The position numbers and the translations under genes were made by a program. The notes beneath the pieces are model-generated. The model saw nothing but the letters and a program-made list of their open reading frames with translations, did no database searches and was not told the origin of the DNA. Of a stretch of DNA of 64,000 bases, positions 1 through 64,000 are shown piece by piece. This DNA comes from Isoetes taiwanensis. Lineage: Eukaryota > Streptophyta > Lycopodiopsida > Isoetales > Isoetaceae. Position 1 is the first letter of the stretch. Every line of letters begins with the position of its first letter. The stretch lies in contig JAJEKV010000016.1 of assembly GCA_021234155.1 (NCBI GenBank), positions 1,116,001 to 1,180,000 on the forward strand, written 5' to 3'.

Positions 1-1608
1 ATGGGTTATTGCTATATCTGTACTTGCTAAGTCATAAATCTGTAAGGAGTTTCAAAGTTTTGTACATCACCTATTTCTTGTGCATGTGCTAACAATATTA
101 CAGAATTCTACATCACTTGCCCGTTGTGCATATGAACAGCCTTTGGCTGACTGCTATATCTACATCAGAAGTTATACATTGATTCACATCACTTTGCCTG
201 TTGTGCATGGGATCTATAATACAAGAACCAATACCTCACTTGCTTGTTGTGCATGTGATACTCAAAACCAGCCTTTTAGCTGGCTGTTATGCACTATGGC
301 TTTCTAGCCATAGTTCTTTAGAGCTAAGAAAATCCCTAGTTCTTTAGAGCTAAGAAAATCTGGTAATGCCCAGGAATGCACTTCCGGATAAACACAAAAC
401 TGGATATAATTAAAAAAACATCGTCATCTCCATGCTATCAACTATGCTTCATTAACTTTTGAACCCTTCTGGCGTTGGAATACTTTTGCATAGTGCTAGA
501 TGAAGAAAAAGAGCACTATGTGTCTTGTTGAACATCAAGATACCATACAGTCAAATCTTAGGGGCAGTAAAGCTACTATGCCAACTATGTGGGGCCACCA
601 TTCTAATGGGAAGCCACTGCATTTCCACCAGCCTTCTGCTTGCTTAAGCTCACATACAAACCAAGTCATCGGTTTCTTATATAAACCAAGGTAGAAGCAA
701 AAAGGTAAATGTTCATGAAGGGAAAGATATTCATAAAGGGCTATCAGACATCAGTGACATAAACTTCATGCAAGATAAAAAAAATTGTCAGTGTTTCCTA
801 TGCATCATTATCTTGAAGAAACTGTGTCGTATGCACATTCCATTGTGAATACTTGTCACGAGACAAAATTTCAAATCCAGAACTAGCTTTCAGCTTTTCA
901 TAGCGTCAGTTTTCTCTGAAATTTTCACAAACCCCTCCTTGGAAAACTGCCCAAGATTTGCTTAAAAAATAGAGCTAAGCCAAGATCCAAAGTTTGGAGA
1001 TCAAAGATTTTCAAAAATAGATTGAAAATGACAAGCCTTAGCTGGAATCATAAAGATCTTGTCTTTAAGAACCCTTCAGAGAATGTTCTTGGAAGAAAAC
1101 AACAAAAATACTGTTTAAATCGAGCAAAATTCTCCTGAAAACCTTGAAGAAGTTAAAGTTGAAGAGTTCTCCCGAAACTTGGCATGGGCATCTACGATTG
1201 CATTCCAAGTATACTTACTTGGTTTCATAATCTTGCAAGATACTTATTGGCTTCAACCAAGCTTTCACAGGCAGAAAAAAGGCAACGAAAATCATGCCAT
1301 CTTGTTATATAACAACAATTCAATCACATTATAGATAAACGTTTGAGAACTTGCAAATTTTATGTGATACTGCTGCAGTGCAACACAGTCGTATGGTGTG
1401 CAACAGTGCAACAATGCATTTTCAAACATATTGAAAATACAAAGGATGAACACCATAAGAAGCTTCTTATTGGTCTCTGCAAGATGGCTTTGGAGACATG
1501 TAGATGTCCTTAATACAGAGAGGCGAATTTGGAGCTAATATACCTATGCATGCCTGTCCTTGGCATTATACAGTTTATATGGGAAGGAAAAAATAAGCTA
1601 TGACCAAG
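1..1608. other. No recognisable gene; AT-rich intergenic DNA
   Basis: I see no convincing coding region here. The first 300 bases hold a loose direct repeat built on a 'catcacttgcc-gttgtgcat' theme (near 110, 190 and 235), and the words 'agttctttagagctaagaaaatc' are doubled near 315-360. The rest is anonymous AT-rich sequence downstream of the trihelix gene that follows on the minus strand, so part of it may be that gene's 3' untranslated region. Confidence 0.5.
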
Positions 1609-2555
1609 CTAAAGACTAATGTCATCAAATGAAATACGATTGTCACCTCTCATTGAGAAGGTACGCCCAATCTTCCGCCATGCTGTTGCAATGGTCCTAA
1701 AGTTCTTGTTGAATTCCCTTTGTTGTTGCAGCTTTTCCTGCTCAATCTCCAACATTGCTTCAACCTGTTCCTTTCGCTCTTCTTTTGTTTTTGTCAAAGC
1801 TTCTATCAAGTTGGTGTTTGCTTCTAATATAGTGGCAACCATTGTATTTCCAACAGTTTTCCTCCTCCTTCCAGATGAGCCTGCCTCTCCGTTGCCTTGT
1901 GGATGATGCTCAATTGTTTGGTCAATATGCAATGGCTTCTTCACACTTGTATCAACCAGATTAGGTGGATTCACATTCGGCCTTGATGACTGAAATGAGT
2001 CCATGGCATCAAATATGACATGGTGCAAATTTGGGAGCTTACGTTGCTTTCTTTCATCACTTGAAAGAGAAAAGAAATCAGGATTTCCCGTGTGCTTCTG
2101 AAAATCTTTTACTGTTTTGTAATCTCCAATCAGGTTTTCCCACTTGTTTCTACAACCTTCTCCATCCCTATCGTTGTAGCCATGTTGTTGCATCTCATCA
2201 GCTTTTTTCTTCCACTTTATATTAGCATACTCCATCTTCTCCCTCGAATGTTTCTGCTCATACATCAGCCACTCCCTCTTCTTCAACTCAACAAGCAACA
2301 ATGCTTCATCGAGTTGCCAATTTCTACATCTCTTTCTCTTTCCACTTACACTTGGAGATGGACCGGTCATATCAACCTCAATTTCTTGCAATTCTTGCTC
2401 TTCTTCATCAACCTTTTGCTGTGATTGCACCAGCAAATAAGGCAATGAATCTATATTATGCATGCATGTATTAAATAAAATAAAAACAAAGAAAGTACCT
2501 GTGCATGTATGGCAAATTGCTCGTGCTCTGAAGATTCCGAATCAAGATTTACAAC
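1609..2555 (-). CDS. Trihelix / Myb-SANT-like DNA-binding protein, 5' end not found
   Basis: The last exon (1609-2418) encodes an acidic lead-in, a basic GKRKRCRNW segment and then a trihelix-type domain: W-x-DEALLLVELKKRE, later KWKKKADEM, and GCRNKWENLIGDYK, the usual third-helix signature. The C-terminal part is rich in Lys, Gln and Glu (EERKEQVEAMLEIEQEKLQQQ), a likely coiled coil. It ends at a stop at 1609-1611. An upstream exon can be placed at 2499-2555 (19 codons, acidic), joined through an 80-bp GT-AG intron (2419-2498) in phase 0. This avoids using the Met at 2463, which sits in the intron. Trihelix proteins bind GT-type promoter elements in the nucleus. Similar SANT-like proteins are also encoded by PIF/Harbinger transposons, so a transposon origin is possible. 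Further 5' exons were not located. Confidence 0.7.
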
Positions 2556-3561
2556 CTGCAATAGGAGTGATAATGCAAAACAATCAATGCAAAACAATCA
2601 ATGCAATCATACTAAGCCCTGAGCTGTCTCCATTAGAGCCTAGTACAAAAGTAATGCACCTCAGTTCTTTTAAATCTACAACAGACCATTGACATTATTA
2701 AATTTAACATCTTCTAATGCATCAAGCTGTATGTACCAGACAGTAAAATCATCCATACATTCTATATGTTTTGAGATTATAAACTTAACATCTTCCAATG
2801 CACCAAACGGTGTGTACCAGATTGAGCTAAAAAGTCCATACATTCCATATATTGTGCCAAAGAGCTTGATAAAATCAGAATTTTGCATTGTGGTAATGAG
2901 TCACAATGAGACTGATTAGAAACTTCCTTTACTTGCTAAATTTGGATAATGCCTCGCTTGCTTAAGTTTGTTTTATAGCTAAAAACCTAAACCGTGATCA
3001 TACCAGGATCATACAAAAATGTAGTATTGAAATGCACCTCTTTATCTGCGGCATTGTTGAAACACACTCCCTTATTTGCAAATTTGTTTCGGAGCCTTCC
3101 AGAGCAGCCACGACTGCCATTGTTAGAAGGAATGTGGCTTCCTCCCTTCGCCATTGTCAGACCTTCGGAGTTAGTAAGTAGACGGCTTTCTCATTTGGCA
3201 CGGTTACGTTAAGGCACGTTAAGGCTTAACCAAAATTAAATAAATTAAATGGACCTCCATAAGGTCACTTTAATTTTACATTGTTTTGGTTAAGAAAAAA
3301 AAAAATCCGTTAAAATTTTAACTTAACTATTGCTAGTATGAAAGTCCTTTTTTTTAAGTTAATTATAACTAAAACTTAACTGAAAGCTAACTGAACTAGA
3401 ATATCTTAAGGGTCAGTGGGAAATCAACAATCAGTTATATGCCCTATTTAACCTAACTTAATGGCGAGTGGGAAATGGCACATAGATTCATATACAGATA
3501 TGACTTTGGGTGGCATGCATGACCCCAATTTACAGCATTCTTCTCTGCGCTTTCCCACCTT
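2556..3561. other. Intergenic, with a short direct repeat
   Basis: No gene is supported. Around 2695-2830 a ~75-base segment is repeated ('aacatcttc-aatgca-caa ... gtgtaccaga'), giving two diverged tandem copies. From about 3210 to 3480 the sequence is very AT-rich with 'taacttaac' words and no coding signal. Confidence 0.4.
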
Positions 3562-4688
3562 CTAGTCGTCTATCATAAAATGGAAGAAATTTAAGTCAGT
3601 CTCAAACTCTAATTGCCGCCGAACATCGAATAGAGACCACTCGCTCTCCGCTCTCAGACTTTTGAACAGCTGATTATCCTTATGAATGTTCAAGTCTATG
3701 ACAACGGAATGAGTGCCATCATTGTCATCTTGTTCTACAGGAATCCAGACGTACTTTCTTCCTTCACGGACATTTCGCCATCTCCTATACTTAAAAGTGA
3801 CATACAGCGTTTGCTTCCGAATGCAATATCTGAACCGAACTGTGTCTCGACTTATCCTGCATTAAACAGATTCAGCTCCATCGTGAAGTCGAGCACTCCA
3901 ACCTTTAAGAAATAGACTATCTAAAAAACTATCCACCGACTGTTGAACTGTAAACATCTTCAAGGTCTTCTTAACAATGTCGGCGCTCTTGAATAAGGCA
4001 ATGAACAGATCAATTCCTAAATTTATCTTCACATGCCCGCAGACTCCTCCCTTCTCCTTCAATGCCGTGAACATTTCCTGCGACAACTTACTCCGTGCTA
4101 ATAAGATAGAAGTGGCATCCATAGGCCTGCAGTATAAATCGGACAGGCTGGGCAATGGAAGCTCAATTAGCTTGGATCTTCGTGGAGAGTATTCATACCT
4201 CCAGAACCATATACCCCTTTCTCTGAGCTGCACTGGTGTGCTACCTTCGAACAACAAGGAGTCCATATCTTGGTGAAAGCAATGGAATACACTACTTATC
4301 GAGTGTGAAGAGACTGTGTTCTCCACATCAGATATACACAAACCTGAGAGAATAGGAATGAAATGGATAAGTAATTGAACTAATTTAAATATGGATTGCA
4401 TAGAAGTATACACTCGCAATTTGCTTCTAACCGTGGGAAAGTTCGTCGCTTGCTTATTTTTTCTTTTGCCATATCTGTTGGAGTGTATACATGCCTTACT
4501 TGTACAAATATCTCTTTGCCTGATCGAAAACCGACCACCAAAGCCTTCCAATGTGCAGAAACATCATTTCTCCTGCATCTTTTGACTCGCCATTCACCTC
4601 GCATTGCAGGTTGGAGTGTAACAAAGCTCCCGATCGACACCACGAAGCTTTCAAAGTAATTTCCGACTGTGATAGAGCTTATAGCCAT
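3562..4688 (-). CDS. Probable BAH-domain protein (possibly decayed)
   Basis: Exon 1 starts at the ATG at 4688 (MAISSITVGNYFESF) and runs to 4412. It reads GSFVTLQP... HWKALVVGF ... VQVRHVYTPTDM. A 68-bp GT-AG intron (4344-4411) joins it in phase to LCISDVENTVSSHSISSVFHCF. The order 'set-value strand, W-x-A-L-V-V-G, VRHVYTP, SD-E, HSI' resembles a bromo-adjacent homology (BAH) domain, a chromatin-reader fold. I assign it from this pattern only. The same frame continues to a stop at 3562-3564, ending with a region that contains DTVRFRYC, VWIPVEQDD and FDVRRQLEF. One TAA (about 3862-3864) interrupts this frame and I could not splice it out cleanly, so the gene may be broken. It lies about 1 kb upstream of the trihelix gene, on the same strand. 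Confidence 0.45.
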
Positions 4689-5090
4689 CTAATCACAGAA
4701 TTCAAATCAGAATGTGGAGCGGAATCGAAATACTAGGAGAGGCTCCGCGATTTTACCTTGATCGAAGTTTTTCTGTGGTGGAAACTCACTTTGGCGCAGG
4801 TCGAAGCGCGGGCAATCGATCTTCGCGCAAACTCTGTTGAGGAAAACACCTGAGCGGGAATTGAGGGCGGGAGCTAACGGTCATAATTGCCGCGTGTGTA
4901 ATCTGACACCCGAAGCTAGAGGCACGGATATTACCGAAGCTACCGGCAGTTGATACCTGGAATGGCGAAACCAAGGCTCGGTAAAAAAAACTCTGTACAA
5001 GCTCGGCTCCCCATTGGCCGCTAGCTTTTTGATGTGGCATCGAGTAAGGGCCCTTATTTGACCTCAAAAAAACTCTAATGTCTGTTATGA
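4689..5090. other. Possible 5' region of the BAH-like gene
   Basis: This stretch lies upstream of the minus-strand ATG at 4688. It is more GC-rich than its surroundings but I find no clear TATA box or exon. It probably holds the promoter or leader of that gene. Confidence 0.25.
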
Positions 5091-5130
5091 AAGACTACTA
5101 ACTGAAAATCAGTTTTCTCATTTCAGAGAC

Positions 5131-5543
5131 ATGTTCTATCATCATAAAGCCTTGCAGGATGCTCACGGGGAGGCCCTCATTCTCTTCTCTGAAACGGCTC
5201 CCCTCTGGTTTCTTGCCTTTCCGCCCGAGTGGAATGAGATTGGTTGGCAGTTGGATTCGGTGGCGACGGATTTGGTGATCATTGATGAAGAGGACGCCGA
5301 TTCGGATTTAGATTTTCTTGTTCAGGATTCTTGACTCTGATCTGGCTACATCTGATATGGTCCGCTGTAAAGGGGACCCCTATCCCAATGTTTTTGATAA
5401 TCCTCTGATCTCGGCTTCTAGTTATACAATGTCTATGTGTGCAAAATGCACCAATTTTGTGAACCTCAATGGTTCTCTGCTTTTCTGATGTAACTTTCTC
5501 ATGAGTAATATAAATCTTCCTTTCCTCCAAAAAAAAAAAAAAG
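5131..5543 (+). pseudogene. Retroposed 3' transcript end with poly(A)
   Basis: A 67-codon frame starts at 5131 and ends with an acidic tail (IIDEEDADSDLDFLVQDS, stop at 5332). It is followed by about 190 bases that look like a 3' untranslated region and then a 14-A run (5529-5542) that is not matched by T-runs on the other side. The arrangement (coding tail, UTR, encoded poly(A)) is typical of a 5'-truncated retrocopy or LINE 3' end. I do not recognise the protein, and I did not find flanking target duplications. Confidence 0.4.
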
Positions 5544-6400
5544 GGAAGTGTTTCGACGAGCATAGTGTATCATCCTCAAATGGACACTACAAAGGCATGC
5601 TGCTTATGTGTCAAAAAATTCATCAGGACATCTTCAGTGTCATGGGACATCTCCAATGTTATGTCCCTGCATCCAAGATGTGAAGGGAGGCCTAATAGTG
5701 TGGCCTAGAACTTCTGTGGGCTGCAAGATTGACAGGGCCTCTGGAGCTGCAGATCTACTGGGCAGTGTTCATTTTTGTGGTCTGATGGATGGCTATTTGG
5801 CAGTACCTTATTGTCCCATAACACTATGTTGTGCACACATTGCACTTGTCGATGTCATCCTCTCCCTTTCCCAGTAAGGGGAAATCAGGCTATGGACTGC
5901 TATAGTACTATACATTCCGTGAATAGTGAAATGGATATTTGACTTGTGGATCTTTAAGGAAGTTGAGCATTTTCAGCTGCGGCCTATGCTAGTAGTAGTA
6001 GGGCATTCTTTGAGCAGTTGGACCGCGGACCGCCCCTAGTGGGAAGGCCGGCATGATCTTCTGCAGTATTTGAAGATGGAGCATTGAGTCCTTTAGTCAT
6101 AATTGGAACAAGGACATGATCTTCTCTAGTACAATGCTGCAGGATGGATTCTAGGCCAAGTTGATGCACGGAAGGATAATTGCCTCATGTGCCTCTCAAT
6201 TGCTTGCATCTTGCGGGGGTGAGCTTCAAATGGCTGCAGCTGCAGTTCACACATTGATTCAATCATTGTTCAGATTGGAAGGTTTATATCAGGCTTTTAG
6301 ACTCTGATTTTGAAATGTGGGTGATACTTCTTCCTATTTGGTGACCATTATGTAAATTGTGCTATTTGGTCTATTGTGGAGCCTTTAAACAGGCACAGTA
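5544..6400. other. No recognisable gene
   Basis: Anonymous sequence between two retroposon ends. Short open frames exist, but none has domain-like composition. Confidence 0.4.
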
Positions 6401-6927
6401 ATGACAACCATTTCGGGTGCATCTAGGCGCCGCCTCAGCATCTAGGCGCCTGGGCGCCACCTCAGAATCTTGGTGCTTGGGCGCCAGCCTTTGAAGCAGT
6501 AGCAGAGGCTCCAACGCCAGTTCAAGGCCGATTCGGTTTCCAGGGGCTCGTTTCTTGCAGGTCGATCCAACTTTCCCAGCATCTAGGCATCAAGGCAGGT
6601 CGTTTTCGCTTGGGATCTAGTTCACCCCAGTTTTTTCTCCAGTAGTTCGATCCAACTTTCCCAGCACTCAGATTCAAGGCTTCAGGCTCCAGTTCGGCCA
6701 GCACAATTGAACTTGCTTCTGCAGCCCAGGTCTGGTTTTGTCACCTGTCTCTGCAGCCTCCTATCGAAGGCCCAGGTCTGCTTTGATTATGTTTGATTGA
6801 TTTCACTGCCCAGCTATATCGCTCTCTATTCCCCTATCTGTTTCTACTTGCCTTGGCCTGTTCCTATTTTCGTCCAGTTATTTCAAATTCGTTACCCAGT
6901 TCAGGTCATGTCTACTATAGCGTCAAA

Positions 6928-7811
6928 ATGACCCATAAGGTCAAGCGCATCCCCAGGGAGACCCGCAAAGCAAAGAATCTCATTAGGGTATCCATGCCAT
7001 TCTCTGATAAGCCTTATGACCCCACAATTGAGCCCTACCTTCAGGCAGCCCCTTTTTTTGGGGCCCAGTGTCCTATCCTCATGCAATCAGCTTCTACTGC
7101 ATCTTCAGTTGCAGCCTTGGACAGAATTGCTGCTCGGATCCATTGCATGTCCCCAGAACTGTTGGTAAGGCTCCGCACGGTCCAATCTACCTTCACTCTT
7201 ATGGAGACATCTGCTTAGTTACCTTTAGATAGCTGGGTACAGCTTTTAGAGATACTACTGCAGTCGGTAGGGCACAGCTCAGTGAAGCACAACAATGTTC
7301 CATCAGCGTCTGTACATGTGCATGCTATGCCCCAAGAAGATAAAACGGTATCTAGGTCCACACAGCCGCCGCCGGAGGATTGTTTGCCCACTGCGCCAGC
7401 AGAGGTCCCGCATTCAGAGCCTGGTCAAGCTGCAGAGCATACATCTGCCCGAGTGACACTCTTGCTACAGCTGAGGTGGACCGGTTTTTCACTGAAGTGA
7501 TGCACATACAGGCAGAGGGCATCGTTTCAGCACATCGAGTTGGAGCAGCACGACCCGATCACCTCCGACACCTGCTAGTTCATTTTCGAGATGCCTTATC
7601 TAGACTGCACATCCTACGACATGGCAATCACTTGAAAGGAACCGCCTTCTTCATCCAGGAAGACCTCACCCTCGCACAGCTCTGCAGACGAAAGAAAGAA
7701 TTTTGTCGGGTCCGTAAGGCTCGCCTACAACGGAAGTGGGCCGTATACAGAGGGGGCCAGGCTATCATCCGGGATCGCTGGCCACTTGATCCGTGGGCAA
7801 TTTTTGTATAG
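6928..7811 (+). pseudogene. LINE ORF1-like protein, broken
   Basis: One frame runs from the ATG at 6928 (MTHKVKRIPRETRKAKNLIRV) to a TAG at 7216-7218, and stays open again to 7500. The conserved C-terminal part then continues in the next frame to a stop at 7809-7811. This C-terminal part reads FRDALSRLHIL...HLKGTAFFIQEDLT...RRKKEF...RLQRKWAVYRGGQAIIRD. The 'KG-IFI-EDLT ... RRK ... A-YR-G' pattern is what I know from the C-terminal domain of plant L1-type ORF1 nucleic-acid-binding proteins. One stop and at least one frameshift (around 7440-7490) show decay. Confidence 0.6.
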
Positions 7812-8055
7812 CCCTGTGCTTTGCGGTTCCGTTTTGGTTTCGGTTTTGGTTTGGCTTTTACCTTCTCCTTTTATTGTCTATATTGTTATTTGACATGGGG
7901 CATAGCCCCCGAGTTCTACTTGGGCTTATGCCCGCTGGTTTTGTTCTCAGTCTTGTGATTTGTTAGGGGGCTCAGTCCCCGAGTTCTGTTGGGGCTCATG
8001 CCCTCTTTTTATGTTCTGGTCCCATAACCCGATTGGGTTCCCGCGGACGTTAAAA

Positions 8056-8272
8056 ACTCTCTATCTCTATCTCTATCTCTATCTCTATCTCTATCTCTAT
8101 CTCTATCTCTATCTCTATCTCTATCTCTATCTCTATCTCTATCTCTATCTCTATCTCTATCTCTATCTCTATCTCTATCTCTATCTCTATCTCTATCTCT
8201 ATCTCTATCTCTATCTCTATCTCTATCTCTATCTCTATCTCTATCTCTATCTCTATCTCTATCTCTATCTCT
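8056..8272 (+). repeat. (CTCTAT)n microsatellite, ~36 units
   Basis: An almost perfect hexanucleotide run. It sits in the LINE-like 3' UTR, at the same place where the related copy at 63.3 kb has a short (CATTCT)n run. It therefore looks like a tail-proximal simple repeat that expanded inside the element. Confidence 0.95.
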
Positions 8273-8345
8273 TTAATAAGGTCATGTACCCTGCTTTATT
8301 ATTTAATAAAATCTAGATATCTTGACTTCCAAAAAAAAAAAAAAA

Positions 8346-9946
8346 CATTAGATATTTTTTTTGTGTAGTTTCTGACAATTTTTCTGGCGTATTTTCTGAC
8401 TAATGATGAATGCTTTTTATGATTATAATGACGACTATTTTGATAAGGCTTTTTCAATAAAAAACTTGATGCAAACTTTGACGTATATAAAGATGAAAAT
8501 TGTGAGGCAAATTCTGACATATCACCTTTGACGAAAAATATAACTTAAGATCTGATGAAATATTTGACGGTGACTGTGATAAAAATCTTGGCATACTTCT
8601 GAAGATTCGAGTCCAAAATGAACCCCATTTGATGTATATGACGTATTGATATATATGATTTATTGTGATGGTGGATACTACCCTTCGAGGTAGTCTTAGT
8701 GTTATTGTTGCTAGTGCTTATGTTTTTATATTGCTTCCACTGATGTAAGAGCCTATAAAAGATGGATTGGAATGACACTTTCGTGTCCTCGGCTCGTTTA
8801 TCTGGCCATCCTAGACGCGGGTTAGACGGAGGGCCCATGTGGTAGTTGTTATTGGATGGGGAGGTCCTTCGATATATATGAGGAGCTGTTGTATGTAGCG
8901 CAAGGAGTGTCACAATGGTATTAGAACAAGATCTTGGTTGAAGATCGGCCACTAGGCATGACCTTAGGATATGTAACTAATTGGCCTAGTGAAAGTTCAA
9001 AATTAGAATACCAATTTTGAGCTTCGAAAAGTGGGAGAAAACTTTTTTTACTATTAGGATCATAAAATAAAGTAAGTTATAAGCGAAGAGGTAGAAATAA
9101 TTGAGTCAATGAACCTTCTAGTAAATTTGGAGTAAAAACTACGCATGGACACTAAGATTCCGGTAAGAATAGATCGAAAAATCCCCTGAATTGGAGTTCC
9201 TAGCGGAATATGGCATAAATTCACGATAAGTAACCCACGAACCATTGGAAAATAAAAAAATAAAAAATCTGTGGGAGGGGGCACCATTAATATGAGTGGC
9301 CACGTCAAAAATTGTAAAAATGGCACAAACTTTGGATTCCACACCACACGTGTGGGCGATTTTGTCTCTTTTTACCTTCTCTCTAGCCTTCTCTAGAATT
9401 TTATGCTCTAACTTAATTCGTTTTCTGATTAGTAAGACATGGTGTGTATGATGTAGACAACGAGGAGAGTCAAAACCTCCAGACTAAGTTTGAATGTGCA
9501 GGCACTTGCTGGTGGGAAGCACATGCCCCCTATGAAGCGACCAACTAGCAGCTCGGATTCGTCAGATGAATCCTACTATTCTATATGGGACCAACCGCAT
9601 AACACTTTGGGAAGTCTTTTGGAGGAGTTGCCATCGACACAAATTTTGGACTTGGATCTTCAGAAATAACAATCTCTGTCAAATGTTTCATCAGATCTTA
9701 CGTCATATTTTTTAACAAAAGTGATGCGTAAGAATTTGCCCCACAATTTTCATCTTTATATACGTTAAAACTTGCATCAAGTTTTTCATCAGAAAAGAAA
9801 CTCATCAAAGTAATCATCATTATAATCGTAAAAAACATTCCTCACTAGTTAGAAAATACACCAGAAAAATCGTCAGAAAACTCACAAAAAATCTTAAAAA
9901 ATATTTGATGATTTTTCTGACGCATAACTAGCATGCTTCCGTAGTG
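8346..9946. mobile_element. CACTA-like DNA transposon with ~270-bp inverted arms, left tip lost
   Basis: The right end, read inwards on the minus strand, begins CACTACGGAAGCATGC, the classic start of CACTA (En/Spm) termini. The right arm (about 9652-9946) is an inverted, diverged copy of the left arm (8346-8608). Both are full of TCTGACG / TCAGAAAA words, like the subterminal repeats of this superfamily. The left arm lacks the outer ~45 bases, and the 15-A tail of the LINE derivative abuts the break. The right tip is inserted in a gypsy integrase reading frame. The ~1-kb interior carries no transposase but holds an LTR/PBS-like piece. It is non-autonomous. Confidence 0.6.
8609..9651 (+). mobile_element. 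Fragment of an LTR retrotransposon 5' end (PBS and possible gag start)
   Basis: At 8915-8932 there is TGGTATTAGAACAAGATC. It resembles the TGGTATCAGAGC initiator-Met-tRNA primer-binding site that follows plant 5' LTRs. The ~250 bases before it look like an LTR end (TATATATGAGG near 8873). About 500 bases downstream, an open stretch after 9455 (TTRRVKTSRLSL ... MKRPTSSSDSSDES) could be the start of gag. The fragment lies inside the CACTA-like arms. I assign it from the PBS-like motif only. Confidence 0.35.
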
Positions 9947-10740
9947 TCCGTTTGAGGATGATATGCTATATGCTCAACGAAAAACTTTATCTGATTCGTG
10001 CTGAAGAAGTCCTTCCAAAATACAATTATAAACTTTGGGTCCCCATCAGAGACTATGGCTCTAGGCATGTCATAGAGTCTAATGATATCTTTTGTGAATC
10101 ATAAGTGGTATCTAGGGCGTGTTTATGGTTCTACACGACAAAAATTATGTTATTTCAGATAACGTGTCCACCACCACCATTAAGGGATCCAAGTCACCTA
10201 GAATTTATGGTCGTTTCGTCTTCTGTCACAATTGACACTGCCTGATATAGTTGGCTATGCACTCCTTCATTCCCGCAAGTAGCTACTTCAAATCTTAAAG
10301 TAGATTTTCGTAAACCCTACATGACTTGCAATTTGGCTACTATATATGTCATGAAGAATGTGCTTTCTCACTCCAGATGCTTTAGGCACACAAAGCATAT
10401 TTTTTAAATATAAAAGTTTACCTTCCTTTTTCTAATTCTAAAAGGTGCCTCTCTCCTTAAAGACTAGTCCAAGCATGTTGAAACTCTTTGCTCAATGCTA
10501 ATACTTCCTCAATCTTTTTCCCAAATTCACTTGCAAATGCCGAGACTGCATTGCAATGAACTCGAGTTGCAAGCGGGTGACAGGATAGTGTGTCAACACC
10601 ATGTTTAGGTTATCTGGCTCTTAGCTAATTTCAAAATCATATCCTTCAAGGAATTCTATCCATCGGCTTTGCCTCAAGTTGAGGTGTGGTTATTGAAAAT
10701 ATATTGGAGGTTTTGGTGGTCAGACTATGTGATGTTTCCA
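9947..10740 (-). pseudogene. Gypsy retrotransposon pol remnant (RNase H to integrase)
   Basis: Reading the minus strand from 10740 I see SDHQNLQYIF, then LRQSRWIEFLEGYDFEI, the RNase H C-terminus of Ty3/gypsy elements. A degenerate stretch follows, then integrase-core words LYDMPRAIVSDGDPKF, FWKDFF and AYHPQT. Several stops and at least one frame change occur, so it is dead. The reading stops exactly in the AYHPQTD box at 9947, where the CACTA-like tip begins. The CACTA element therefore jumped into this gypsy copy. Confidence 0.7.
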
Positions 10741-11317
10741 CAAAATATACGTTATAAATACCTATATTATAGGCCTATACAAGCCTACATTAGTAGCATT
10801 GTATACATTAGTATGGTTGGGAGGAGGGGGGCATGGTCAAGTTAATTATGTAACTTAGCCAGCCTATGGAAGGAAGCCATTTCCACGTGGCTTCATCCCA
10901 TAAGTGGCTGCCGCATGGATGCATCCCATTGGAGCCAAGTGGCATCTCATGCAAACCCTAACAAATAAAAAATGAAACCCTAGACCTAGAGCATTTTTTG
11001 GCTCCAGAATTTTCTGATCCCAGTTTGTGCTCACGGCTTCGTTTTAAAGGATGTCTTCTGCATTATAGTCTATTGCAGCAGCCCCAGGAGTGCACTTGCA
11101 TCAGGAGAAGGCGAATCCACTCTGTTTCACCCGCAAGTCGATGGAAACCTCGGGAGTAGGCGGCAGTTTGTCTTAGATTCTTAGTTAGCTCATCTGGAAG
11201 TTAGCATTCTAGATGAGATAACGTGTCATACTTCTAGTAGAGCCATTCTAGAACCTATAGTTCTCATTATGAACCCTAATCAATGACACAAACTCTAAGT
11301 TAGTTGCATGTGATTAG

Positions 11318-11318
<1 letters not shown>
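10741..11318. other. Possible LTR-like or anonymous sequence
   Basis: No coding signal. The stretch may belong to the same gypsy element, but I could not find a second copy in the window to prove an LTR. Confidence 0.25.
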
Positions 11319-11566
<248 letters not shown>

Positions 11567-11891
11567 CTCAAGTTATATTCATATATGAGGTTGGTTGATC
11601 TCATGTTTGCACCTCTTTTGTATTGGGAAAGGGGAGGGGGTAAGAGATCTAGAAGCCATCATTCGAATGATGCTCCTACTTTAGACCCACATTGTACACA
11701 ATGTATAGAAAAGATATCATTAAAGTACACTCACATGAAATGCCCATCAAAGGTGGGCAATTTCTTAGTGTTATTTTGCTTCAACACTTTTCTTGATGTT
11801 GAATGCCATAGTCTTGCTATGAATTATTGTTTATGAATATGTGTGCCTTGTCTCTATATCTATCTCTTGATCTTCCTCATCTCTAAGAGCT

Positions 11892-12520
11892 ATGGCATTT
11901 CCAAAATATTCGCTTGTAATGTTCATGTTTATTGCTACATGTTCTTCAAGAACACCCCCATCATATCATATAAGCCATCATCCTATGTCTATGAGAATAA
12001 AGCCAACTCCAACAAGTCCATATCATATAACACCTCCAAGTTCTACAAGAAAGCCAACTTGAGACAATACAAGTCCATATCATAGAACACCCCCATGTTC
12101 AACTCCAAATCATACAGGTCCACATCATGGAACACCCTCTAGTTCTACCAGCACACACTCAACTCCATCTTATACAAGTCCAAGGTCCTATGATGCATAT
12201 TCCACCCCAAGCCCAAGATCCCATCATACATATTGCCCCCCAAGGCCAAGGTCCTACCATACATACCCCCAAAAAAAAAAAAAGGGCCAGCTTGGTCCCC
12301 TTTGCCATCTCCATCCCCAAGCCCATCGCCCTTTTCTCCATCCCCAAGCCCATTAGTGGCACGCTCTTCTTGCGTTGGAGGAGGAGGTGGCCATGGTGGG
12401 CTTGGTGGACCGGGTTTACCAAGTGGCCCCGGTGGTATGGGTGGAGCTGGGTGTCTAGATGGCTCAAGAGGAGATGGAGGAGATGCAGGCCCCCATCAAA
12501 CGATGTTGATTTCTCAATGA
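11892..12520 (+). pseudogene. Pro/Ser-rich plus Gly-rich secreted-type protein gene, copy 1 (broken)
   Basis: The ATG at 11892 opens a short hydrophobic leader (YSLVMFMFIAT) followed by TPPSY...TPTSPY repeats. A TGA at 12060-12062 stops it where copy 2 has CGA (Arg). After a run of 13 A (frame slip) the reading continues as PSPSPSPSPFSPSPSP and then a Gly-rich tail (CVGGGGGHGGLGGPG ... MLISQ, stop 12518-12520). Only this copy keeps the Gly-rich tail in a natural frame, so it shows the likely parent design: leader, Pro/Ser/His/Tyr-rich part, PSPSP block, Gly-rich tail. That composition is like plant cell-wall structural proteins, but I recognise no named family. Confidence 0.5.
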
Positions 12521-12569
12521 TGTTTCTGTCAGTTGGCAGCCTCACCAGGTTTCTGTCCATTGGCTCCAG

Positions 12570-12875
12570 TTGGTGCACAGTTTTGACATCATTTATTTGT
12601 AATTTATTGTTTATAAATGCCGATCATAGTTTTGACATCAATATTAACTAGGTAGATACTCTACGACAAAGTTAGTACTCTATAACAAAGTTAAGGTTTT
12701 GAACGACCCGGTAGCGAAATCAAATTGGTGGGAGGGGCGGAAATGGGCCACCGGGTCGTTCAAAACCTTAACTTTGTTATAGAGTATTAACTTTGTCGTA
12801 GAGTATCTACCTAGTTAATATTGATGTCAAAACTATGATCGGCATTTATAACAATAAATAAATGATGTCAAAACT
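12570..12875. repeat. Foldback (inverted repeat) element, copy 1
   Basis: Two ~130-base arms, starting AGTTTTGACATCATTTATT and ending in its complement, meet at a short GC-rich loop around 12709-12748 that carries ACCCGGT / ACCGGGT. The arms are almost perfectly complementary. This is the form of a MITE, or of a hairpin that could make small RNAs. Confidence 0.75.
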
Positions 12876-13021
12876 ATAATTGGCATTTGTAACAATACAC
12901 TATAAATAAATGACACAGACTTGTGTGTGTGTGCATATGCTTTATGATATCTCTTTCTTTTCACTATCACTACATAATATAAACATGAAGCAGTTTATCT
13001 TCGGTTTGAAAAAAACAGGGA

Positions 13022-13047
13022 GACGTGCCAGACATATATAAAGCACA
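13022..13047 (+). promoter_or_regulatory. Promoter-like G-box/TATA site of the repeat unit
   Basis: In most units CACGTG (G-box) is followed 8 bases later by ATATATAAAG, a good plant TATA box. Sites lie near 15841, 18321, 22321 and 26601 as well as here, where the G-box has mutated to GACGTG. A related site is at 38153. If used, it would drive plus-strand transcription through the TGACA block towards the next unit's protein gene. Confidence 0.3.
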
Positions 13048-13890
13048 TGGAATTTCTATGTGATATAGCTTTTTTTTCTTTTCTTTGTTGCCTAAGAATA
13101 AGAATAAGTTGAGAAAAAACTAAAATTGAAAAGAAAATGACATCATGACTCAAATTCTCTGTTCTGGCTGTGTTGTGTTTTGGGGCCGATCTGGTTTTCT
13201 GACCCAATTCAAGCGTTCAGCTCAGTTAATAAATTGAGAAGGCATGCGACCCATCTGGATAAAAGAGCTTCGGATATCCTGAGATGATCTGAGATGGCCA
13301 GTGAAGGTTCCTTTTGGGGGATCTGTAGAGTAACTATTTTGAAGTAATCTTCTGTTATAAATCGCAGTAGCTCCATTTTGGGAAGAACCCTCTAGTTGAG
13401 AAGGCCATCTTTAAGAAAGAAATAGGCTCTGCAAATCGGCTAGTTCCAGCTTCAAAGCACAACAGTACACCCTGAGATTTGGTTAGCTACTCAAAACTTC
13501 TTTCCAAGTCTCTATCTCCAGGTATTTACTTGGAGTTATTCAAAATGAATGGATTTCTTTCAACCACGCTTGTGGAGCAGTCTTGCAATAGAAAATCGTG
13601 AGAGAAAATTTCCTTTTGATATAGGGATATTCAACTATTTCTCTATTTTCCATGCTCAGCCTTTAGATTCACATAGTCAATTGCTATTACACAGGTGCAG
13701 TATACATGCCTATTCATAGATAAGCCATGCCTATTCATGCCACTCTTCTGTTTGGTGAAAAAAGTGTGATATATTATTATGATGCACATATCATCCTAGT
13801 GCTATTTCTTTCTTGCACAGATTCTATTCCTTGACTTTCTTCTACTGCTTGCGTAGAGACATTACCTTAGATTCAAATAGAAATATATTT

Positions 13891-14515
13891 GCTTGAGAGA
13901 ACAGTGATTTATTGTCACTTTTTTGTCACTAAAATAAGGTGTCAAAAAACTGATACAAAAAATGACAATAACAATGACAAAAATAGTGAAATCCAAATGA
14001 CAATAAATGTGACAATAGTGTGACGCACTAGTGACAAAAAAAAGTGACAAAAAGATGATGGAAATGTGACTATAATGTGACAATAGAATGACATGGTTTT
14101 GACAAAACTATGTGTCACAAATATGACAATAGATTGACTTAAAAATGGAGAAAAAGATAACAAACAAATGATATAAATCTGACTATAATGTGGCAACAAA
14201 TGACAGAGCTCTGACAATAGACTGAAATAGTTTTGACAAAACTATGTGTCAAAAACGTGTCAACAGACTGACTTTATAATGACAATAGTAATGACAAAGA
14301 AATGATATAAAGTTGTCCATAGTATGACAATAAAATGTCATAACTTTAACTTAGAAGTTGGAGAAAAAATGGCACAAATGTGTCAACAGTGCGTCAATAG
14401 ACTGCCTCAAATCTAAACAAAAGGGAGAGAACAAGATGACGAAAAGTGTGACTATATAGTAACAATAAGTTGATTTCAAAATGTCAATATAGTGACAATA
14501 AGTTGACTTTGAAGT
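13891..14515 (+). repeat. TGACA-rich block of the unit (copy 1)
   Basis: The ~620-base block is packed with TGACAATA / TGACAAAA words at irregular 10-25-base spacing. It begins at CAGTGATTTATTGTCAC and ends at GAAGTGAC. The old unit copy at 38.1-39.1 kb stops exactly where the block should begin (39071), so the block looks like a separate insertion. Such dense subterminal words are common in DNA-transposon ends. Other copies: 16733-17323, 19186-19377 with 20999-21318, 23118-23757, 24838-25452 and 27381-28035. Confidence 0.6.
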
Positions 14516-14723
14516 GACCCACATTGTACACAATGTATAGAAAAGATATCATTAAAGTACACTCACATGAAATGCCCACCAAAGGTGGGCAATTTCTTAG
14601 TGTTATTTTGCTTCAACACTTTTCTTGATGTTGAATGCCATATTCTTGCTATGAATTATTGTTTATGAATATGTGTGCCTTGTCTCTATATCTATCTCTT
14701 GATCTTCCTCATCTCTAAGAGCT

Positions 14724-15428
14724 ATGGGATTTCAAAAATATTCGCTTGTAATATTCATGCTTATTGCTACATGTTCTTCAAGAACACCCCCATCATATCA
14801 TATAAGCCATCATCATATGTCTATGAGAATAAATCCAACTCCAACAAGTCCATATCATATAACACCTCCAAGTTCTACAAGAAAGCCAACTCGAGACAAT
14901 ACAAGTCCATATCATAGAACACCCCCATGTTCAACTCCAACTAATACAGGTCCACATCATGGAACACCCTCTAGTTCTACCAGCAAACACTCAACTCCAT
15001 CTTATACAAGTCCAAGGTCCTATGATGCATATTCCCCCCCAAGCCCAAGATCCCATCATACATATTGCCCCCCAAGGCCAAGGTCCTACCATACATACCC
15101 CCTCCCATCCCCCAAAAAAAAAGGGCCGGTTTGGTCCCTTTGCCATCTCCATCCCCAAGCCCATCGCCCTTTTTCTCCATCCCCAAGCCCATTAGTGGCA
15201 CTCTTCTTCTTAGCGTTGGAGGAGGAGGTGGCCATGGTGGGCTTGGTGGGACCGGGTTTACCAAGTGGCCCCGGTGGTATGGGTGGAGCTGGGTGTCTAG
15301 ATGGCCCAAGAGGAGATGGAGGAGATGCAGGCTCCCATCAAACGATGTTGATTTCTCAACGATGTTTCTGTCAGTTGGCAGTCTCACCAGGTTTCTGTCC
15401 ATTGGCTCCAGTTGGTGCACAGTTTTGA
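14724..15428 (+). CDS. Pro/Ser-rich secreted-type protein, copy 2 (longest open copy)
   Basis: A 234-codon frame with a hydrophobic start (MGFQKYSLVIFMLIATCSS) that could serve as a signal peptide, then repeats of SPYH-TPPSST, HHGTPSSSTS, SPRSYDAYSPPSP and PRSHHTYCPPRP. At a run of nine A (15114-15122) the frame differs from the PSPSP/Gly-rich frame seen in copy 1. The C-terminal ~100 residues here are therefore an out-of-frame reading of that tail. I expect the copy to be frameshifted relative to the parent. The Pro, Ser, Tyr and His content suggests an extensin- or PRP-like wall protein. The assignment is by composition only. Confidence 0.4.
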   Translation: MGFQKYSLVIFMLIATCSSRTPPSYHISHHHMSMRINPTPTSPYHITPPSSTRKPTRDNTSPYHRTPPCSTPTNTGPHHGTPSSSTSKHSTPSYTSPRSYDAYSPPSPRSHHTYCPPRPRSYHTYPLPSPKKKGPVWSLCHLHPQAHRPFSPSPSPLVALFFLALEEEVAMVGLVGPGLPSGPGGMGGAGCLDGPRGDGGDAGSHQTMLISQRCFCQLAVSPGFCPLAPVGAQF

Positions 15429-15700
15429 CATCATTTATTTATAATTTATTGTTATAAATGCCAATCATAGTTTTGACATCAATATTAACTAGGTAGATAC
15501 TCTACGACAAAGTTAGTACTCTATAACAAAGTTAAGGTTTTGGACGACCCGGTGGCCCATTAGGGGCGATGGGCCACCGGGTCGTTCGAAACCTTAACTT
15601 TGTTATAGAGTACTAACTTTGTCGTAGAGTATCTACTATGTCAAAACTATGATTGGCATTTATAACAATAAATTACAAATAAATGATGTCACAACTATAA
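15420..15700. repeat. Foldback element, copy 2
   Basis: Same foldback as in copy 1, with a shorter loop (GGCCCATTAGGGGCGATGGGCC at its tip, itself partly palindromic). In copies 3, 4 and 6 only the right arm survives, next to a remnant loop 'aaatcaaattggtgggagg'. Those units therefore share one deletion that also removed the Gly-rich coding tail. Confidence 0.7.
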
Positions 15701-17531
15701 TTGGCATTTGTAACAATACACTATAAATAAATGACACACATTTGTGTGTGTGTGCATATGCTTTATGATATCTCTTTCTTTTCACTATCACTACATAATA
15801 TAAACATGAAGCAGTTTATCTTCGGTTTGAAAAAAACAGGGACACGTGCCAGACATATATAAAGCACATGGAATTTCTGTGTGATATAGTTTTCTTTTCT
15901 TTTCTTTGTTGCCTAAGAATAAGAATAGGTTGAGAAAAAACTAAAATTGAAAAGAAAATGACGTCATGACTCAAATTCTCTGTTCTAGCTGTGTTGTGTT
16001 TTGGGGCCGATCTGGTTTTCTGAACCAATTCAAGCATTCAGCTCAGTTAATAAATTGAGAAGGCATGCGACCCATCTGGATAAAAGAGCTTCGGATATCC
16101 TGAGATGATCTGAGATGGCCGGTGAAGGTTCCTTTTGGGGGATCTGTAGAGTAACTATTTTGAAGTAATCTTCTGTTATAAATCGCAGTAGCTCCATTTT
16201 GGGAAGAACCCTCTAGTTGAGAAGGCCATCTTTAAGAAAGAAATAGGCTCTGCAAATCGGCCAGTTCCAGCTTCAAAGGACAGCAGTACACCCTGAGATT
16301 TGGTTAGCTACTCAAAACTTCTTTCCAAGTCTCTATCTCCAGGTATTTACTTGGAGTTATTCAAAATGAATGGATTTCTTTCAACCACGCTTGTGGAGCA
16401 GTCTTGCAACAGAATATCGTGAGAGAAAATTTCCTTTTGATATAGGGATATTAAACTATTTCTCTATTTTCCATGCTCAGCCTTTAGATTCACATAGTCA
16501 ATTGCTATTACACAGGTGCAACATACATGCCTATTCATAGATAAGCCATGCCTATTCATGCCACTCTTCTGTTTGGTGAAAAAAGTGTGATATATTATTA
16601 TGATGCACATATCATCCTAGTGCTATTTCTTTCTTGCACAGATTCTATTCCTTGCCTTTCTTCTACTGCTTGCGTAGAGACGTTACCTTAGGTTCAAATA
16701 GAAATATATTTGCTTGAGAGAACAGTGATTTATTGCCACTTTTTTTGTCACTAAAATAATGTGTCAAAAAACTGATACAAAAAATGACAATAACAATGAC
16801 AAAAATAATGAAATCCAAATGACAATAAATGTGACAATAGTGTGACGCACTAGTGACAACAAAAAGTGACAAAAAGATGATGGAAATGTGACTATAATGT
16901 GACAATAGAATGACATGGTTTTGACAAAACTATGTGTCACAAATATGACAATAGATTGACTTAAAACTGACGAAAAAGATAACAAACAAATGATATAAAT
17001 CTGACTATAATGTGGCAACAAATGACACAGCTCTGACAATAGACTGAAATAGTTTTGACAAAACTATGTGTCAAAAACGTGTCAACAGGCTGACTTTATA
17101 ATGACAAAGAAATGATATAAATTTGTCCATAGTATGACAATAAAATGTCAACTTTGACTTAGAAGTTGGAGAAAAAATGGCACAAATGTGTCAACAGTGC
17201 GTCAATAGACTGCCTCAAATCTAAACAAAAGGGAGAGAACAAGATGACGAAAAGTGTGACTATAAAGTGACAATAAGTTGATTTCAAAATGTCAATATAG
17301 TGACAATAAGTTGACTTTGAAGTGACCCACATTGTACACAATGTATAGAAAAGATATCATTAAAGTACACTCACATGAAATGCCCACCAAAGGTGGGCAA
17401 TTTCTTAGTGTTATTTTGCTTCAACACTTTTCTTGATGTTGAATGCCATATTCTTGCTATGAATTATTGTTTATGAATATGTGTGCCTTGTCTCTATATC
17501 TATCTCTTGATCTTCCTCATCTCTAAGAGCT

Positions 17532-18006
17532 ATGGGATTTCAAAAATATTCGCTTGTAATGTTCATGCTTATTGCTACATATTCTTCAAGAACACCCCCA
17601 TCATATATATCATATAAGCCATCATCATATGTCTATGAGAATAAAGCCAACTCCAACAAGTCCATATCATATAACACCTCCAAGTTCTACAGGAAAGCCA
17701 ACTCGAGACAATACAAATCCATATCATAGAACACCCCCATGTTCAACTCCAAATCATACAGGTCCACATCATGGAACACCCTCTAGCTCTACCAGCACAC
17801 AAGTCCAAGATCCTATGATGCATATTCCCCCCCAAGCCCAAGATCCCATCATACATATTGCCCCCCAAGGCCAAGGTCCTACCATACATACCCCTCCCCC
17901 CCCAAAAAAAAAAAAAAAAAAAAAAAAAAACGGTTTGGTCTCCCTTGCCATCTCCATCCCCAAGCCCCCATCGCCCTTTTCTTCCCCAAGCCCATTAGTG
18001 GCTTAA
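17532..18006 (+). pseudogene. Pro-rich protein gene, copy 3 (frameshifted)
   Basis: The start (MGFQKYSLVMFMLIATYSS) is kept, but a 4-base 'atat' insertion near 17605 throws the frame. The original Pro-rich frame resumes as SHHHMSMRIKPTPTSPYH. An A-run of ~26 bases (17905-17930) follows the Pro-rich part, and the Gly-rich tail is deleted. The same 4-base insertion is in copies 4 and 6, so these three share a more recent ancestor. Confidence 0.6.
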
Positions 18007-19377
18007 ATCAACGCCAGGATCTCAGGGAAGTGAAATCAAATTGGTGGGAGGGGCGGAAATGGGCCACCGGGTCGTTCAAAACCTTAACTTTGTTATAGAG
18101 TACTAATTGTCGTAGAGTATCTACCTAGTTAATATTGATGTCAAAACTATGTTTGGCATTTATAACAATAAATTACAAATAAATGATGTCAAAACTATAA
18201 TTGGCATTTGTAACAATACACTATAAATAAATGCATATGCTTTATGATATCTCTTTCTTTTCACTATCACTACATAATATAAACATGAAGCAGTTTATCT
18301 TCGGTTTGAAAAAAACAGGGACACGTGCCAGACATATATAAAGCACATGGAATTTCTATGTGATATAGTTTTCTTTTCTTTTCTTTGTTGCCTAAGAATA
18401 AGAATAAGTTGAGAAAAAACTTAATTGAAAAGAAAATGACGTCATGACTCAAATTCTCTGTTCTGGCATTGTGTTTTGGGGCCGATCTGGTTTTCTGACC
18501 CAATTCAAGCGTTCAGCTCAGTTAATAAATTGAGAAGGCATGCGACCCATCTGGATAAAAGAGCTTCGGATATCCTGAGATGATCTGAGATGGCCAGTGA
18601 AGGTTCCTTTTGGGGGATCTGTAGAGTAACTATTTTGAAGTAATCTTCTGTTATAAATCGCAGTAGCTCCATTTTGGGACGAACCCTCTAGTTGAGAAGG
18701 CCATCTTTAAGAAAGAAATAGGCTCTGCAAAGCGGCCAGTTCCAGCTTCAAAGCACAGCAGTACACCCTGAGATTTGGTTAGCTATTCAAAAGTTCTTTC
18801 CAAGTCTCTATCTCCAGGTATTTACTTGGAGTTATTCAAAATGAATGGATTTCTTTCAACCACGTTTGTGGAGCAGTCTTGCAACAGAAAATCGTGAGAG
18901 AAAATTTCCTTTTGATATAGGGATATTCAACTATTTCTCTATTTTCCATGCTCAGCCTTTAGATTCACATAGTCAATTGCTATTACACAGGTGCAGCATA
19001 CATGCCTATTCATAGATAAGCCATGCCTATTCATGCCACTCTTCTGTTTGGTGAAAAAAGTGTGATATATTATTATGATGCACATATCATCCTAGTGCTA
19101 TTTCTTTCTTGCACAGATTCTATTCCTTGCCTTTCTTCTACTGTTTGCGTAGAGACATTACCTTAGGTTCAAATAGAAATAATGTGTCAAAAAACTGATA
19201 CAAAAAATGACAATAACGATGACAAAAATAGTGAAATCCAAATGACAATAAATGTGATAATAGTGTGACGCACTAGTGACAAAAAAAGTGACAAAAAGAT
19301 GATGACAATGTGACTATAATGTGACAATATAATGACATGGTTTTGACAAAACTATGTGTCACAAATATGACAATATG

Positions 19378-20998
19378 TAGCACAATAACAGGGGGTTACT
19401 TTTAGATTTTTATACGTTTTTTCACATGGTTTTTCTATGATTTCGTTGTTGTATTCGTTGAGGTGTACTAAATAGTATTTCTAGAGTGCACCCTTTACGG
19501 GCCGTTGATTTTCGTTGGTTGGAACAATCCGAGGGTTGTTGTCTTTCTCTGCATGTGTTTGTGCATGAACACTGCGCATGTGTATGCATGTGCACATGCA
19601 TGTGCATGTGCATGTATATGCATGTGCATGTGTATTGTGCAAGTGTAAGTGCATGTGCATGTGTGCATGTGTGTGCATGTGTGCATATGCATGTGTACTT
19701 GCCCTCTTGGATTCTTATTGCCAGAGTGGATTTTACTACCACGATATGGATTTTTTGCTCACACTTACAAAGGTATTTGTTTTTTAATGTTTCTTCAGTT
19801 AGCATAATGTTTTTTTTTACAAGGTATTGGTTTCCTGATTCTACAATGTAGTGCTGCAAAACTCCCTTTTGTTTCCTTCCTAAGATTTGCTGCAGATTCA
19901 AGTTTAGGCCCTCTGTTTGCTTCCAACTCTTGGATATTCCTCGCTGCCGGATTGTTCATAGCAGCCAGCCTTTAGCTTCAATCAACAAACAGATTCTTAT
20001 GCACACAACATGCGGATTATTCCACGCCCTTTCCCATGTCACGCAGATCAGTCAAACAATGGCCACAAGAATGCATTTATATTGTAGGCTTGGAACTTTA
20101 ATCGAACCATAAGGTGAATCATGCATTACCTTTAAGCTAGAGATGGAGCATCCAAAATCATATGGATTGATAAACAATGGTGTCATTGTGAAGGAGAAAT
20201 AGTTGTAGCGGAAGTAACAATATGTAGCATAATAACAGGGGGTTTTCTTTGTGTTGCAAACTTTACGACTTTCAGAATAATGGGATCAATCTGCTCTATC
20301 TTTATGGTAATTTTTACTTATGTTCTATTTGTTTTATTGTGATCAAATTCAAAAGCTACAGGTGATGAAAGCCTCAAATGAATTCTAATTTTTTTTCTGG
20401 TTTGAATTCTAAAATTTTTGTCACAACCGGGACGTCCCTAAGGCCCCGAAGGGGCCAAAAATTTTATTTTGCAACACAAACTATTAACATCCAACATATA
20501 AAAATTAAATCCCCCAACATATAACAACCATTGACATTAACAACCAACACATAACTACCATTGACATTAATTAACACAACCATTGGGTCCAACACATTTA
20601 AATTAAAATTCCCCTTAAACCCCCTTTGGTTTGGGTGCATATTCACACGGGGGGTGACGTAGGGCAGCGAGAGCCCTCATAATTGTATTTTGCACGTATG
20701 AAATCAACACCATATAGTATTCTGCTTGAAATCTTATAGTATTTTGCGAATCTTGTTATACAGTATAACAAATTTTGTACTTGCATACCCCACAAACGAG
20801 GAACTTTACATACGGTATAGATTAAGGAATAAGGGATGAATATGCCTATCCAACAGCTCTCGTTGCCCGGAGTCACCCCCCATGTGAATATGCACCCAAA
20901 CCAAAGGGGGTTTAAGGGGAATTTTAATTTAAATGTGTTGGACCCAATGGTTGTGTTAATGAATGTCAATGGTAGGTATGTGTTGGTTGTTAATGTCA
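19378..20998. mobile_element. 1.6-kb composite insertion in unit copy 3
   Basis: The unit sequence breaks at 19377 and resumes at 20999 (~85 bases of the unit are missing). The insert contains two copies of the word ATATGTAGCACAATAACAGG (starting near 19377 and 20220, second copy with one change), a TG/CA-rich stretch of ATGTGCATG words (19550-19695) and a foldback at 20533-20998. A third, weaker copy of the word lies near 61452. The repeated word may mark the ends of a retroposon family, but I cannot name it. Confidence 0.5.
20533..20998. repeat. Foldback/MITE-like inverted repeat, ~126-bp arms
   Basis: The left arm 20533-20658 (starts GACATTAACAACCAACAC) is the near-perfect complement of the right arm 20873-20998. 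The loop is 214 bases. The right arm end is also the junction with the resumed unit sequence, so the foldback probably came in with this insertion. Confidence 0.8.
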
Positions 20999-21525
20999 AC
21001 AAATGACACAGCTCTGACAATAGACTGAAATAGTTTTGATAAAACTATGTGTCAAAAACGTGTCAACAGACTGACTTTATAATGACAATAGTAATGACAA
21101 AGAAATGATATAAAGTTGTCCATAGTATGACAATAAAATGTCATAACATTGACTTAGAAGTTGGAGAAAAAATGGCACAAATGTGTCAACAGTGCGTCAA
21201 TAGACTGCCTCAAATCTAAACAAAAGGGAGAGAACAAGATGACGAAAAGTGTGACTATAAAGTGACAATAAGTTGATTTCAAAATGTCAATATAGTGACA
21301 ATAAGTTGACTTTGAAGTGACCCACATTGTACACAATGTATAGAAAAGATATCATTAAAGTACACTCACATGAAATGCCCACCAAAGGTGGCAATTTCTT
21401 AGTGTTATTTTGCTTCAACACTTTTCTTGATGTTGAATGCCATATTCTTGCTATGAATTATTGTTTATGAATATGTGTGCCTTGTCTCTATATCTATCTC
21501 TTGATCTTCCTCATCTCTAAGAGCT

Positions 21526-21879
21526 ATGGGATTTCAAAAATATTCGCTTGTAGTGTTCATGCTTATTGCTACATATTCTTCAAGAACACCCCCATCATAT
21601 ATATCATATAAGCCATCATCCTATGTCTATGAGAATAAAGCCAACTCCAACAAGTCCATATCATATAACACCTCCAAGTTCTCTACAGAAAGCCAATTGA
21701 GACAATACAAGTCCATATCATAGAACACCCCCATGTTCAACTCCAAATCATACAGGTCCACATCATGGAACACCCTCTAGCTCTACCAGCACACAAGTCC
21801 AAGATCCTATGATGCATATTCCCCCCCAAGCCCAAGATCCCATCATACATATTGCCCCCCAAGGCCAAGGTCCTACCAT

Positions 21880-21910
<31 letters not shown>

Positions 21911-21990
21911 CCCAGTTTGGTCTCCCTTGCCATCTCCATCCCCAAGCCCATCGCCCTTTTCTTCCCCAAGCCCATTAGTGGCGAAATCAA
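21526..21990 (+). pseudogene. Pro-rich protein gene, copy 4 (frameshifted)
   Basis: Same design and same 4-base frameshift as copy 3, plus a 2-base difference near 21680 (TTCTCTACAGAAAGCC). It has a ~27-A run (21884-21910) and lacks the Gly-rich tail. It is not expected to make the parental protein. Confidence 0.6.
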
Positions 21991-23757
21991 CGCAGGATCT
22001 CCAGGGAAGCGAAATCAAATTGGTGGGAGGGGCGGAAATGGGCCACCGGGTCGTTCAAAACCTTAACTTTGTTATAGAGTACTAATTGTCGTAGAGTATC
22101 TACCTAGTTAATATTGATGTCAAAACTATGATTGGCATTTATAACAATAAATTACAAATAAATGATGTCAAAACTATAATTGGCATTTGTAACAATACAC
22201 TATAAATAAATGACACACACTTGTGTGTGTGTGCATGTGCTTTATGCTATCTCTTTCTTTTTACTATCACTACATAATATAAACATGAAGCAGTTTATCT
22301 TCGGTTTGAAAAAAACAGGGACACGTGCCAGACATATATAAAGCACATGGAATTTCTATGTGATATAGTTTTTTTTCCTTTTCTTTGTTGCCTAAGAATA
22401 AGAATAGGTTGAGAAAAAACTAAAATTGAAAAGAAAATGACGTCATGACCCAAATTCTCTGTTCTGGCTGTGTTGTGTTTTGGGGCCGATCTGGTTTTCT
22501 GACCCAATTCAAGCATTCAGCTCAGTTAATAAATTGAGAAGGCATGCGACCCATCTGGATAAAGGAGCTTCGGATATCCTGAGATGATCTGAGATGGCCG
22601 GTGAAGGTTCCTTTTGGGGGATCTGTAGAGTAACTATTTTGAAGTAATCTTCTGTTATAAATCGCAGTAGCTCCCTTTTGGGAAGAACCCTCTAGTTGAG
22701 AAGGCCATCTTTAAGAAAGAAATAGGCTCTGCAAATCGGCCAGTTCCAGCTTTAAAGCACAGCAATACACCCTGAGATTTGGTTAGCTATTCAAAACTTC
22801 TTTCCAAGTCTCTATCTCCAGGTATTTACTTGGAGTTATTTAAAATGAATGGATTTCTTTCAACCACGCTTGTGGAGAAGTCTTGCAACAGAAAATCGTG
22901 AGAGAAAATTTCCTTTTGATATAGGGATATTCAACTATTTCTCTATTTTCCATGCTCAGCCTTTAGATTCACATAGTCAATTGCTATTACACAGGTGCAG
23001 CATACATGCCTATTCATAGATAAGCCATGCCTATTCATGCCACTCTTCTGTTTGGTGAAAAAAGTGTGATATATTATTATGATGCACATATCATCCTAGA
23101 CCTATTTCTTTCTTGCACAGTGATTTATTGTCACTAAAATAATGTGTCAAAAAACTGATACAAAAAATGACAATAACAATGACAAAAATAGTAAAATCCA
23201 AATGACAATAAATATGACAATAGTGTGACGCACTAGTGACAAAAAAAAAGTGACAAAAAGATGATGGAAATGTGACTATAATGTGACAATAGAATGACAT
23301 GGTTTTGACAAAACTATGTGTCAAAAATATGACAATAGATTGACTTAAAACTGACGAAAAAGATAACAAACAAATGATATAAATCTGACTATAATGTGGC
23401 AACAAATGACACAGCTCTGACAATAGACTGAAATAGTTTTGACAAAACTATGTGTCAAAAACGTGTCAACAGACTGACTTTATAATGACAATAGTAATGA
23501 CAAAGAAATGATATAAATTTGTCCATAGCATGACAATAAAATGTCATAACTTTGACTTAGAAGTTGGAGAAAAAGTGGCACAAATGTGTCAACAGTGCGT
23601 CAATAGACTGCCTCAAATCTAAACAAAAGGGAGAGAACAAGATGACGAAAAGTGTGACTATAAAGTGACAATAGCATGACAAAAAAGTGCCAATAAACTG
23701 ACTTTGAAGTGACAATAGGATGACAAAAAATGCCAATAAACTGACTTTGAAGTGACA

Positions 23758-24236
23758 CAAGCTGATAAAAAAATTAATCGAGAAGTCAAGATATTATCAT
23801 ATAGTAGCATCAATGAGACGTTTGCACCTGGGTACAACATGAAGAACTACAATCTACCACGTCGACTTAATAGGGTTTTCAAAAAAGAAAACATGTTCCA
23901 CTTGTTTAGGGTAAACAAATGGCTCATTCATTTCTCCAAGAATCAATCTGGTAGAAACCCGAAGTTTATGTATGCCTAATCCGACTGCTATCTACCAGAA
24001 TGATACTCTCCATGATGTTTTTTAGTATGGTGCAAACATTAGTTGGTTTAGTTTGTAGTTTCAAAAGGCCTAAATATAGTTCTGTTGTATTTGCATTTGG
24101 TAATATAATTATGCTGCTCCATTTTGCAATGACTTATCCACGAAAGCAGACACAAATAATCTGAAAGTCTCTAACTCCTAAAGGGGCATCTCACAAAGGA
24201 TTTTCTCTCTTACCACAATAGAATTCAGGAACGTAA
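23758..24236 (+). repeat. 480-base tail segment (also at 28036-28515)
   Basis: This segment follows unit copies 4 and 6. It includes an open stretch of about 70 codons without an ATG start (KKINREVKILSYSS ... NPKFMYA). The stretch is kept in both copies with only two amino-acid changes. It may be an exon picked up with the duplication, but I see no domain, and the near identity of the copies could simply mean they are recent. Confidence 0.5.
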
Positions 24237-25659
24237 AGTGAAGGTTCCTTTTGGGGGATCTGTAGAGTAACTATTTTGAAGTAATCTTCTGTTATAAATC
24301 GCAGTAGCTCCATTTTGGGAAGAACCCTCTAGTTGAGAAGGCCATCTTTAGAAAAGAAATAGGCTCTGCAAATCGGCTAGTTCCAGCTTCAAAGCACAAC
24401 AGTACACCCTGAGATTTGGTTAGCTACTCAAAACTTCTTTCCAAGTCTCTATCTCCAGGTATTTACTTGGAGTTATTCAAAATGAATGGATTTCTTTCAA
24501 CCACGCTTGTGGAGCAGTCTTGCAACAGAAAATCGTGAGAGAAAATTTCCTTTTGATATAGGGATATTCAACTATTTCTCTATTTTCCATGCTCAGCCTT
24601 TAGATTCACATAGTCAATTGCTATTACACATGTGCAGTATACATGCCTATTCATAGATAAGCCATGCCTATTCATGCCACTCTTCTGTTTGGTGAAAAAA
24701 GTGTGATATATTATTATGATGCACATATCATCCTAGTGCTATTTCTTTCTTGCACAGATTCTATTCCTTGACTTTCTTCTACTGCTTGCGTAGAGACATT
24801 ACCTTAGATTCAAATAGAAATATATTTGCTTGAGAGAACAGTGATTTATTGTCACTTTTTTGTCACTAAAATAATGTGTCAAAAAACTGATACAAAAAAT
24901 GACAATAACAATGACAAAAATAGTGAAATCCAAATGACAATAAATGTGACAATAGTGTGACGCACTAGTGACAAAAAAAAGTGACAAAAAGATGATGGAA
25001 ATGTGACTATAATGTGACAATAGAATGACATGGTTTTGACAAAACTATGTGTCACAAATATGACAATAGATTGACTTAAAACTGGAGAAAAAAATAACAA
25101 ACAAATGATATAAATCTGACTATAATGTGGCAACAAATGACACAGCTCTGACAATAGACTGAAATAGTTTTGACAAAACTATGTGTCAAAAACGTGTCAA
25201 CAGACTGACTTTATAATGACAATAGTAATGACAAAGAAATGATATAAAGTTGTCCATAGTATGACAATAAAATGTCATAATATTGACTTAGAAGTTGGAG
25301 AAAAAATGGCACAAATGTGTCAACCGTGCGTCAATAGACTGCCTCAAATCTAAACAAAAGGGAGAGAACAAGATGACGAAAAGTGTGACTATAAAGTGAC
25401 AATAAGTTGATTTCAAAATGTCAATATAGTGACAATAAGTTGACTTTGAAGTGACCCACATTGTACACAATGTATAGAAAAGATATCATTAAAGTACACT
25501 CACATGAAATGCCCACCAAAGGTGGCAATTTCTTAGTGTTTTTTTGCTTCAACACTTTTCTTGATGTTGAATGCCATATTCTTGCTATGAATTATTGTTT
25601 ATGAATATGTGTGCCTTGTCTCTATATCTATCTCTTGATCTTCCTCATCTCTAAGAGCT

Positions 25660-26152
25660 ATGGGATTTCAAAAATATTCGCTTGTAGTGTTCATGCTTAT
25701 TGCTACATATTCTTCAAGAACACCCCCATCATATATATCATATAAGCCATCATCCTATGTCTATGAGAATAAAGCCAACTCCAACAAGTCCATATCATAT
25801 AACACCTCCAAGTTCTACAGGAAAGCCAATTCGAGACAATACAAGTCCATATCATAGAACACCCCCATGTTCAACTCCAAATCATACAGGTCCACATCAT
25901 GGAACACCCTCTAGCTCTACCAGCACACAAGTCCAAGATCCTATGATGCATATTCCCCCCCAAGCCCAAGATCCCATCATACATATTGCCCCCCAAGGCC
26001 AAGGTCCTACCATACACCATAAAAAAAAAAAAAAAAAACCAGGTTTGGTAGCTCTACCAAAGACACAAGTCCAAGATCCTATGATGCATATTCCCCCAAG
26101 CCCAAGATCCCATCATACATATTGCCCCCAAGGCCAAGGTCCTACCATACCC

Positions 26153-26193
<41 letters not shown>

Positions 26194-26293
26194 CAGTTTG
26201 GCCCCCTTGCCATCTCCATCCCCAAGCCCATCCCTTTTCTTCCCCAAGCCCATTAGTAGCTTAAATCAACGCGGGATCTCAGGGAAGCTTTAA
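25660..26293 (+). pseudogene. Pro-rich protein gene, copy 6 (frameshifted, internally duplicated)
   Basis: Frame broken as in copies 3 and 4. In addition, the CAAGTCCAAGATCC-to-A-run segment is present twice (about 25927-26038 and 26068-26190), with A-runs of 17 and about 35 bases. The duplication joins one A-run to a second copy of the Pro-rich stretch, which suggests unequal pairing. Confidence 0.6.
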
Positions 26294-28515
26294 ATCAAAT
26301 TGGTGGGAGGGGCGGAAATGGGCCACCGGGTCGTTCAAAACCTTAACTTTGTTATAGAGTACTAATTGTCATAGAGTATCTACCTAGTTAATATTGATGT
26401 CAAAACTATGATTGGCATTTATAACAATAAATTACAAATAAATGATGTCAAAACTATAATTGGCATTTGTAACAATACACTATAAATAAATGACACACAC
26501 TTGTGTGTGTGTGCATGTGCTTTATGCTATCTCTTTCTTTTTACTATCACTACATAATATAAACATGAAGCAGTTTATCTTCGGTTTGAAAAAAACAGGG
26601 ACACGTGCCAGACATATATAAAGCACATGGAATTTCTATGTGATATAGTTTTTTTTCCTTTTCTTTGTTGCCTAAGAATAAGAATAGGTTGAGAAAAAAC
26701 TAAAATTGAAAAGAAAATGACGTCATGACCCAAATTCTCTGTTCTGGCTGTGTTGTGTTTTGGGGCCGATCTGGTTTTCTGACCCAATTCAAGCATTCAG
26801 CTCAGTTAATAAATTGAGAAGGCATGCGACCCATCTGGATAAAGGAGCTTCGGATATCCTGAGATGATCTGAGATACCGGTGAAGGTTCCTTTTGGGGGA
26901 TCTGTAGAGTAACTATTTTGAAGTAATCTTCTGTTATAAATCACAGTAGCTCCATTTTGGGAAGAACCCTCTAGTTGAGAAGGCCATCTTTAAGAAAGAA
27001 ATAGGCTCTGCAAATCGGCCAGTTCCAGCTTTAAAGCACAGCAATACACCCTGAGATTTGGTTAGCTATTCAAAACTTCTTTCCAAGTCTCTATCTCCAG
27101 GTATTTACTTGGAGTTATTTAAAATGAATGGATTTCTTTCAACCACGCTTGTGGAGCAGTCTTGCAACAGAAAATCGTGAGAGAAAATTTCCTTTTGATA
27201 TAGGGATATTCAACTATTTCTCTATTTTCCATGCTCAGCCTTTAGATTCACATAGTCAATTGCTATTACACAGGTGCAGCATACATGCCTATTCATAGAT
27301 AAGCCATGCCTATTCATGCCACTCTTGTGTGATATATTATTATGATGCACATATCATCCTAGACCTATTTCTTTCTTGCACAGTGATTTATTGTCACTTT
27401 TTTTGTCACTAAAATAATGTGTCAAAAAACTGATACAAAAAATGACAATAACAATGACAAAAATAGTAAAATCCAAATGACAATAAATATGACAATAGTG
27501 TGACGCACTAGTGACAAAAAAAAAAAGTGACAAAAAGATGATGGAAATGTGACTATAATGTGACAATAGAATGACATGGTTTTGACAAAACTATGTGTCA
27601 AAAATATGACAATAGATTGACTTAAAACTGACGAAAAAGATAACAAACAAATGATATAAATCTGACTATAATGTGGCAACAAATGACACAGCTCTGACAA
27701 TAGACTGAAATAGTTTTGACAAAACTATGTGTCAAAAACGTGTCAACAGACTGACTTTATAATGACAATAGTAATGACAAAGAAATGATATAAATTTGTC
27801 CATAGCATGACAATAAAATGTCATAACTTTGACTTAGAAGTTGGAGAAAAAGTGGCACAAATGTGTCAACAGTGCGTCAATAGACTGCCTCAAATCTAAA
27901 CAAAAGGGAGAGAACAAGATGACGAAAAGTGTGATTATAAAGTGACAATAGCATGACAAAAAAGTGCCAATAAACTGACTTTGAAGTGACAATAGGATGA
28001 CAAAAAAATGCCAATAAACTGACTTTGAAGTGACACAAGCTGATAAAAAAATTAATCGAGAAGTCAAGATATTATCATATAGTAGCATCAATGAGACGTT
28101 TGCACCTGGGTACAACATGAAGAACTACAATCTACCACGTCGACTTAATAGGGTTTTCAAAAAAGAAAACATGTTCCACTTGTTTAGGGTAAACAAATGG
28201 CTCATTCATTTCTCCAAGAATCAATTTGGTAGAAACCCGAAGTTTCTGTATGCCTAATCAGACTGCTATCTACCAGAATGATACTCTCCATGATGTTTTT
28301 TAGTATGGTGCAAACATTAGTTGGTTTAGTTTGTAGTTTCAAAAGGCCTAAATATAGTTCTGTTGTATTTGCATTTGGTAATATAATTATGCTGCTCCAT
28401 TTTGCAATGACTTATCCACGAAAGCAGACACAAATAATCTGAAAGTCTCTAACTCCTAAAGGGACATCTCACAAAGGATTTTCTCTCTTACCACAATAGC
28501 TATTTTAGATAATTC

Positions 28516-30046
28516 AGGAACGTAATCAATGTACATTAAATGAGGAAAGGAAAGAAAGGTTTGGAGCATGAATTATCTTCGATTTTGCAGTTGCGTACAT
28601 CACACAAGATGACAAAGCTCTTGAAATGGGAGGTAGTGATGGGATTACCTGCATGAAGCCTGTAGATCCAACGTGTGAGGACCTATCTGCCAAGAGAGAA
28701 AAAGGGGAAGCTAGTATGCTACTTATTTAGCGCCGACGCATCTGCTTGCATGTAAAGCCAAAGTAAATGTAAGTCCCCAGTGAATGTAATGATGATATAA
28801 AAAAAGGGAGGAAAAGGAAGGCTGAAGAAGCGACCAAGCTTGTCTTGCCATCGCCACAGTTCTCGCTGTTAGTCTTGCAAGCAACTGCCCTTCATAGCTT
28901 GCCATAGATTTTTGGACCTGCTCGCCATAGCTTGTTGACAAAGATGTAGTTCTCTGATTATGTAGGTTAGAACTCGTCGACAGCAGCAATTCAAACCTGT
29001 TGTCAGCAAATCTCCACCGCTCCAGCTGCAACACCATAGCCGAAGCTCGCATTTTTATAGTTTGATTGAGCGATGGAGCAACTAAGCGGATAGGGCTTAC
29101 TTGCCAAGGAAGAATCCTACGGATTGCTTGCAACGGAAAAAATGGCGTAGCGAGGACGACCAAGATCATCTTGCGAAATGGATGGCTGGGATTGATGCCT
29201 TGGTGATAGGAATATTCCAAAGCACCAACGAAATAGGATTATATAAGTTTATACCTAGTAATTAACCTTTTGGTTTTATGAACCCCATGGAACTGTAGGT
29301 TCTATAGAAGATAATAATTATGATGGTCCCTTAAAATTTTGAATCAATAGAAGAGTTGACCACTCATTCTAAATCTTCCTCCCATTTAATTGCTTTGTAG
29401 AAGCTTTGTTTGAAAGTCACTATGTTGAAGTTTGGAAGACCTCTTGTCATGGTATCTCAAATTTAAGCATCACTATGCTCCTTTTATTTCCATTCCCTAT
29501 TCATTCTTGAACTTGCCCCTTTCTACACACCATAGTCCTCTAGCCATTATTTCCATCCCTACACCCATACCATATTTTTATCCCATGTTCACCATTTTGC
29601 CATGAATTCACTCCTTTAATACTTTTGTCGAGACCATTTTCTTATTTTCTCATGCATAACCCTTGAGACTATTCACCATCATTTTTGCTTTCCACCCCAC
29701 AACCCTTGTTTTGTAAGTTCTCACCTTTGCGCTTTTGTCCTCTATTCATTTCAACAATGTTGCTATTTTCTATGGTCCATCCCTTTGAAATTTTAGCTAC
29801 TTACACCTCATTCCCATTGTCTTTTTACTTTCATTATTATTCTCCTTGCTATATTATTTTTTTATCTCTATGCTTTTCTTACCATTTTATACCCTTGTTG
29901 TTGCCATGCCGATTACGAAAAAATTGTCTCAAAAGATTGTGGAAGCTTCAAATTATTCGATAAGGAAGTGCAAGCTCTTAATAGTTGGCTCTTTGCATTA
30001 TTATATTTGCACTTGTATGCCTTAGAACTGGTGGCAACTGGCTGTT
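28516..30046. other. No supported gene
   Basis: A 165-codon frame on the minus strand (28723-29220) is open, but its composition is mixed, it has no domain I know and no splice context, so I do not call it. From 29450 to 29900 the sequence is rich in T/C ('ccatttt', 'ttcattcc') and looks like old retroelement or intron-like DNA. Confidence 0.35.
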
Positions 30047-30305
30047 GCAAACACTGTCGTAAAGATATATAACATCTATATTTTGCTCCTCCTGTGGAAA
30101 AAGGGCCGCAAACAGTGTCGTAAAGATGTACAATAGCCATATTTTGCTCCTACTATGGAAAAGGGCTAATGGTGTATTCGTACAACAAAATGTAGAATGT
30201 CGACGTCAACATGGTGCTTTTTTGGTAATGCGTTTTTCTAGATTGCCCCCTGTTAAGGGGCAATTCTATAGGGGGAGGCTGATTTTGTCATCTTGAGGCA
30301 TATTA
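30047..30305 (+). repeat. Dispersed ~250-base repeat, copy A (partner at 39955-40225)
   Basis: GCAAACACTGTCGTAAAGAT ... ATATTTTGCTCCTCCTGTGG appears here and again ~9.9 kb to the right, same strand, with high identity. Inside it a ~62-base piece is doubled (GTCGTAAAGAT-TA-AA ... ATATTTTGCTCCTAC). Both copies end at GAGGCATATTATAGGTATA. The copies border the tRNA-like cluster and the split unit, so they may mark the edges of a larger duplicated or inserted block. Confidence 0.75.
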
Positions 30306-32291
30306 TAGGTATACCTCATGATCCGACGTGGTAGAACTTAAAAGCCTATATGTGTCCTCCACTTTGGCTGCCGCAAGGTAGTGGGATAAACTAGCTAGTC
30401 TGTACAAGATTAGTCTAGTATGGACCTTAAACAAAGTAATAAAAAAACAATGGGACTATGGTAGGTGGCACTAGGATGGTGAGTCTAAAAAGCCATGCCC
30501 CTAGAGTTGCCCCTAGGACCTAGACTTCCTAAGGCGGGATTAAATCCTGCCTACAAAGTGTGCATGTAAGGCAAAAGTTTTGCCCAACGGATGTGTTGTG
30601 AGTTGGTATATGCCTATAATGCCAAAATAAATGTGCATTTGGTCATGGGTTCAAACCTTGCCAATGTATGTTTATCTTTGGGAGTTGGTTATTGGGGGTA
30701 TGCGATGATGATCCCCGACGTGGTAGAACTTAAAAGCCTATACGTGTCCTCCACTTTGGCTGCCGCAAGGTAGTGGGATAAACTAGCTAGTCTGTACAAG
30801 ATTAGTCTAGTATGGACCTTAAACAAAGTAATAAAAAAACAATGGGACTATGGTAGGTGGCACTAGGATGGTGAGGCTAAAAAGCCATGCCACTAGGACC
30901 TTGACTTCCTAAGGCGGGATCAAATCCTGCCTACAAAGTGTGCATGTAAGGCAAAAGTTTTGCCCAACGGATGTGTGGTGAGTTGGTATATGCCTAATAA
31001 TGCCAAAATAAATGTGCATTTGGTCATGGGTTCAAACCTTGCCAATGTATGTTTATCTTTGGGAGTTGGTTATTGGGGGTATGCGATGATGATCCCCGAT
31101 GTGGTAGAACTTAAAAGCCTATACGTGTCCTCCACTTTGGCTGCCGCAAGGTAGAACTTAAAAGCCTATACGTGTCCTCCACTTTGGCTGCCGCAAGGTA
31201 GTGGGATAAACTAGCTAGTCTGTACAAGATTAGTACGCAAGGTAGTGGGATAAACTAGCTAGTCTGTACAAGATTGTACTAATCTTGTACAGACTAGCTA
31301 GTTTATCCCACTACCTTGCGGCAGCCAAAGTGGTACTAATCTTGTACAGACTAGCTAGTTTATCCCACTACCTTGCGGCAGCCAAAGTGGAGGACATGTA
31401 TAGGCTTTTAAGTTCTACCACGTCGGGGATCATCGTCGCATACCCCCAATAACCAACTCCCAAAGATAAACATACATTGGCAAGGTTTGAACCCATGACC
31501 AAATGCACATTTATTTTGACATTATTAGGCATATACCAACTCATCATTCATCCGTTGGGCAAAACTTTTGCCTTACATGCACACTTTGTAGGCAGGACTT
31601 AATCCCCCCTTAGGAAGTCTAGGTCCTAGGGGCAACTCTAGGTCCTAGGGGCATGGCTTTTTAGCCTCACCATCCTAGTGCCACCTACCATAGTCCCATT
31701 GTTTTTTTATTACTTTGTTTAAGGTCCATACTAGACTAATCTTGTACAGACTAGCTAGTTTATCCCACTACCTTGCGGCAGCCAAAGTGGAGGACACGTA
31801 TAGGCTTTTAAGTTCTACCACGTAGGGGATCATCATCGCATACCCCCAATAACCAACTCCCAAAGATAAACATACATTAGCAAGGTTTGAACCCATGACC
31901 AAAGATAAACATACATTGGCAAGGTTTGAACCCATGACCAAAGATAAACATACATTGGCAAGGTTTGAACCCATGACCAAATGCACATTTATTTTGGCAT
32001 TATTAGGCATATACCAACTCACCACACATCCGTTGGACAAAACTTTTGCCTTACATGCACACTTTGTAGGCAGGATTTAATCCCGCCTTAGGAAGTCTAG
32101 GTCCTAGGGGTAACTCTAGGGGCATGGCTTTTTAGCCTCACCATCCTAGTGCCACCTACCATAGTCCCATTGTTTTTTTATTACTTTGTTTAAAGTCCAT
32201 ACTAGACTAATCTTGTACAGACTAGCTAGCTTATCCCACTACCTTGCGGCAGCCAAAGTGGAGGACACGTATAGGCTTTTAAGTTCTACCA
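30306..32291. repeat. Inverted cluster of ~390-base tRNA-like (SINE-like) repeats
   Basis: Direct copies at ~30312-30711 and 30712-31096, plus a fragment to 31267, are followed by inverted copies from 31268 to 32291. The centre (31255-31290) is a near-perfect palindrome around GTACAAGATTGTACTAATC. Each copy holds GGGTTCAAACCTTGCC, a good pol III B box, preceded by an A-box-like GAGTTGGTATATGCC. In the last inverted copy a 38-base stretch including the B box is present three times in tandem (31862-31978). Confidence 0.7.
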
Positions 32292-32474
32292 GCCTGACCA
32301 GTTATAGAGTAACTAACCTTGTCGTAGGGTATCTACCTAGTTAATATTGATGTCAAAAATACAATTGGCATTTATAACAATAAATTATAAATAAATGATG
32401 TCAAAACTATAATTGGCATTTATAACAATACACTATAAATAAATGACACACACTATTGTGTGTGCACATATGCT
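32292..32474 (+). repeat. Left part of the 7th copy of the 2.8-kb unit
   Basis: Matches the right arm of the unit foldback and the following bases, up to GCACATATGCTTTATTC. The unit then resumes at 38085 with TATCTCTTTCTTTTCACTATC. The two pieces are contiguous in the other copies, so the DNA between them is an insertion. Confidence 0.8.
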
Positions 32475-32659
32475 TTATTCTGGGAAGGGACTCGCAATAG
32501 ACACAAAACCGGCCGATAGGCTTGTCATTCATCACAGCAGCAGTATACAATGGTTTGAAGAATAGAGAGGGGTAGCCGACCATAGGAACAATATCGGACT
32601 ACCCCATAAAAAGAAATGTGCACAGGTAAAAATAGAGGGTATGGTGACAACTTCTCACC

Positions 32660-32710
32660 GGGATAAAAAAACCTCGCCCTTTCGGGTTTTCGAGGAAAAC
32701 CCTAATGAGA
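32660..32710 (-). repeat. Conserved 'CTCGAAAACCCGAAAGGG' motif, copy 1
   Basis: On the minus strand the sequence runs GGGTTTTCCTCGAAAACC then CGAAAGGGCGAGGTTTTTTTATCCCGG. The same ~50 bases occur at 60127-60170 (plus) and 63385-63437 (minus). In RNA, CCC-GAAA-GGG would make a stem with a GNRA tetraloop. The flanking ~120 bases are also similar between this copy and the one at 60.1 kb. Confidence 0.7.
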
Positions 32711-33084
32711 AATGGTCGCCAACAACCTTGAATGTGATGCCTGGAAAAGCGAAGAAGATGGCTCGACGGCGAACCCAAAAATAGCAGGACCCCAGAAGAC
32801 GGCAGAAGCCCCGAATGTGTTGCCTGGAGAGCCGAAAAAGGTGGTGTGATGGCGAACACAAATCTAGCATGACCCCAGAAGATGGCGGAAGCCGAAAATA
32901 CGAAGGAGACATGTCGATGGCAAAGCCAAAAAAGCAGGACCCCAAACAACCGCAGAACCTGCAGCAACTCAAAAGAACCCTAAAAATACCCGTAAATGGT
33001 TAGAAAGAACTAACATGCATGGCATGGACAAGGCAAGCCGCACAATCAAACCCTGCAAAGAAGAGCAAATTAGAACATAAAAAG

Positions 33085-33365
33085 TAGCACCCAGAAGGTG
33101 GAAAAGCATCACCCAGCGGGTGGAAAATAATTATGCGTCACCCTCAAGGTGGAAATAAATAGCATCACCCTCAAGGTGGAAAAAATAGCATCACCCTCAA
33201 GGTGGAAAAAAAATAGCATCACCCTCAAGGTGGAAATAAATAGCATCACCCTCAAGGTGGAAATAAATAGCATCACCCTCAAGGTGGAAATAAACAGCAT
33301 CACTTCCAGGTGGAGATAGCATCACCTGAAAAGTGGAGAAAGCATCACCCAACGGGTGGAAAATA
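33085..33365 (+). repeat. Minisatellite, ~27-base unit (~10 units)
   Basis: GCATCACCCTCAAGGTGGAA followed by AATAAATA is repeated with small changes. Each unit holds the inverted pair CACC/GGTG. It lies inside the first of the two inserted elements. Confidence 0.9.
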
Positions 33366-34344
33366 ACACATGAAAAATGACATGATAATGATGTAAAAAA
33401 CATTATTATAGTAAATGCAAAGTGAACAATATGAAACAAACGCGTCCCCACGGAGCAGGGCGGGAAGGGGGGAAGCTCGGAGAAGGAAGGAAGCTGCTGT
33501 GAGAAGACGCCGATAACCGGTCCTGAAGGGGAAAGAGCCTTATATAATGGCTCGTCCCCCTCGAATGGCGATCCGATGGTTCGGATCGATCGCGATCTCG
33601 GGAAGGGACTACATAATAGACACAAAACCGGCCGACTACCGAGAACTTCCTAACTATAAGCCCAAACCCTGAAACCTCCAAAGGTTGAGACGGGTCACGA
33701 AGCACGGAGCGAGAGTGATAAGAAGAGGAACGCCAGCGACCGTGAGCACGAGCTGCATCATGTGGAACCCCGCGAGCCGCAGCTGCCGAAACCCCGCCGC
33801 GACGAAAGCGTATCGCGCACCAAAAAGAGACGGGTCCAAGCCTATAGCCAGAAGGCAATCCAAATTGGAAGGAAAGTAGGATAACTATATACTAGATGTG
33901 AATAAGTGCATAGATAAGAGACCAACAATATCCTAAATGCAATTCTCACCAGAAAACAATGCCAATGTAACCTTTAATTCCATTTGCAAGATGTCAAATG
34001 CATAAGATACCGACTAAAAAATGTGCCCTAGGCCAGAGAATAGAACAAAGTATACCAACGTCCGAAGTCCAGCAGTCAAATGGTAAGAGGCAAGCACTAG
34101 ACAAGAGGGCAGAAAGGAAATCAAGCAACTACGGGGAACGAGCACATCATGCAAGATCGCGTGAGTTGCTCCTAGCCGAAAGACATCGCGGATATAGGGA
34201 AAAGAGACCCAAGTCGATAGAATGGTAAGATGGAGATGCACATGAAAATCATTTAGCACATAGAAAAAATGCATGTATCCAAGTAAAATGAAGGAGCCAC
34301 CATATGATGCAAAAAATGTTTCCATTGATCGTATTCTAAGACAA

Positions 34345-35880
34345 GAAACCATCAAAAAGTAGGTCCCATTATGCCTAGCAATGTCAAGGCAACTCTAGAT
34401 GCATAAATGATGAGGAAATAAGAACCATCAAAAATCAATAATCGTGAAAGAATACTACAAAGGAACTTACCATAGTAAATATGTGAACAACAAGCATCGA
34501 CATGACCCCAAGCAAAAAAAACCCCAACATATGGAATACTTGGAAGACAAGCCATGTAGCAATATTAAAAATAACTAAGATGGCATACACAAATCAGGTA
34601 ACAATATTTTAACAACTGGCAACATACATAAAAAGACAAAGTGCAACCTGGCAAATATGGTGAATAAATCTCGGGGCAATAAAAAGAAGGAAACCATGAG
34701 AATGCAGCATATAAAATAGAAAAACAACAGCACAGCCCGAGGAAAACACACATAGGCCACAGAAAGAAACTAAAGTAAAAATGCGGGCCAGAACATAAAC
34801 AAGAAAATCAACCGGAATAACCCAGACAACTGTTGAAGAGTGCGGTGCATCAAAAAACAAGATAAATCACAAGTGCAAAAAATAAAACCCAACAACTATG
34901 GGAAACCTAGAATGTAGAAGATAATACCACCCGAATAACCACCTGAGCCGAGTGTAGTGCATCACACATAAGATACAAACACAAGTGCAAAAGATAAAAC
35001 CCAAACCACCATGGGGAAATCCCAACGCAGAAAAGAATGCCACATAACCACATGGGAACCACAATATAAAAAATAACATACAAAAGAGATACATGTCGGA
35101 GAAATAACACGCAATTGAGGCCATACTGCAACCTACCATGGAAATGGAATGCATCAATGTAAAAAAAGACAAATGCAACCCGGAAGATGGTGGCCACAAA
35201 TCTATAGGCAATAAAAAGATAATAAACCATGGGACTGCAGCGTAGAATTATGAAAACAAGACAACATCCCAAGTAAACGACCACAAGACGAAAATGAGGC
35301 AAAAAATGAGCCAGAACATAAACAAGAGAAAAACAGCACGAGGAGAGCATAGACCCATTTAAATAGTAGCATGGCTATCGGGGACTAAAGGCATGCTTAT
35401 AGAACATATAACAATTGGGAGCAGTAAGCCCACCACAAAGAAATGGATGACCTAAGAAATGCACTGAAAAACTAAAACAAATTTCCGGGCCGGTGGAATG
35501 GATGGAGGAGGAAAGGATTCTGGTGACGAGTGCAAAGGAACCAAAAGGCAAGAAGGAGAAAACCGTCAAAAGTAGGTCCCATTACGCCTAGCAATGTCAA
35601 GGCAACTCTAGATGCATAAATGAGGCAATTAAACTGATGGCCTTGTGAAAACAAGAAGAGAACCCGTTATAGTACTCATAAGAACCATAAAAAATCAATA
35701 ATCGTAAAAGAATACTACAAAGGAACTTACCATAGTAAATATGTGAACAACAAGCATCGACATGACCCCAAGCAAAAACCCCCCAACATATGAAAAACTT
35801 GGAACACAAGGCATGTAGCAAGATTGAAAATAACTGAGATGGCATACACAAGTCAGGTAACAATATTTTAACAACTAGCA
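34345..35880. repeat. Direct ~290-base repeat inside the inserted element
   Basis: The segment at ~34350-34620 (TAGGTCCCATTATGCCTAGC ... GGTAACAATATTTTAACAAC) is repeated at ~35570-35878 with small gaps. The ~1 kb between has AT-rich, intron-like sequence, with short words (GTGCAAAA-ATAAAACCCAA) repeated around 34875 and 34990. I see no coding region. Confidence 0.7.
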
Positions 35881-36364
35881 GGACATACGGGGATGACATA
35901 CCGATATGGAGCAAGCATGGGGAGGGTCCACCCAAATGATGGAAAATATAATGTAAATGTGACTCCTAATGCTTTCCAAGGGTATATGTAAAGGGGGCAT
36001 AAGATAACCCGGTAAAGATAGGTCGAGAAGTGGCTGGCCGAAAAGCAAAAGGAAGCGAAAAGGAGGCTAAAGTAAGTCTGGTAGAGATAGAAGAAAAGGC
36101 ATGTGGTAGGGAATCGCAGAGCCAGAGAGGTGAAAACAATATAAATTAAACAAGTGCGATCACCATAAACTATCGCGACCACCATAGATACTGGAAAACA
36201 CAGTTAGTCATGTCTTTTAACCATTTATATCAAAATAACAAGAACATAATAAAAGAGAACGTTTCAATACCGTTATCTACAAACAAGGAGCCCTATAAGG
36301 AGTAAAAGCATGCGAGAAACATTAATATCATAAAGCTTAAAAAGAAAGGTTAGGAAAAGTTGAG

Positions 36365-36440
36365 TTCTAAGCCGGATTTGAACTTGGGTCTTTGCTACAA
36401 TGGATTTAAACCTTAACAAACTAGACTAGTGGATGTGTAA
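36365..36440 (-). repeat. tRNA-derived SINE-like head
   Basis: Minus strand: TAGTCTAGTTTGTTAAGG (A-box-like) then, ~45 bases on, CAAGTTCAAATCCGG, a strong pol III B box. Order and spacing fit a tRNA-like head. No full cloverleaf could be folded, so it is a SINE or tRNA pseudogene, not a tRNA gene. Confidence 0.4.
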
Positions 36441-37128
36441 TAAATTAAACTTAATAAGAACTATAAACAAATACAAATAAACCTAACAAGAGACTCTGTT
36501 TGTGCGAGGACAAGGCCGGAATGGCAAAGCAAGGTCAGAACAGGTCGGGATGGCGAGGAATCATGCCGGATTTATAGAAGCAAGGTCAGATGACTGCGGA
36601 ATGCTGGAATAGGAGTGTGAGAGGCCGTTCTACGGCTTGTTCTATCTGCAAGCTTCCAGGTATGCAATTGTAGAGCTTGAGGAAGCTTTAGGTGGAATGA
36701 TCTGCAACCGAAACCCATATCTGAAAACATTCTGGAAGAAAACAGAAATGATTAAGAGGCATCTGCTTAGAATACATCAGAGGTTTAAATTGAAGAAAAA
36801 TCCCTTTCTGCAGAAGTAAAACAGGATAAGCGTAGTCTGAGCCCTTAACCGGCAGGCGTTTGGATCCAAGCATTCCTGGCCATTGATTCATGCCCTGTGA
36901 TAGGGCATAACAGGCAATCAAAACTTCTGGGAGGCACAACAGCGTGCACAAGGTGGACAGTGGCAAGCGACTTCTCCGGGAGGGACATCCCCGAACCTAT
37001 GATAATCGACCGACAGCCCCGAACCCTCGATAATCGAAATCAGGGCCTCCCAAACCTCGATAACCCATCTCGGCGCCGCCCAACCTCGATAATCCAAAGA
37101 ATGGATGAGGCAGCTTTGCTCGGTTAAA

Positions 37129-37226
37129 GGGGATAAACACCCGCCGCCATTACTCAGGATAAACCGCTCGCCCCTCCGCTCGCCGGTTTATCCGAGGTAC
37201 TTAATGGGTTCGGGGGTGTTTATCCC
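37129..37226. repeat. 98-bp interrupted palindrome
   Basis: GGGATAAACACCC ... GGATAAACCG is mirrored by CGGTTTATCC ... GGGTGTTTATCCC around a GC-rich centre (CTCGCCCCTCCGCTCG). The left side is preceded by four 'cctcgataa' words (37025-37095). It could be a small foldback element or an RNA hairpin. Confidence 0.7.
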
Positions 37227-38084
37227 TTCATCGCCAGAGGGAAGAGGCAAAGGTGAAGGCTACGAGAAAGAAAACAACCAAGTAGAAGAGCCGGGTTGGT
37301 TGGAGCAGATCGAAGCTGGGGAGATGGCCACATGGAAGAGATCAAACTAACAATCGAGAGGAGAAGATGAGAATCTGAGCATGATAGAAGAGATTAAACC
37401 CATAATGAAAAGAAAAAGGGATGATACCAATGAGACTTAGAACCCGGAAACAGATCAAGTAGGCTACTCCCAAATGAAAAGGATCGGATACAACCACGGA
37501 ACTCATCGGCGGGCACAGATCGAAGATCGCAGCAAGCCATGCCAAGCCGAAAAGAAGGAACCCGATACCGTACAGTAATGGAAAAACGGACTCCAACGAC
37601 CGCGATATGCCGCCCACAAGAATCGTGCCAACCAACCATGCATGCTAATAGTGCTACAGGAAAGATGAGTGCATCCAATAGAAAAGAGAGACATGCACAG
37701 CGTGAGAGCAACACGGTTAGCAAGATCGAGACAGAAAACATAGAAAGAACAAGATTGCACAAAATTGCACAAATCCCAATGATATTGAAACCTTTAAGAG
37801 GATGATCAAGGAAAACTCGCCAAGAAGAAAACCGAGACGACGAGGCTGAGAAGCGATCCAGTAGTGATACCAAACGAGAGATTCGATGAAGAGAAAAACA
37901 TCGTGGATAAAGAGAAAAACATCGTGGACAGGGGCAACGTGGACGAAGAAAGCCAAGCTCGGAGAAGGAAGGAAGCTGCTGTGAGAAGACGCCGATAATC
38001 GGTCCTGAAGGGGAAAAAGCCTTATATAATGGCTCGTCCCTCCCCAGAATGGCGATCCGATGGCTCGGATCGATGCGATTCTAT

Positions 38085-39071
38085 CTCTTTCTTTTCACTA
38101 TCACTACGTAATATAAACATGAAGCAGTTTATCGTCTGTTTGAAAAAAACAGGGACATGTGCCAGACATATATAAAGGGCATAGAATGTCTGTCTGATAT
38201 AGTTTTTTTTCTTTTCTTTGTTGCCTAAGAATAAGAATAGGTTGAGAAAAAAAAACTAAAATTGAGAAGAAAATGATGTCATGACCCCAAATTCTCTGTT
38301 CTGGCTGGGTTGGGTTTTGGGTGGGTTGGGTTTTGGGGCCGATCTGGTTTTCTGACCCAATTCAAGCGTTCAGCTCTGTTAGTAAAATGAGAAGGCATGC
38401 AAAATGAGAGTAACTTATTGGGCGAAAAGCAAACTCTGCGACCCTTCTGGATAAAAGAGCTTCAGGTTTCCGTTCATGTGGGGATGATCTGAGATGGCCG
38501 GTGAAGGTTCCTTTTGGGGGATCTGTAGACTAACTATTTTGAACTAATCTTCTGTTATAAATCTCAGTAGCTCCATTTTGGAAAGAACCCTCTTGAGAAG
38601 GTCATCCTTGAGAAAGAAATAGGCTCTGCAAATCGGCCAGTTCCAGCTTCAAAGCACAGCAGTACGTCTTGAGATTTGGTTAGTTACTCAAAATTTCTTT
38701 CCAAGTCTCTGTCTCCAGGTATTTACTTTGAGTTATTCAAAATGAACGGATTTCTTTCAACCAAGCTTGTGGAGCGGTCTTGCAACAAAAAATCGTGAGA
38801 TAAAATTTCCTTTTGATATAGGGATATTCAACTATTTCTCTATTTTCCATGCTCAGCCTTTAGATTCACATAATTGCTATTACACAGGTGCAGCATACAT
38901 GCCTATTCATGCCATGCTCTTCTGTTTGGTGGAAAAAGTGTGATATATTATTATGATGCACATATCATCCTAGTGCTATTTCTTTCTTGCACACATTCTA
39001 ATTCCTTGCCTTTCTTCTACTACTTGCGTGGAGACATTATCTTAGGTTCAAATAGAAATATATTTGCTTGA
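38085..39071 (+). repeat. Right part of the 7th copy of the 2.8-kb unit
   Basis: Aligns with the unit from the TATCTCTTTC word to GAAATATATTTGCTTG, more diverged than the array copies. It stops where the TGACA-rich block starts in the array, so it preserves the state before that block arrived. The TATA-like site (GACATATATAAAGG, 38165) is kept and the G-box is changed to CATGTG. Confidence 0.8.
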
Positions 39072-39954
39072 TTATGTTTGAGACCATCTGCATGTAAATT
39101 TAATGGAAGTGACCTCTTTTGCCAAACAAAAGGCTGTTACCTTTTAGCAAGCAATGTTCCATTATGGCTTGTTGCATTGCCTTAATATTTTTTTCTTGTT
39201 CAGTTTGCTTATGGAAAATATTGTTTTGTCAATATTTTTAGATGCATTTTTTAAGTTTACGTACTACTATCTTGGAGTTATTCAAAATGAACGGATTTCT
39301 TGCAACCAACCTAAATTCAAGTCTTTGCTAAATTCAAGTGGCAAAAAGTGTGATTGCTATGCTAATGGAGCACATGATTCATTCTTAAATTTCTTATGAT
39401 ATTCACTTTTTCTGCTTAACCTCTATCATTACATCCTGTGGAATTCGATAGTAAGCATGCCATTGGTTATGCCTCAAACTTGAGGCAAATTTTTGCGCCA
39501 TTATGTCTCACTTTTGTATCCAGGGCTTCAAAGCCACCCATTGAAAAATTAGCTCCAAGACCAGAAGTCAACTCCAAATTGAGATTTAAACATGAACTCA
39601 AAGTCCTAGTAGGGACTACATCAACTCGAACGTATCTATTTTAGGTAATTGCCACAGTCGATTGTGTGTGAGTTTCAACTTCGGAAGTAAAATGAAACTT
39701 TGAAGCAAAAGAGAATGAAAGTCAAATACTGTATGGGCCTACTCAGGTTGCGGTACAACAAAGCAGCCTTATTTTCTTTCGGGGGAAACTCCCCATTATA
39801 AAACTAGACAAGCTTCTTCCATCAATCAAAACCATTGTGCTTCCTTCATTTCTAAATCAAATCACGCTCCATGCTTGGATTAAGAGGATGCGTCGTGTCT
39901 TATTTGTAGCAGTGGGGAAGCCCTCTTTCTAAGATATACCACAAGTCCAATGTG
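39072..39954. other. No recognisable gene; continues the unit's native flank
   Basis: AT-rich sequence. A ~38-base piece of the unit (CTTGGAGTTATTCAAAATGA ... TTGCAACCA) occurs again at 39272-39308, so this flank already contained an internal duplication. Confidence 0.4.
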
Positions 39955-40225
39955 GTTGTCGCAAACACTATCGTAAAGATATATAACATCTATATTTTGC
40001 TCCTCCTGTGGAAAAAGGGCCACAAACAGTGTCATAAAGATGTACAATAGCCATATTTTGCTCCTACTGTGGAAAAGGGCTAATGTGTATTCGTGCAGCA
40101 AAAGGTAGAATGTCGACGTCAACATAGTGCTTTTTTGGTATGCGTTTTTCTAGGTTGCCCCCTGTTAAGGGCCAATTCGTTAGGGGGAGGCTGGGTTTGG
40201 GCATCTTGAGGCATATTATAGGTAT
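39955..40225 (+). repeat. Dispersed ~250-base repeat, copy B
   Basis: Partner of 30047-30305: same internal doubled piece, same end word GAGGCATATTATAGGTATA. See copy A. Confidence 0.75.
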
Positions 40226-40784
40226 ATGATCTGACAGTCATTACTACTGATTTTTTATTTTTCTTTTGGAAAAACTATGTATTTTCCCATATGAATATGG
40301 GCGTAAGGTTTTTCGCGTTCTGGATGCAATTTTTTTTTTACGGCCATCGAGAACTCATTTTGCGTGCACCCCTCCCCCCTCATTTTTATTAAGACAATTG
40401 ATTTAGACCTTTAGGCCAAAAGTTCTGTTTTTTTAACGAGGCTGAGCTTTTTTTTAGAATCGAACCTTTCTTTAGCTGTCATCTTATATGCAGAGGAGGT
40501 AAGTATCCTTTACATTGTTATGTTTGATTCCAAGATATTCTCGTAGATGGCTTTAGCATCTTGGACCAGCTTAAGCCATCAGATTTGGTTTTGCAACTTT
40601 TCAATACTATCACCTACATTGTTTGGAAGGCATGCTATTCATAAATATTGCAGTCTTTGGAGGTTTTTTTCCCTTAATCTCCCTCACAGTTTGTGCACTG
40701 GGATTGCTGCATCAAGATCATTGATTATCCTGTAGATATCATTTTTTCTAGTTGTTGTCTCATCGATTGCCGTGGATGCAGGGT

Positions 40785-41230
40785 ATGCATTATGTAAAGC
40801 ACGGGTATTTGGAGAAAGCTCTTTTAGATAGCTATGATTGCTGGCTATGCCAAGTAAGGTCAGGTTCATGAAACTAGCCAATTGTTTGCAGATGCCCCTA
40901 AAAGAAAGGTTCTTTCTTGAAATGCTATTATGGGAGCAAGTGCTCAAAATGGCCATGGCATGCGGGCATTTCAAATTTTCCACCAATGGAAGGAGTGCTC
41001 TCTGATGAGATTATAGTTGGCAGTGTTTTTTGCTTATAGCCATGATGGTATGATTAGCGATGTTTACCATTGGTTTCTTTTAATGGATGCTAAATACCAT
41101 GTTACCTCTAACCTAGAGCATTATAATGTAGTAGTTGATCTTGTGGGATGTGTGGAGCTGGTGGACCATGTAGAAGCCTTAATTAACAATATGTCATTTC
41201 AGCCCAATCTCATGACTTAGAAAACCTTCT
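40785..41230 (+). pseudogene. PPR (pentatricopeptide repeat) protein pseudogene
   Basis: Successive degenerate PPR units can be read in shifting frames: MHYVKHGYLEKALLD (40785), MIAGYAK-GQVHETSQLF (40834), PKRKVLS-NAIMGASAQNGHG and RAFQIFHQWKE. They are followed by VFFAYSHDGMISDVYHWF, EHYNVVVDLVGCVELVDHVEALINNMSFQPN (41017-41210) and a TAG. These match the P-L-S order of plant PLS-class PPR RNA-editing factors (SACSHAGLV..., VEHYxxxVDLLGRAG..., MPFQPN). At least three stops or frame changes occur and no E/DYW end remains. It is a decayed copy of a gene that would act in organelle RNA editing. Confidence 0.8.
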
Positions 41231-44200
41231 TTCTTGATCCCCTTAAATATGGCAAAACTACAGAGTTGTAGTTGTTGTGTGATTTTATATGCAACCTTAT
41301 TGACTTACACGTTTTTGTTCGTGCAATATGGCATTGGATATATTTCTAGGCTTCGCTTCTTACCACGTAATGTGAGGCCAAGGTTCATTTTTATCTGAAA
41401 GAAAGAATGTTAGTCATCATTATGATCAATAAATCCTAGTTAGTAGTAGATAATGGAAGGATATCACCATTGACAAGCAGCTTATACATAGAGTTCATGA
41501 GCCTATGTTCATGAACACTTTGATGGAAAATCCACATGCATACTTCAATAGGTCTGGAGCAACAAATGGCAGATTACCAGCAACCTTTTGCCAGATAGGT
41601 ATATCCCATCGAGACAACAAGAATTTGGTTTGAAAGACCTCTTAGGTCACTAATTGGCCAAACTCATACCATGTCGCAAATGTCAAGTTTCTGCTAACCT
41701 CCAACGTCATTGAGTTAATGGATGGATTGAAGCACAAAGTGGAAGATTATTTTCCACAGGTATCCATCAACAAGGCCCACTCAGCTGATGCAACAAAATT
41801 AATGCAACATGTTATACTATTGTGCTAAAACAAAATAGAAGAACAAAAATGATGAAAGCATATTAGTGTTGCTGATGGAAACAAGGTGCTGCGCACAGAG
41901 GATTGCCCTCCGTGACCTGAGGGTGAAGTGGCTTAAATCATACTTCAAAGTCATGTTTTCACAATCAATCAAAATTGCTACTTCAAAATAATACAAAACT
42001 TGATACTTGATTCTTGTTTACAACAAGAATTTCACGCTTGATCCCTAAAATATTATTCTAGTTTTGGAAAGGGCTAGAGTCCTGTCACGTTATTCCATAC
42101 GTCAATATTGTTTTGACCACATACAATATTTTATTCAACTCAATGTCTCAACCTCAACCATTTAAGGTGATTAAAAGAGAAATGACAAACAAAACTTGTT
42201 GACCTAAATATGCACATTGGAGTTAACATCATTTGGGTTCAAATCGTGTGTTTAAGACGTTGCTCTATTAATGCTTTCAATTCCAAACACTTGTTTTGTA
42301 TTAAATAGACATGTGAATATATTGTTGCCATCATGGCAATGATATGGATTTAAGTTTGTGGCATTAACAAAATAACTTGATCAAATTGTGCTTGTCTCAA
42401 TCATTATATTGTATAGACCACATGACATCAATTTGTAGCCTATGCATGCAACAACTACCTACCTTTTAGCCAATAAAACCATTTCTGCCATTAAAAATTG
42501 CAATACTCATAATTGTATGATAGATGGAAAAGCACAATTCTCAATGGTCAAGTATCCTTATCTGTAAAGTAAACAACCCCCGAGTTCAATTTTAATTCAA
42601 AAATTTGGAACACGGCCATTGGCTAGAAATTTGAGTGTTTCGAGTGTGCTGCATTAAGGTCATGTCAAATATAATAATGAGGCTATATTGTTTCTTTATA
42701 TAATAATCCTCTACCATTCTGCATTACATAACAGAACAATAGCCATATCACTACTTGTATGGAACACGAGTAAGTTTTATTACCATGCATAAGAGTTTGT
42801 TAATGTTGACACTAGAAACACAATGGACCATTGCAGGAGCAATTAGGATAGTATTCCTAAGCCTATATGAAGCAAAACCTCAACTTGGTCTAAACACCAT
42901 TACAAGAAACTTACAAGAATAACTTTGGCAGATGGCCATAGTGCTAACGATCTTCTTGGCAGTGGTGGTTGGTCTTTGCCAAGTAATTTGCCACATCTTG
43001 TTGCCGTCTTAAGGAACAACTATAAATGCAAAAGACACACCATCTTTAGATTTGAAAGTGTAATCCTACTCTAAATCATAAAATTGCAGAGAGCTACAAC
43101 ATATCTAATTGGAGCAACCAAAACATTATTTGAAAATGCACTAGCGCATTGACAGAATGTTGCATCATCTCTTGGTGGAAGTTCAAAAAGAAATTATAAT
43201 TGCTTGCTCTAAGGTTGTTGATGATATTGATGTTTGAAGTGTATTTTTTTATTAGTTAGCAAAATTCTATGACGGAAAAAGACTACACGTCTGGATGGTA
43301 TTGAGAATCTAAACATTTGAGTGCTTGAGATTTATATAGAATTGATCAAGGTCACTGAAGAATTGTATAAAAAGAGATGGTGTTAGTTAGTGGAGCTCCA
43401 TTAGAATTTGTTTTCATTCGTTCGGTCTAGGATAGGCACAAGTTCAATAGGCACAATAGATACAAGCAAAAGATAGTGAGCATGGTGTTCATGTCTACGT
43501 TTGGCTCCTTATTACACTAGGTCTTGAGTTTGTGCCTCGTTTTCACAAACCATTGTTGTACAAAAAAGCATTTGATATGGGAAATTTTAGATAACCACAT
43601 GAGTTTTATAGCATACTAGAACGAGTTAAACTAGGTAGCATTTTGTATTGCGATGAATGGGATGCTTTGAGAGATTTTATAATGTATACTTTTCATAACC
43701 TTTTAGTAACACAGGATATGAGCCCCTCCAATGCTCTACTCGAATATAATGCTTACAACCATGTATGAATCAAGCATGTATAAATTTTTTAACATCTTTG
43801 GCTATTATTGTGCGTAGAGGAGCTATACGAGTAATAGCAAATCAGCTCAAAACTTATTCTCAGTGTAACTCACTTTAAATATAAAGGCAACCCACATTTT
43901 CGTCATTAATACAACTATAAATAATGCAAGCATGTGGACCTACACAGGTATGCCAAACCCTTCAGTTGCTATTTTGAGCTGCAATTGCTACTTGAACATT
44001 TTTATATTGAGTAGATGGTCGTGTAAGGCATGTTATGCAGCCCATACTTTATGTTGATACCCACACAAATGACAAATCAATGAGAATACTCGAACACATG
44101 CATCCTCTTCGAGTGTGTGAGCACAAGCAAAAAGCCTTGAAGTGGGTTTCAAATCCATTCATGCTAGTAGCCACTTGAAGAACGAACAACCTTTGTAGGG

Positions 44201-45718
44201 ATTACTTAAGTTTGTCATAACCTAGCTTCAACAGTTCTAGTTCCCAGCATTTGGTGCCCTTAATACTGCAAACACATCTTAAAGTTCGATTATTTGCATA
44301 ATGTACCATGAGCGATTGCACTATGAGTGGTTGCATCATGAACAATTTTGGCATAAGGATTTCAGCAAGAAACGTGGCTAATTGAAATTGCACTAAAACT
44401 CAAAATTACCCTAGTGGGCAAGCTCTAACAAATTGTCAAAGCATGACCCAATTCATTTTTTCAAACCTGGCAAGCAAGAACCCTACACAACTGAAATCTA
44501 TTTCATTGCCTATATTTTTCTCTAGCTTTAAAGTTAAAGTGGATGCCAAATAAAACAAAGGAACAATTTTTGCAATACATGACATGCACTGGCATTGGAT
44601 GTTTTATCGTACATGTTATAACACATATCTTCATTTCTCTTTCAATCCTTATGATCCATGCCTATTTCAATTTCTAGTCCCTAGCTTTATGAAAACGTCA
44701 ACAATGATAAGGAGCAAGACGAAGGATAGATAATTGGGGTAACAAAAAAGTTATTGTGCCAGTTTTTATGAAGTTGAGTAGTCGGCTATGTATTTCAGCT
44801 TAATAGGAAAGGCTTGTCCTATACATGACTCCACATATTATTTGTTGTAAGATTCTTTTAAGATAGCTCGTGCTTGAAATTAAGGCTATATGGTATTGTT
44901 TGTTGTAAGATGGGGGAGGGCATCTATAAACGTGTAATATTTCAAATCCTGGCCCTTTCTTGTTTCTCTGTTAAATTGATGGCATTTGAAGGAGGGGGGT
45001 CCAAAAGAGTGTCAATGCATAGGTAAAAAGTAAACTTAGGATTGTAGTATAAATTTATTGTATAGCAATAACTTCCAAGTATCGGTCTGTACAATGTTTA
45101 AAACAAGAGTATATTCTAGAACTATTCTTTAGAACAAAGCTTAACAAAGCAAAAATATTCTTCCAACTAGGTTTTGCCCTAAGGCAACCCAAGAAGCAAA
45201 ATTTTAGGGCTTCAATTTGGGGTTGGGAAATTTAAGGTGCTGTTGAATTCCAAATTCAGTCCAACAAATACAAATTCTAAAAACGTTGTGTCACCACATG
45301 TAAACCCACATTACGTCAGAACTCTGGTTCATCAATAACGCTTGGATGCGTTATCGAGGGAGGGACCGTGAATCAGAAAGCATATGAACTGAGGAGTTTG
45401 TGTTCAGGAATGCCTCAGGAGTACTATGGAAGCCTACTGCCCAGAAGGTTCCATAGGAGAGCAAAAAATACACATCGTGTGAGTCTAGTAAATATGGCCA
45501 GACTGCAACGGAGTTAAATGGAGAAGCTGACAAAGAGGAAGCACGAGAGCCTTTGCAATTATCAAGACCACAAGGAAAGGAGCCTCACTGGTGACATTTG
45601 AATGGTATCCTGGGAGGTCACAAATGGAACTAAAACTACAACTGCACGGGCCAGTAAAGGCGTGCTTTATGAAACAGGTGATTCTTGACTTTTGTTATGT
45701 GCATTCCTCATGCAGACG
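41231..45718. other. Long stretch without a recognisable gene
   Basis: About 4.5 kb of AT-rich sequence with stops in all frames. I looked for reverse transcriptase, integrase, transposase and PPR words on both strands and found none I can defend. It is probably old transposon DNA. It forms the left flank of the Mutator-like insertion. Confidence 0.4.
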
Positions 45719-45727
45719 GAACAGAAT
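45719..45727 (+). repeat. Target-site duplication, left (GAACAGAAT)
   Basis: The 9 bases GAACAGAAT stand directly before the left terminus and directly after the right terminus (55317-55325) of the Mutator-like element, without mismatch. Nine bases is the hallmark duplication length of the Mutator superfamily. Confidence 0.95.
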
Positions 45728-46350
45728 GGCTCAGGATAGTCTTACCCTGGTTTCGGGGATCCCGGAGGTTAAAAAACCGTCCTCCGTTATAATTCAACGG
45801 AATCCGTTTGAGGACCCCGTTTTTTGCGTGCCCGACTGCGTGGCGGCTGCATAATCTGGGTGCGTCAGCCCGCCCGACACATCAGGGCCGTCAGGTGGTG
45901 TTCCCCCTCGGTATCACCAACACCGTCCGCCCTCCGGGATCACCAGCGTGAACCAGCCCTCACGGGATCCCCATGCCCTGGCGATAACAGCGCCCGATAT
46001 CATTCCCGTGGGTGTGATCCCCCCTCGGGATGGCGATATCGACCCGCGATATCGCTCCACGATCCGGCCTCGGGATTACCACCATGGCCGATTCAGGCCG
46101 GCATCGGGGACCCGTGGAAATCCCGGCCTCCGGGATCACCGACACCGCCGGACGTGATTCCTTCCTCCGGGATCACCCACCGAAGGCCGATATCGGCGGA
46201 CCGATATCGGCCGCGTTATCCCTGCCTCCGGGATCACCACCGTGGGGCCGATATCGGCGATCCGATATCCGCCTCGTTATCCCCGCCTCCGGGATCACCA
46301 CCTCCGGTCGTGATTCCTTCCTCCGGGATCCCCACGTACGATTTGCATGA
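45728..46350 (+). repeat. Left terminal inverted repeat of the MULE
   Basis: The first 42 bases match the right end exactly. The match then continues with gaps for several hundred bases, for example ACGGAATCCGTTT-AGGACCCC near 45798, GACACATC-GGGC-GTC near 45876 and CGATCCGGCCTCGGG near 46060, all found in order on the other end. It is GC-rich and dense in GGGATC(C/A)CC and CCGATATCGG words. The inner edge is uncertain. Confidence 0.85.
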
Positions 46351-46683
46351 AAATCGACGGTGGCCAGCGGGCGTGGAATGATCGTGCGGCCAGTTTTGAA
46401 CATGTCAGCCCATGCACGGACCAACCATCCCGTCACGGACACTGGGGGGGCCGAAACCACCCTCGGGATCGCACATTTGTCTTCCGGCAAGGCTGCCGAT
46501 ATGCCGCATGGATGTTGAAGCTGCCCCTTGCGACTATGGACGTTTGGGGGCGGAGGAGAAGATAGCACATGTATTTATCGCTTAAGATTATTTTTAGGAG
46601 GTAAAAAAACGTATATCCGAGTTCCCTTTTTCGCCATTCCCAAATGCGTCTTTCGAAATACATGTGGAGTCACCCCTAATGGC

Positions 46684-49434
46684 ATTTTCGACCCACAAAG
46701 AACCTACATTGGTTTCGAGGAAGAGCACCAAGTTCCTTTACATGCGGGGAGGTGGAGAAATGCTTGTGTGGACCTACTACCTCCCAACAAACCGGGTTGA
46801 AGACTTCATTCTTGGAGAGCAAAGAAATTGTGTGGCACGCGGTGCTTCTACTTAAGGAGTTCCAATCCCAGAGGGTGCTAAAGAGGCCAACCAGGGGATT
46901 CTTATTTGACTATGAAAAGGTATGTATTTAAAAACCCTATCCTCTAGTTTCATGTTGTTGTTGTTGTTGTTTATGTAGTAGAAAACATTGTAGCGTAGTA
47001 TATTTAATTCTTAGATGTACATGCACTACTTTCATGCACTAATTTTGAACACTCAAAATAGGTACTGGTGCACATATGGTCCCTAGGACAAGACTTTGAA
47101 CACTCACGTGGTTGCTGATGGACCACGTCAACCTGGCACACGCAGGAAAAGAGTTGAGAGGGGTGAGAGTGTGCGTAGGGGCTGCCAATGCCATTTTACC
47201 ATTAGGCAACTCTACCTTCTCCCAGAATGCTCTCAAGTTACTTATTATGGGTTTGAGCATAGAAATCTCCAAGGTGAGCCTTGCCATGGTAAATTTGTTG
47301 ACGTAGAGAAAGGTATCAGATTCAAGCTAGCACCGTGGATCTCACAGGAATTGAGGGAATGGGTTAGAGAAAAGCTTGTGCATTGGCACACCCCACGAAG
47401 TGTTATGAACATGCACGAGGAGAGGTGGAGATTTAAAGTAGATGTGCATGGCAAGGATAGTTTGTGTAGGGATGACATGCTGAAGATTCGGGATGTTTAC
47501 AACATTGAGAAGTGTTGTTAGAAACACTTGGAAGCTACATGAAGACCTTCCCACTAGCATCAACATGTGGTGCAACAACATCTAGAGTCCGTGTCCTTGT
47601 ATGAACATGGTGACACGTTCCAATTGGGAGTGATGACTCCAATCCAAAGAGAGGCAATGCTGAAATTTGGAAAGAATAGGGCCATTTGCATGGATGCAAC
47701 CTTCAAAACTAATGACAAGAGGTACACTCTAAGAGTTCATTTCCATTCTAGATCTTTTCCATAGTCCATTTAAAATGGCTATAGCAGTTGGTTTCAATCA
47801 TGCAATGACATCTATTGGTTTAAAATTCAAGATGCAATGACAGCTATTGGTTTCAATTATGTAGATACTATCTTTTTACACTCATTGCCTTCGATGACCA
47901 TTGCAATGGCATGCCATTGGCATATGTCATAACCAATTCTCAAAAAAGTAGGGCTATAACTAAGTGGTTGAAAGCACTAAAGGATTCATTATGCCAGGAT
48001 GATCCGGATTGGCACCCTTCTTGCATCATAACTGACGATGCTGATGCTGAAATCAAGGCGGTAAAAAATGTAAGTGATGCCTGGCAATTTTCCCCCAAGT
48101 TATACTTTCTTGCATACTTTCTAACACTAACACTTGTAGGTTTTCCCAAACGTGCCTGTGCAAATATGCATTTGGCATGTGAGAAGAGCCTGGATTAAGT
48201 GGCTAAGCAAAAATGTACGGAGTAAGGTGCATAGAAATGAAATGTTCAAGGAGCTAGGGAATATAATGTACAAGACAGAGGGTCCTGTAGGGGACAATGA
48301 GTATGGTCATGAGTACAGGGAAGCTGTTAGGAAAGAGGCTATCAAGAGATTGGAAGAGTTGGTGAGGAAGTATCCTCAATACCCTAAATTGTCGGCCTAC
48401 ATGAGTAAGGAGTGGACTAAGAACATCTGTGAATGGGTATTGGCTACAAGAATGTACATGCACTCCAATCAAGAGACCAATGCTGCCATAGAGGCATGGC
48501 ATGCTGCCCTTAAGTTGCGCCTAGGCATATGTAAACGTGCACTTCCTAGCAGGAGAATTGACTGGTTGCTCTACATTTTCACTAACAATGTGGAGACACA
48601 CATGGCTTATATGAGGTAACATTTACATATCACTATTTACCTTGCAAATTTACCTTGCAAATGGTTGATATATAGCTATGTTCTAGGTCTATGAAGGAAC
48701 ATGGATTTGTAGTGAACACCTCACAGGAACAAATAGTAGAGTGCGCAATTAGAGGCGCTCGGAGAATTGCCGACGAACAAGTCACAATTACCAACTTCGA
48801 GGAGGGCGAGGCTGAAGTGCAAACCGAGCGCACTCTTGGACAGGGCCCGTACTTTGTTGCTGGAGCACACAAGAATTGGGCATGTTGTGATTGCCCTTGG
48901 GGAGCCAAGGGTAATCTATGTAAGCATCAGGTGAAAGTTATGCAAATGCTTGGCAATTACAGGGATCAAGATCTCTTACAGGTGTTGGGTTCCCAATATG
49001 GGACAATAGGTGGGGGCATGGACCACCTGAAGCAATACGAAGCCGTGCAAGAGAGTTGTGGAGACCAGGGATCGGAGGTGCTTGAGATAGTACGCCTAGG
49101 GGAAGAGTCTCCCTTGCAAACAAGCAGTCAAGTGGACTTGAACAAGACTCAGGCCTCCTTGGAGGCGGTAATTGCTAGAGTGATGTCTAGGGCTCAAAAA
49201 GATCCTAACATTTTAGTTGCAACTGATTCTCTCATGAGGCAGCTCGACTTTAGACTTGAGAAGATGGATGACATAGTTGGCACGAGCACTAATATATCAA
49301 GTCTACCTGAACTTACCTTGGAGGTGAATTGTGGTACTAGCTTGTCACGTGTGGTGATCCCCACCTCCGGGATCACCAGCAGGCGGACGGGATTATTTTT
49401 TAATTTTTTTTTCCCCAAGGTACAATGGTTCTAA
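46684..49434 (+). pseudogene. mudrA-like MULE transposase, damaged
   Basis: An 80-codon open stretch ends at 46919 before a likely intron to 47061. YWCTYGP follows with an in-frame TAG. Then comes a Cys/His-rich N-terminal part (RRGCQCHFTIRQLYLLP ... GEPCHG, 47170-47290). The DDE core follows: ICMDATFK (first Asp, ~47690), IITDDADAE (second Asp, ~48040), CIWHVRRAW, and NQETNAAIEAWH (Glu, ~48475). A SWIM zinc finger reads CCDCPWGAKGNLCKH (~48885-48930). Two clean GT-AG introns join the core (48070-48139 and 48616-48686), and a further intron lies about 47720-47890. One frameshift near 47515 and stops near 47150 and 47570 break the N-terminal half. The last ~25 codons run into the palindrome array, so the C-terminus has been rewritten by it. 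Confidence 0.85.
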
Positions 49435-49830
49435 GGTTATCATTTTAATCCCGTCCGCCTGCTGGTGATCCCGGAGGATGGGATCACGTGTGGTGATCCC
49501 CACCTCCGGGATCACCAGCACGCGGACGGGATTATTTTTTAATTTTTTTGTCCCCTAAGGTACAATGGTTCTAGGGTTATCAATTTAATCCCGTCGCTGC
49601 TTTGGTGATCGGGAGGATGGGATCACGTGTGGTGATCCCCACCTCCGGGATCACCAGCAGGCGGACGGGATTCATTTTTTATTTTTTTTTTCTCCCCCTA
49701 TGGTACCATGGTTCTAAGGTTATCAATTTAATCCCGTCCGCCTGCTGGTGATCCCCACCTCCGGGATCACCAGCAGAAAGGACGGATTCATTTTTTATTT
49801 TTTTTTCTCCCCCTAAGGTACCATGGTTCT
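49345..49830. repeat. Palindrome array 1 (4 units of ~120-140 bp)
   Basis: Each unit pairs GTGATCCCCACCTCCGGGAT, CACCAGCAGGCGGACGGGAT and their complements around an AT-rich centre with GGTACAATGGTTCTAAGG. The arms are ~40 bases, so each unit can fold into a hairpin. Units start near 49351, 49491, 49630 and 49749. Confidence 0.9.
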
Positions 49831-50090
49831 AAGGTCTATTTATTTCCTAATGGTTTAATTCAATTCATTTGCATGTTTCAAATGGATCATAAGTTACAAT
49901 GGGGCCTTACAATGGCCTAAAGCCCGACATTCTAATTCGAATCATTCTCAATCAATATCAAGCCTTTGTTGCCATGCCTTACGCCCGGACGTCCTCGTGA
50001 TTACATCGGCACACCCAGGGGTAGTGTCCACATGATGTGATCGAAGATGTCGTGATAAAGATGGATCAGACCCCTCTAGGACTTCCCTAA

Positions 50091-50552
50091 TTAGAACCTT
50101 CTTTCGCAGACCTCCGCGGCAAATACATTTCCTCGGCGGGCTTTTAGGGTGTTGCCTTCCCGCACAATAAAAGTAGCTAGCAAATTCTTCAAAGCCTTGC
50201 CCCGGATAATGCACTTCTTCAATTCCCAAAGCAATGCCCCCGTGGCTTGGCCGACCGGGATCATTGTCCGGAGGCCTAGGGGTCTCTGAGGCCAGTATTC
50301 CCCATTCTCCACGGTCTCTGCATGAACCATGAGGGGATCATGAAAAGATGGCTGAAAAGATTAGTATGAAAGTAGAACATAAATGTGAAGGAAGACAACA
50401 ACATGCTTACTTTGGAACGTTTTGATGCTGTCGGGTTGGGCGAGATCTAGCCCCACTTCCTCCTGAATTTCATTCAAGTGGACGAGAATATCCTCAAGGC
50501 TGTGGGCATTGATGGCACTGCCCTGCTGTAGCTGTTGTCGGGTCCTCACCAT
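50091..50552 (-). CDS. Small two-exon gene inside the MULE, unknown function
   Basis: Exon 1 (50411-50552) starts MVRTRQQLQQGSAINAHSLE and contains an acidic helix (DILVHLNEIQEEVGLDL). A 93-bp GT-AG intron (50318-50410) joins in phase to exon 2 (50091-50317): TVENGEYWPQRPLGLRTMIP, LLWELKKCIIRGKALKNLLA, FIVREGNTLKARRGNVFA, ending CERRF and a stop. The product is ~116 residues, with a basic second half. I recognise no domain. The intact splice frame argues that it was under selection in the element's past. It lies between the two palindrome arrays. An accessory role in transposition (such as the mudrB partner of MuDR) is only a guess. Confidence 0.55.
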
Positions 50553-50739
50553 CTGTCACTTAGCTACTGAACTCAATTGAAACCAACTTACTTTCTAGCA
50601 AGAACCACTAAGGCAAGGGTATATATAAACTCATGAATCAACCGTTGTACTATCCGTTGTACAACGGTTAACCCTTGATTTCAATTTTTAATGGTAAAGT
50701 GGTAAAGTGGACCTTTTTTTCAATGGCTAGGTACCTCTA

Positions 50740-51560
50740 TTATTTTTTTGGACGTGGGGATCCCGGAGGACGGAATCCACGCTTGGGGATCCCGGAGGAC
50801 TGGATCGCCGGTGGTGATCCCCACCTCCGGGATCACCAGATCGCGGACGGACTTTATTTTTTTTTCCTTGCCTATTAGGTACAATGGTTATAAGGTTTTC
50901 GAATTTATTCCCGTCCGCCATCTGGTGATCCCGGAGATAGGTGATCCCCACCTCCGGGATCACCAGATGGCGGACGAGCCTTTTTTTTTCTAAGGTTCTA
51001 TGGTTCTAAGCTTTTCGAATTTATTCCCGTCCGTGATCTGGTGATCCCGGAGGTCGGGATCACTAGTGGTGATCCCCACCTCCGGGATCACCAGTAAGCG
51101 GGCGAACTTTTTTTTTTTTTGGTTCTATGGTTCTAAGGTTTTCGAATTTATTCCCGTCCGCGATCTGGTGATCCCGGAGGTCAAGATCACCAGTCGTGCA
51201 CCCGGCGTCCGGGATCACCTGATGGCGGACGAACTTATTCTTTTTTTTTTGCCTACGAGGTACTATGGTTCTTAGCTTTTCGAATTTATTCCCGTCCGCG
51301 ATGTGGTGATCCCGGAGGACGGGTTCACCAGTGGTGATACCAACCTCCGGGATCACCAGATCGCGGACGGACTTATCTTTTTTTTTAAGGTACAAGGGTT
51401 CCATGGTTTTCGAATTTATTCCCGTCCGCCATCTGGTGATCCCGGAGGTGGGGATCACCATGGGTGATCCCCACCTCCGAGATCACCAGATCGCGGGCGG
51501 ATTTTTTTTTTTATTTTGTTGCCCACAAGGTGCAGTGGTTCTAAGGTTTTCGAATTTATT
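50740..51560. repeat. Palindrome array 2 (about 6 units of ~125-135 bp)
   Basis: Similar to array 1 but with a different inner word: ATCTGGTGATCCCGGAGG and its complement flank CGGACGGACTT ... TTCGAATTTATTCCCGTCCG. Unit heads lie near 50811, 50945, 51066, 51195, 51331 and 51460. Each centre keeps GGTACAATGGTTCTAAGG, as in array 1, so both arrays come from one ancestral hairpin. Confidence 0.9.
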
Positions 51561-51639
51561 CCCGTCCTCTGGGATCACCACAATAATTGTTTTTTTTTTT
51601 GTGTTTGTCTTTTCCATTGGTTGTTTTAATATTTGCCTC

Positions 51640-51725
51640 CCTGGGGATCCCGGAGGTGTTCAAACTTCGGGATCCCAGAGCTATTCAAGTTTGGGGATCC
51701 CAGAGGTGTTCAAATTCCCAAACAT
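51640..51725 (+). repeat. Short tandem repeat of terminal-type words
   Basis: GGGATCCC(G/A)GAG followed by 'GTGTTCAAA' or similar appears three times at ~32-34-base spacing. It uses the same GGGATCCCGGAGG word that stands at base ~31 of the element ends, so it may be an internal copy of a terminal binding site. Confidence 0.7.
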
Positions 51726-51995
51726 CTGTGGCCAACATCTGTTATGAATTGAGGGGATGCATTGACGATTCAGAGTAAACCCAGATAAGGAAAAACAAAA
51801 GCTATTTCCCACATCAATTAACCATTCAGAAACTGTCATATTTTACAATCATAGCAAAAAATTTACATGTTGAACAAGGATCAAAAGTTTTTTTCTGTTA
51901 TGGACCATTCAGCATCAAACGGGTCACGGGCCGATCGAATTGGTTGCTACCCTCGGGCAAGTAGAAGGTTGATTTTTCCCTTTTAGGCGGTCCAC

Positions 51996-54292
51996 TTAAC
52001 TTCTCGCAAAGATGATCTTGAAGCTTGTCCTCAAATTGTCCATGTCTTCTTTGGCAAACCAGTCCCTGTGGATCACCATCTGTACACAGTAGATTATAAA
52101 TGGACACTAAATAAATTTGCTGATCAAGAAAGACAGAAGATAAGACATAGACAACTCACATCTGTCTCCTTCATGTAGATTTCTCTGATGAATTTCTGCA
52201 CACAACCAATAACATAGATGCCACAATCCTGGTTGTTGTGCTGCTGTGGAGCTTCCATCAAGGTTACTGGTGCATTATGCAATGCTGATGCCTCGTGCCT
52301 CCACCTCTTAAATACATCACTTAAAAACCTGCAATTCAAGGCATTAGAAGATAGGCTATGAATGAATAGTTACCAAATTTTGCACTCACAAAGTGATGAA
52401 CCCGCGTGTTGGAGCATGGAGGGGATCAAAGGAATCGAAGTGCAATATGCAAGCATGCCAAAGGATCAGCCACCAAAATGAACAGGCTCCAGTGGCCACT
52501 GCATAGGACAAGCTGCCATCAATTCAAACCAGAACTAAAAAGGCAATAAAAAATCCACTTCCCAAACCCAATTTACCTGGCATTGACCGGTATGTAGTAG
52601 AACTGTGCATGGATTTTCCACACGGCCTTGCCAAAGGGGGATCCTGGAATTAGCTTGACGAACTGCTCGTAGGCACCACAGAGGCCTGGTTTTGTGCCAT
52701 TTAGAAACAGGTCAAAAGCAGCAGGGTGGAGGAAGACATGATGACAGCGTTTTTGGTGAGGAATTGAGTGTGCAAGAACCCTGCCAAAGCTCAACTTAGC
52801 ATACCATGCAAGAAATAAAAACAAAGACAACACACATACAGTAAATAGGCTCCTAGGCAGTCGGCATCGATCTCTGAATCTTCAATACCGAGGTCACCTG
52901 GAATAGTCGAGAATTTTCGTGCCTCTGTCTCTGAGATGTGGAATTCAACATCGGATTATTTGCTGCCCACCTTCAGCAGAGGACTTTGAACCACAATTGG
53001 ATAATCCAGAGAAAATCTAAACTGCCAAAGCTCCTTTCTAATCCCTCTGTCATATAATTTTAGAGATTCAAAGAAGTGGGGTCCAAAGATATACAAATAC
53101 CACAATTTTATCTTGCTCTGGTGGTCGGGGAGCCAATTCATGCATTTTCAGGCTCCTCCTCCTCCTCTCGATTCTTCATGCACAATATGGTTTGGAGCCA
53201 TCGATCTCGCATCCCTCAGGGCCTGCACAAAAGTCCGCTTCCTTGGGGTCACACTGTAGACTTGGGCTATTCAATTTGGGGTTTTGGGAGGAGGTGAATT
53301 AAAATCAAAGCGTATCGCGCGACTTCAAACTCCGCGACTCACATATCTTCGTCCAACCGGTGTTCTGTTCATAGCTCAAATCACGAAACAAATCCTTCTC
53401 ATCCAAATTGCCATGCTTGCCCCTAATCCTTTCCTTGATTTCCCTTATCCGCTCTACCGCATTTCTAGTTTCGTGGCCTCCTTTCTCCGCACCTCGCGGG
53501 GGTTTATAAGCTTCGGCTCGGGCCGTGTCATCCAAAAGGCCGAGGGCGATTTGCTCATCGCCATACGCCTCTGCTGCCGCCCTTGCCCTCCAAGTTTTCG
53601 TCTCGGATTGTGGCTAAATTTGAAGTCGAGTCAAGAGATCTCTCCACACTTATCTTCCCATAATCTCTAACCCTCACCTCGGCCTTGTTCTTGAATTCGA
53701 CCCCTCGAGGCATCGGGAAGCCTTTGTAATTTTGCCATAATTAATGCACCATGAACCTATGATTCTCGATTCGATCTTCTCTTTGTAGGATTTCTTTGAG
53801 ATCACCGGCAACAGCGCCATTTTCGACCGACTGATCATACACCCGTAGTCCTTCAAAATTTCTTGGTGGTGGGTTCCTCGCTTGGATTGGCGTTAAAACA
53901 TTCAATATTACTTTTCGGGGCCTCGGCCCCTCATCATCTACATTTTTAGCATTCTTTAGATCATCGCTTTTTTCGTGGCATTGGCCATCAACTGAAGCCT
54001 CGTCCCTGGCTTTCGGGGTATTCTTCTGTGGTGAAGCGCCCTTAGCTCTTGCTTCTGCCCTTAATCTCTTCTTGTTCGGGGATTGAACCTCTTGGTCGGA
54101 TTCAATCTGAGCAATATCTTTGAGGCAGTCGGGCAATGGCCAAGCCGAGTTTCCTTCCATTTCCCCATTCCAGTTCTCGTTAATGGAGGTATTTAGGCTG
54201 ATTTCGAAGTTAATCGACTCCTCCACCATCTGTAAAATAACATAACCGGTTAGAATAAGACTAAAATAGACTTTAACAACGGATCTGTCCAT
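51996..54292 (-). CDS. Ulp1/C48-type SUMO-protease-like gene inside the MULE
   Basis: Exons from the 3' side: 51996-52079 (IHRDWFAKEDMDNLR...FARS, stop), 52160-52328, 52390-52498, 52577-52780 and 52840 upward, with four consistent GT-AG introns of 59-80 bp. Catalytic parts are visible in the order of C48 proteases: YIPVNA then GHWSLFIL (His), CILHFDSFDP (Asp), NNQDCGIYV (Gln and Cys). Upstream are GPHFFESLKLYDRG, a Gly/Glu-rich stretch, DLSYEQNTGW and an N-terminal acidic/basic region (MVEESINFEIS ... SPNKKRLRAEARAK). Such enzymes cut SUMO from target proteins. Problems: His and Asp are one base out of frame in exon 52390-52498 unless a different acceptor is used, and TAA codons occur near 53745 and 52970. 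The gene may be damaged or need other introns. Confidence 0.75.
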
Positions 54293-54639
54293 GGCGCTTA
54301 CCTTTAAATACTCGGCAGATGCAACAGCAGCGACAGCGCCTCTGGATTCGGCAGCAATCGGGCCCTTTCCAATCAGTTCCGGTCGGAAAGGGCAATCGTT
54401 CTTGGCGCACAGAGTTCGGACATAGCCATCGCACCACTGTGCTCCCTTCCTCCGGAATCCGCGACCGCACTGCGTGGCGACTTCGCGGGTGGGCCCTGAA
54501 TAAGCGGGCGGTTTTCCCGCTCTCCGGTTACACCATTAGTGGATGGCGTACGACACTGACCTAGGCCGTCAGGCATTAATTCAAACCAATGGCATCGATT
54601 GAACCACGTGGACGGCCCCCGGCTTTCGTCAAGGCAGTG

Positions 54640-55316
54640 GTGATCCCGGAGGAGGTTTTCACCGAGAAGGACTTTCGGGGATCCCGGAGGTCGGAATAAG
54701 CCTCCGGCGATAATGGCATCCGGGACGGCCGACGATGGCGATCCCTGAGGAGGGATCATCACTGCCGTGATTCGGGGATCCCGGAGGAAATAATCACGCC
54801 GGGGTATCGGCGGATCCCCGAGGAGGGATTCACCACTACTGATATCGGGCGCTTATCGCCGAGTCCTTTCTCGATCCCTGGAGGGGCAAAGATCTTCCCG
54901 TCCCCGATGTCGGGCCGACGCCGGGCCATGGTGGTGATCCCCGAGGCCGGATCGTGGTGATATCGGGTGGCCGATATCGCCACGCCGATGGCGATCCCCG
55001 AGGAGGGGATCACACCCACCGCTGATATCGGGCTGTTATCGGCTGTGGTATGGGGATCCCCGAGGGCGGATCAAAGGCGCCTTTGATTCCTGGAGGGCTG
55101 GATCAGCGCTGGTGATACCGGAGGGCGGGAACACCACCGGACGCCCGGATGTGTCGCTGGGCGGACGGCCCAGATTTATGCAGGACCCCTCACGTGTGTC
55201 AGTACGGTGAAACGGGGGGTCCTGAAACGGATTCCGTCGAGCCCTGGGGGTGATACCGGAGGACGGTTTTTTTTACCTCCGGGATCCCCGAAACCAGGGT
55301 AAGACTATCCTGAGCC
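54640..55316 (-). repeat. Right terminal inverted repeat of the MULE
   Basis: Inverted, gapped copy of the left end (see 45728-46350). The outermost 42 bases are identical. The Ulp1-like gene begins just inside it, so the repeat probably supplies its promoter. In MuDR, the terminal repeats serve as promoters for both genes. Confidence 0.85.
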
Positions 55317-55325
55317 GAACAGAAT
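55317..55325 (+). repeat. Target-site duplication, right (GAACAGAAT)
   Basis: Exact copy of 45719-45727. Removing the element and one duplication restores a continuous flank: CATGCAGACG, GAACAGAAT, GGCCTACTGA. Confidence 0.95.
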
Positions 55326-57044
55326 GGCCTACTGATCAACACAAGCAGCATGGAAATCTGCAATCAAAGAAAGGATAAAAGTTCAAAACTTTGGCTCCAC
55401 ATACTGAGGTAAAAATAATAACCGACATGGCATATACATCTTAAAATCATTCCATTAATAACTAAATAAAGGGCTCCTCAAGTAATCGGCAATACATTCA
55501 GTGCTTATTTCATCTTGAGTAGTTCCAAAAGTTGCAATTGAGGATTAGACACAGGTATAGAAGCAGGTCTGGATAGATTGTCATCTCATGCAGAGCCGAA
55601 GCTTTCAAAAAAGGAGCATTCAAGTAATAAATGAAGTATCACAAGCTATTGTTGAGTGAAGCAGAGCATGCTTTCAAAAATCAAACAACATTTTTACATG
55701 ATTCAAACACTGTTAAGCTAGCATCTCCCTCTGAAACAGACCAATAAGTAAAGATCCACATTCACCAGGTAAAATCCTTTGGCAAAATACCCAGTAATAT
55801 TGCCAACAAGATCATCGGTTTTTAAGGACATCTTGCGACAAGCCAAATATTTGATGGACAGATATTGCATGTCATGCTTTATACATGGCTGCTTATCTTC
55901 ACTTTTCAAAACAGATATATGGTTGTTGAGCCCAACTATTTCCCAACAGTAAGTACCTGAGAGAAGTGGCGTGCTTATTTTAAAAATAAACCTTGTTTGA
56001 AAATTGGTTATAAATGTCAATACTCTCAATTAAAATTTCAAACTCACTAGCAACTTGAAGTTTGAAGGATGGGTTTACATGTATTTAAATATCCACAACA
56101 AAACAATGACAATAGATCTGATTGAAGAATAAACGGATGACAAACCATGACGACAAGGCAGGATTCGCAGGTTTTCTCCTAGTTCATAATCTTCAAGACA
56201 TATTGCACATGTTTCAAATGAGTTAGTAGTAGACGTGTAAATAGCAGTTGTCTAATCCTAATCTGCAAAAAACAGTGAGGCTCCAGTTCAAGAACTACAT
56301 TCATGTAAAGCCATCAAAGAATTTGCATTTGGCACAAAAATATTCACTCACATGCACATTACACCTAATTTAATGCAAATTTGTCTCATCCGTTGTTCTG
56401 TTCCACACAATGACAGACGATCTGTTCTACCATATGGCAAGGTAAATCACGGCGCCTAGAAGGATCTTGCTCGTTTAAACTCATGCCTTCATTATGGTAG
56501 TGCCTGCAGCTCAAGATGCTATTGCAACATGTTGCCCTGATCAAACAGCGGCAGAGGTAATGAGAATAACCATATTCTAGAAGCTCTTCATTTTGACGAA
56601 GAAAGATCAAGATCATTTTCAAATCCCTGCTTTGAACCTTGTAAAATGGACTGAACCTCCAAAGCATCTGCATTAGTCAAATACACCACAGTGGCATATT
56701 CATCAAAAGACAGTATATGAGGAGCAGGGATCAAGAGATAGACTCAAGCAATCCAAAAGATTGAATGTAAAGGTTTTAACTTCTTGCAATCGACATCTAC
56801 ACAACACGCACAAGTATTGCTGAATTGGCACTATAGAATAGAGCCTGCATAAGCCAAGCTGTGATGCATGAACAAATTTGTGTTGTGCAACAAATGACGA
56901 AGGCATTTCAATAACATAAGTCAAATGCCAACATGCCTCAATAGTGTAGAGGCCAGCAAGAGGAAGATGTCAATTAAGCGGCAGAGATGGTGATATTCAC
57001 TTCTGACAGTAGCCATTGGCAATGCCAGATCATCAACTTTTGCA
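55326..57044. other. No recognisable gene
   Basis: AT-rich right flank of the MULE with stops in all frames. Some minus-strand segments (56386-56673 and 55718-56029) are open for 95-103 codons, but I see no domain and do not call them. Confidence 0.35.
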
Positions 57045-57255
57045 TAGATTTAAGCAAGCTTATTCTACACAATGGCAAGATAACTCCTCATAACATGTCC
57101 ATATCAACATAGGATAAGATGCCCTGCAAAAAAGAAAGAGTAGAAGATCAAGCACGACCTAACTGCTTGTAGGGAAGAGAGAGCAGAGCCATGACTGTAG
57201 ATGCTTGTGAGAAACAAAATTGGATAGCATTGCTCCATTAAAATAGAAGCGATCG
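57045..57255 (+). repeat. Segment duplicated at 60370-60570
   Basis: ACACAATGGCA-GATAA ... CCCTGCAAAAAAGAAAGAGT ... GAAACAAAATTG is present at both places, same strand, with ~85-90% match by eye. About 3.3 kb lies between, including the retrocopy and the promoter-like duplication below. Confidence 0.75.
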
Positions 57256-57656
57256 TGGCATGGCGGCAAGTTTAAATTGCTCCATAAATTAAAGCACTCT
57301 TTCAATTACAAAATATACCAATACTGAGCAGACTTGCCAGAATGAGTGCCAAACAATTAGAACTTTAGAGTTTTATAGGGTGCTTGTTATAATCTCTGCA
57401 AAATCCAACCACCATAAAAATAATAATCTGTCTCAATACTTCTATAACATTAATCGGGCCTTACATCATTGCAATGAGCAAAAGACAACGACCAAGAGCC
57501 ACATAGCATACATTTTTCTTGTGAATGATTCAACAGAAGTGGTGCTGTAATTAACTTATTTCGCAAAGTCTGCACATTCACTATTTAATACAGTGGCTAT
57601 ATCTGTTATTTGGAGGCAAAAATAAAAGACCTCTTTTATGTTATATTCTAAATTAG

Positions 57657-58820
57657 AAAAAGCATGCCAATCCAAAAATGGGGGATGGGCACGTTTCTTG
57701 ATGCCTGCGGCTAGGGCGGCGGTGGCAAGGAGAGGCCGCCCTCATCCTTGCCCTTCCGGCACTGCAGCAGCAGCATCCAAATTTTTTCGAATCGGGTCAG
57801 TGGCTAGCAGGGGCAGGAAAATGATTCTTGAATATCCATCATTCTTTACAGGCTGAACGATTTGCAGTGCTGGAGGCATCTTCAAGGCGGATTCTTGATC
57901 TTGCAGATTGTGGTGAGATCTTAAATTAAGAAGTTTCTTAGCCTGTCAAATCTTGCAGTTCTTATATTTGTTTTGTGATTGAGAATTGTTTGCCTTTCCA
58001 TCCCATATCTCTTTCCTCTCGCTCTTTCTTACTAGCAAGAAAGGTCCAGATTCACAATTGAATGATCAGAAATTTTATATAATATTTGGCAGAAGGCCGC
58101 CTTAAATAATTTGGAAACATAGGTGGTTTGAATGAAAGGTATAACAGGTTGTATGACAGGGCAGAGTATGCTGGATTATTCAAGTGCGAAAGCTTGAGAA
58201 TAATTATGAGCATCCTAGTGCTATTTCAAAAACTGCATTGCTTGAATAGCACACAAGTACTGAAGCTTTTGTCACTTCTTTTGGTACTGATATACCAAAT
58301 ACCAGGGCAGAAAATGCTGGATTATTCAATTACTGAAGCTTGAAAACATTTCTAAGCATCCTGGTGCTATTTCAAGAACTACAATGCTTGAATAGCCACA
58401 CAAGTACTGAAGCTTGTGTGTTTTCTTTTGGTACTGATATGCCAAAGTTGCCCAGAATTTCATGTCTTCTCTGCCTCTCTGCTGATTTTGGTGCTAAGCA
58501 GTGAGCAAAGCCATGCACTTTTTTCTTCCCCATGCCCCTAGTTGTTCAACTCTGCCTCTCCAAGATTAGATGAATCTTTCGGGAGCTTTATTAATTCCTA
58601 GCATCTTCTTGTATTTTCTGGTTCTAAGTTGGAGGTTCTATGCGCTTAATGTATATCAGCTTTTAGAGCAGAAAATAAGTTTCAGCATGTAGAGGATGAA
58701 GATGTTGAGATTTACTCATGTAGTGATTCTCTATGTGTGATGAAGCATTGTATTTCTTATCTTTTATATAATATAAAAATATCTCGTTCTCTCAAAAAAA
58801 AAAAAAAAAAAAAAAAAAAA
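57657..58820 (+). mobile_element. Retrocopy with poly(A) tail and 9-bp target duplication
   Basis: CTAAATTAG stands before (57648-57656) and after (58821-58829) the insert, which ends in 27 A (58794-58820) preceded by an AT-rich UTR. This is the product of LINE-type retroposition. A 51-codon frame near its start (from the ATG at 57702: PAARAAVARRGRPHPC...) is basic and GC-rich, unlike the rest. A 146-base unit is doubled at ~58155-58445 (GGGCAGA-TATGCTGGATTA ... GTACTGATAT-CCAAA). The source gene is not recognised. Confidence 0.7.
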
Positions 58821-59269
58821 CTAAATTAGTCTTCATTGCAATATACCCCTTTCCAGAATGCCATGAGACAATATCTCTTGCATGAGAGAACAAAATGCAC
58901 AAAACAATAGAGACAACCAACATTCACACTCATCTTATTTGGTTGTGCACAAAAGCAATCCCCATCAGCAACTGCCTGGACTGTAGAGTCAGGAAACACA
59001 GATGGAAATCCATATGGATCAAGGTCAACCGGATGGCAATCCAGCAAAGTAAAAAAAAAAAATTAGCTACCTCTGTTATAAAAAGAAGATGGGTATGTGA
59101 AAAGGTACCCACATATTCATACATAATGGGAACTTTTGTATTGAGTCAGAATAACCTGCAAGACAATCATATAATTATTAAAATATTTAAATGTGATACA
59201 ATTATTGAGGAGGTAAACTCACAAATTAGATATGGATAAAAAGCTAGGAGCACAAATGGACAAACAAAA

Positions 59270-59480
59270 TGTCATCGATTTGCGTAGCGGATCGAGATTC
59301 TTGCACAAGACGAGCATGCATGCATGCGTCGCATGCATGCATTGCATGCATTTTTAGGCCGTTCATCAGGTTGAGGGATCGCTATTTATTGCAGAGTTCT
59401 TCATCGACATTTCATCGGCGCTTTCTCATCTCTCAGCAGTATCCATGGCTTCTATTCTTTGATCTCGTGCGGAGGAGGGG
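59270..59480 (+). promoter_or_regulatory. Promoter-like segment with RY (CATGCATG) cluster, copy 1
   Basis: TCATCGATTTGCGTAGCGGA, then a chain of GCATGCATGC words, then a CTATTTATTGC TATA-like box, a C/T-rich leader and ATCCATGGCT, a good plant start context. The frame then closes at once (TTCTATTCTTTGA). CATGCA is the core bound by B3-domain seed regulators. Copy 2 lies at 59651-59835. Confidence 0.35.
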
Positions 59481-59650
59481 CTTCTTCTTGCATGAGCTAC
59501 TCTTTCTTGACCATTCATATCCTTTCTAACCTCTTCTATCTTTGCCCTTTTGTCCGACATAGAACAATCTTCAACTTTTCTCCTCGGATATAGTATTTAA
59601 AGTTCTCTGGCATCGGGATGTTGTTGTTTTCATGCGAGTTGCAGTGCTGA

Positions 59651-59835
59651 ATGTCATCGATTCGCGTAGCGGATCGAGATTCTTGCACAAGACGAGCATG
59701 CATGCATTGCATGCGTCGCATGCATGCATTTTTAGGCCGTTCATCAGATTGGGGGGATCGCTATTTATTGTAGAGTTCTTCATCGACGTTTCATCGGCGC
59801 TTTCTCATCTCTCGCCAGTATCCATGGCTCCCTCC
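59651..59835 (+). promoter_or_regulatory. Promoter-like segment with RY cluster, copy 2
   Basis: Nearly the same as copy 1, including TATA-like box, leader and CCATGGCT start, but the coding part differs (CCCTCCCTCCCCCCC then TAA). The two copies share everything up to the start codon and nothing after, so the promoter was duplicated without its gene, or the genes were lost. Confidence 0.35.
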
Positions 59836-59879
59836 CTCCCCCCCCTCCTTTAAAATTGTTATTTATATATTCATATGTG

Positions 59880-60345
59880 TTATAATTGTCGCGCGTGGCA
59901 CACGTGACCAGCCCCTCGCTTTTCAAGGTGTAAATGTTGTTTTTGTCGTGGCACGGCGTGACCGGACCAGCCCCTTTTGAGGTTTTTCTCTATTGGTTTC
60001 TCCGTTGGTGATGTGCGAGGTCCGGGGGTGATGCGCGACCGGTATTCTCACGTGGAGCATGGGTTTTTTGTGGGAATGTTTAGCGACCCGCATTGTCCAG
60101 GCCCCTTGCCGAGATTTTATCGCTAGGGTTTTTCCTCGAAAACCCGAAAGGGCGGGGTTTTTTAATCCCGGCGATAAGCTCTCGGCAGGTACACTAGCCA
60201 ACATCTGTAGCACTTTGGGGTCCAGGTGTTATAACTGGATATTCCCTATGTTTTTCATTTTTTTGGTAGCCTGCGATGTGCAGCTACCCACCCTATACCA
60301 TTGTAGCGGGAGGTTATTGTTTTCATGCGAGTCGCAGTGCAAAAT
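59880..60345 (+). repeat. GC-rich repeat with the 'CTCGAAAACCCGAAAGGG' motif, copy 2
   Basis: The motif at 60127-60170 and the next ~120 bases (GGTAGCCTGCGATGTGC-AGCTACCC ... CCATTGTA) match the minus strand of 32530-32705. TTGTTTTCATGCGAGT occurs on both sides of this region (59623 and 60319), so it may be the boundary of an inserted piece of about 700 bases. Confidence 0.5.
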
Positions 60346-60369
60346 GCAAAGTTCTTTACCATTTCCCAT

Positions 60370-60570
60370 ATTTAAACAAGTTTATTGTACACAATGGCAG
60401 GATAAATTTTTAAAAGCATAACATGCCCATATCAACTTAAGATATGATGCCCTGCAAAAAAGAAAGAGTAGAAGATCAAGCACGACCTAAACGCTTGTAC
60501 GGAAGAGAGAACCATGACTGCAGATGCTTTTGAGAAACAAAATTGAATAGCATTAGAAGCGATCATTCAA
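60370..60570 (+). repeat. Segment duplicated from 57045-57255
   Basis: Second copy of the segment described at 57045. Since the retrocopy and the promoter-like repeats lie between, the duplication could be older than both. Confidence 0.75.
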
Positions 60571-60928
60571 GTAGTCCATATTGTAACAAACCATTAGGCC
60601 TTTCACTTTATGCCTCCCTATTTTTGCCTGTTTATTTATACATTTTGCAGCTGATATATTTTGTCTTCACAAAAGGAGACAACCCCAAAAAAAGGTTTAC
60701 AACCAAGCTTTGTTTAAACAAATAAGATCTAACTTGGATGACAAGTAAAACCAAGCCTCTACCTACAATTGTTTACCCTGCAATCTCATTAATGCCATCC
60801 TGTCTTCTGTTCAACCCTGCAATCTCATATAATGCCATCCTGTCCTCTTCACATAGCCTTTCCCCACTAATAAGCAATCCACATACAATGACACATGAAG
60901 AAACAAGGGCTGAAAATATTATCATTTT

Positions 60929-61237
60929 GTGGAAGAGAATTTAAAAATTGGCATTGAAGATTGTGGTTCTAGCTCGCAAAATGATGAAGACTTAGAAGAA
61001 CCCATTGCAAATATTTCTGGATCGGATCATCCAGACTCAGGGACATCAAATCTACATTTGTCTTTACCTAAGCAGTTGACTTTTGATCCAAATGCTACAG
61101 AATTTATGCCATCCCCTACCCCTTGTCAGTCTCCATCACCTCCAGCAAACTATTCGTCAATTTTTATAGAACCTGTAATTTCTTTTTGCCCACTTGGCCT
61201 AGCTCCCTATTCAATGCCGCCTCCGCCTCTTCGTTGA
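60929..61237 (+). CDS. Probable exon encoding a PAM2-like motif
   Basis: A 102-codon open stretch, without a good ATG, ends at a TGA (61235-61237). It is acidic and Ser-rich at first (DCGSSSQNDEDLEEPIA), then has LTFDPNATEFMPSPTP, then a Pro-rich end (SMPPPPLR). FDPNATEFMP fits the PAM2 pattern (L/F-x-P-x-A-x-x-F-x-P) by which proteins bind the MLLE domain of poly(A)-binding protein. Several plant regulators of mRNA translation or decay carry it near such low-complexity sequence. Upstream exons were not found. It may be a single exon of a larger gene or a leftover. Confidence 0.4.
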   Translation: MEENLKIGIEDCGSSSQNDEDLEEPIANISGSDHPDSGTSNLHLSLPKQLTFDPNATEFMPSPTPCQSPSPPANYSSIFIEPVISFCPLGLAPYSMPPPPLR

Positions 61238-61597
61238 GAGATGCAAGCTATAAGTATGAGGATTCTAATTAGAAACAACTCCAGAAGAAAGATTCAGCAA
61301 CATGCTTCAATCAAGATGCTACGACCGCCTCTGTTCTTGAACCGGTTAGCCGATTTCCACATTTCTTAAACAACAACATAATTTACCGTCAGTTTACAGC
61401 CAATAATGGGTTTGGAGCAGTTATTGGCATATTCTGGGCACATATTGATAATATGTAGTAAAATAACAGTGGGTTCCAGGGGGATTTGATATAGATGTAA
61501 AAATAACAATTCCTAGAACCATAGACTATATATCCCTAAGACACTGAATAGGTTGTTAGAAAAAAAACATAGATTCAATATAAAAAATAATTATATT

Positions 61598-61675
61598 AGC
61601 TCATTGGGTAGATTGGTTAAAGTAGTCTTATTAGGACATTGAGTTATTTTGGTAGAGGTTCGAACCCCCATATTT
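61598..61675 (+). repeat. tRNA-derived SINE head with A and B boxes
   Basis: TTAGCTCATTGGGTAGATTG (A box) and, ~45 bases on, GAGGTTCGAACCCCC, a perfect pol III B box with T-arm pairing. The middle lacks a proper anticodon arm, so it is tRNA-derived and not a tRNA gene. The following ~200 bases ('cttaggc-a-a-cgtat' twice) may be the SINE body. Confidence 0.6.
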
Positions 61676-61710
61676 CATATTCTAAAATCTTAGGCAACGC
61701 CGTATAGAGG

Positions 61711-63060
61711 TTCGATATTCCCTTAAAACCTTAGGCGAAATCGTATTTCATATTTCAAAATCATAGTCGCCTCCAATCATAAATGACTATAAGCGAAACG
61801 AGAGGTGCCCGGAGGCCCCAACATACGATCTGGGTCGTAGGATTGACTGATCCGACGACTGTGTTACCTGGAATATGCTACAAACCCACATGGACAAGGG
61901 TTTGACCCCTTAGGGGCAACCCAAAAATATAAGGAACTTGTCTTTAGGCATGTGTCAGGGATATCAAAATGGCAACATGTGCTCAAAATACAGAAATTGC
62001 AATTGTGGAAGGGGCAAAGGGGTCTTTATGATGGAAGTGATGGCAATAAGGAGAACGGAAGCATTGCAGAGATGGCAAAACTTTTATCTGTTACAATGCT
62101 TCTTGTAATTGTTGCTGCTATAATCCATATCCACACAATCCAGCTCTGAAGTTTGCTTTGCTGGAGTAATATTCAACAAAGTATGTTGTGCTCCATTTGC
62201 TATCTATTACCACCCTAACATCTAACAAAATTCTTTTAGGCAGCCAAGAGCATAGCATCAATATCTCTAAGTACTTACTAACTTTTTGCCTTCGATGCAT
62301 TGCAAATTTACAAAGATCTAGATTTATGGAGATGATTTTCTGAGTATTGTGGCACCTGCTTATTGCAGTAGCTTGATATTATCAAAACGAATGTTGATGA
62401 TCTATGTTGCCTAGGCTTATGATTTCTCATTATTCTTTTGTCTGTAAATGGATGGGACAAACCCTTAGATTTAAATATTAAGATTTTAATATGCTCATCC
62501 TAGAGCAAGTATAGCATATCAATCTTAATTTTCCTCTTTCGCATTTATTAAATTCCAACTAACATCCCTCTCAATGTAAGAAATACATCTCAATGTAAGT
62601 TAAAATTAAATGATATTTCTCCAACCACTAGGCATCACATACACACAATGTATTCTTGCTTGATATCCATAATACATAGAGGAGGTTATCTAGGCAGGCA
62701 CAATTTTAAAATGATTTGTTCTTTCGAGTTGAGTTACCTTTTTTCATAATTTGTTGTTCCAAAAAGTTGGATTACATTTTCAATGAGAAATTAAAAAGTA
62801 TGTCGGGCAAATGGTTTACTTAGAAATTATGGGGCATTTGGCAATGGTGTTTGTCACATTGCTGGACATTTGATATAAAGTATACCCCATTTTGGGCTCA
62901 ATTTTAAAATGACTTATTCTTTTTGGTTGAGTTGCATGTCTTGGTAATTTGCCATTCCAAAAAATTGGATTTCTTTTTCCATGTAAGATTGAAAGGTATA
63001 TATGGGCATTAATCATATAAAACATATTCCAACAAATAACTGCCATTGAACAGAACTATA
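61711..63060. other. No recognisable gene
   Basis: AT-rich DNA. A ~60-base motif is loosely repeated in tandem (AATTTTAAAATGA-TT-TTCTTT ... GAGTTG, near 62702 and 62900). Confidence 0.35.
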
Positions 63061-63061
63061 T

Positions 63062-63140
63062 AAAATTTAACACTAGAAAGTCTTGAACCCAAGACGTTCT
63101 TGAACTAATATGTTATCACTAACCCATAGGCGCAAGCGCT
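63062..63140 (-). repeat. tRNA-like SINE head (weaker)
   Basis: Minus strand: CCTATGGGTTAGTGATAAC (A-box-like) then TCTTGGGTTCAAGACTTTC (B-box-like), ~35 bases apart. The match is poorer than at 61.6 kb. Confidence 0.35.
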
Positions 63141-63234
63141 ATAAAAATTCAACATCATAAACATGTCAAAATACATATTTATGATATCTAAATTCAACAT
63201 CATAAACGTGTCAAAAAACCATTTTTGTGTTATC

Positions 63235-64000
63235 TTTTTTTTTTTTTTTTTTTTTTTTTTTGAGAGAGAGAGAATGGGGTTTTTTTCATAGAATGAGAAT
63301 GAGAATGAGAATGAGAATGATTTTTTATCGTCCTCTGAGGTCAATCGGCCTATGGGACCCATAAGGAGCGCAGCAAACTTATTACTGTCCGGGTTAAAAA
63401 AACCCCGCCCCGAAGGGTTTTCGAGGGAAAAACCGTAGTAGTAATAAGAATGCTGTCAAACTGTACAAGTATACATCAATGTATATATACATGTCAAGTG
63501 TCTGCCCGAGGACATAGCTGATCTCGCATGTCCATAACCTCTTGAAGGTATGATCCCAGCACCCGTACGGATGCTGTGCTCAATGTCACATGTACCGGCT
63601 GGCCAGGCCTGACCAACTTAGCATAGCGCATCCGAATTTGATCATATGCTGGGCAACTTTGAAGGGTATGAGATTCATCCTCAATGACTCCCATTTGGCA
63701 GCATTGACAGAGCCTGTCCTGGCGTGGCTCACCCAAAAAGGTACAAGAAGTTAAGTGAGCCATAAATTTGGCCACCCAAAATTAAACATGCAAGCATAAT
63801 TAACATATATAAAAGTTCTGCTATAGCCATAGCAGAAAAAGTTTGAAAGTTTTGAAAATTTGAAGTAGAAATCAGCCTTGTGAGAGGCTGTGAACCTGTA
63901 GTGTTGTTCCTGGGTTGAACCATCATTGTATCAAAATTTCTCAAGTGAAATTTTGAGGTAGCATTCTGAAGACAAAATCCTGTATATCCTGTTGATGTTC
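63235..64000 (-). mobile_element. 3' end of a LINE, running off the window
   Basis: On the minus strand: coding end with a reverse-transcriptase-type zinc finger (63494-63775), a 3' UTR with the CCGAAGGG/CTCGAAAACCC motif (63385-63437), a (CATTCT)n run (63292-63320), (CT)n, and a 27-A tail (T-run 63235-63261). UTR words GGTCCCATA--CCGATTG ... GAGGACG-TAAAAA are shared with the ORF1-only element at 6.4-8.3 kb. This LINE family could have supplied the enzymes that moved the short one. Confidence 0.7.
63494..63775 (-). pseudogene. LINE ORF2 C-terminus (reverse transcriptase zinc finger)
   Basis: The frame contains TSCTFLGEPRQDRLCQCC, then GVIEDESHTLQSCPAYDQIR. C-x2-C ... E-x-H-x4-CP-x-Y-x-x-IR is the zinc-binding box found after the reverse transcriptase of many plant non-LTR elements. 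It ends at 63494-63496. The next ~200 bases upstream carry no clear continuation in the same frame, so the copy is probably decayed. Confidence 0.7.

Follow-up and report, generated by a model that had tools for sequence, protein, structure and literature searches.

A three-gene Mutator-like element family with terminal inverted repeats in the lycophyte Isoetes taiwanensis combines a Ulp1-like protease gene with arrays of a candidate protein-binding motif

The Mutator-like element (MULE) MuDR of maize has long terminal inverted repeats (TIRs), convergent genes and a 9-bp target-site duplication, features that it shares with the Isoetes taiwanensis family described here; unlike that family, it carries mudrB, which is not a C48 protease gene. 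MULEs with a Ulp1 gene and MULEs with three genes are already known in flowering plants. In the KAONASHI or KI-MULEs of Arabidopsis (KIU genes), which are described as non-TIR MULEs (PMC2528002), the C48 gene stands in reverse orientation to the transposase (PMC2528002, PMC13317346), and a 2026 review counts the Kaonashi Ulp1 gene as one of three coding genes in that group (PMC13317346). The ULP1-bearing MULEs of melon, rice and grapevine have Ulp1 in either orientation to the transposase, and in melon it is also found in TIR-MULEs and Jittery-like MULEs (PMC2528002); unlike in the Isoetes family, neither a conserved third gene nor shared motif arrays are mentioned for them in the accessible sections of that paper. 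VANDAL21 has the genes VANA, VANB and VANC, and its non-coding DNA contains tandem arrays of a motif; in VANDAL21 and VANDAL6, the non-coding regions with this short tandem motif differ among related copies (PMC5735166). A pairing of transposase and Ulp1 is also described for some families of Ginger1, which occurs chiefly in Hydra, belongs to another transposase superfamily and has Ulp1 as a C-terminal domain of the transposase (PMC2836005). Why Ulp1 proteases occur in several transposon groups is unsettled, and the plant literature, as far as consulted, presents the Ulp1-MULE cases as captured (transduplicated) domains of unknown use.

The window that we analyzed is a stretch of 64,000 nucleotides of I. 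taiwanensis DNA, and the MULE within it spans positions 45728-55316 (9,589 bp). An earlier note on this DNA had reported perfect 9-bp duplications, exact outer 42 bases and long inverted ends, all of which were borne out: the terminal inverted ends (45728-45776 and 55268-55316) are 98% complementary over 49 nt, with the outermost 42 exact, and a longer, weaker inverted similarity (384/417 nt, 76%) extends beyond them. The element is composed as follows.

45719..45727, no strand: left copy of the 9-bp target-site duplication, GAACAGAAT (from the sequence)
45728..46559, no strand: left TIR with the adjoining subterminal region, containing 8 motif sites (up to three mismatches), 7 on the plus strand (sequence alignment, motif scan)
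46680..49434, plus strand: transposase gene; predicted exons about 46680-46919, 47087-47721, 47865-48069, 48140-48615 and 48687-49434 (splice sites by eye)
49345..49840, no strand: hairpin array A with 5 motif sites, located between the convergent genes (repeat and motif scan, folding)
49920..50552, minus strand: small gene; predicted exon 1 50411-50552 and exon 2 about 49920-50317 (splice sites by eye); frame broken in the window copy
50750..51715, no strand: hairpin array B; 16 motif sites, 7 on the plus and 9 on the minus strand (repeat and motif scan, folding)
51901..54535, minus strand: Ulp1/C48 protease gene, several exons (open frames, Pfam, family majority)
52223..52225, minus strand: catalytic Cys codon of the C48 domain (29 of 31 loci have Cys, the other two a gap)
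52241..52243, minus strand: catalytic Gln codon of the C48 domain (24 of 31 loci have Gln; the remaining seven include one gap)
52434..52436, minus strand: catalytic Asp codon of the C48 domain (31 of 31 loci have Asp)
52492..52494, minus strand: catalytic His codon of the C48 domain (27 of 31 loci have His)
54301..55316, no strand: right subterminal region and TIR; 12 motif sites, 10 on the minus strand (sequence alignment, motif scan)
55317..55325, no strand: right copy of the 9-bp target-site duplication, GAACAGAAT (from the sequence)

Further copies with the same termini were found in the genome. Both element ends are present in eight of ten fetched relatives, six of which have their own perfect 9-bp duplication, as does the window copy (those of C1044 and C1030 are imperfect), and all nine two-ended elements, the window copy included, possess long TIRs (alignments of 343-627 columns, 76-94%). 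The window element is almost certainly one copy of an autonomous-type, TIR-bearing Mutator-like transposon family. Among the matches listed, the transposase is followed by the small gene and then by Ulp1 in 17 of 17 three-gene sets, with the small gene and Ulp1 facing the transposase; again among listed matches, convergent orientation was observed for 39 of 40 transposase matches with a Ulp1 match within 15 kb and for 31 of 31 small-gene matches with a transposase match within 15 kb, and 38 of 39 small-gene matches accompanied by a Ulp1 match follow the expected order. By simple arithmetic, 106 loci in 1.66 Gb would yield about 0.3 transposase-Ulp1 neighbours by chance. The same-ended copies and the ordered gene sets uphold the earlier proposal of a single element with three genes; neither different end points nor a general lack of the Ulp1 and small genes was encountered, although the small gene is absent from three of the eight two-ended relatives. 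About 8 kb lie between two Ulp1 pieces in C1030, and the interior of C907a is inverted. While these further changes would fit the idea that unrelated elements or genes had come to be nested inside a pair of TIRs by chance, the same content recurs at distinct sites with their own duplications and in every ordered triplet among the matches listed, which refutes such nesting and leaves it a negligible probability. Locus C996, chosen as a distant relative on a 49% protein match, proved to be a frame-broken copy of the same family with about 85-95% DNA identity.

The three-gene layout as such is not novel, contrary to what had been supposed, since the Kaonashi group (PMC13317346) and VANDAL21 (PMC5735166) are already described as three-gene elements; with these precedents in flowering plants, the Isoetes family is a variation on a known theme, and what is new is the TIR-bearing lycophyte form in which no VANC domain was detected. 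It shares with the KI-MULEs a C48 gene reversed relative to the transposase (39 of 40 pairs among the matches listed). An assignment to the Kaonashi type does not hold, because KI-MULEs are non-TIR elements whereas the Isoetes element bears TIRs; moreover, it lies outside the flowering plants and DUF1985 was not detected in it. VANDAL21 and VANDAL6 likewise have three genes, and tandem motif arrays in non-coding regions are present in the Isoetes element as well. VANC proteins, however, carry DUF1985 and DUF287 according to the available text of PMC5735166, and neither domain was found in the third gene of the Isoetes family, be it in spliced majority pieces at an E-value of 0.1 or in window and majority pieces of its upstream part at an E-value of 10; the scan was piecewise and may therefore have missed a domain that spans two pieces. 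Unlike the VANDAL motif, that of Isoetes has a core that is constant across the groups sampled and also occurs in the TIRs.

We confirmed the predicted mudrA-like transposase with a SWIM motif as a spliced MULE transposase gene on the plus strand, its splice sites being predicted by eye on the family majority and its start codon approximate. The MULE domain (PF10551, cut-off 27.6 bits) lies in exons 2-3 and scored 70 bits (2.4e-19) in the spliced majority protein and 27.3 bits (4.9e-6), just under the cut-off, in a single window exon. The SWIM zinc finger in the last exon reached 20.4 bits in the window (cut-off 19.6) and 18.8 bits, just below, in the majority protein. The last frame enters array A by about 90 nt and takes in one motif site (49364). 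In L037, the sole diverged transposase piece examined (about 110 codons), changes numbered 7, 4 and 3 by codon position, a distribution without the third-position excess that would have indicated selection. The transposase and Ulp1 majority proteins had no match at 0.001 in a protein database that may hold few plant proteins. The small gene with an intron noted before is recovered as two predicted exons on the minus strand; it had no match in Pfam or PDB, yielded 150 scored genome matches, and is stop-free in 88 of the 105 matches whose identity is at least 77%.

The Ulp1 gene is a Peptidase C48 gene by its domain (PF02902, 1.7e-10 and 41.5 bits on the majority protein, cut-off 20.7; 1.2e-4 on a single window exon) and by the His, Asp, Gln and Cys residues, mostly retained across the family, as the earlier note had recognized. 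The nearest solved chain by sequence is that of SENP7 (6e-5). SUMO is a putative substrate, but the C48 fold can act on other modifiers as well; the Arabidopsis Kaonashi proteases were judged unlikely to act on it in a 2018 review, in the part available (PMC6117577). In the catalytic exons, we calculated dN/dS values of 0.21-0.46 for the family majority against 11 more distant loci, compared with 0.89, 1.99 and 0.90 for three near copies, one of them the window copy; these comparisons cover 14 of 31 loci, codons with gaps or stops being skipped. Close pairs gave mixed values (0.91 for L041-L042; 0.32 and 0.29 for two pairs within the 78% group). Because of the low values in distant loci against those in near copies, the protease reads as a selected part of the element and not as cargo, very probably kept under purifying selection while the family diversified. 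Gene-fragment capture is described as common in MULEs (PMC2528002), and the Ulp1 frame is broken in the window copy, as one might expect of a functionless passenger, a host fragment captured passively in the manner of Pack-MULEs. The dN/dS against the 11 distant loci, the retained catalytic residues and the constant placement and orientation in 39 of 40 pairs disfavour such a capture, and we consider it highly improbable.

The element had been called complete, which is correct for its structure, but its reading frames look broken in the window copy. Relative to the family majority, the scored exons contain about 3, 8 and 8 frame-breaking indels in the transposase, Ulp1 and small gene, respectively, and 0, 1 and 2 in-frame stops. 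Indels of 1 bp make up 387 of the 606 counted. Since the assembly is described as nanopore-based (PMC8566536), errors of assembly may account for some of the indels.

A 14-bp motif, CCTCCGGGATCACC, is concentrated in four non-coding blocks, namely both termini and both hairpin arrays between the genes. At up to three mismatches, 41 sites fall in the 3.3 kb of non-coding element, none in the 6.2 kb of genes as bounded and 4 in the 54.4 kb outside; at up to two mismatches, all 38 sites of the window lie inside the element, and 0.19 are expected in shuffles. With one mismatch the motif forms part of the outer 42 TIR bases, and the subterminal sites point inward (7 of 8 at the left end, 10 of 12 at the right). 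The exact 16-mer CCTCCGGGATCACCAG occurs 705 times in the genome and its reversed control twice; 87 of 100 listed places are within 5 kb of a listed family match, and the other 13 have none nearby. In raw counts, taken without a shuffled control, core 12-mers of the array B unit (one mismatch allowed) recur 39 and 44 times in arrays of the 84-87% and 78% groups, and 11 loop words (50861-50901) recur in neither; in the 80% group, a single locus, there are only 4-5 recurrences of the core words, against 4 for each of the other repeat words. These word counts show the motif core as kept in the more distant groups while the array loop has apparently been replaced. At a related locus whose transposase exon is 65% identical, the 2.5 kb read 2.6-5.1 kb downstream, possibly outside that element, contained a short repeat of different sequence and a further short open frame, with neither a Ulp1 match nor CCTCCGGGATCACC in that one sampled stretch.

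The arrays fold strongly: three units gave z-scores of -9.65, -3.70 and -7.64, and array B, compared with 20 shuffles, gave -31. Their position between convergent genes together with this folding is consistent with a liability or a switch, in which convergent transcripts either form double-stranded RNA that feeds host siRNA silencing or end there; since this predicts neither the persistence of the core alone nor the motif at both ends, we hold it to be rather improbable. The hairpin arms fit their own partners better than pooled shuffles (0 of 1000), but no better than other arms of one source, since 988 of 1000 shuffles within source equal or exceed the observed fit. Covariation of the arms is thus unsupported, and the hairpins may be a by-product of homogenization.

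The three-gene content and the motif arrays suggest a built-in tool against host transposon control. The motif probably serves as a protein-binding site, and candidates for its reader among the element-encoded proteins are the transposase, the small protein and the long N-terminal part of the Ulp1 gene product. The termini would use the motif for transposition, and the internal arrays could act as a landing pad that raises the concentration of element proteins on the element. At this pad, the Ulp1-like protease would strip SUMO, or a modifier related to it, from a host factor involved in silencing or repair, which would keep the element expressed or allow its excision and repair. That the protease relieves a SUMO-type host restraint is plausible, if somewhat doubtful; the chain as far as a selected protease and a bound motif, for which counter-silencing is the likeliest purpose, has about even chances. 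Since the same motif is present in the TIRs, plain transposase binding may explain all sites. The protease may then serve transposition itself by deSUMOylating the transposase or break-repair factors, the motif being a transposase site spread into arrays by slippage; the motif in the outer TIR bases and the inward-pointing subterminal sites fit this, and it was proposed earlier that Ulp1 and OTU proteases take part in transposition or repair (PMC2836005, as far as consulted). By itself, this possibility, to which we give appreciable weight short of preference, leaves the retention of the core in loop-replaced internal arrays unexplained. The full reading, a sequence-addressed counter-silencing cassette in a lycophyte TIR-MULE that is independent of or older than VANC, in which an element protein recognizes the CCTCCGGGATCACC arrays and recruits a deSUMOylating protease to the element, and in which the cassette moves together with its motif, is a speculative proposal drawn from sequence comparison. 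If it were true, motif-guided transposon counter-defence would extend well beyond the flowering plants. With many copies in several groups within one genome, measurable selection on the protease and a compact candidate motif, it becomes possible to test whether the motif is bound by an element protein and whether SUMO marks at that place are altered by the protease. One motif site with three mismatches, at 54449, falls within the possible 5' exon of the Ulp1 gene, whose 5' end is approximate: a likely intron at 54229 precedes an in-frame ATG, and the open frame extends to 54535.

The GAACAGAAT duplication borders the element exactly on both sides, and the inverted ends begin at the inner edges of the duplications. 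The exact ends that the earlier note had proposed in the window, defined by these flanking duplications and by an exact match over the first 42 bases of the inverted ends, were thus confirmed. A search of the 1.66-Gb assembly (1,110 records) returned at least 80 matches to the left end, with 40 of 848 candidates scored. The element proper starts at query base 10, and 38 of the 80 matches start within the first 18 query bases; many of the remaining ones are internal repeats. We fetched ten loci for comparison, and the expectation that other copies share the same termini was borne out: both ends were present inside the fetched stretch at eight loci, and six of these copies carry a perfect 9-bp duplication of their own (the exceptions are C1044 and C1030). 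As to gene content, the association of transposase and Ulp1 held in all eight two-ended copies, where the DNA of both genes was matched at least partly; that of the small gene held only in five (C1082, C1034b, C907a, C1044, and C1102). In copy C907a (L019-L020), outer ends and duplication are correct and the interior has the reverse orientation with respect to the ends, as though the segment between the TIRs had been flipped. A further copy, L059, has strongly broken frames and retains pieces of all three genes in unchanged order.

The gene order recurs across the genome. The lists compared hold the best-scored 150 of 1,482 transposase, 1,969 Ulp1, and 1,030 small-gene candidates, and for this reason absence of a gene from them carries no meaning; an Ulp1 match lies within 15 kb of 40 of the 150 transposase matches listed, in convergent orientation in 39 of the 40. 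Adding the 150 small-gene matches listed yielded at least 17 three-gene sets, with the order transposase, small gene, Ulp1 in 17 of 17. Among the matches listed, 29 small-gene relatives reach 60% identity at most, 22 of them free of stops; none of the 29 had a transposase or Ulp1 neighbor in the lists. They may belong to other families, perhaps to another transposon family with the same small protein.

Read by majority rule, the gene alignments yielded a transposase that has at least five exons and carries MULE and ZSWIM-type RNase H domains, a small protein (171 amino acids, two exons) to which no family could be assigned in this reading, and a C48 protease. The copies, including that in the window, show base differences of 1-9% from the majority and, in addition, many indels. 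Frame-breaking indels were counted in 11 of 11 transposase and 8 of 8 Ulp1 sequences scored, and two of six scorable small-gene sequences were free of them, counts that are approximate because the majority itself has at least one likely homopolymer error.

For the C48 exons, we calculated dN/dS against the majority at 14 of 31 loci, leaving out codons with gaps or stops. Values were 0.21-0.46 for 11 more distant loci, lowest at a dS of about 0.4, and 0.89, 1.99, and 0.90 for three near copies. The L041-L042 pair gave 0.91, pairs inside the 78% group of distant relatives 0.32 and 0.29, and three across-group pairs 0.22-0.27. At the 11 more distant loci, exon conservation was 1 to 16 points above that of introns and 3' region; several near copies (e.g., L030, L032, L053, and L059) showed the opposite, with introns and 3' region the better conserved. 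The dN/dS values indicate that the near copies drift freely and that the protease was conserved in lineages that went on transposing.

The 14-bp motif CCTCCGGGATCACC occurs at 9.6-16.3 sites per kb in both ends and both hairpin arrays (up to three mismatches). At the same threshold, it is absent from the three genes as bounded here:

46560-49348, plus strand, transposase
49841-50700, minus strand, small two-exon gene
51721-54300, minus strand, Ulp1/C48 protease

One site falls in the last frame of the transposase, which extends into array A, and another, with three mismatches, lies where the Ulp1 gene may have a 5' exon. When no more than two mismatches are allowed, all 38 sites of the window are inside the element, vs. 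0.19 expected. The exact 16-mer CCTCCGGGATCACCAG occurs 705 times genome-wide (reversed control: 2), and 87 of 100 places listed have a listed family match within 5 kb. Thirteen exact motif places have no listed family match within 10 kb (G000 C57, C95, C112, C341, and C481); these may be unlisted copies or elements reduced to arrays. A count of recurring words in the arrays, with no motif chosen in advance, again put this core on top both in the 84-87% group and in the 78% group; at the single locus of the 80% group, a core word ranks first (5), followed by words from another repeat (4 each). Of the words along the array B unit, those over the core turned up again in the arrays of both the 84-87% group and the 78% group, and 11 from the loop were absent there, as counted without a shuffled control.

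At one related locus, L060 (G000:C930:4002400-4004900), we read a 2.5-kb stretch downstream of a 65% identical transposase exon. This stretch contained no CCTCCGGGATCACC site at up to three mismatches and no match to Ulp1 below E 2; it carries, at its far end, a different repeat built on GTGATTCCACGGAAT. It also holds a minus-strand frame of 184 aa that had no match in Pfam; by eye, the tail of this frame looks like a peptide encoded on the other strand where the stretch begins. A 15-bp tandem array sits between the two.

The layout of the element is close to those of VANDAL and Kaonashi, which makes a similar working logic likely. However, the element has TIRs, and DUF1985 was not detected in a scan of spliced majority pieces and upstream window and majority pieces; we therefore file it under neither. 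A likeness in working, kept separate from kinship, is plausible. Among the matches listed for openly licensed papers, titles and abstract openings gave no account of this family or of an Ulp1 MULE in a lycophyte.

Elsewhere in the window, we observed the following:

1612-2541, minus strand, open frame encoding a Myb/SANT-like DNA-binding domain (4.2e-9)
8058-8272, about 36 perfect TCTCTA units in tandem
12000-28100, tandem repeats of 33, 48, and 12 bp, the same ones returning every 3-4 kb
32001-38000, strong excess of A over T on the plus strand (AT skew 0.29-0.45), with minisatellite-like repeats

The region 12000-28100 looks as if a larger unit had been repeated several times. The frame at 1612-2541 may belong to the host or encode the helper protein of a Harbinger-type transposon.
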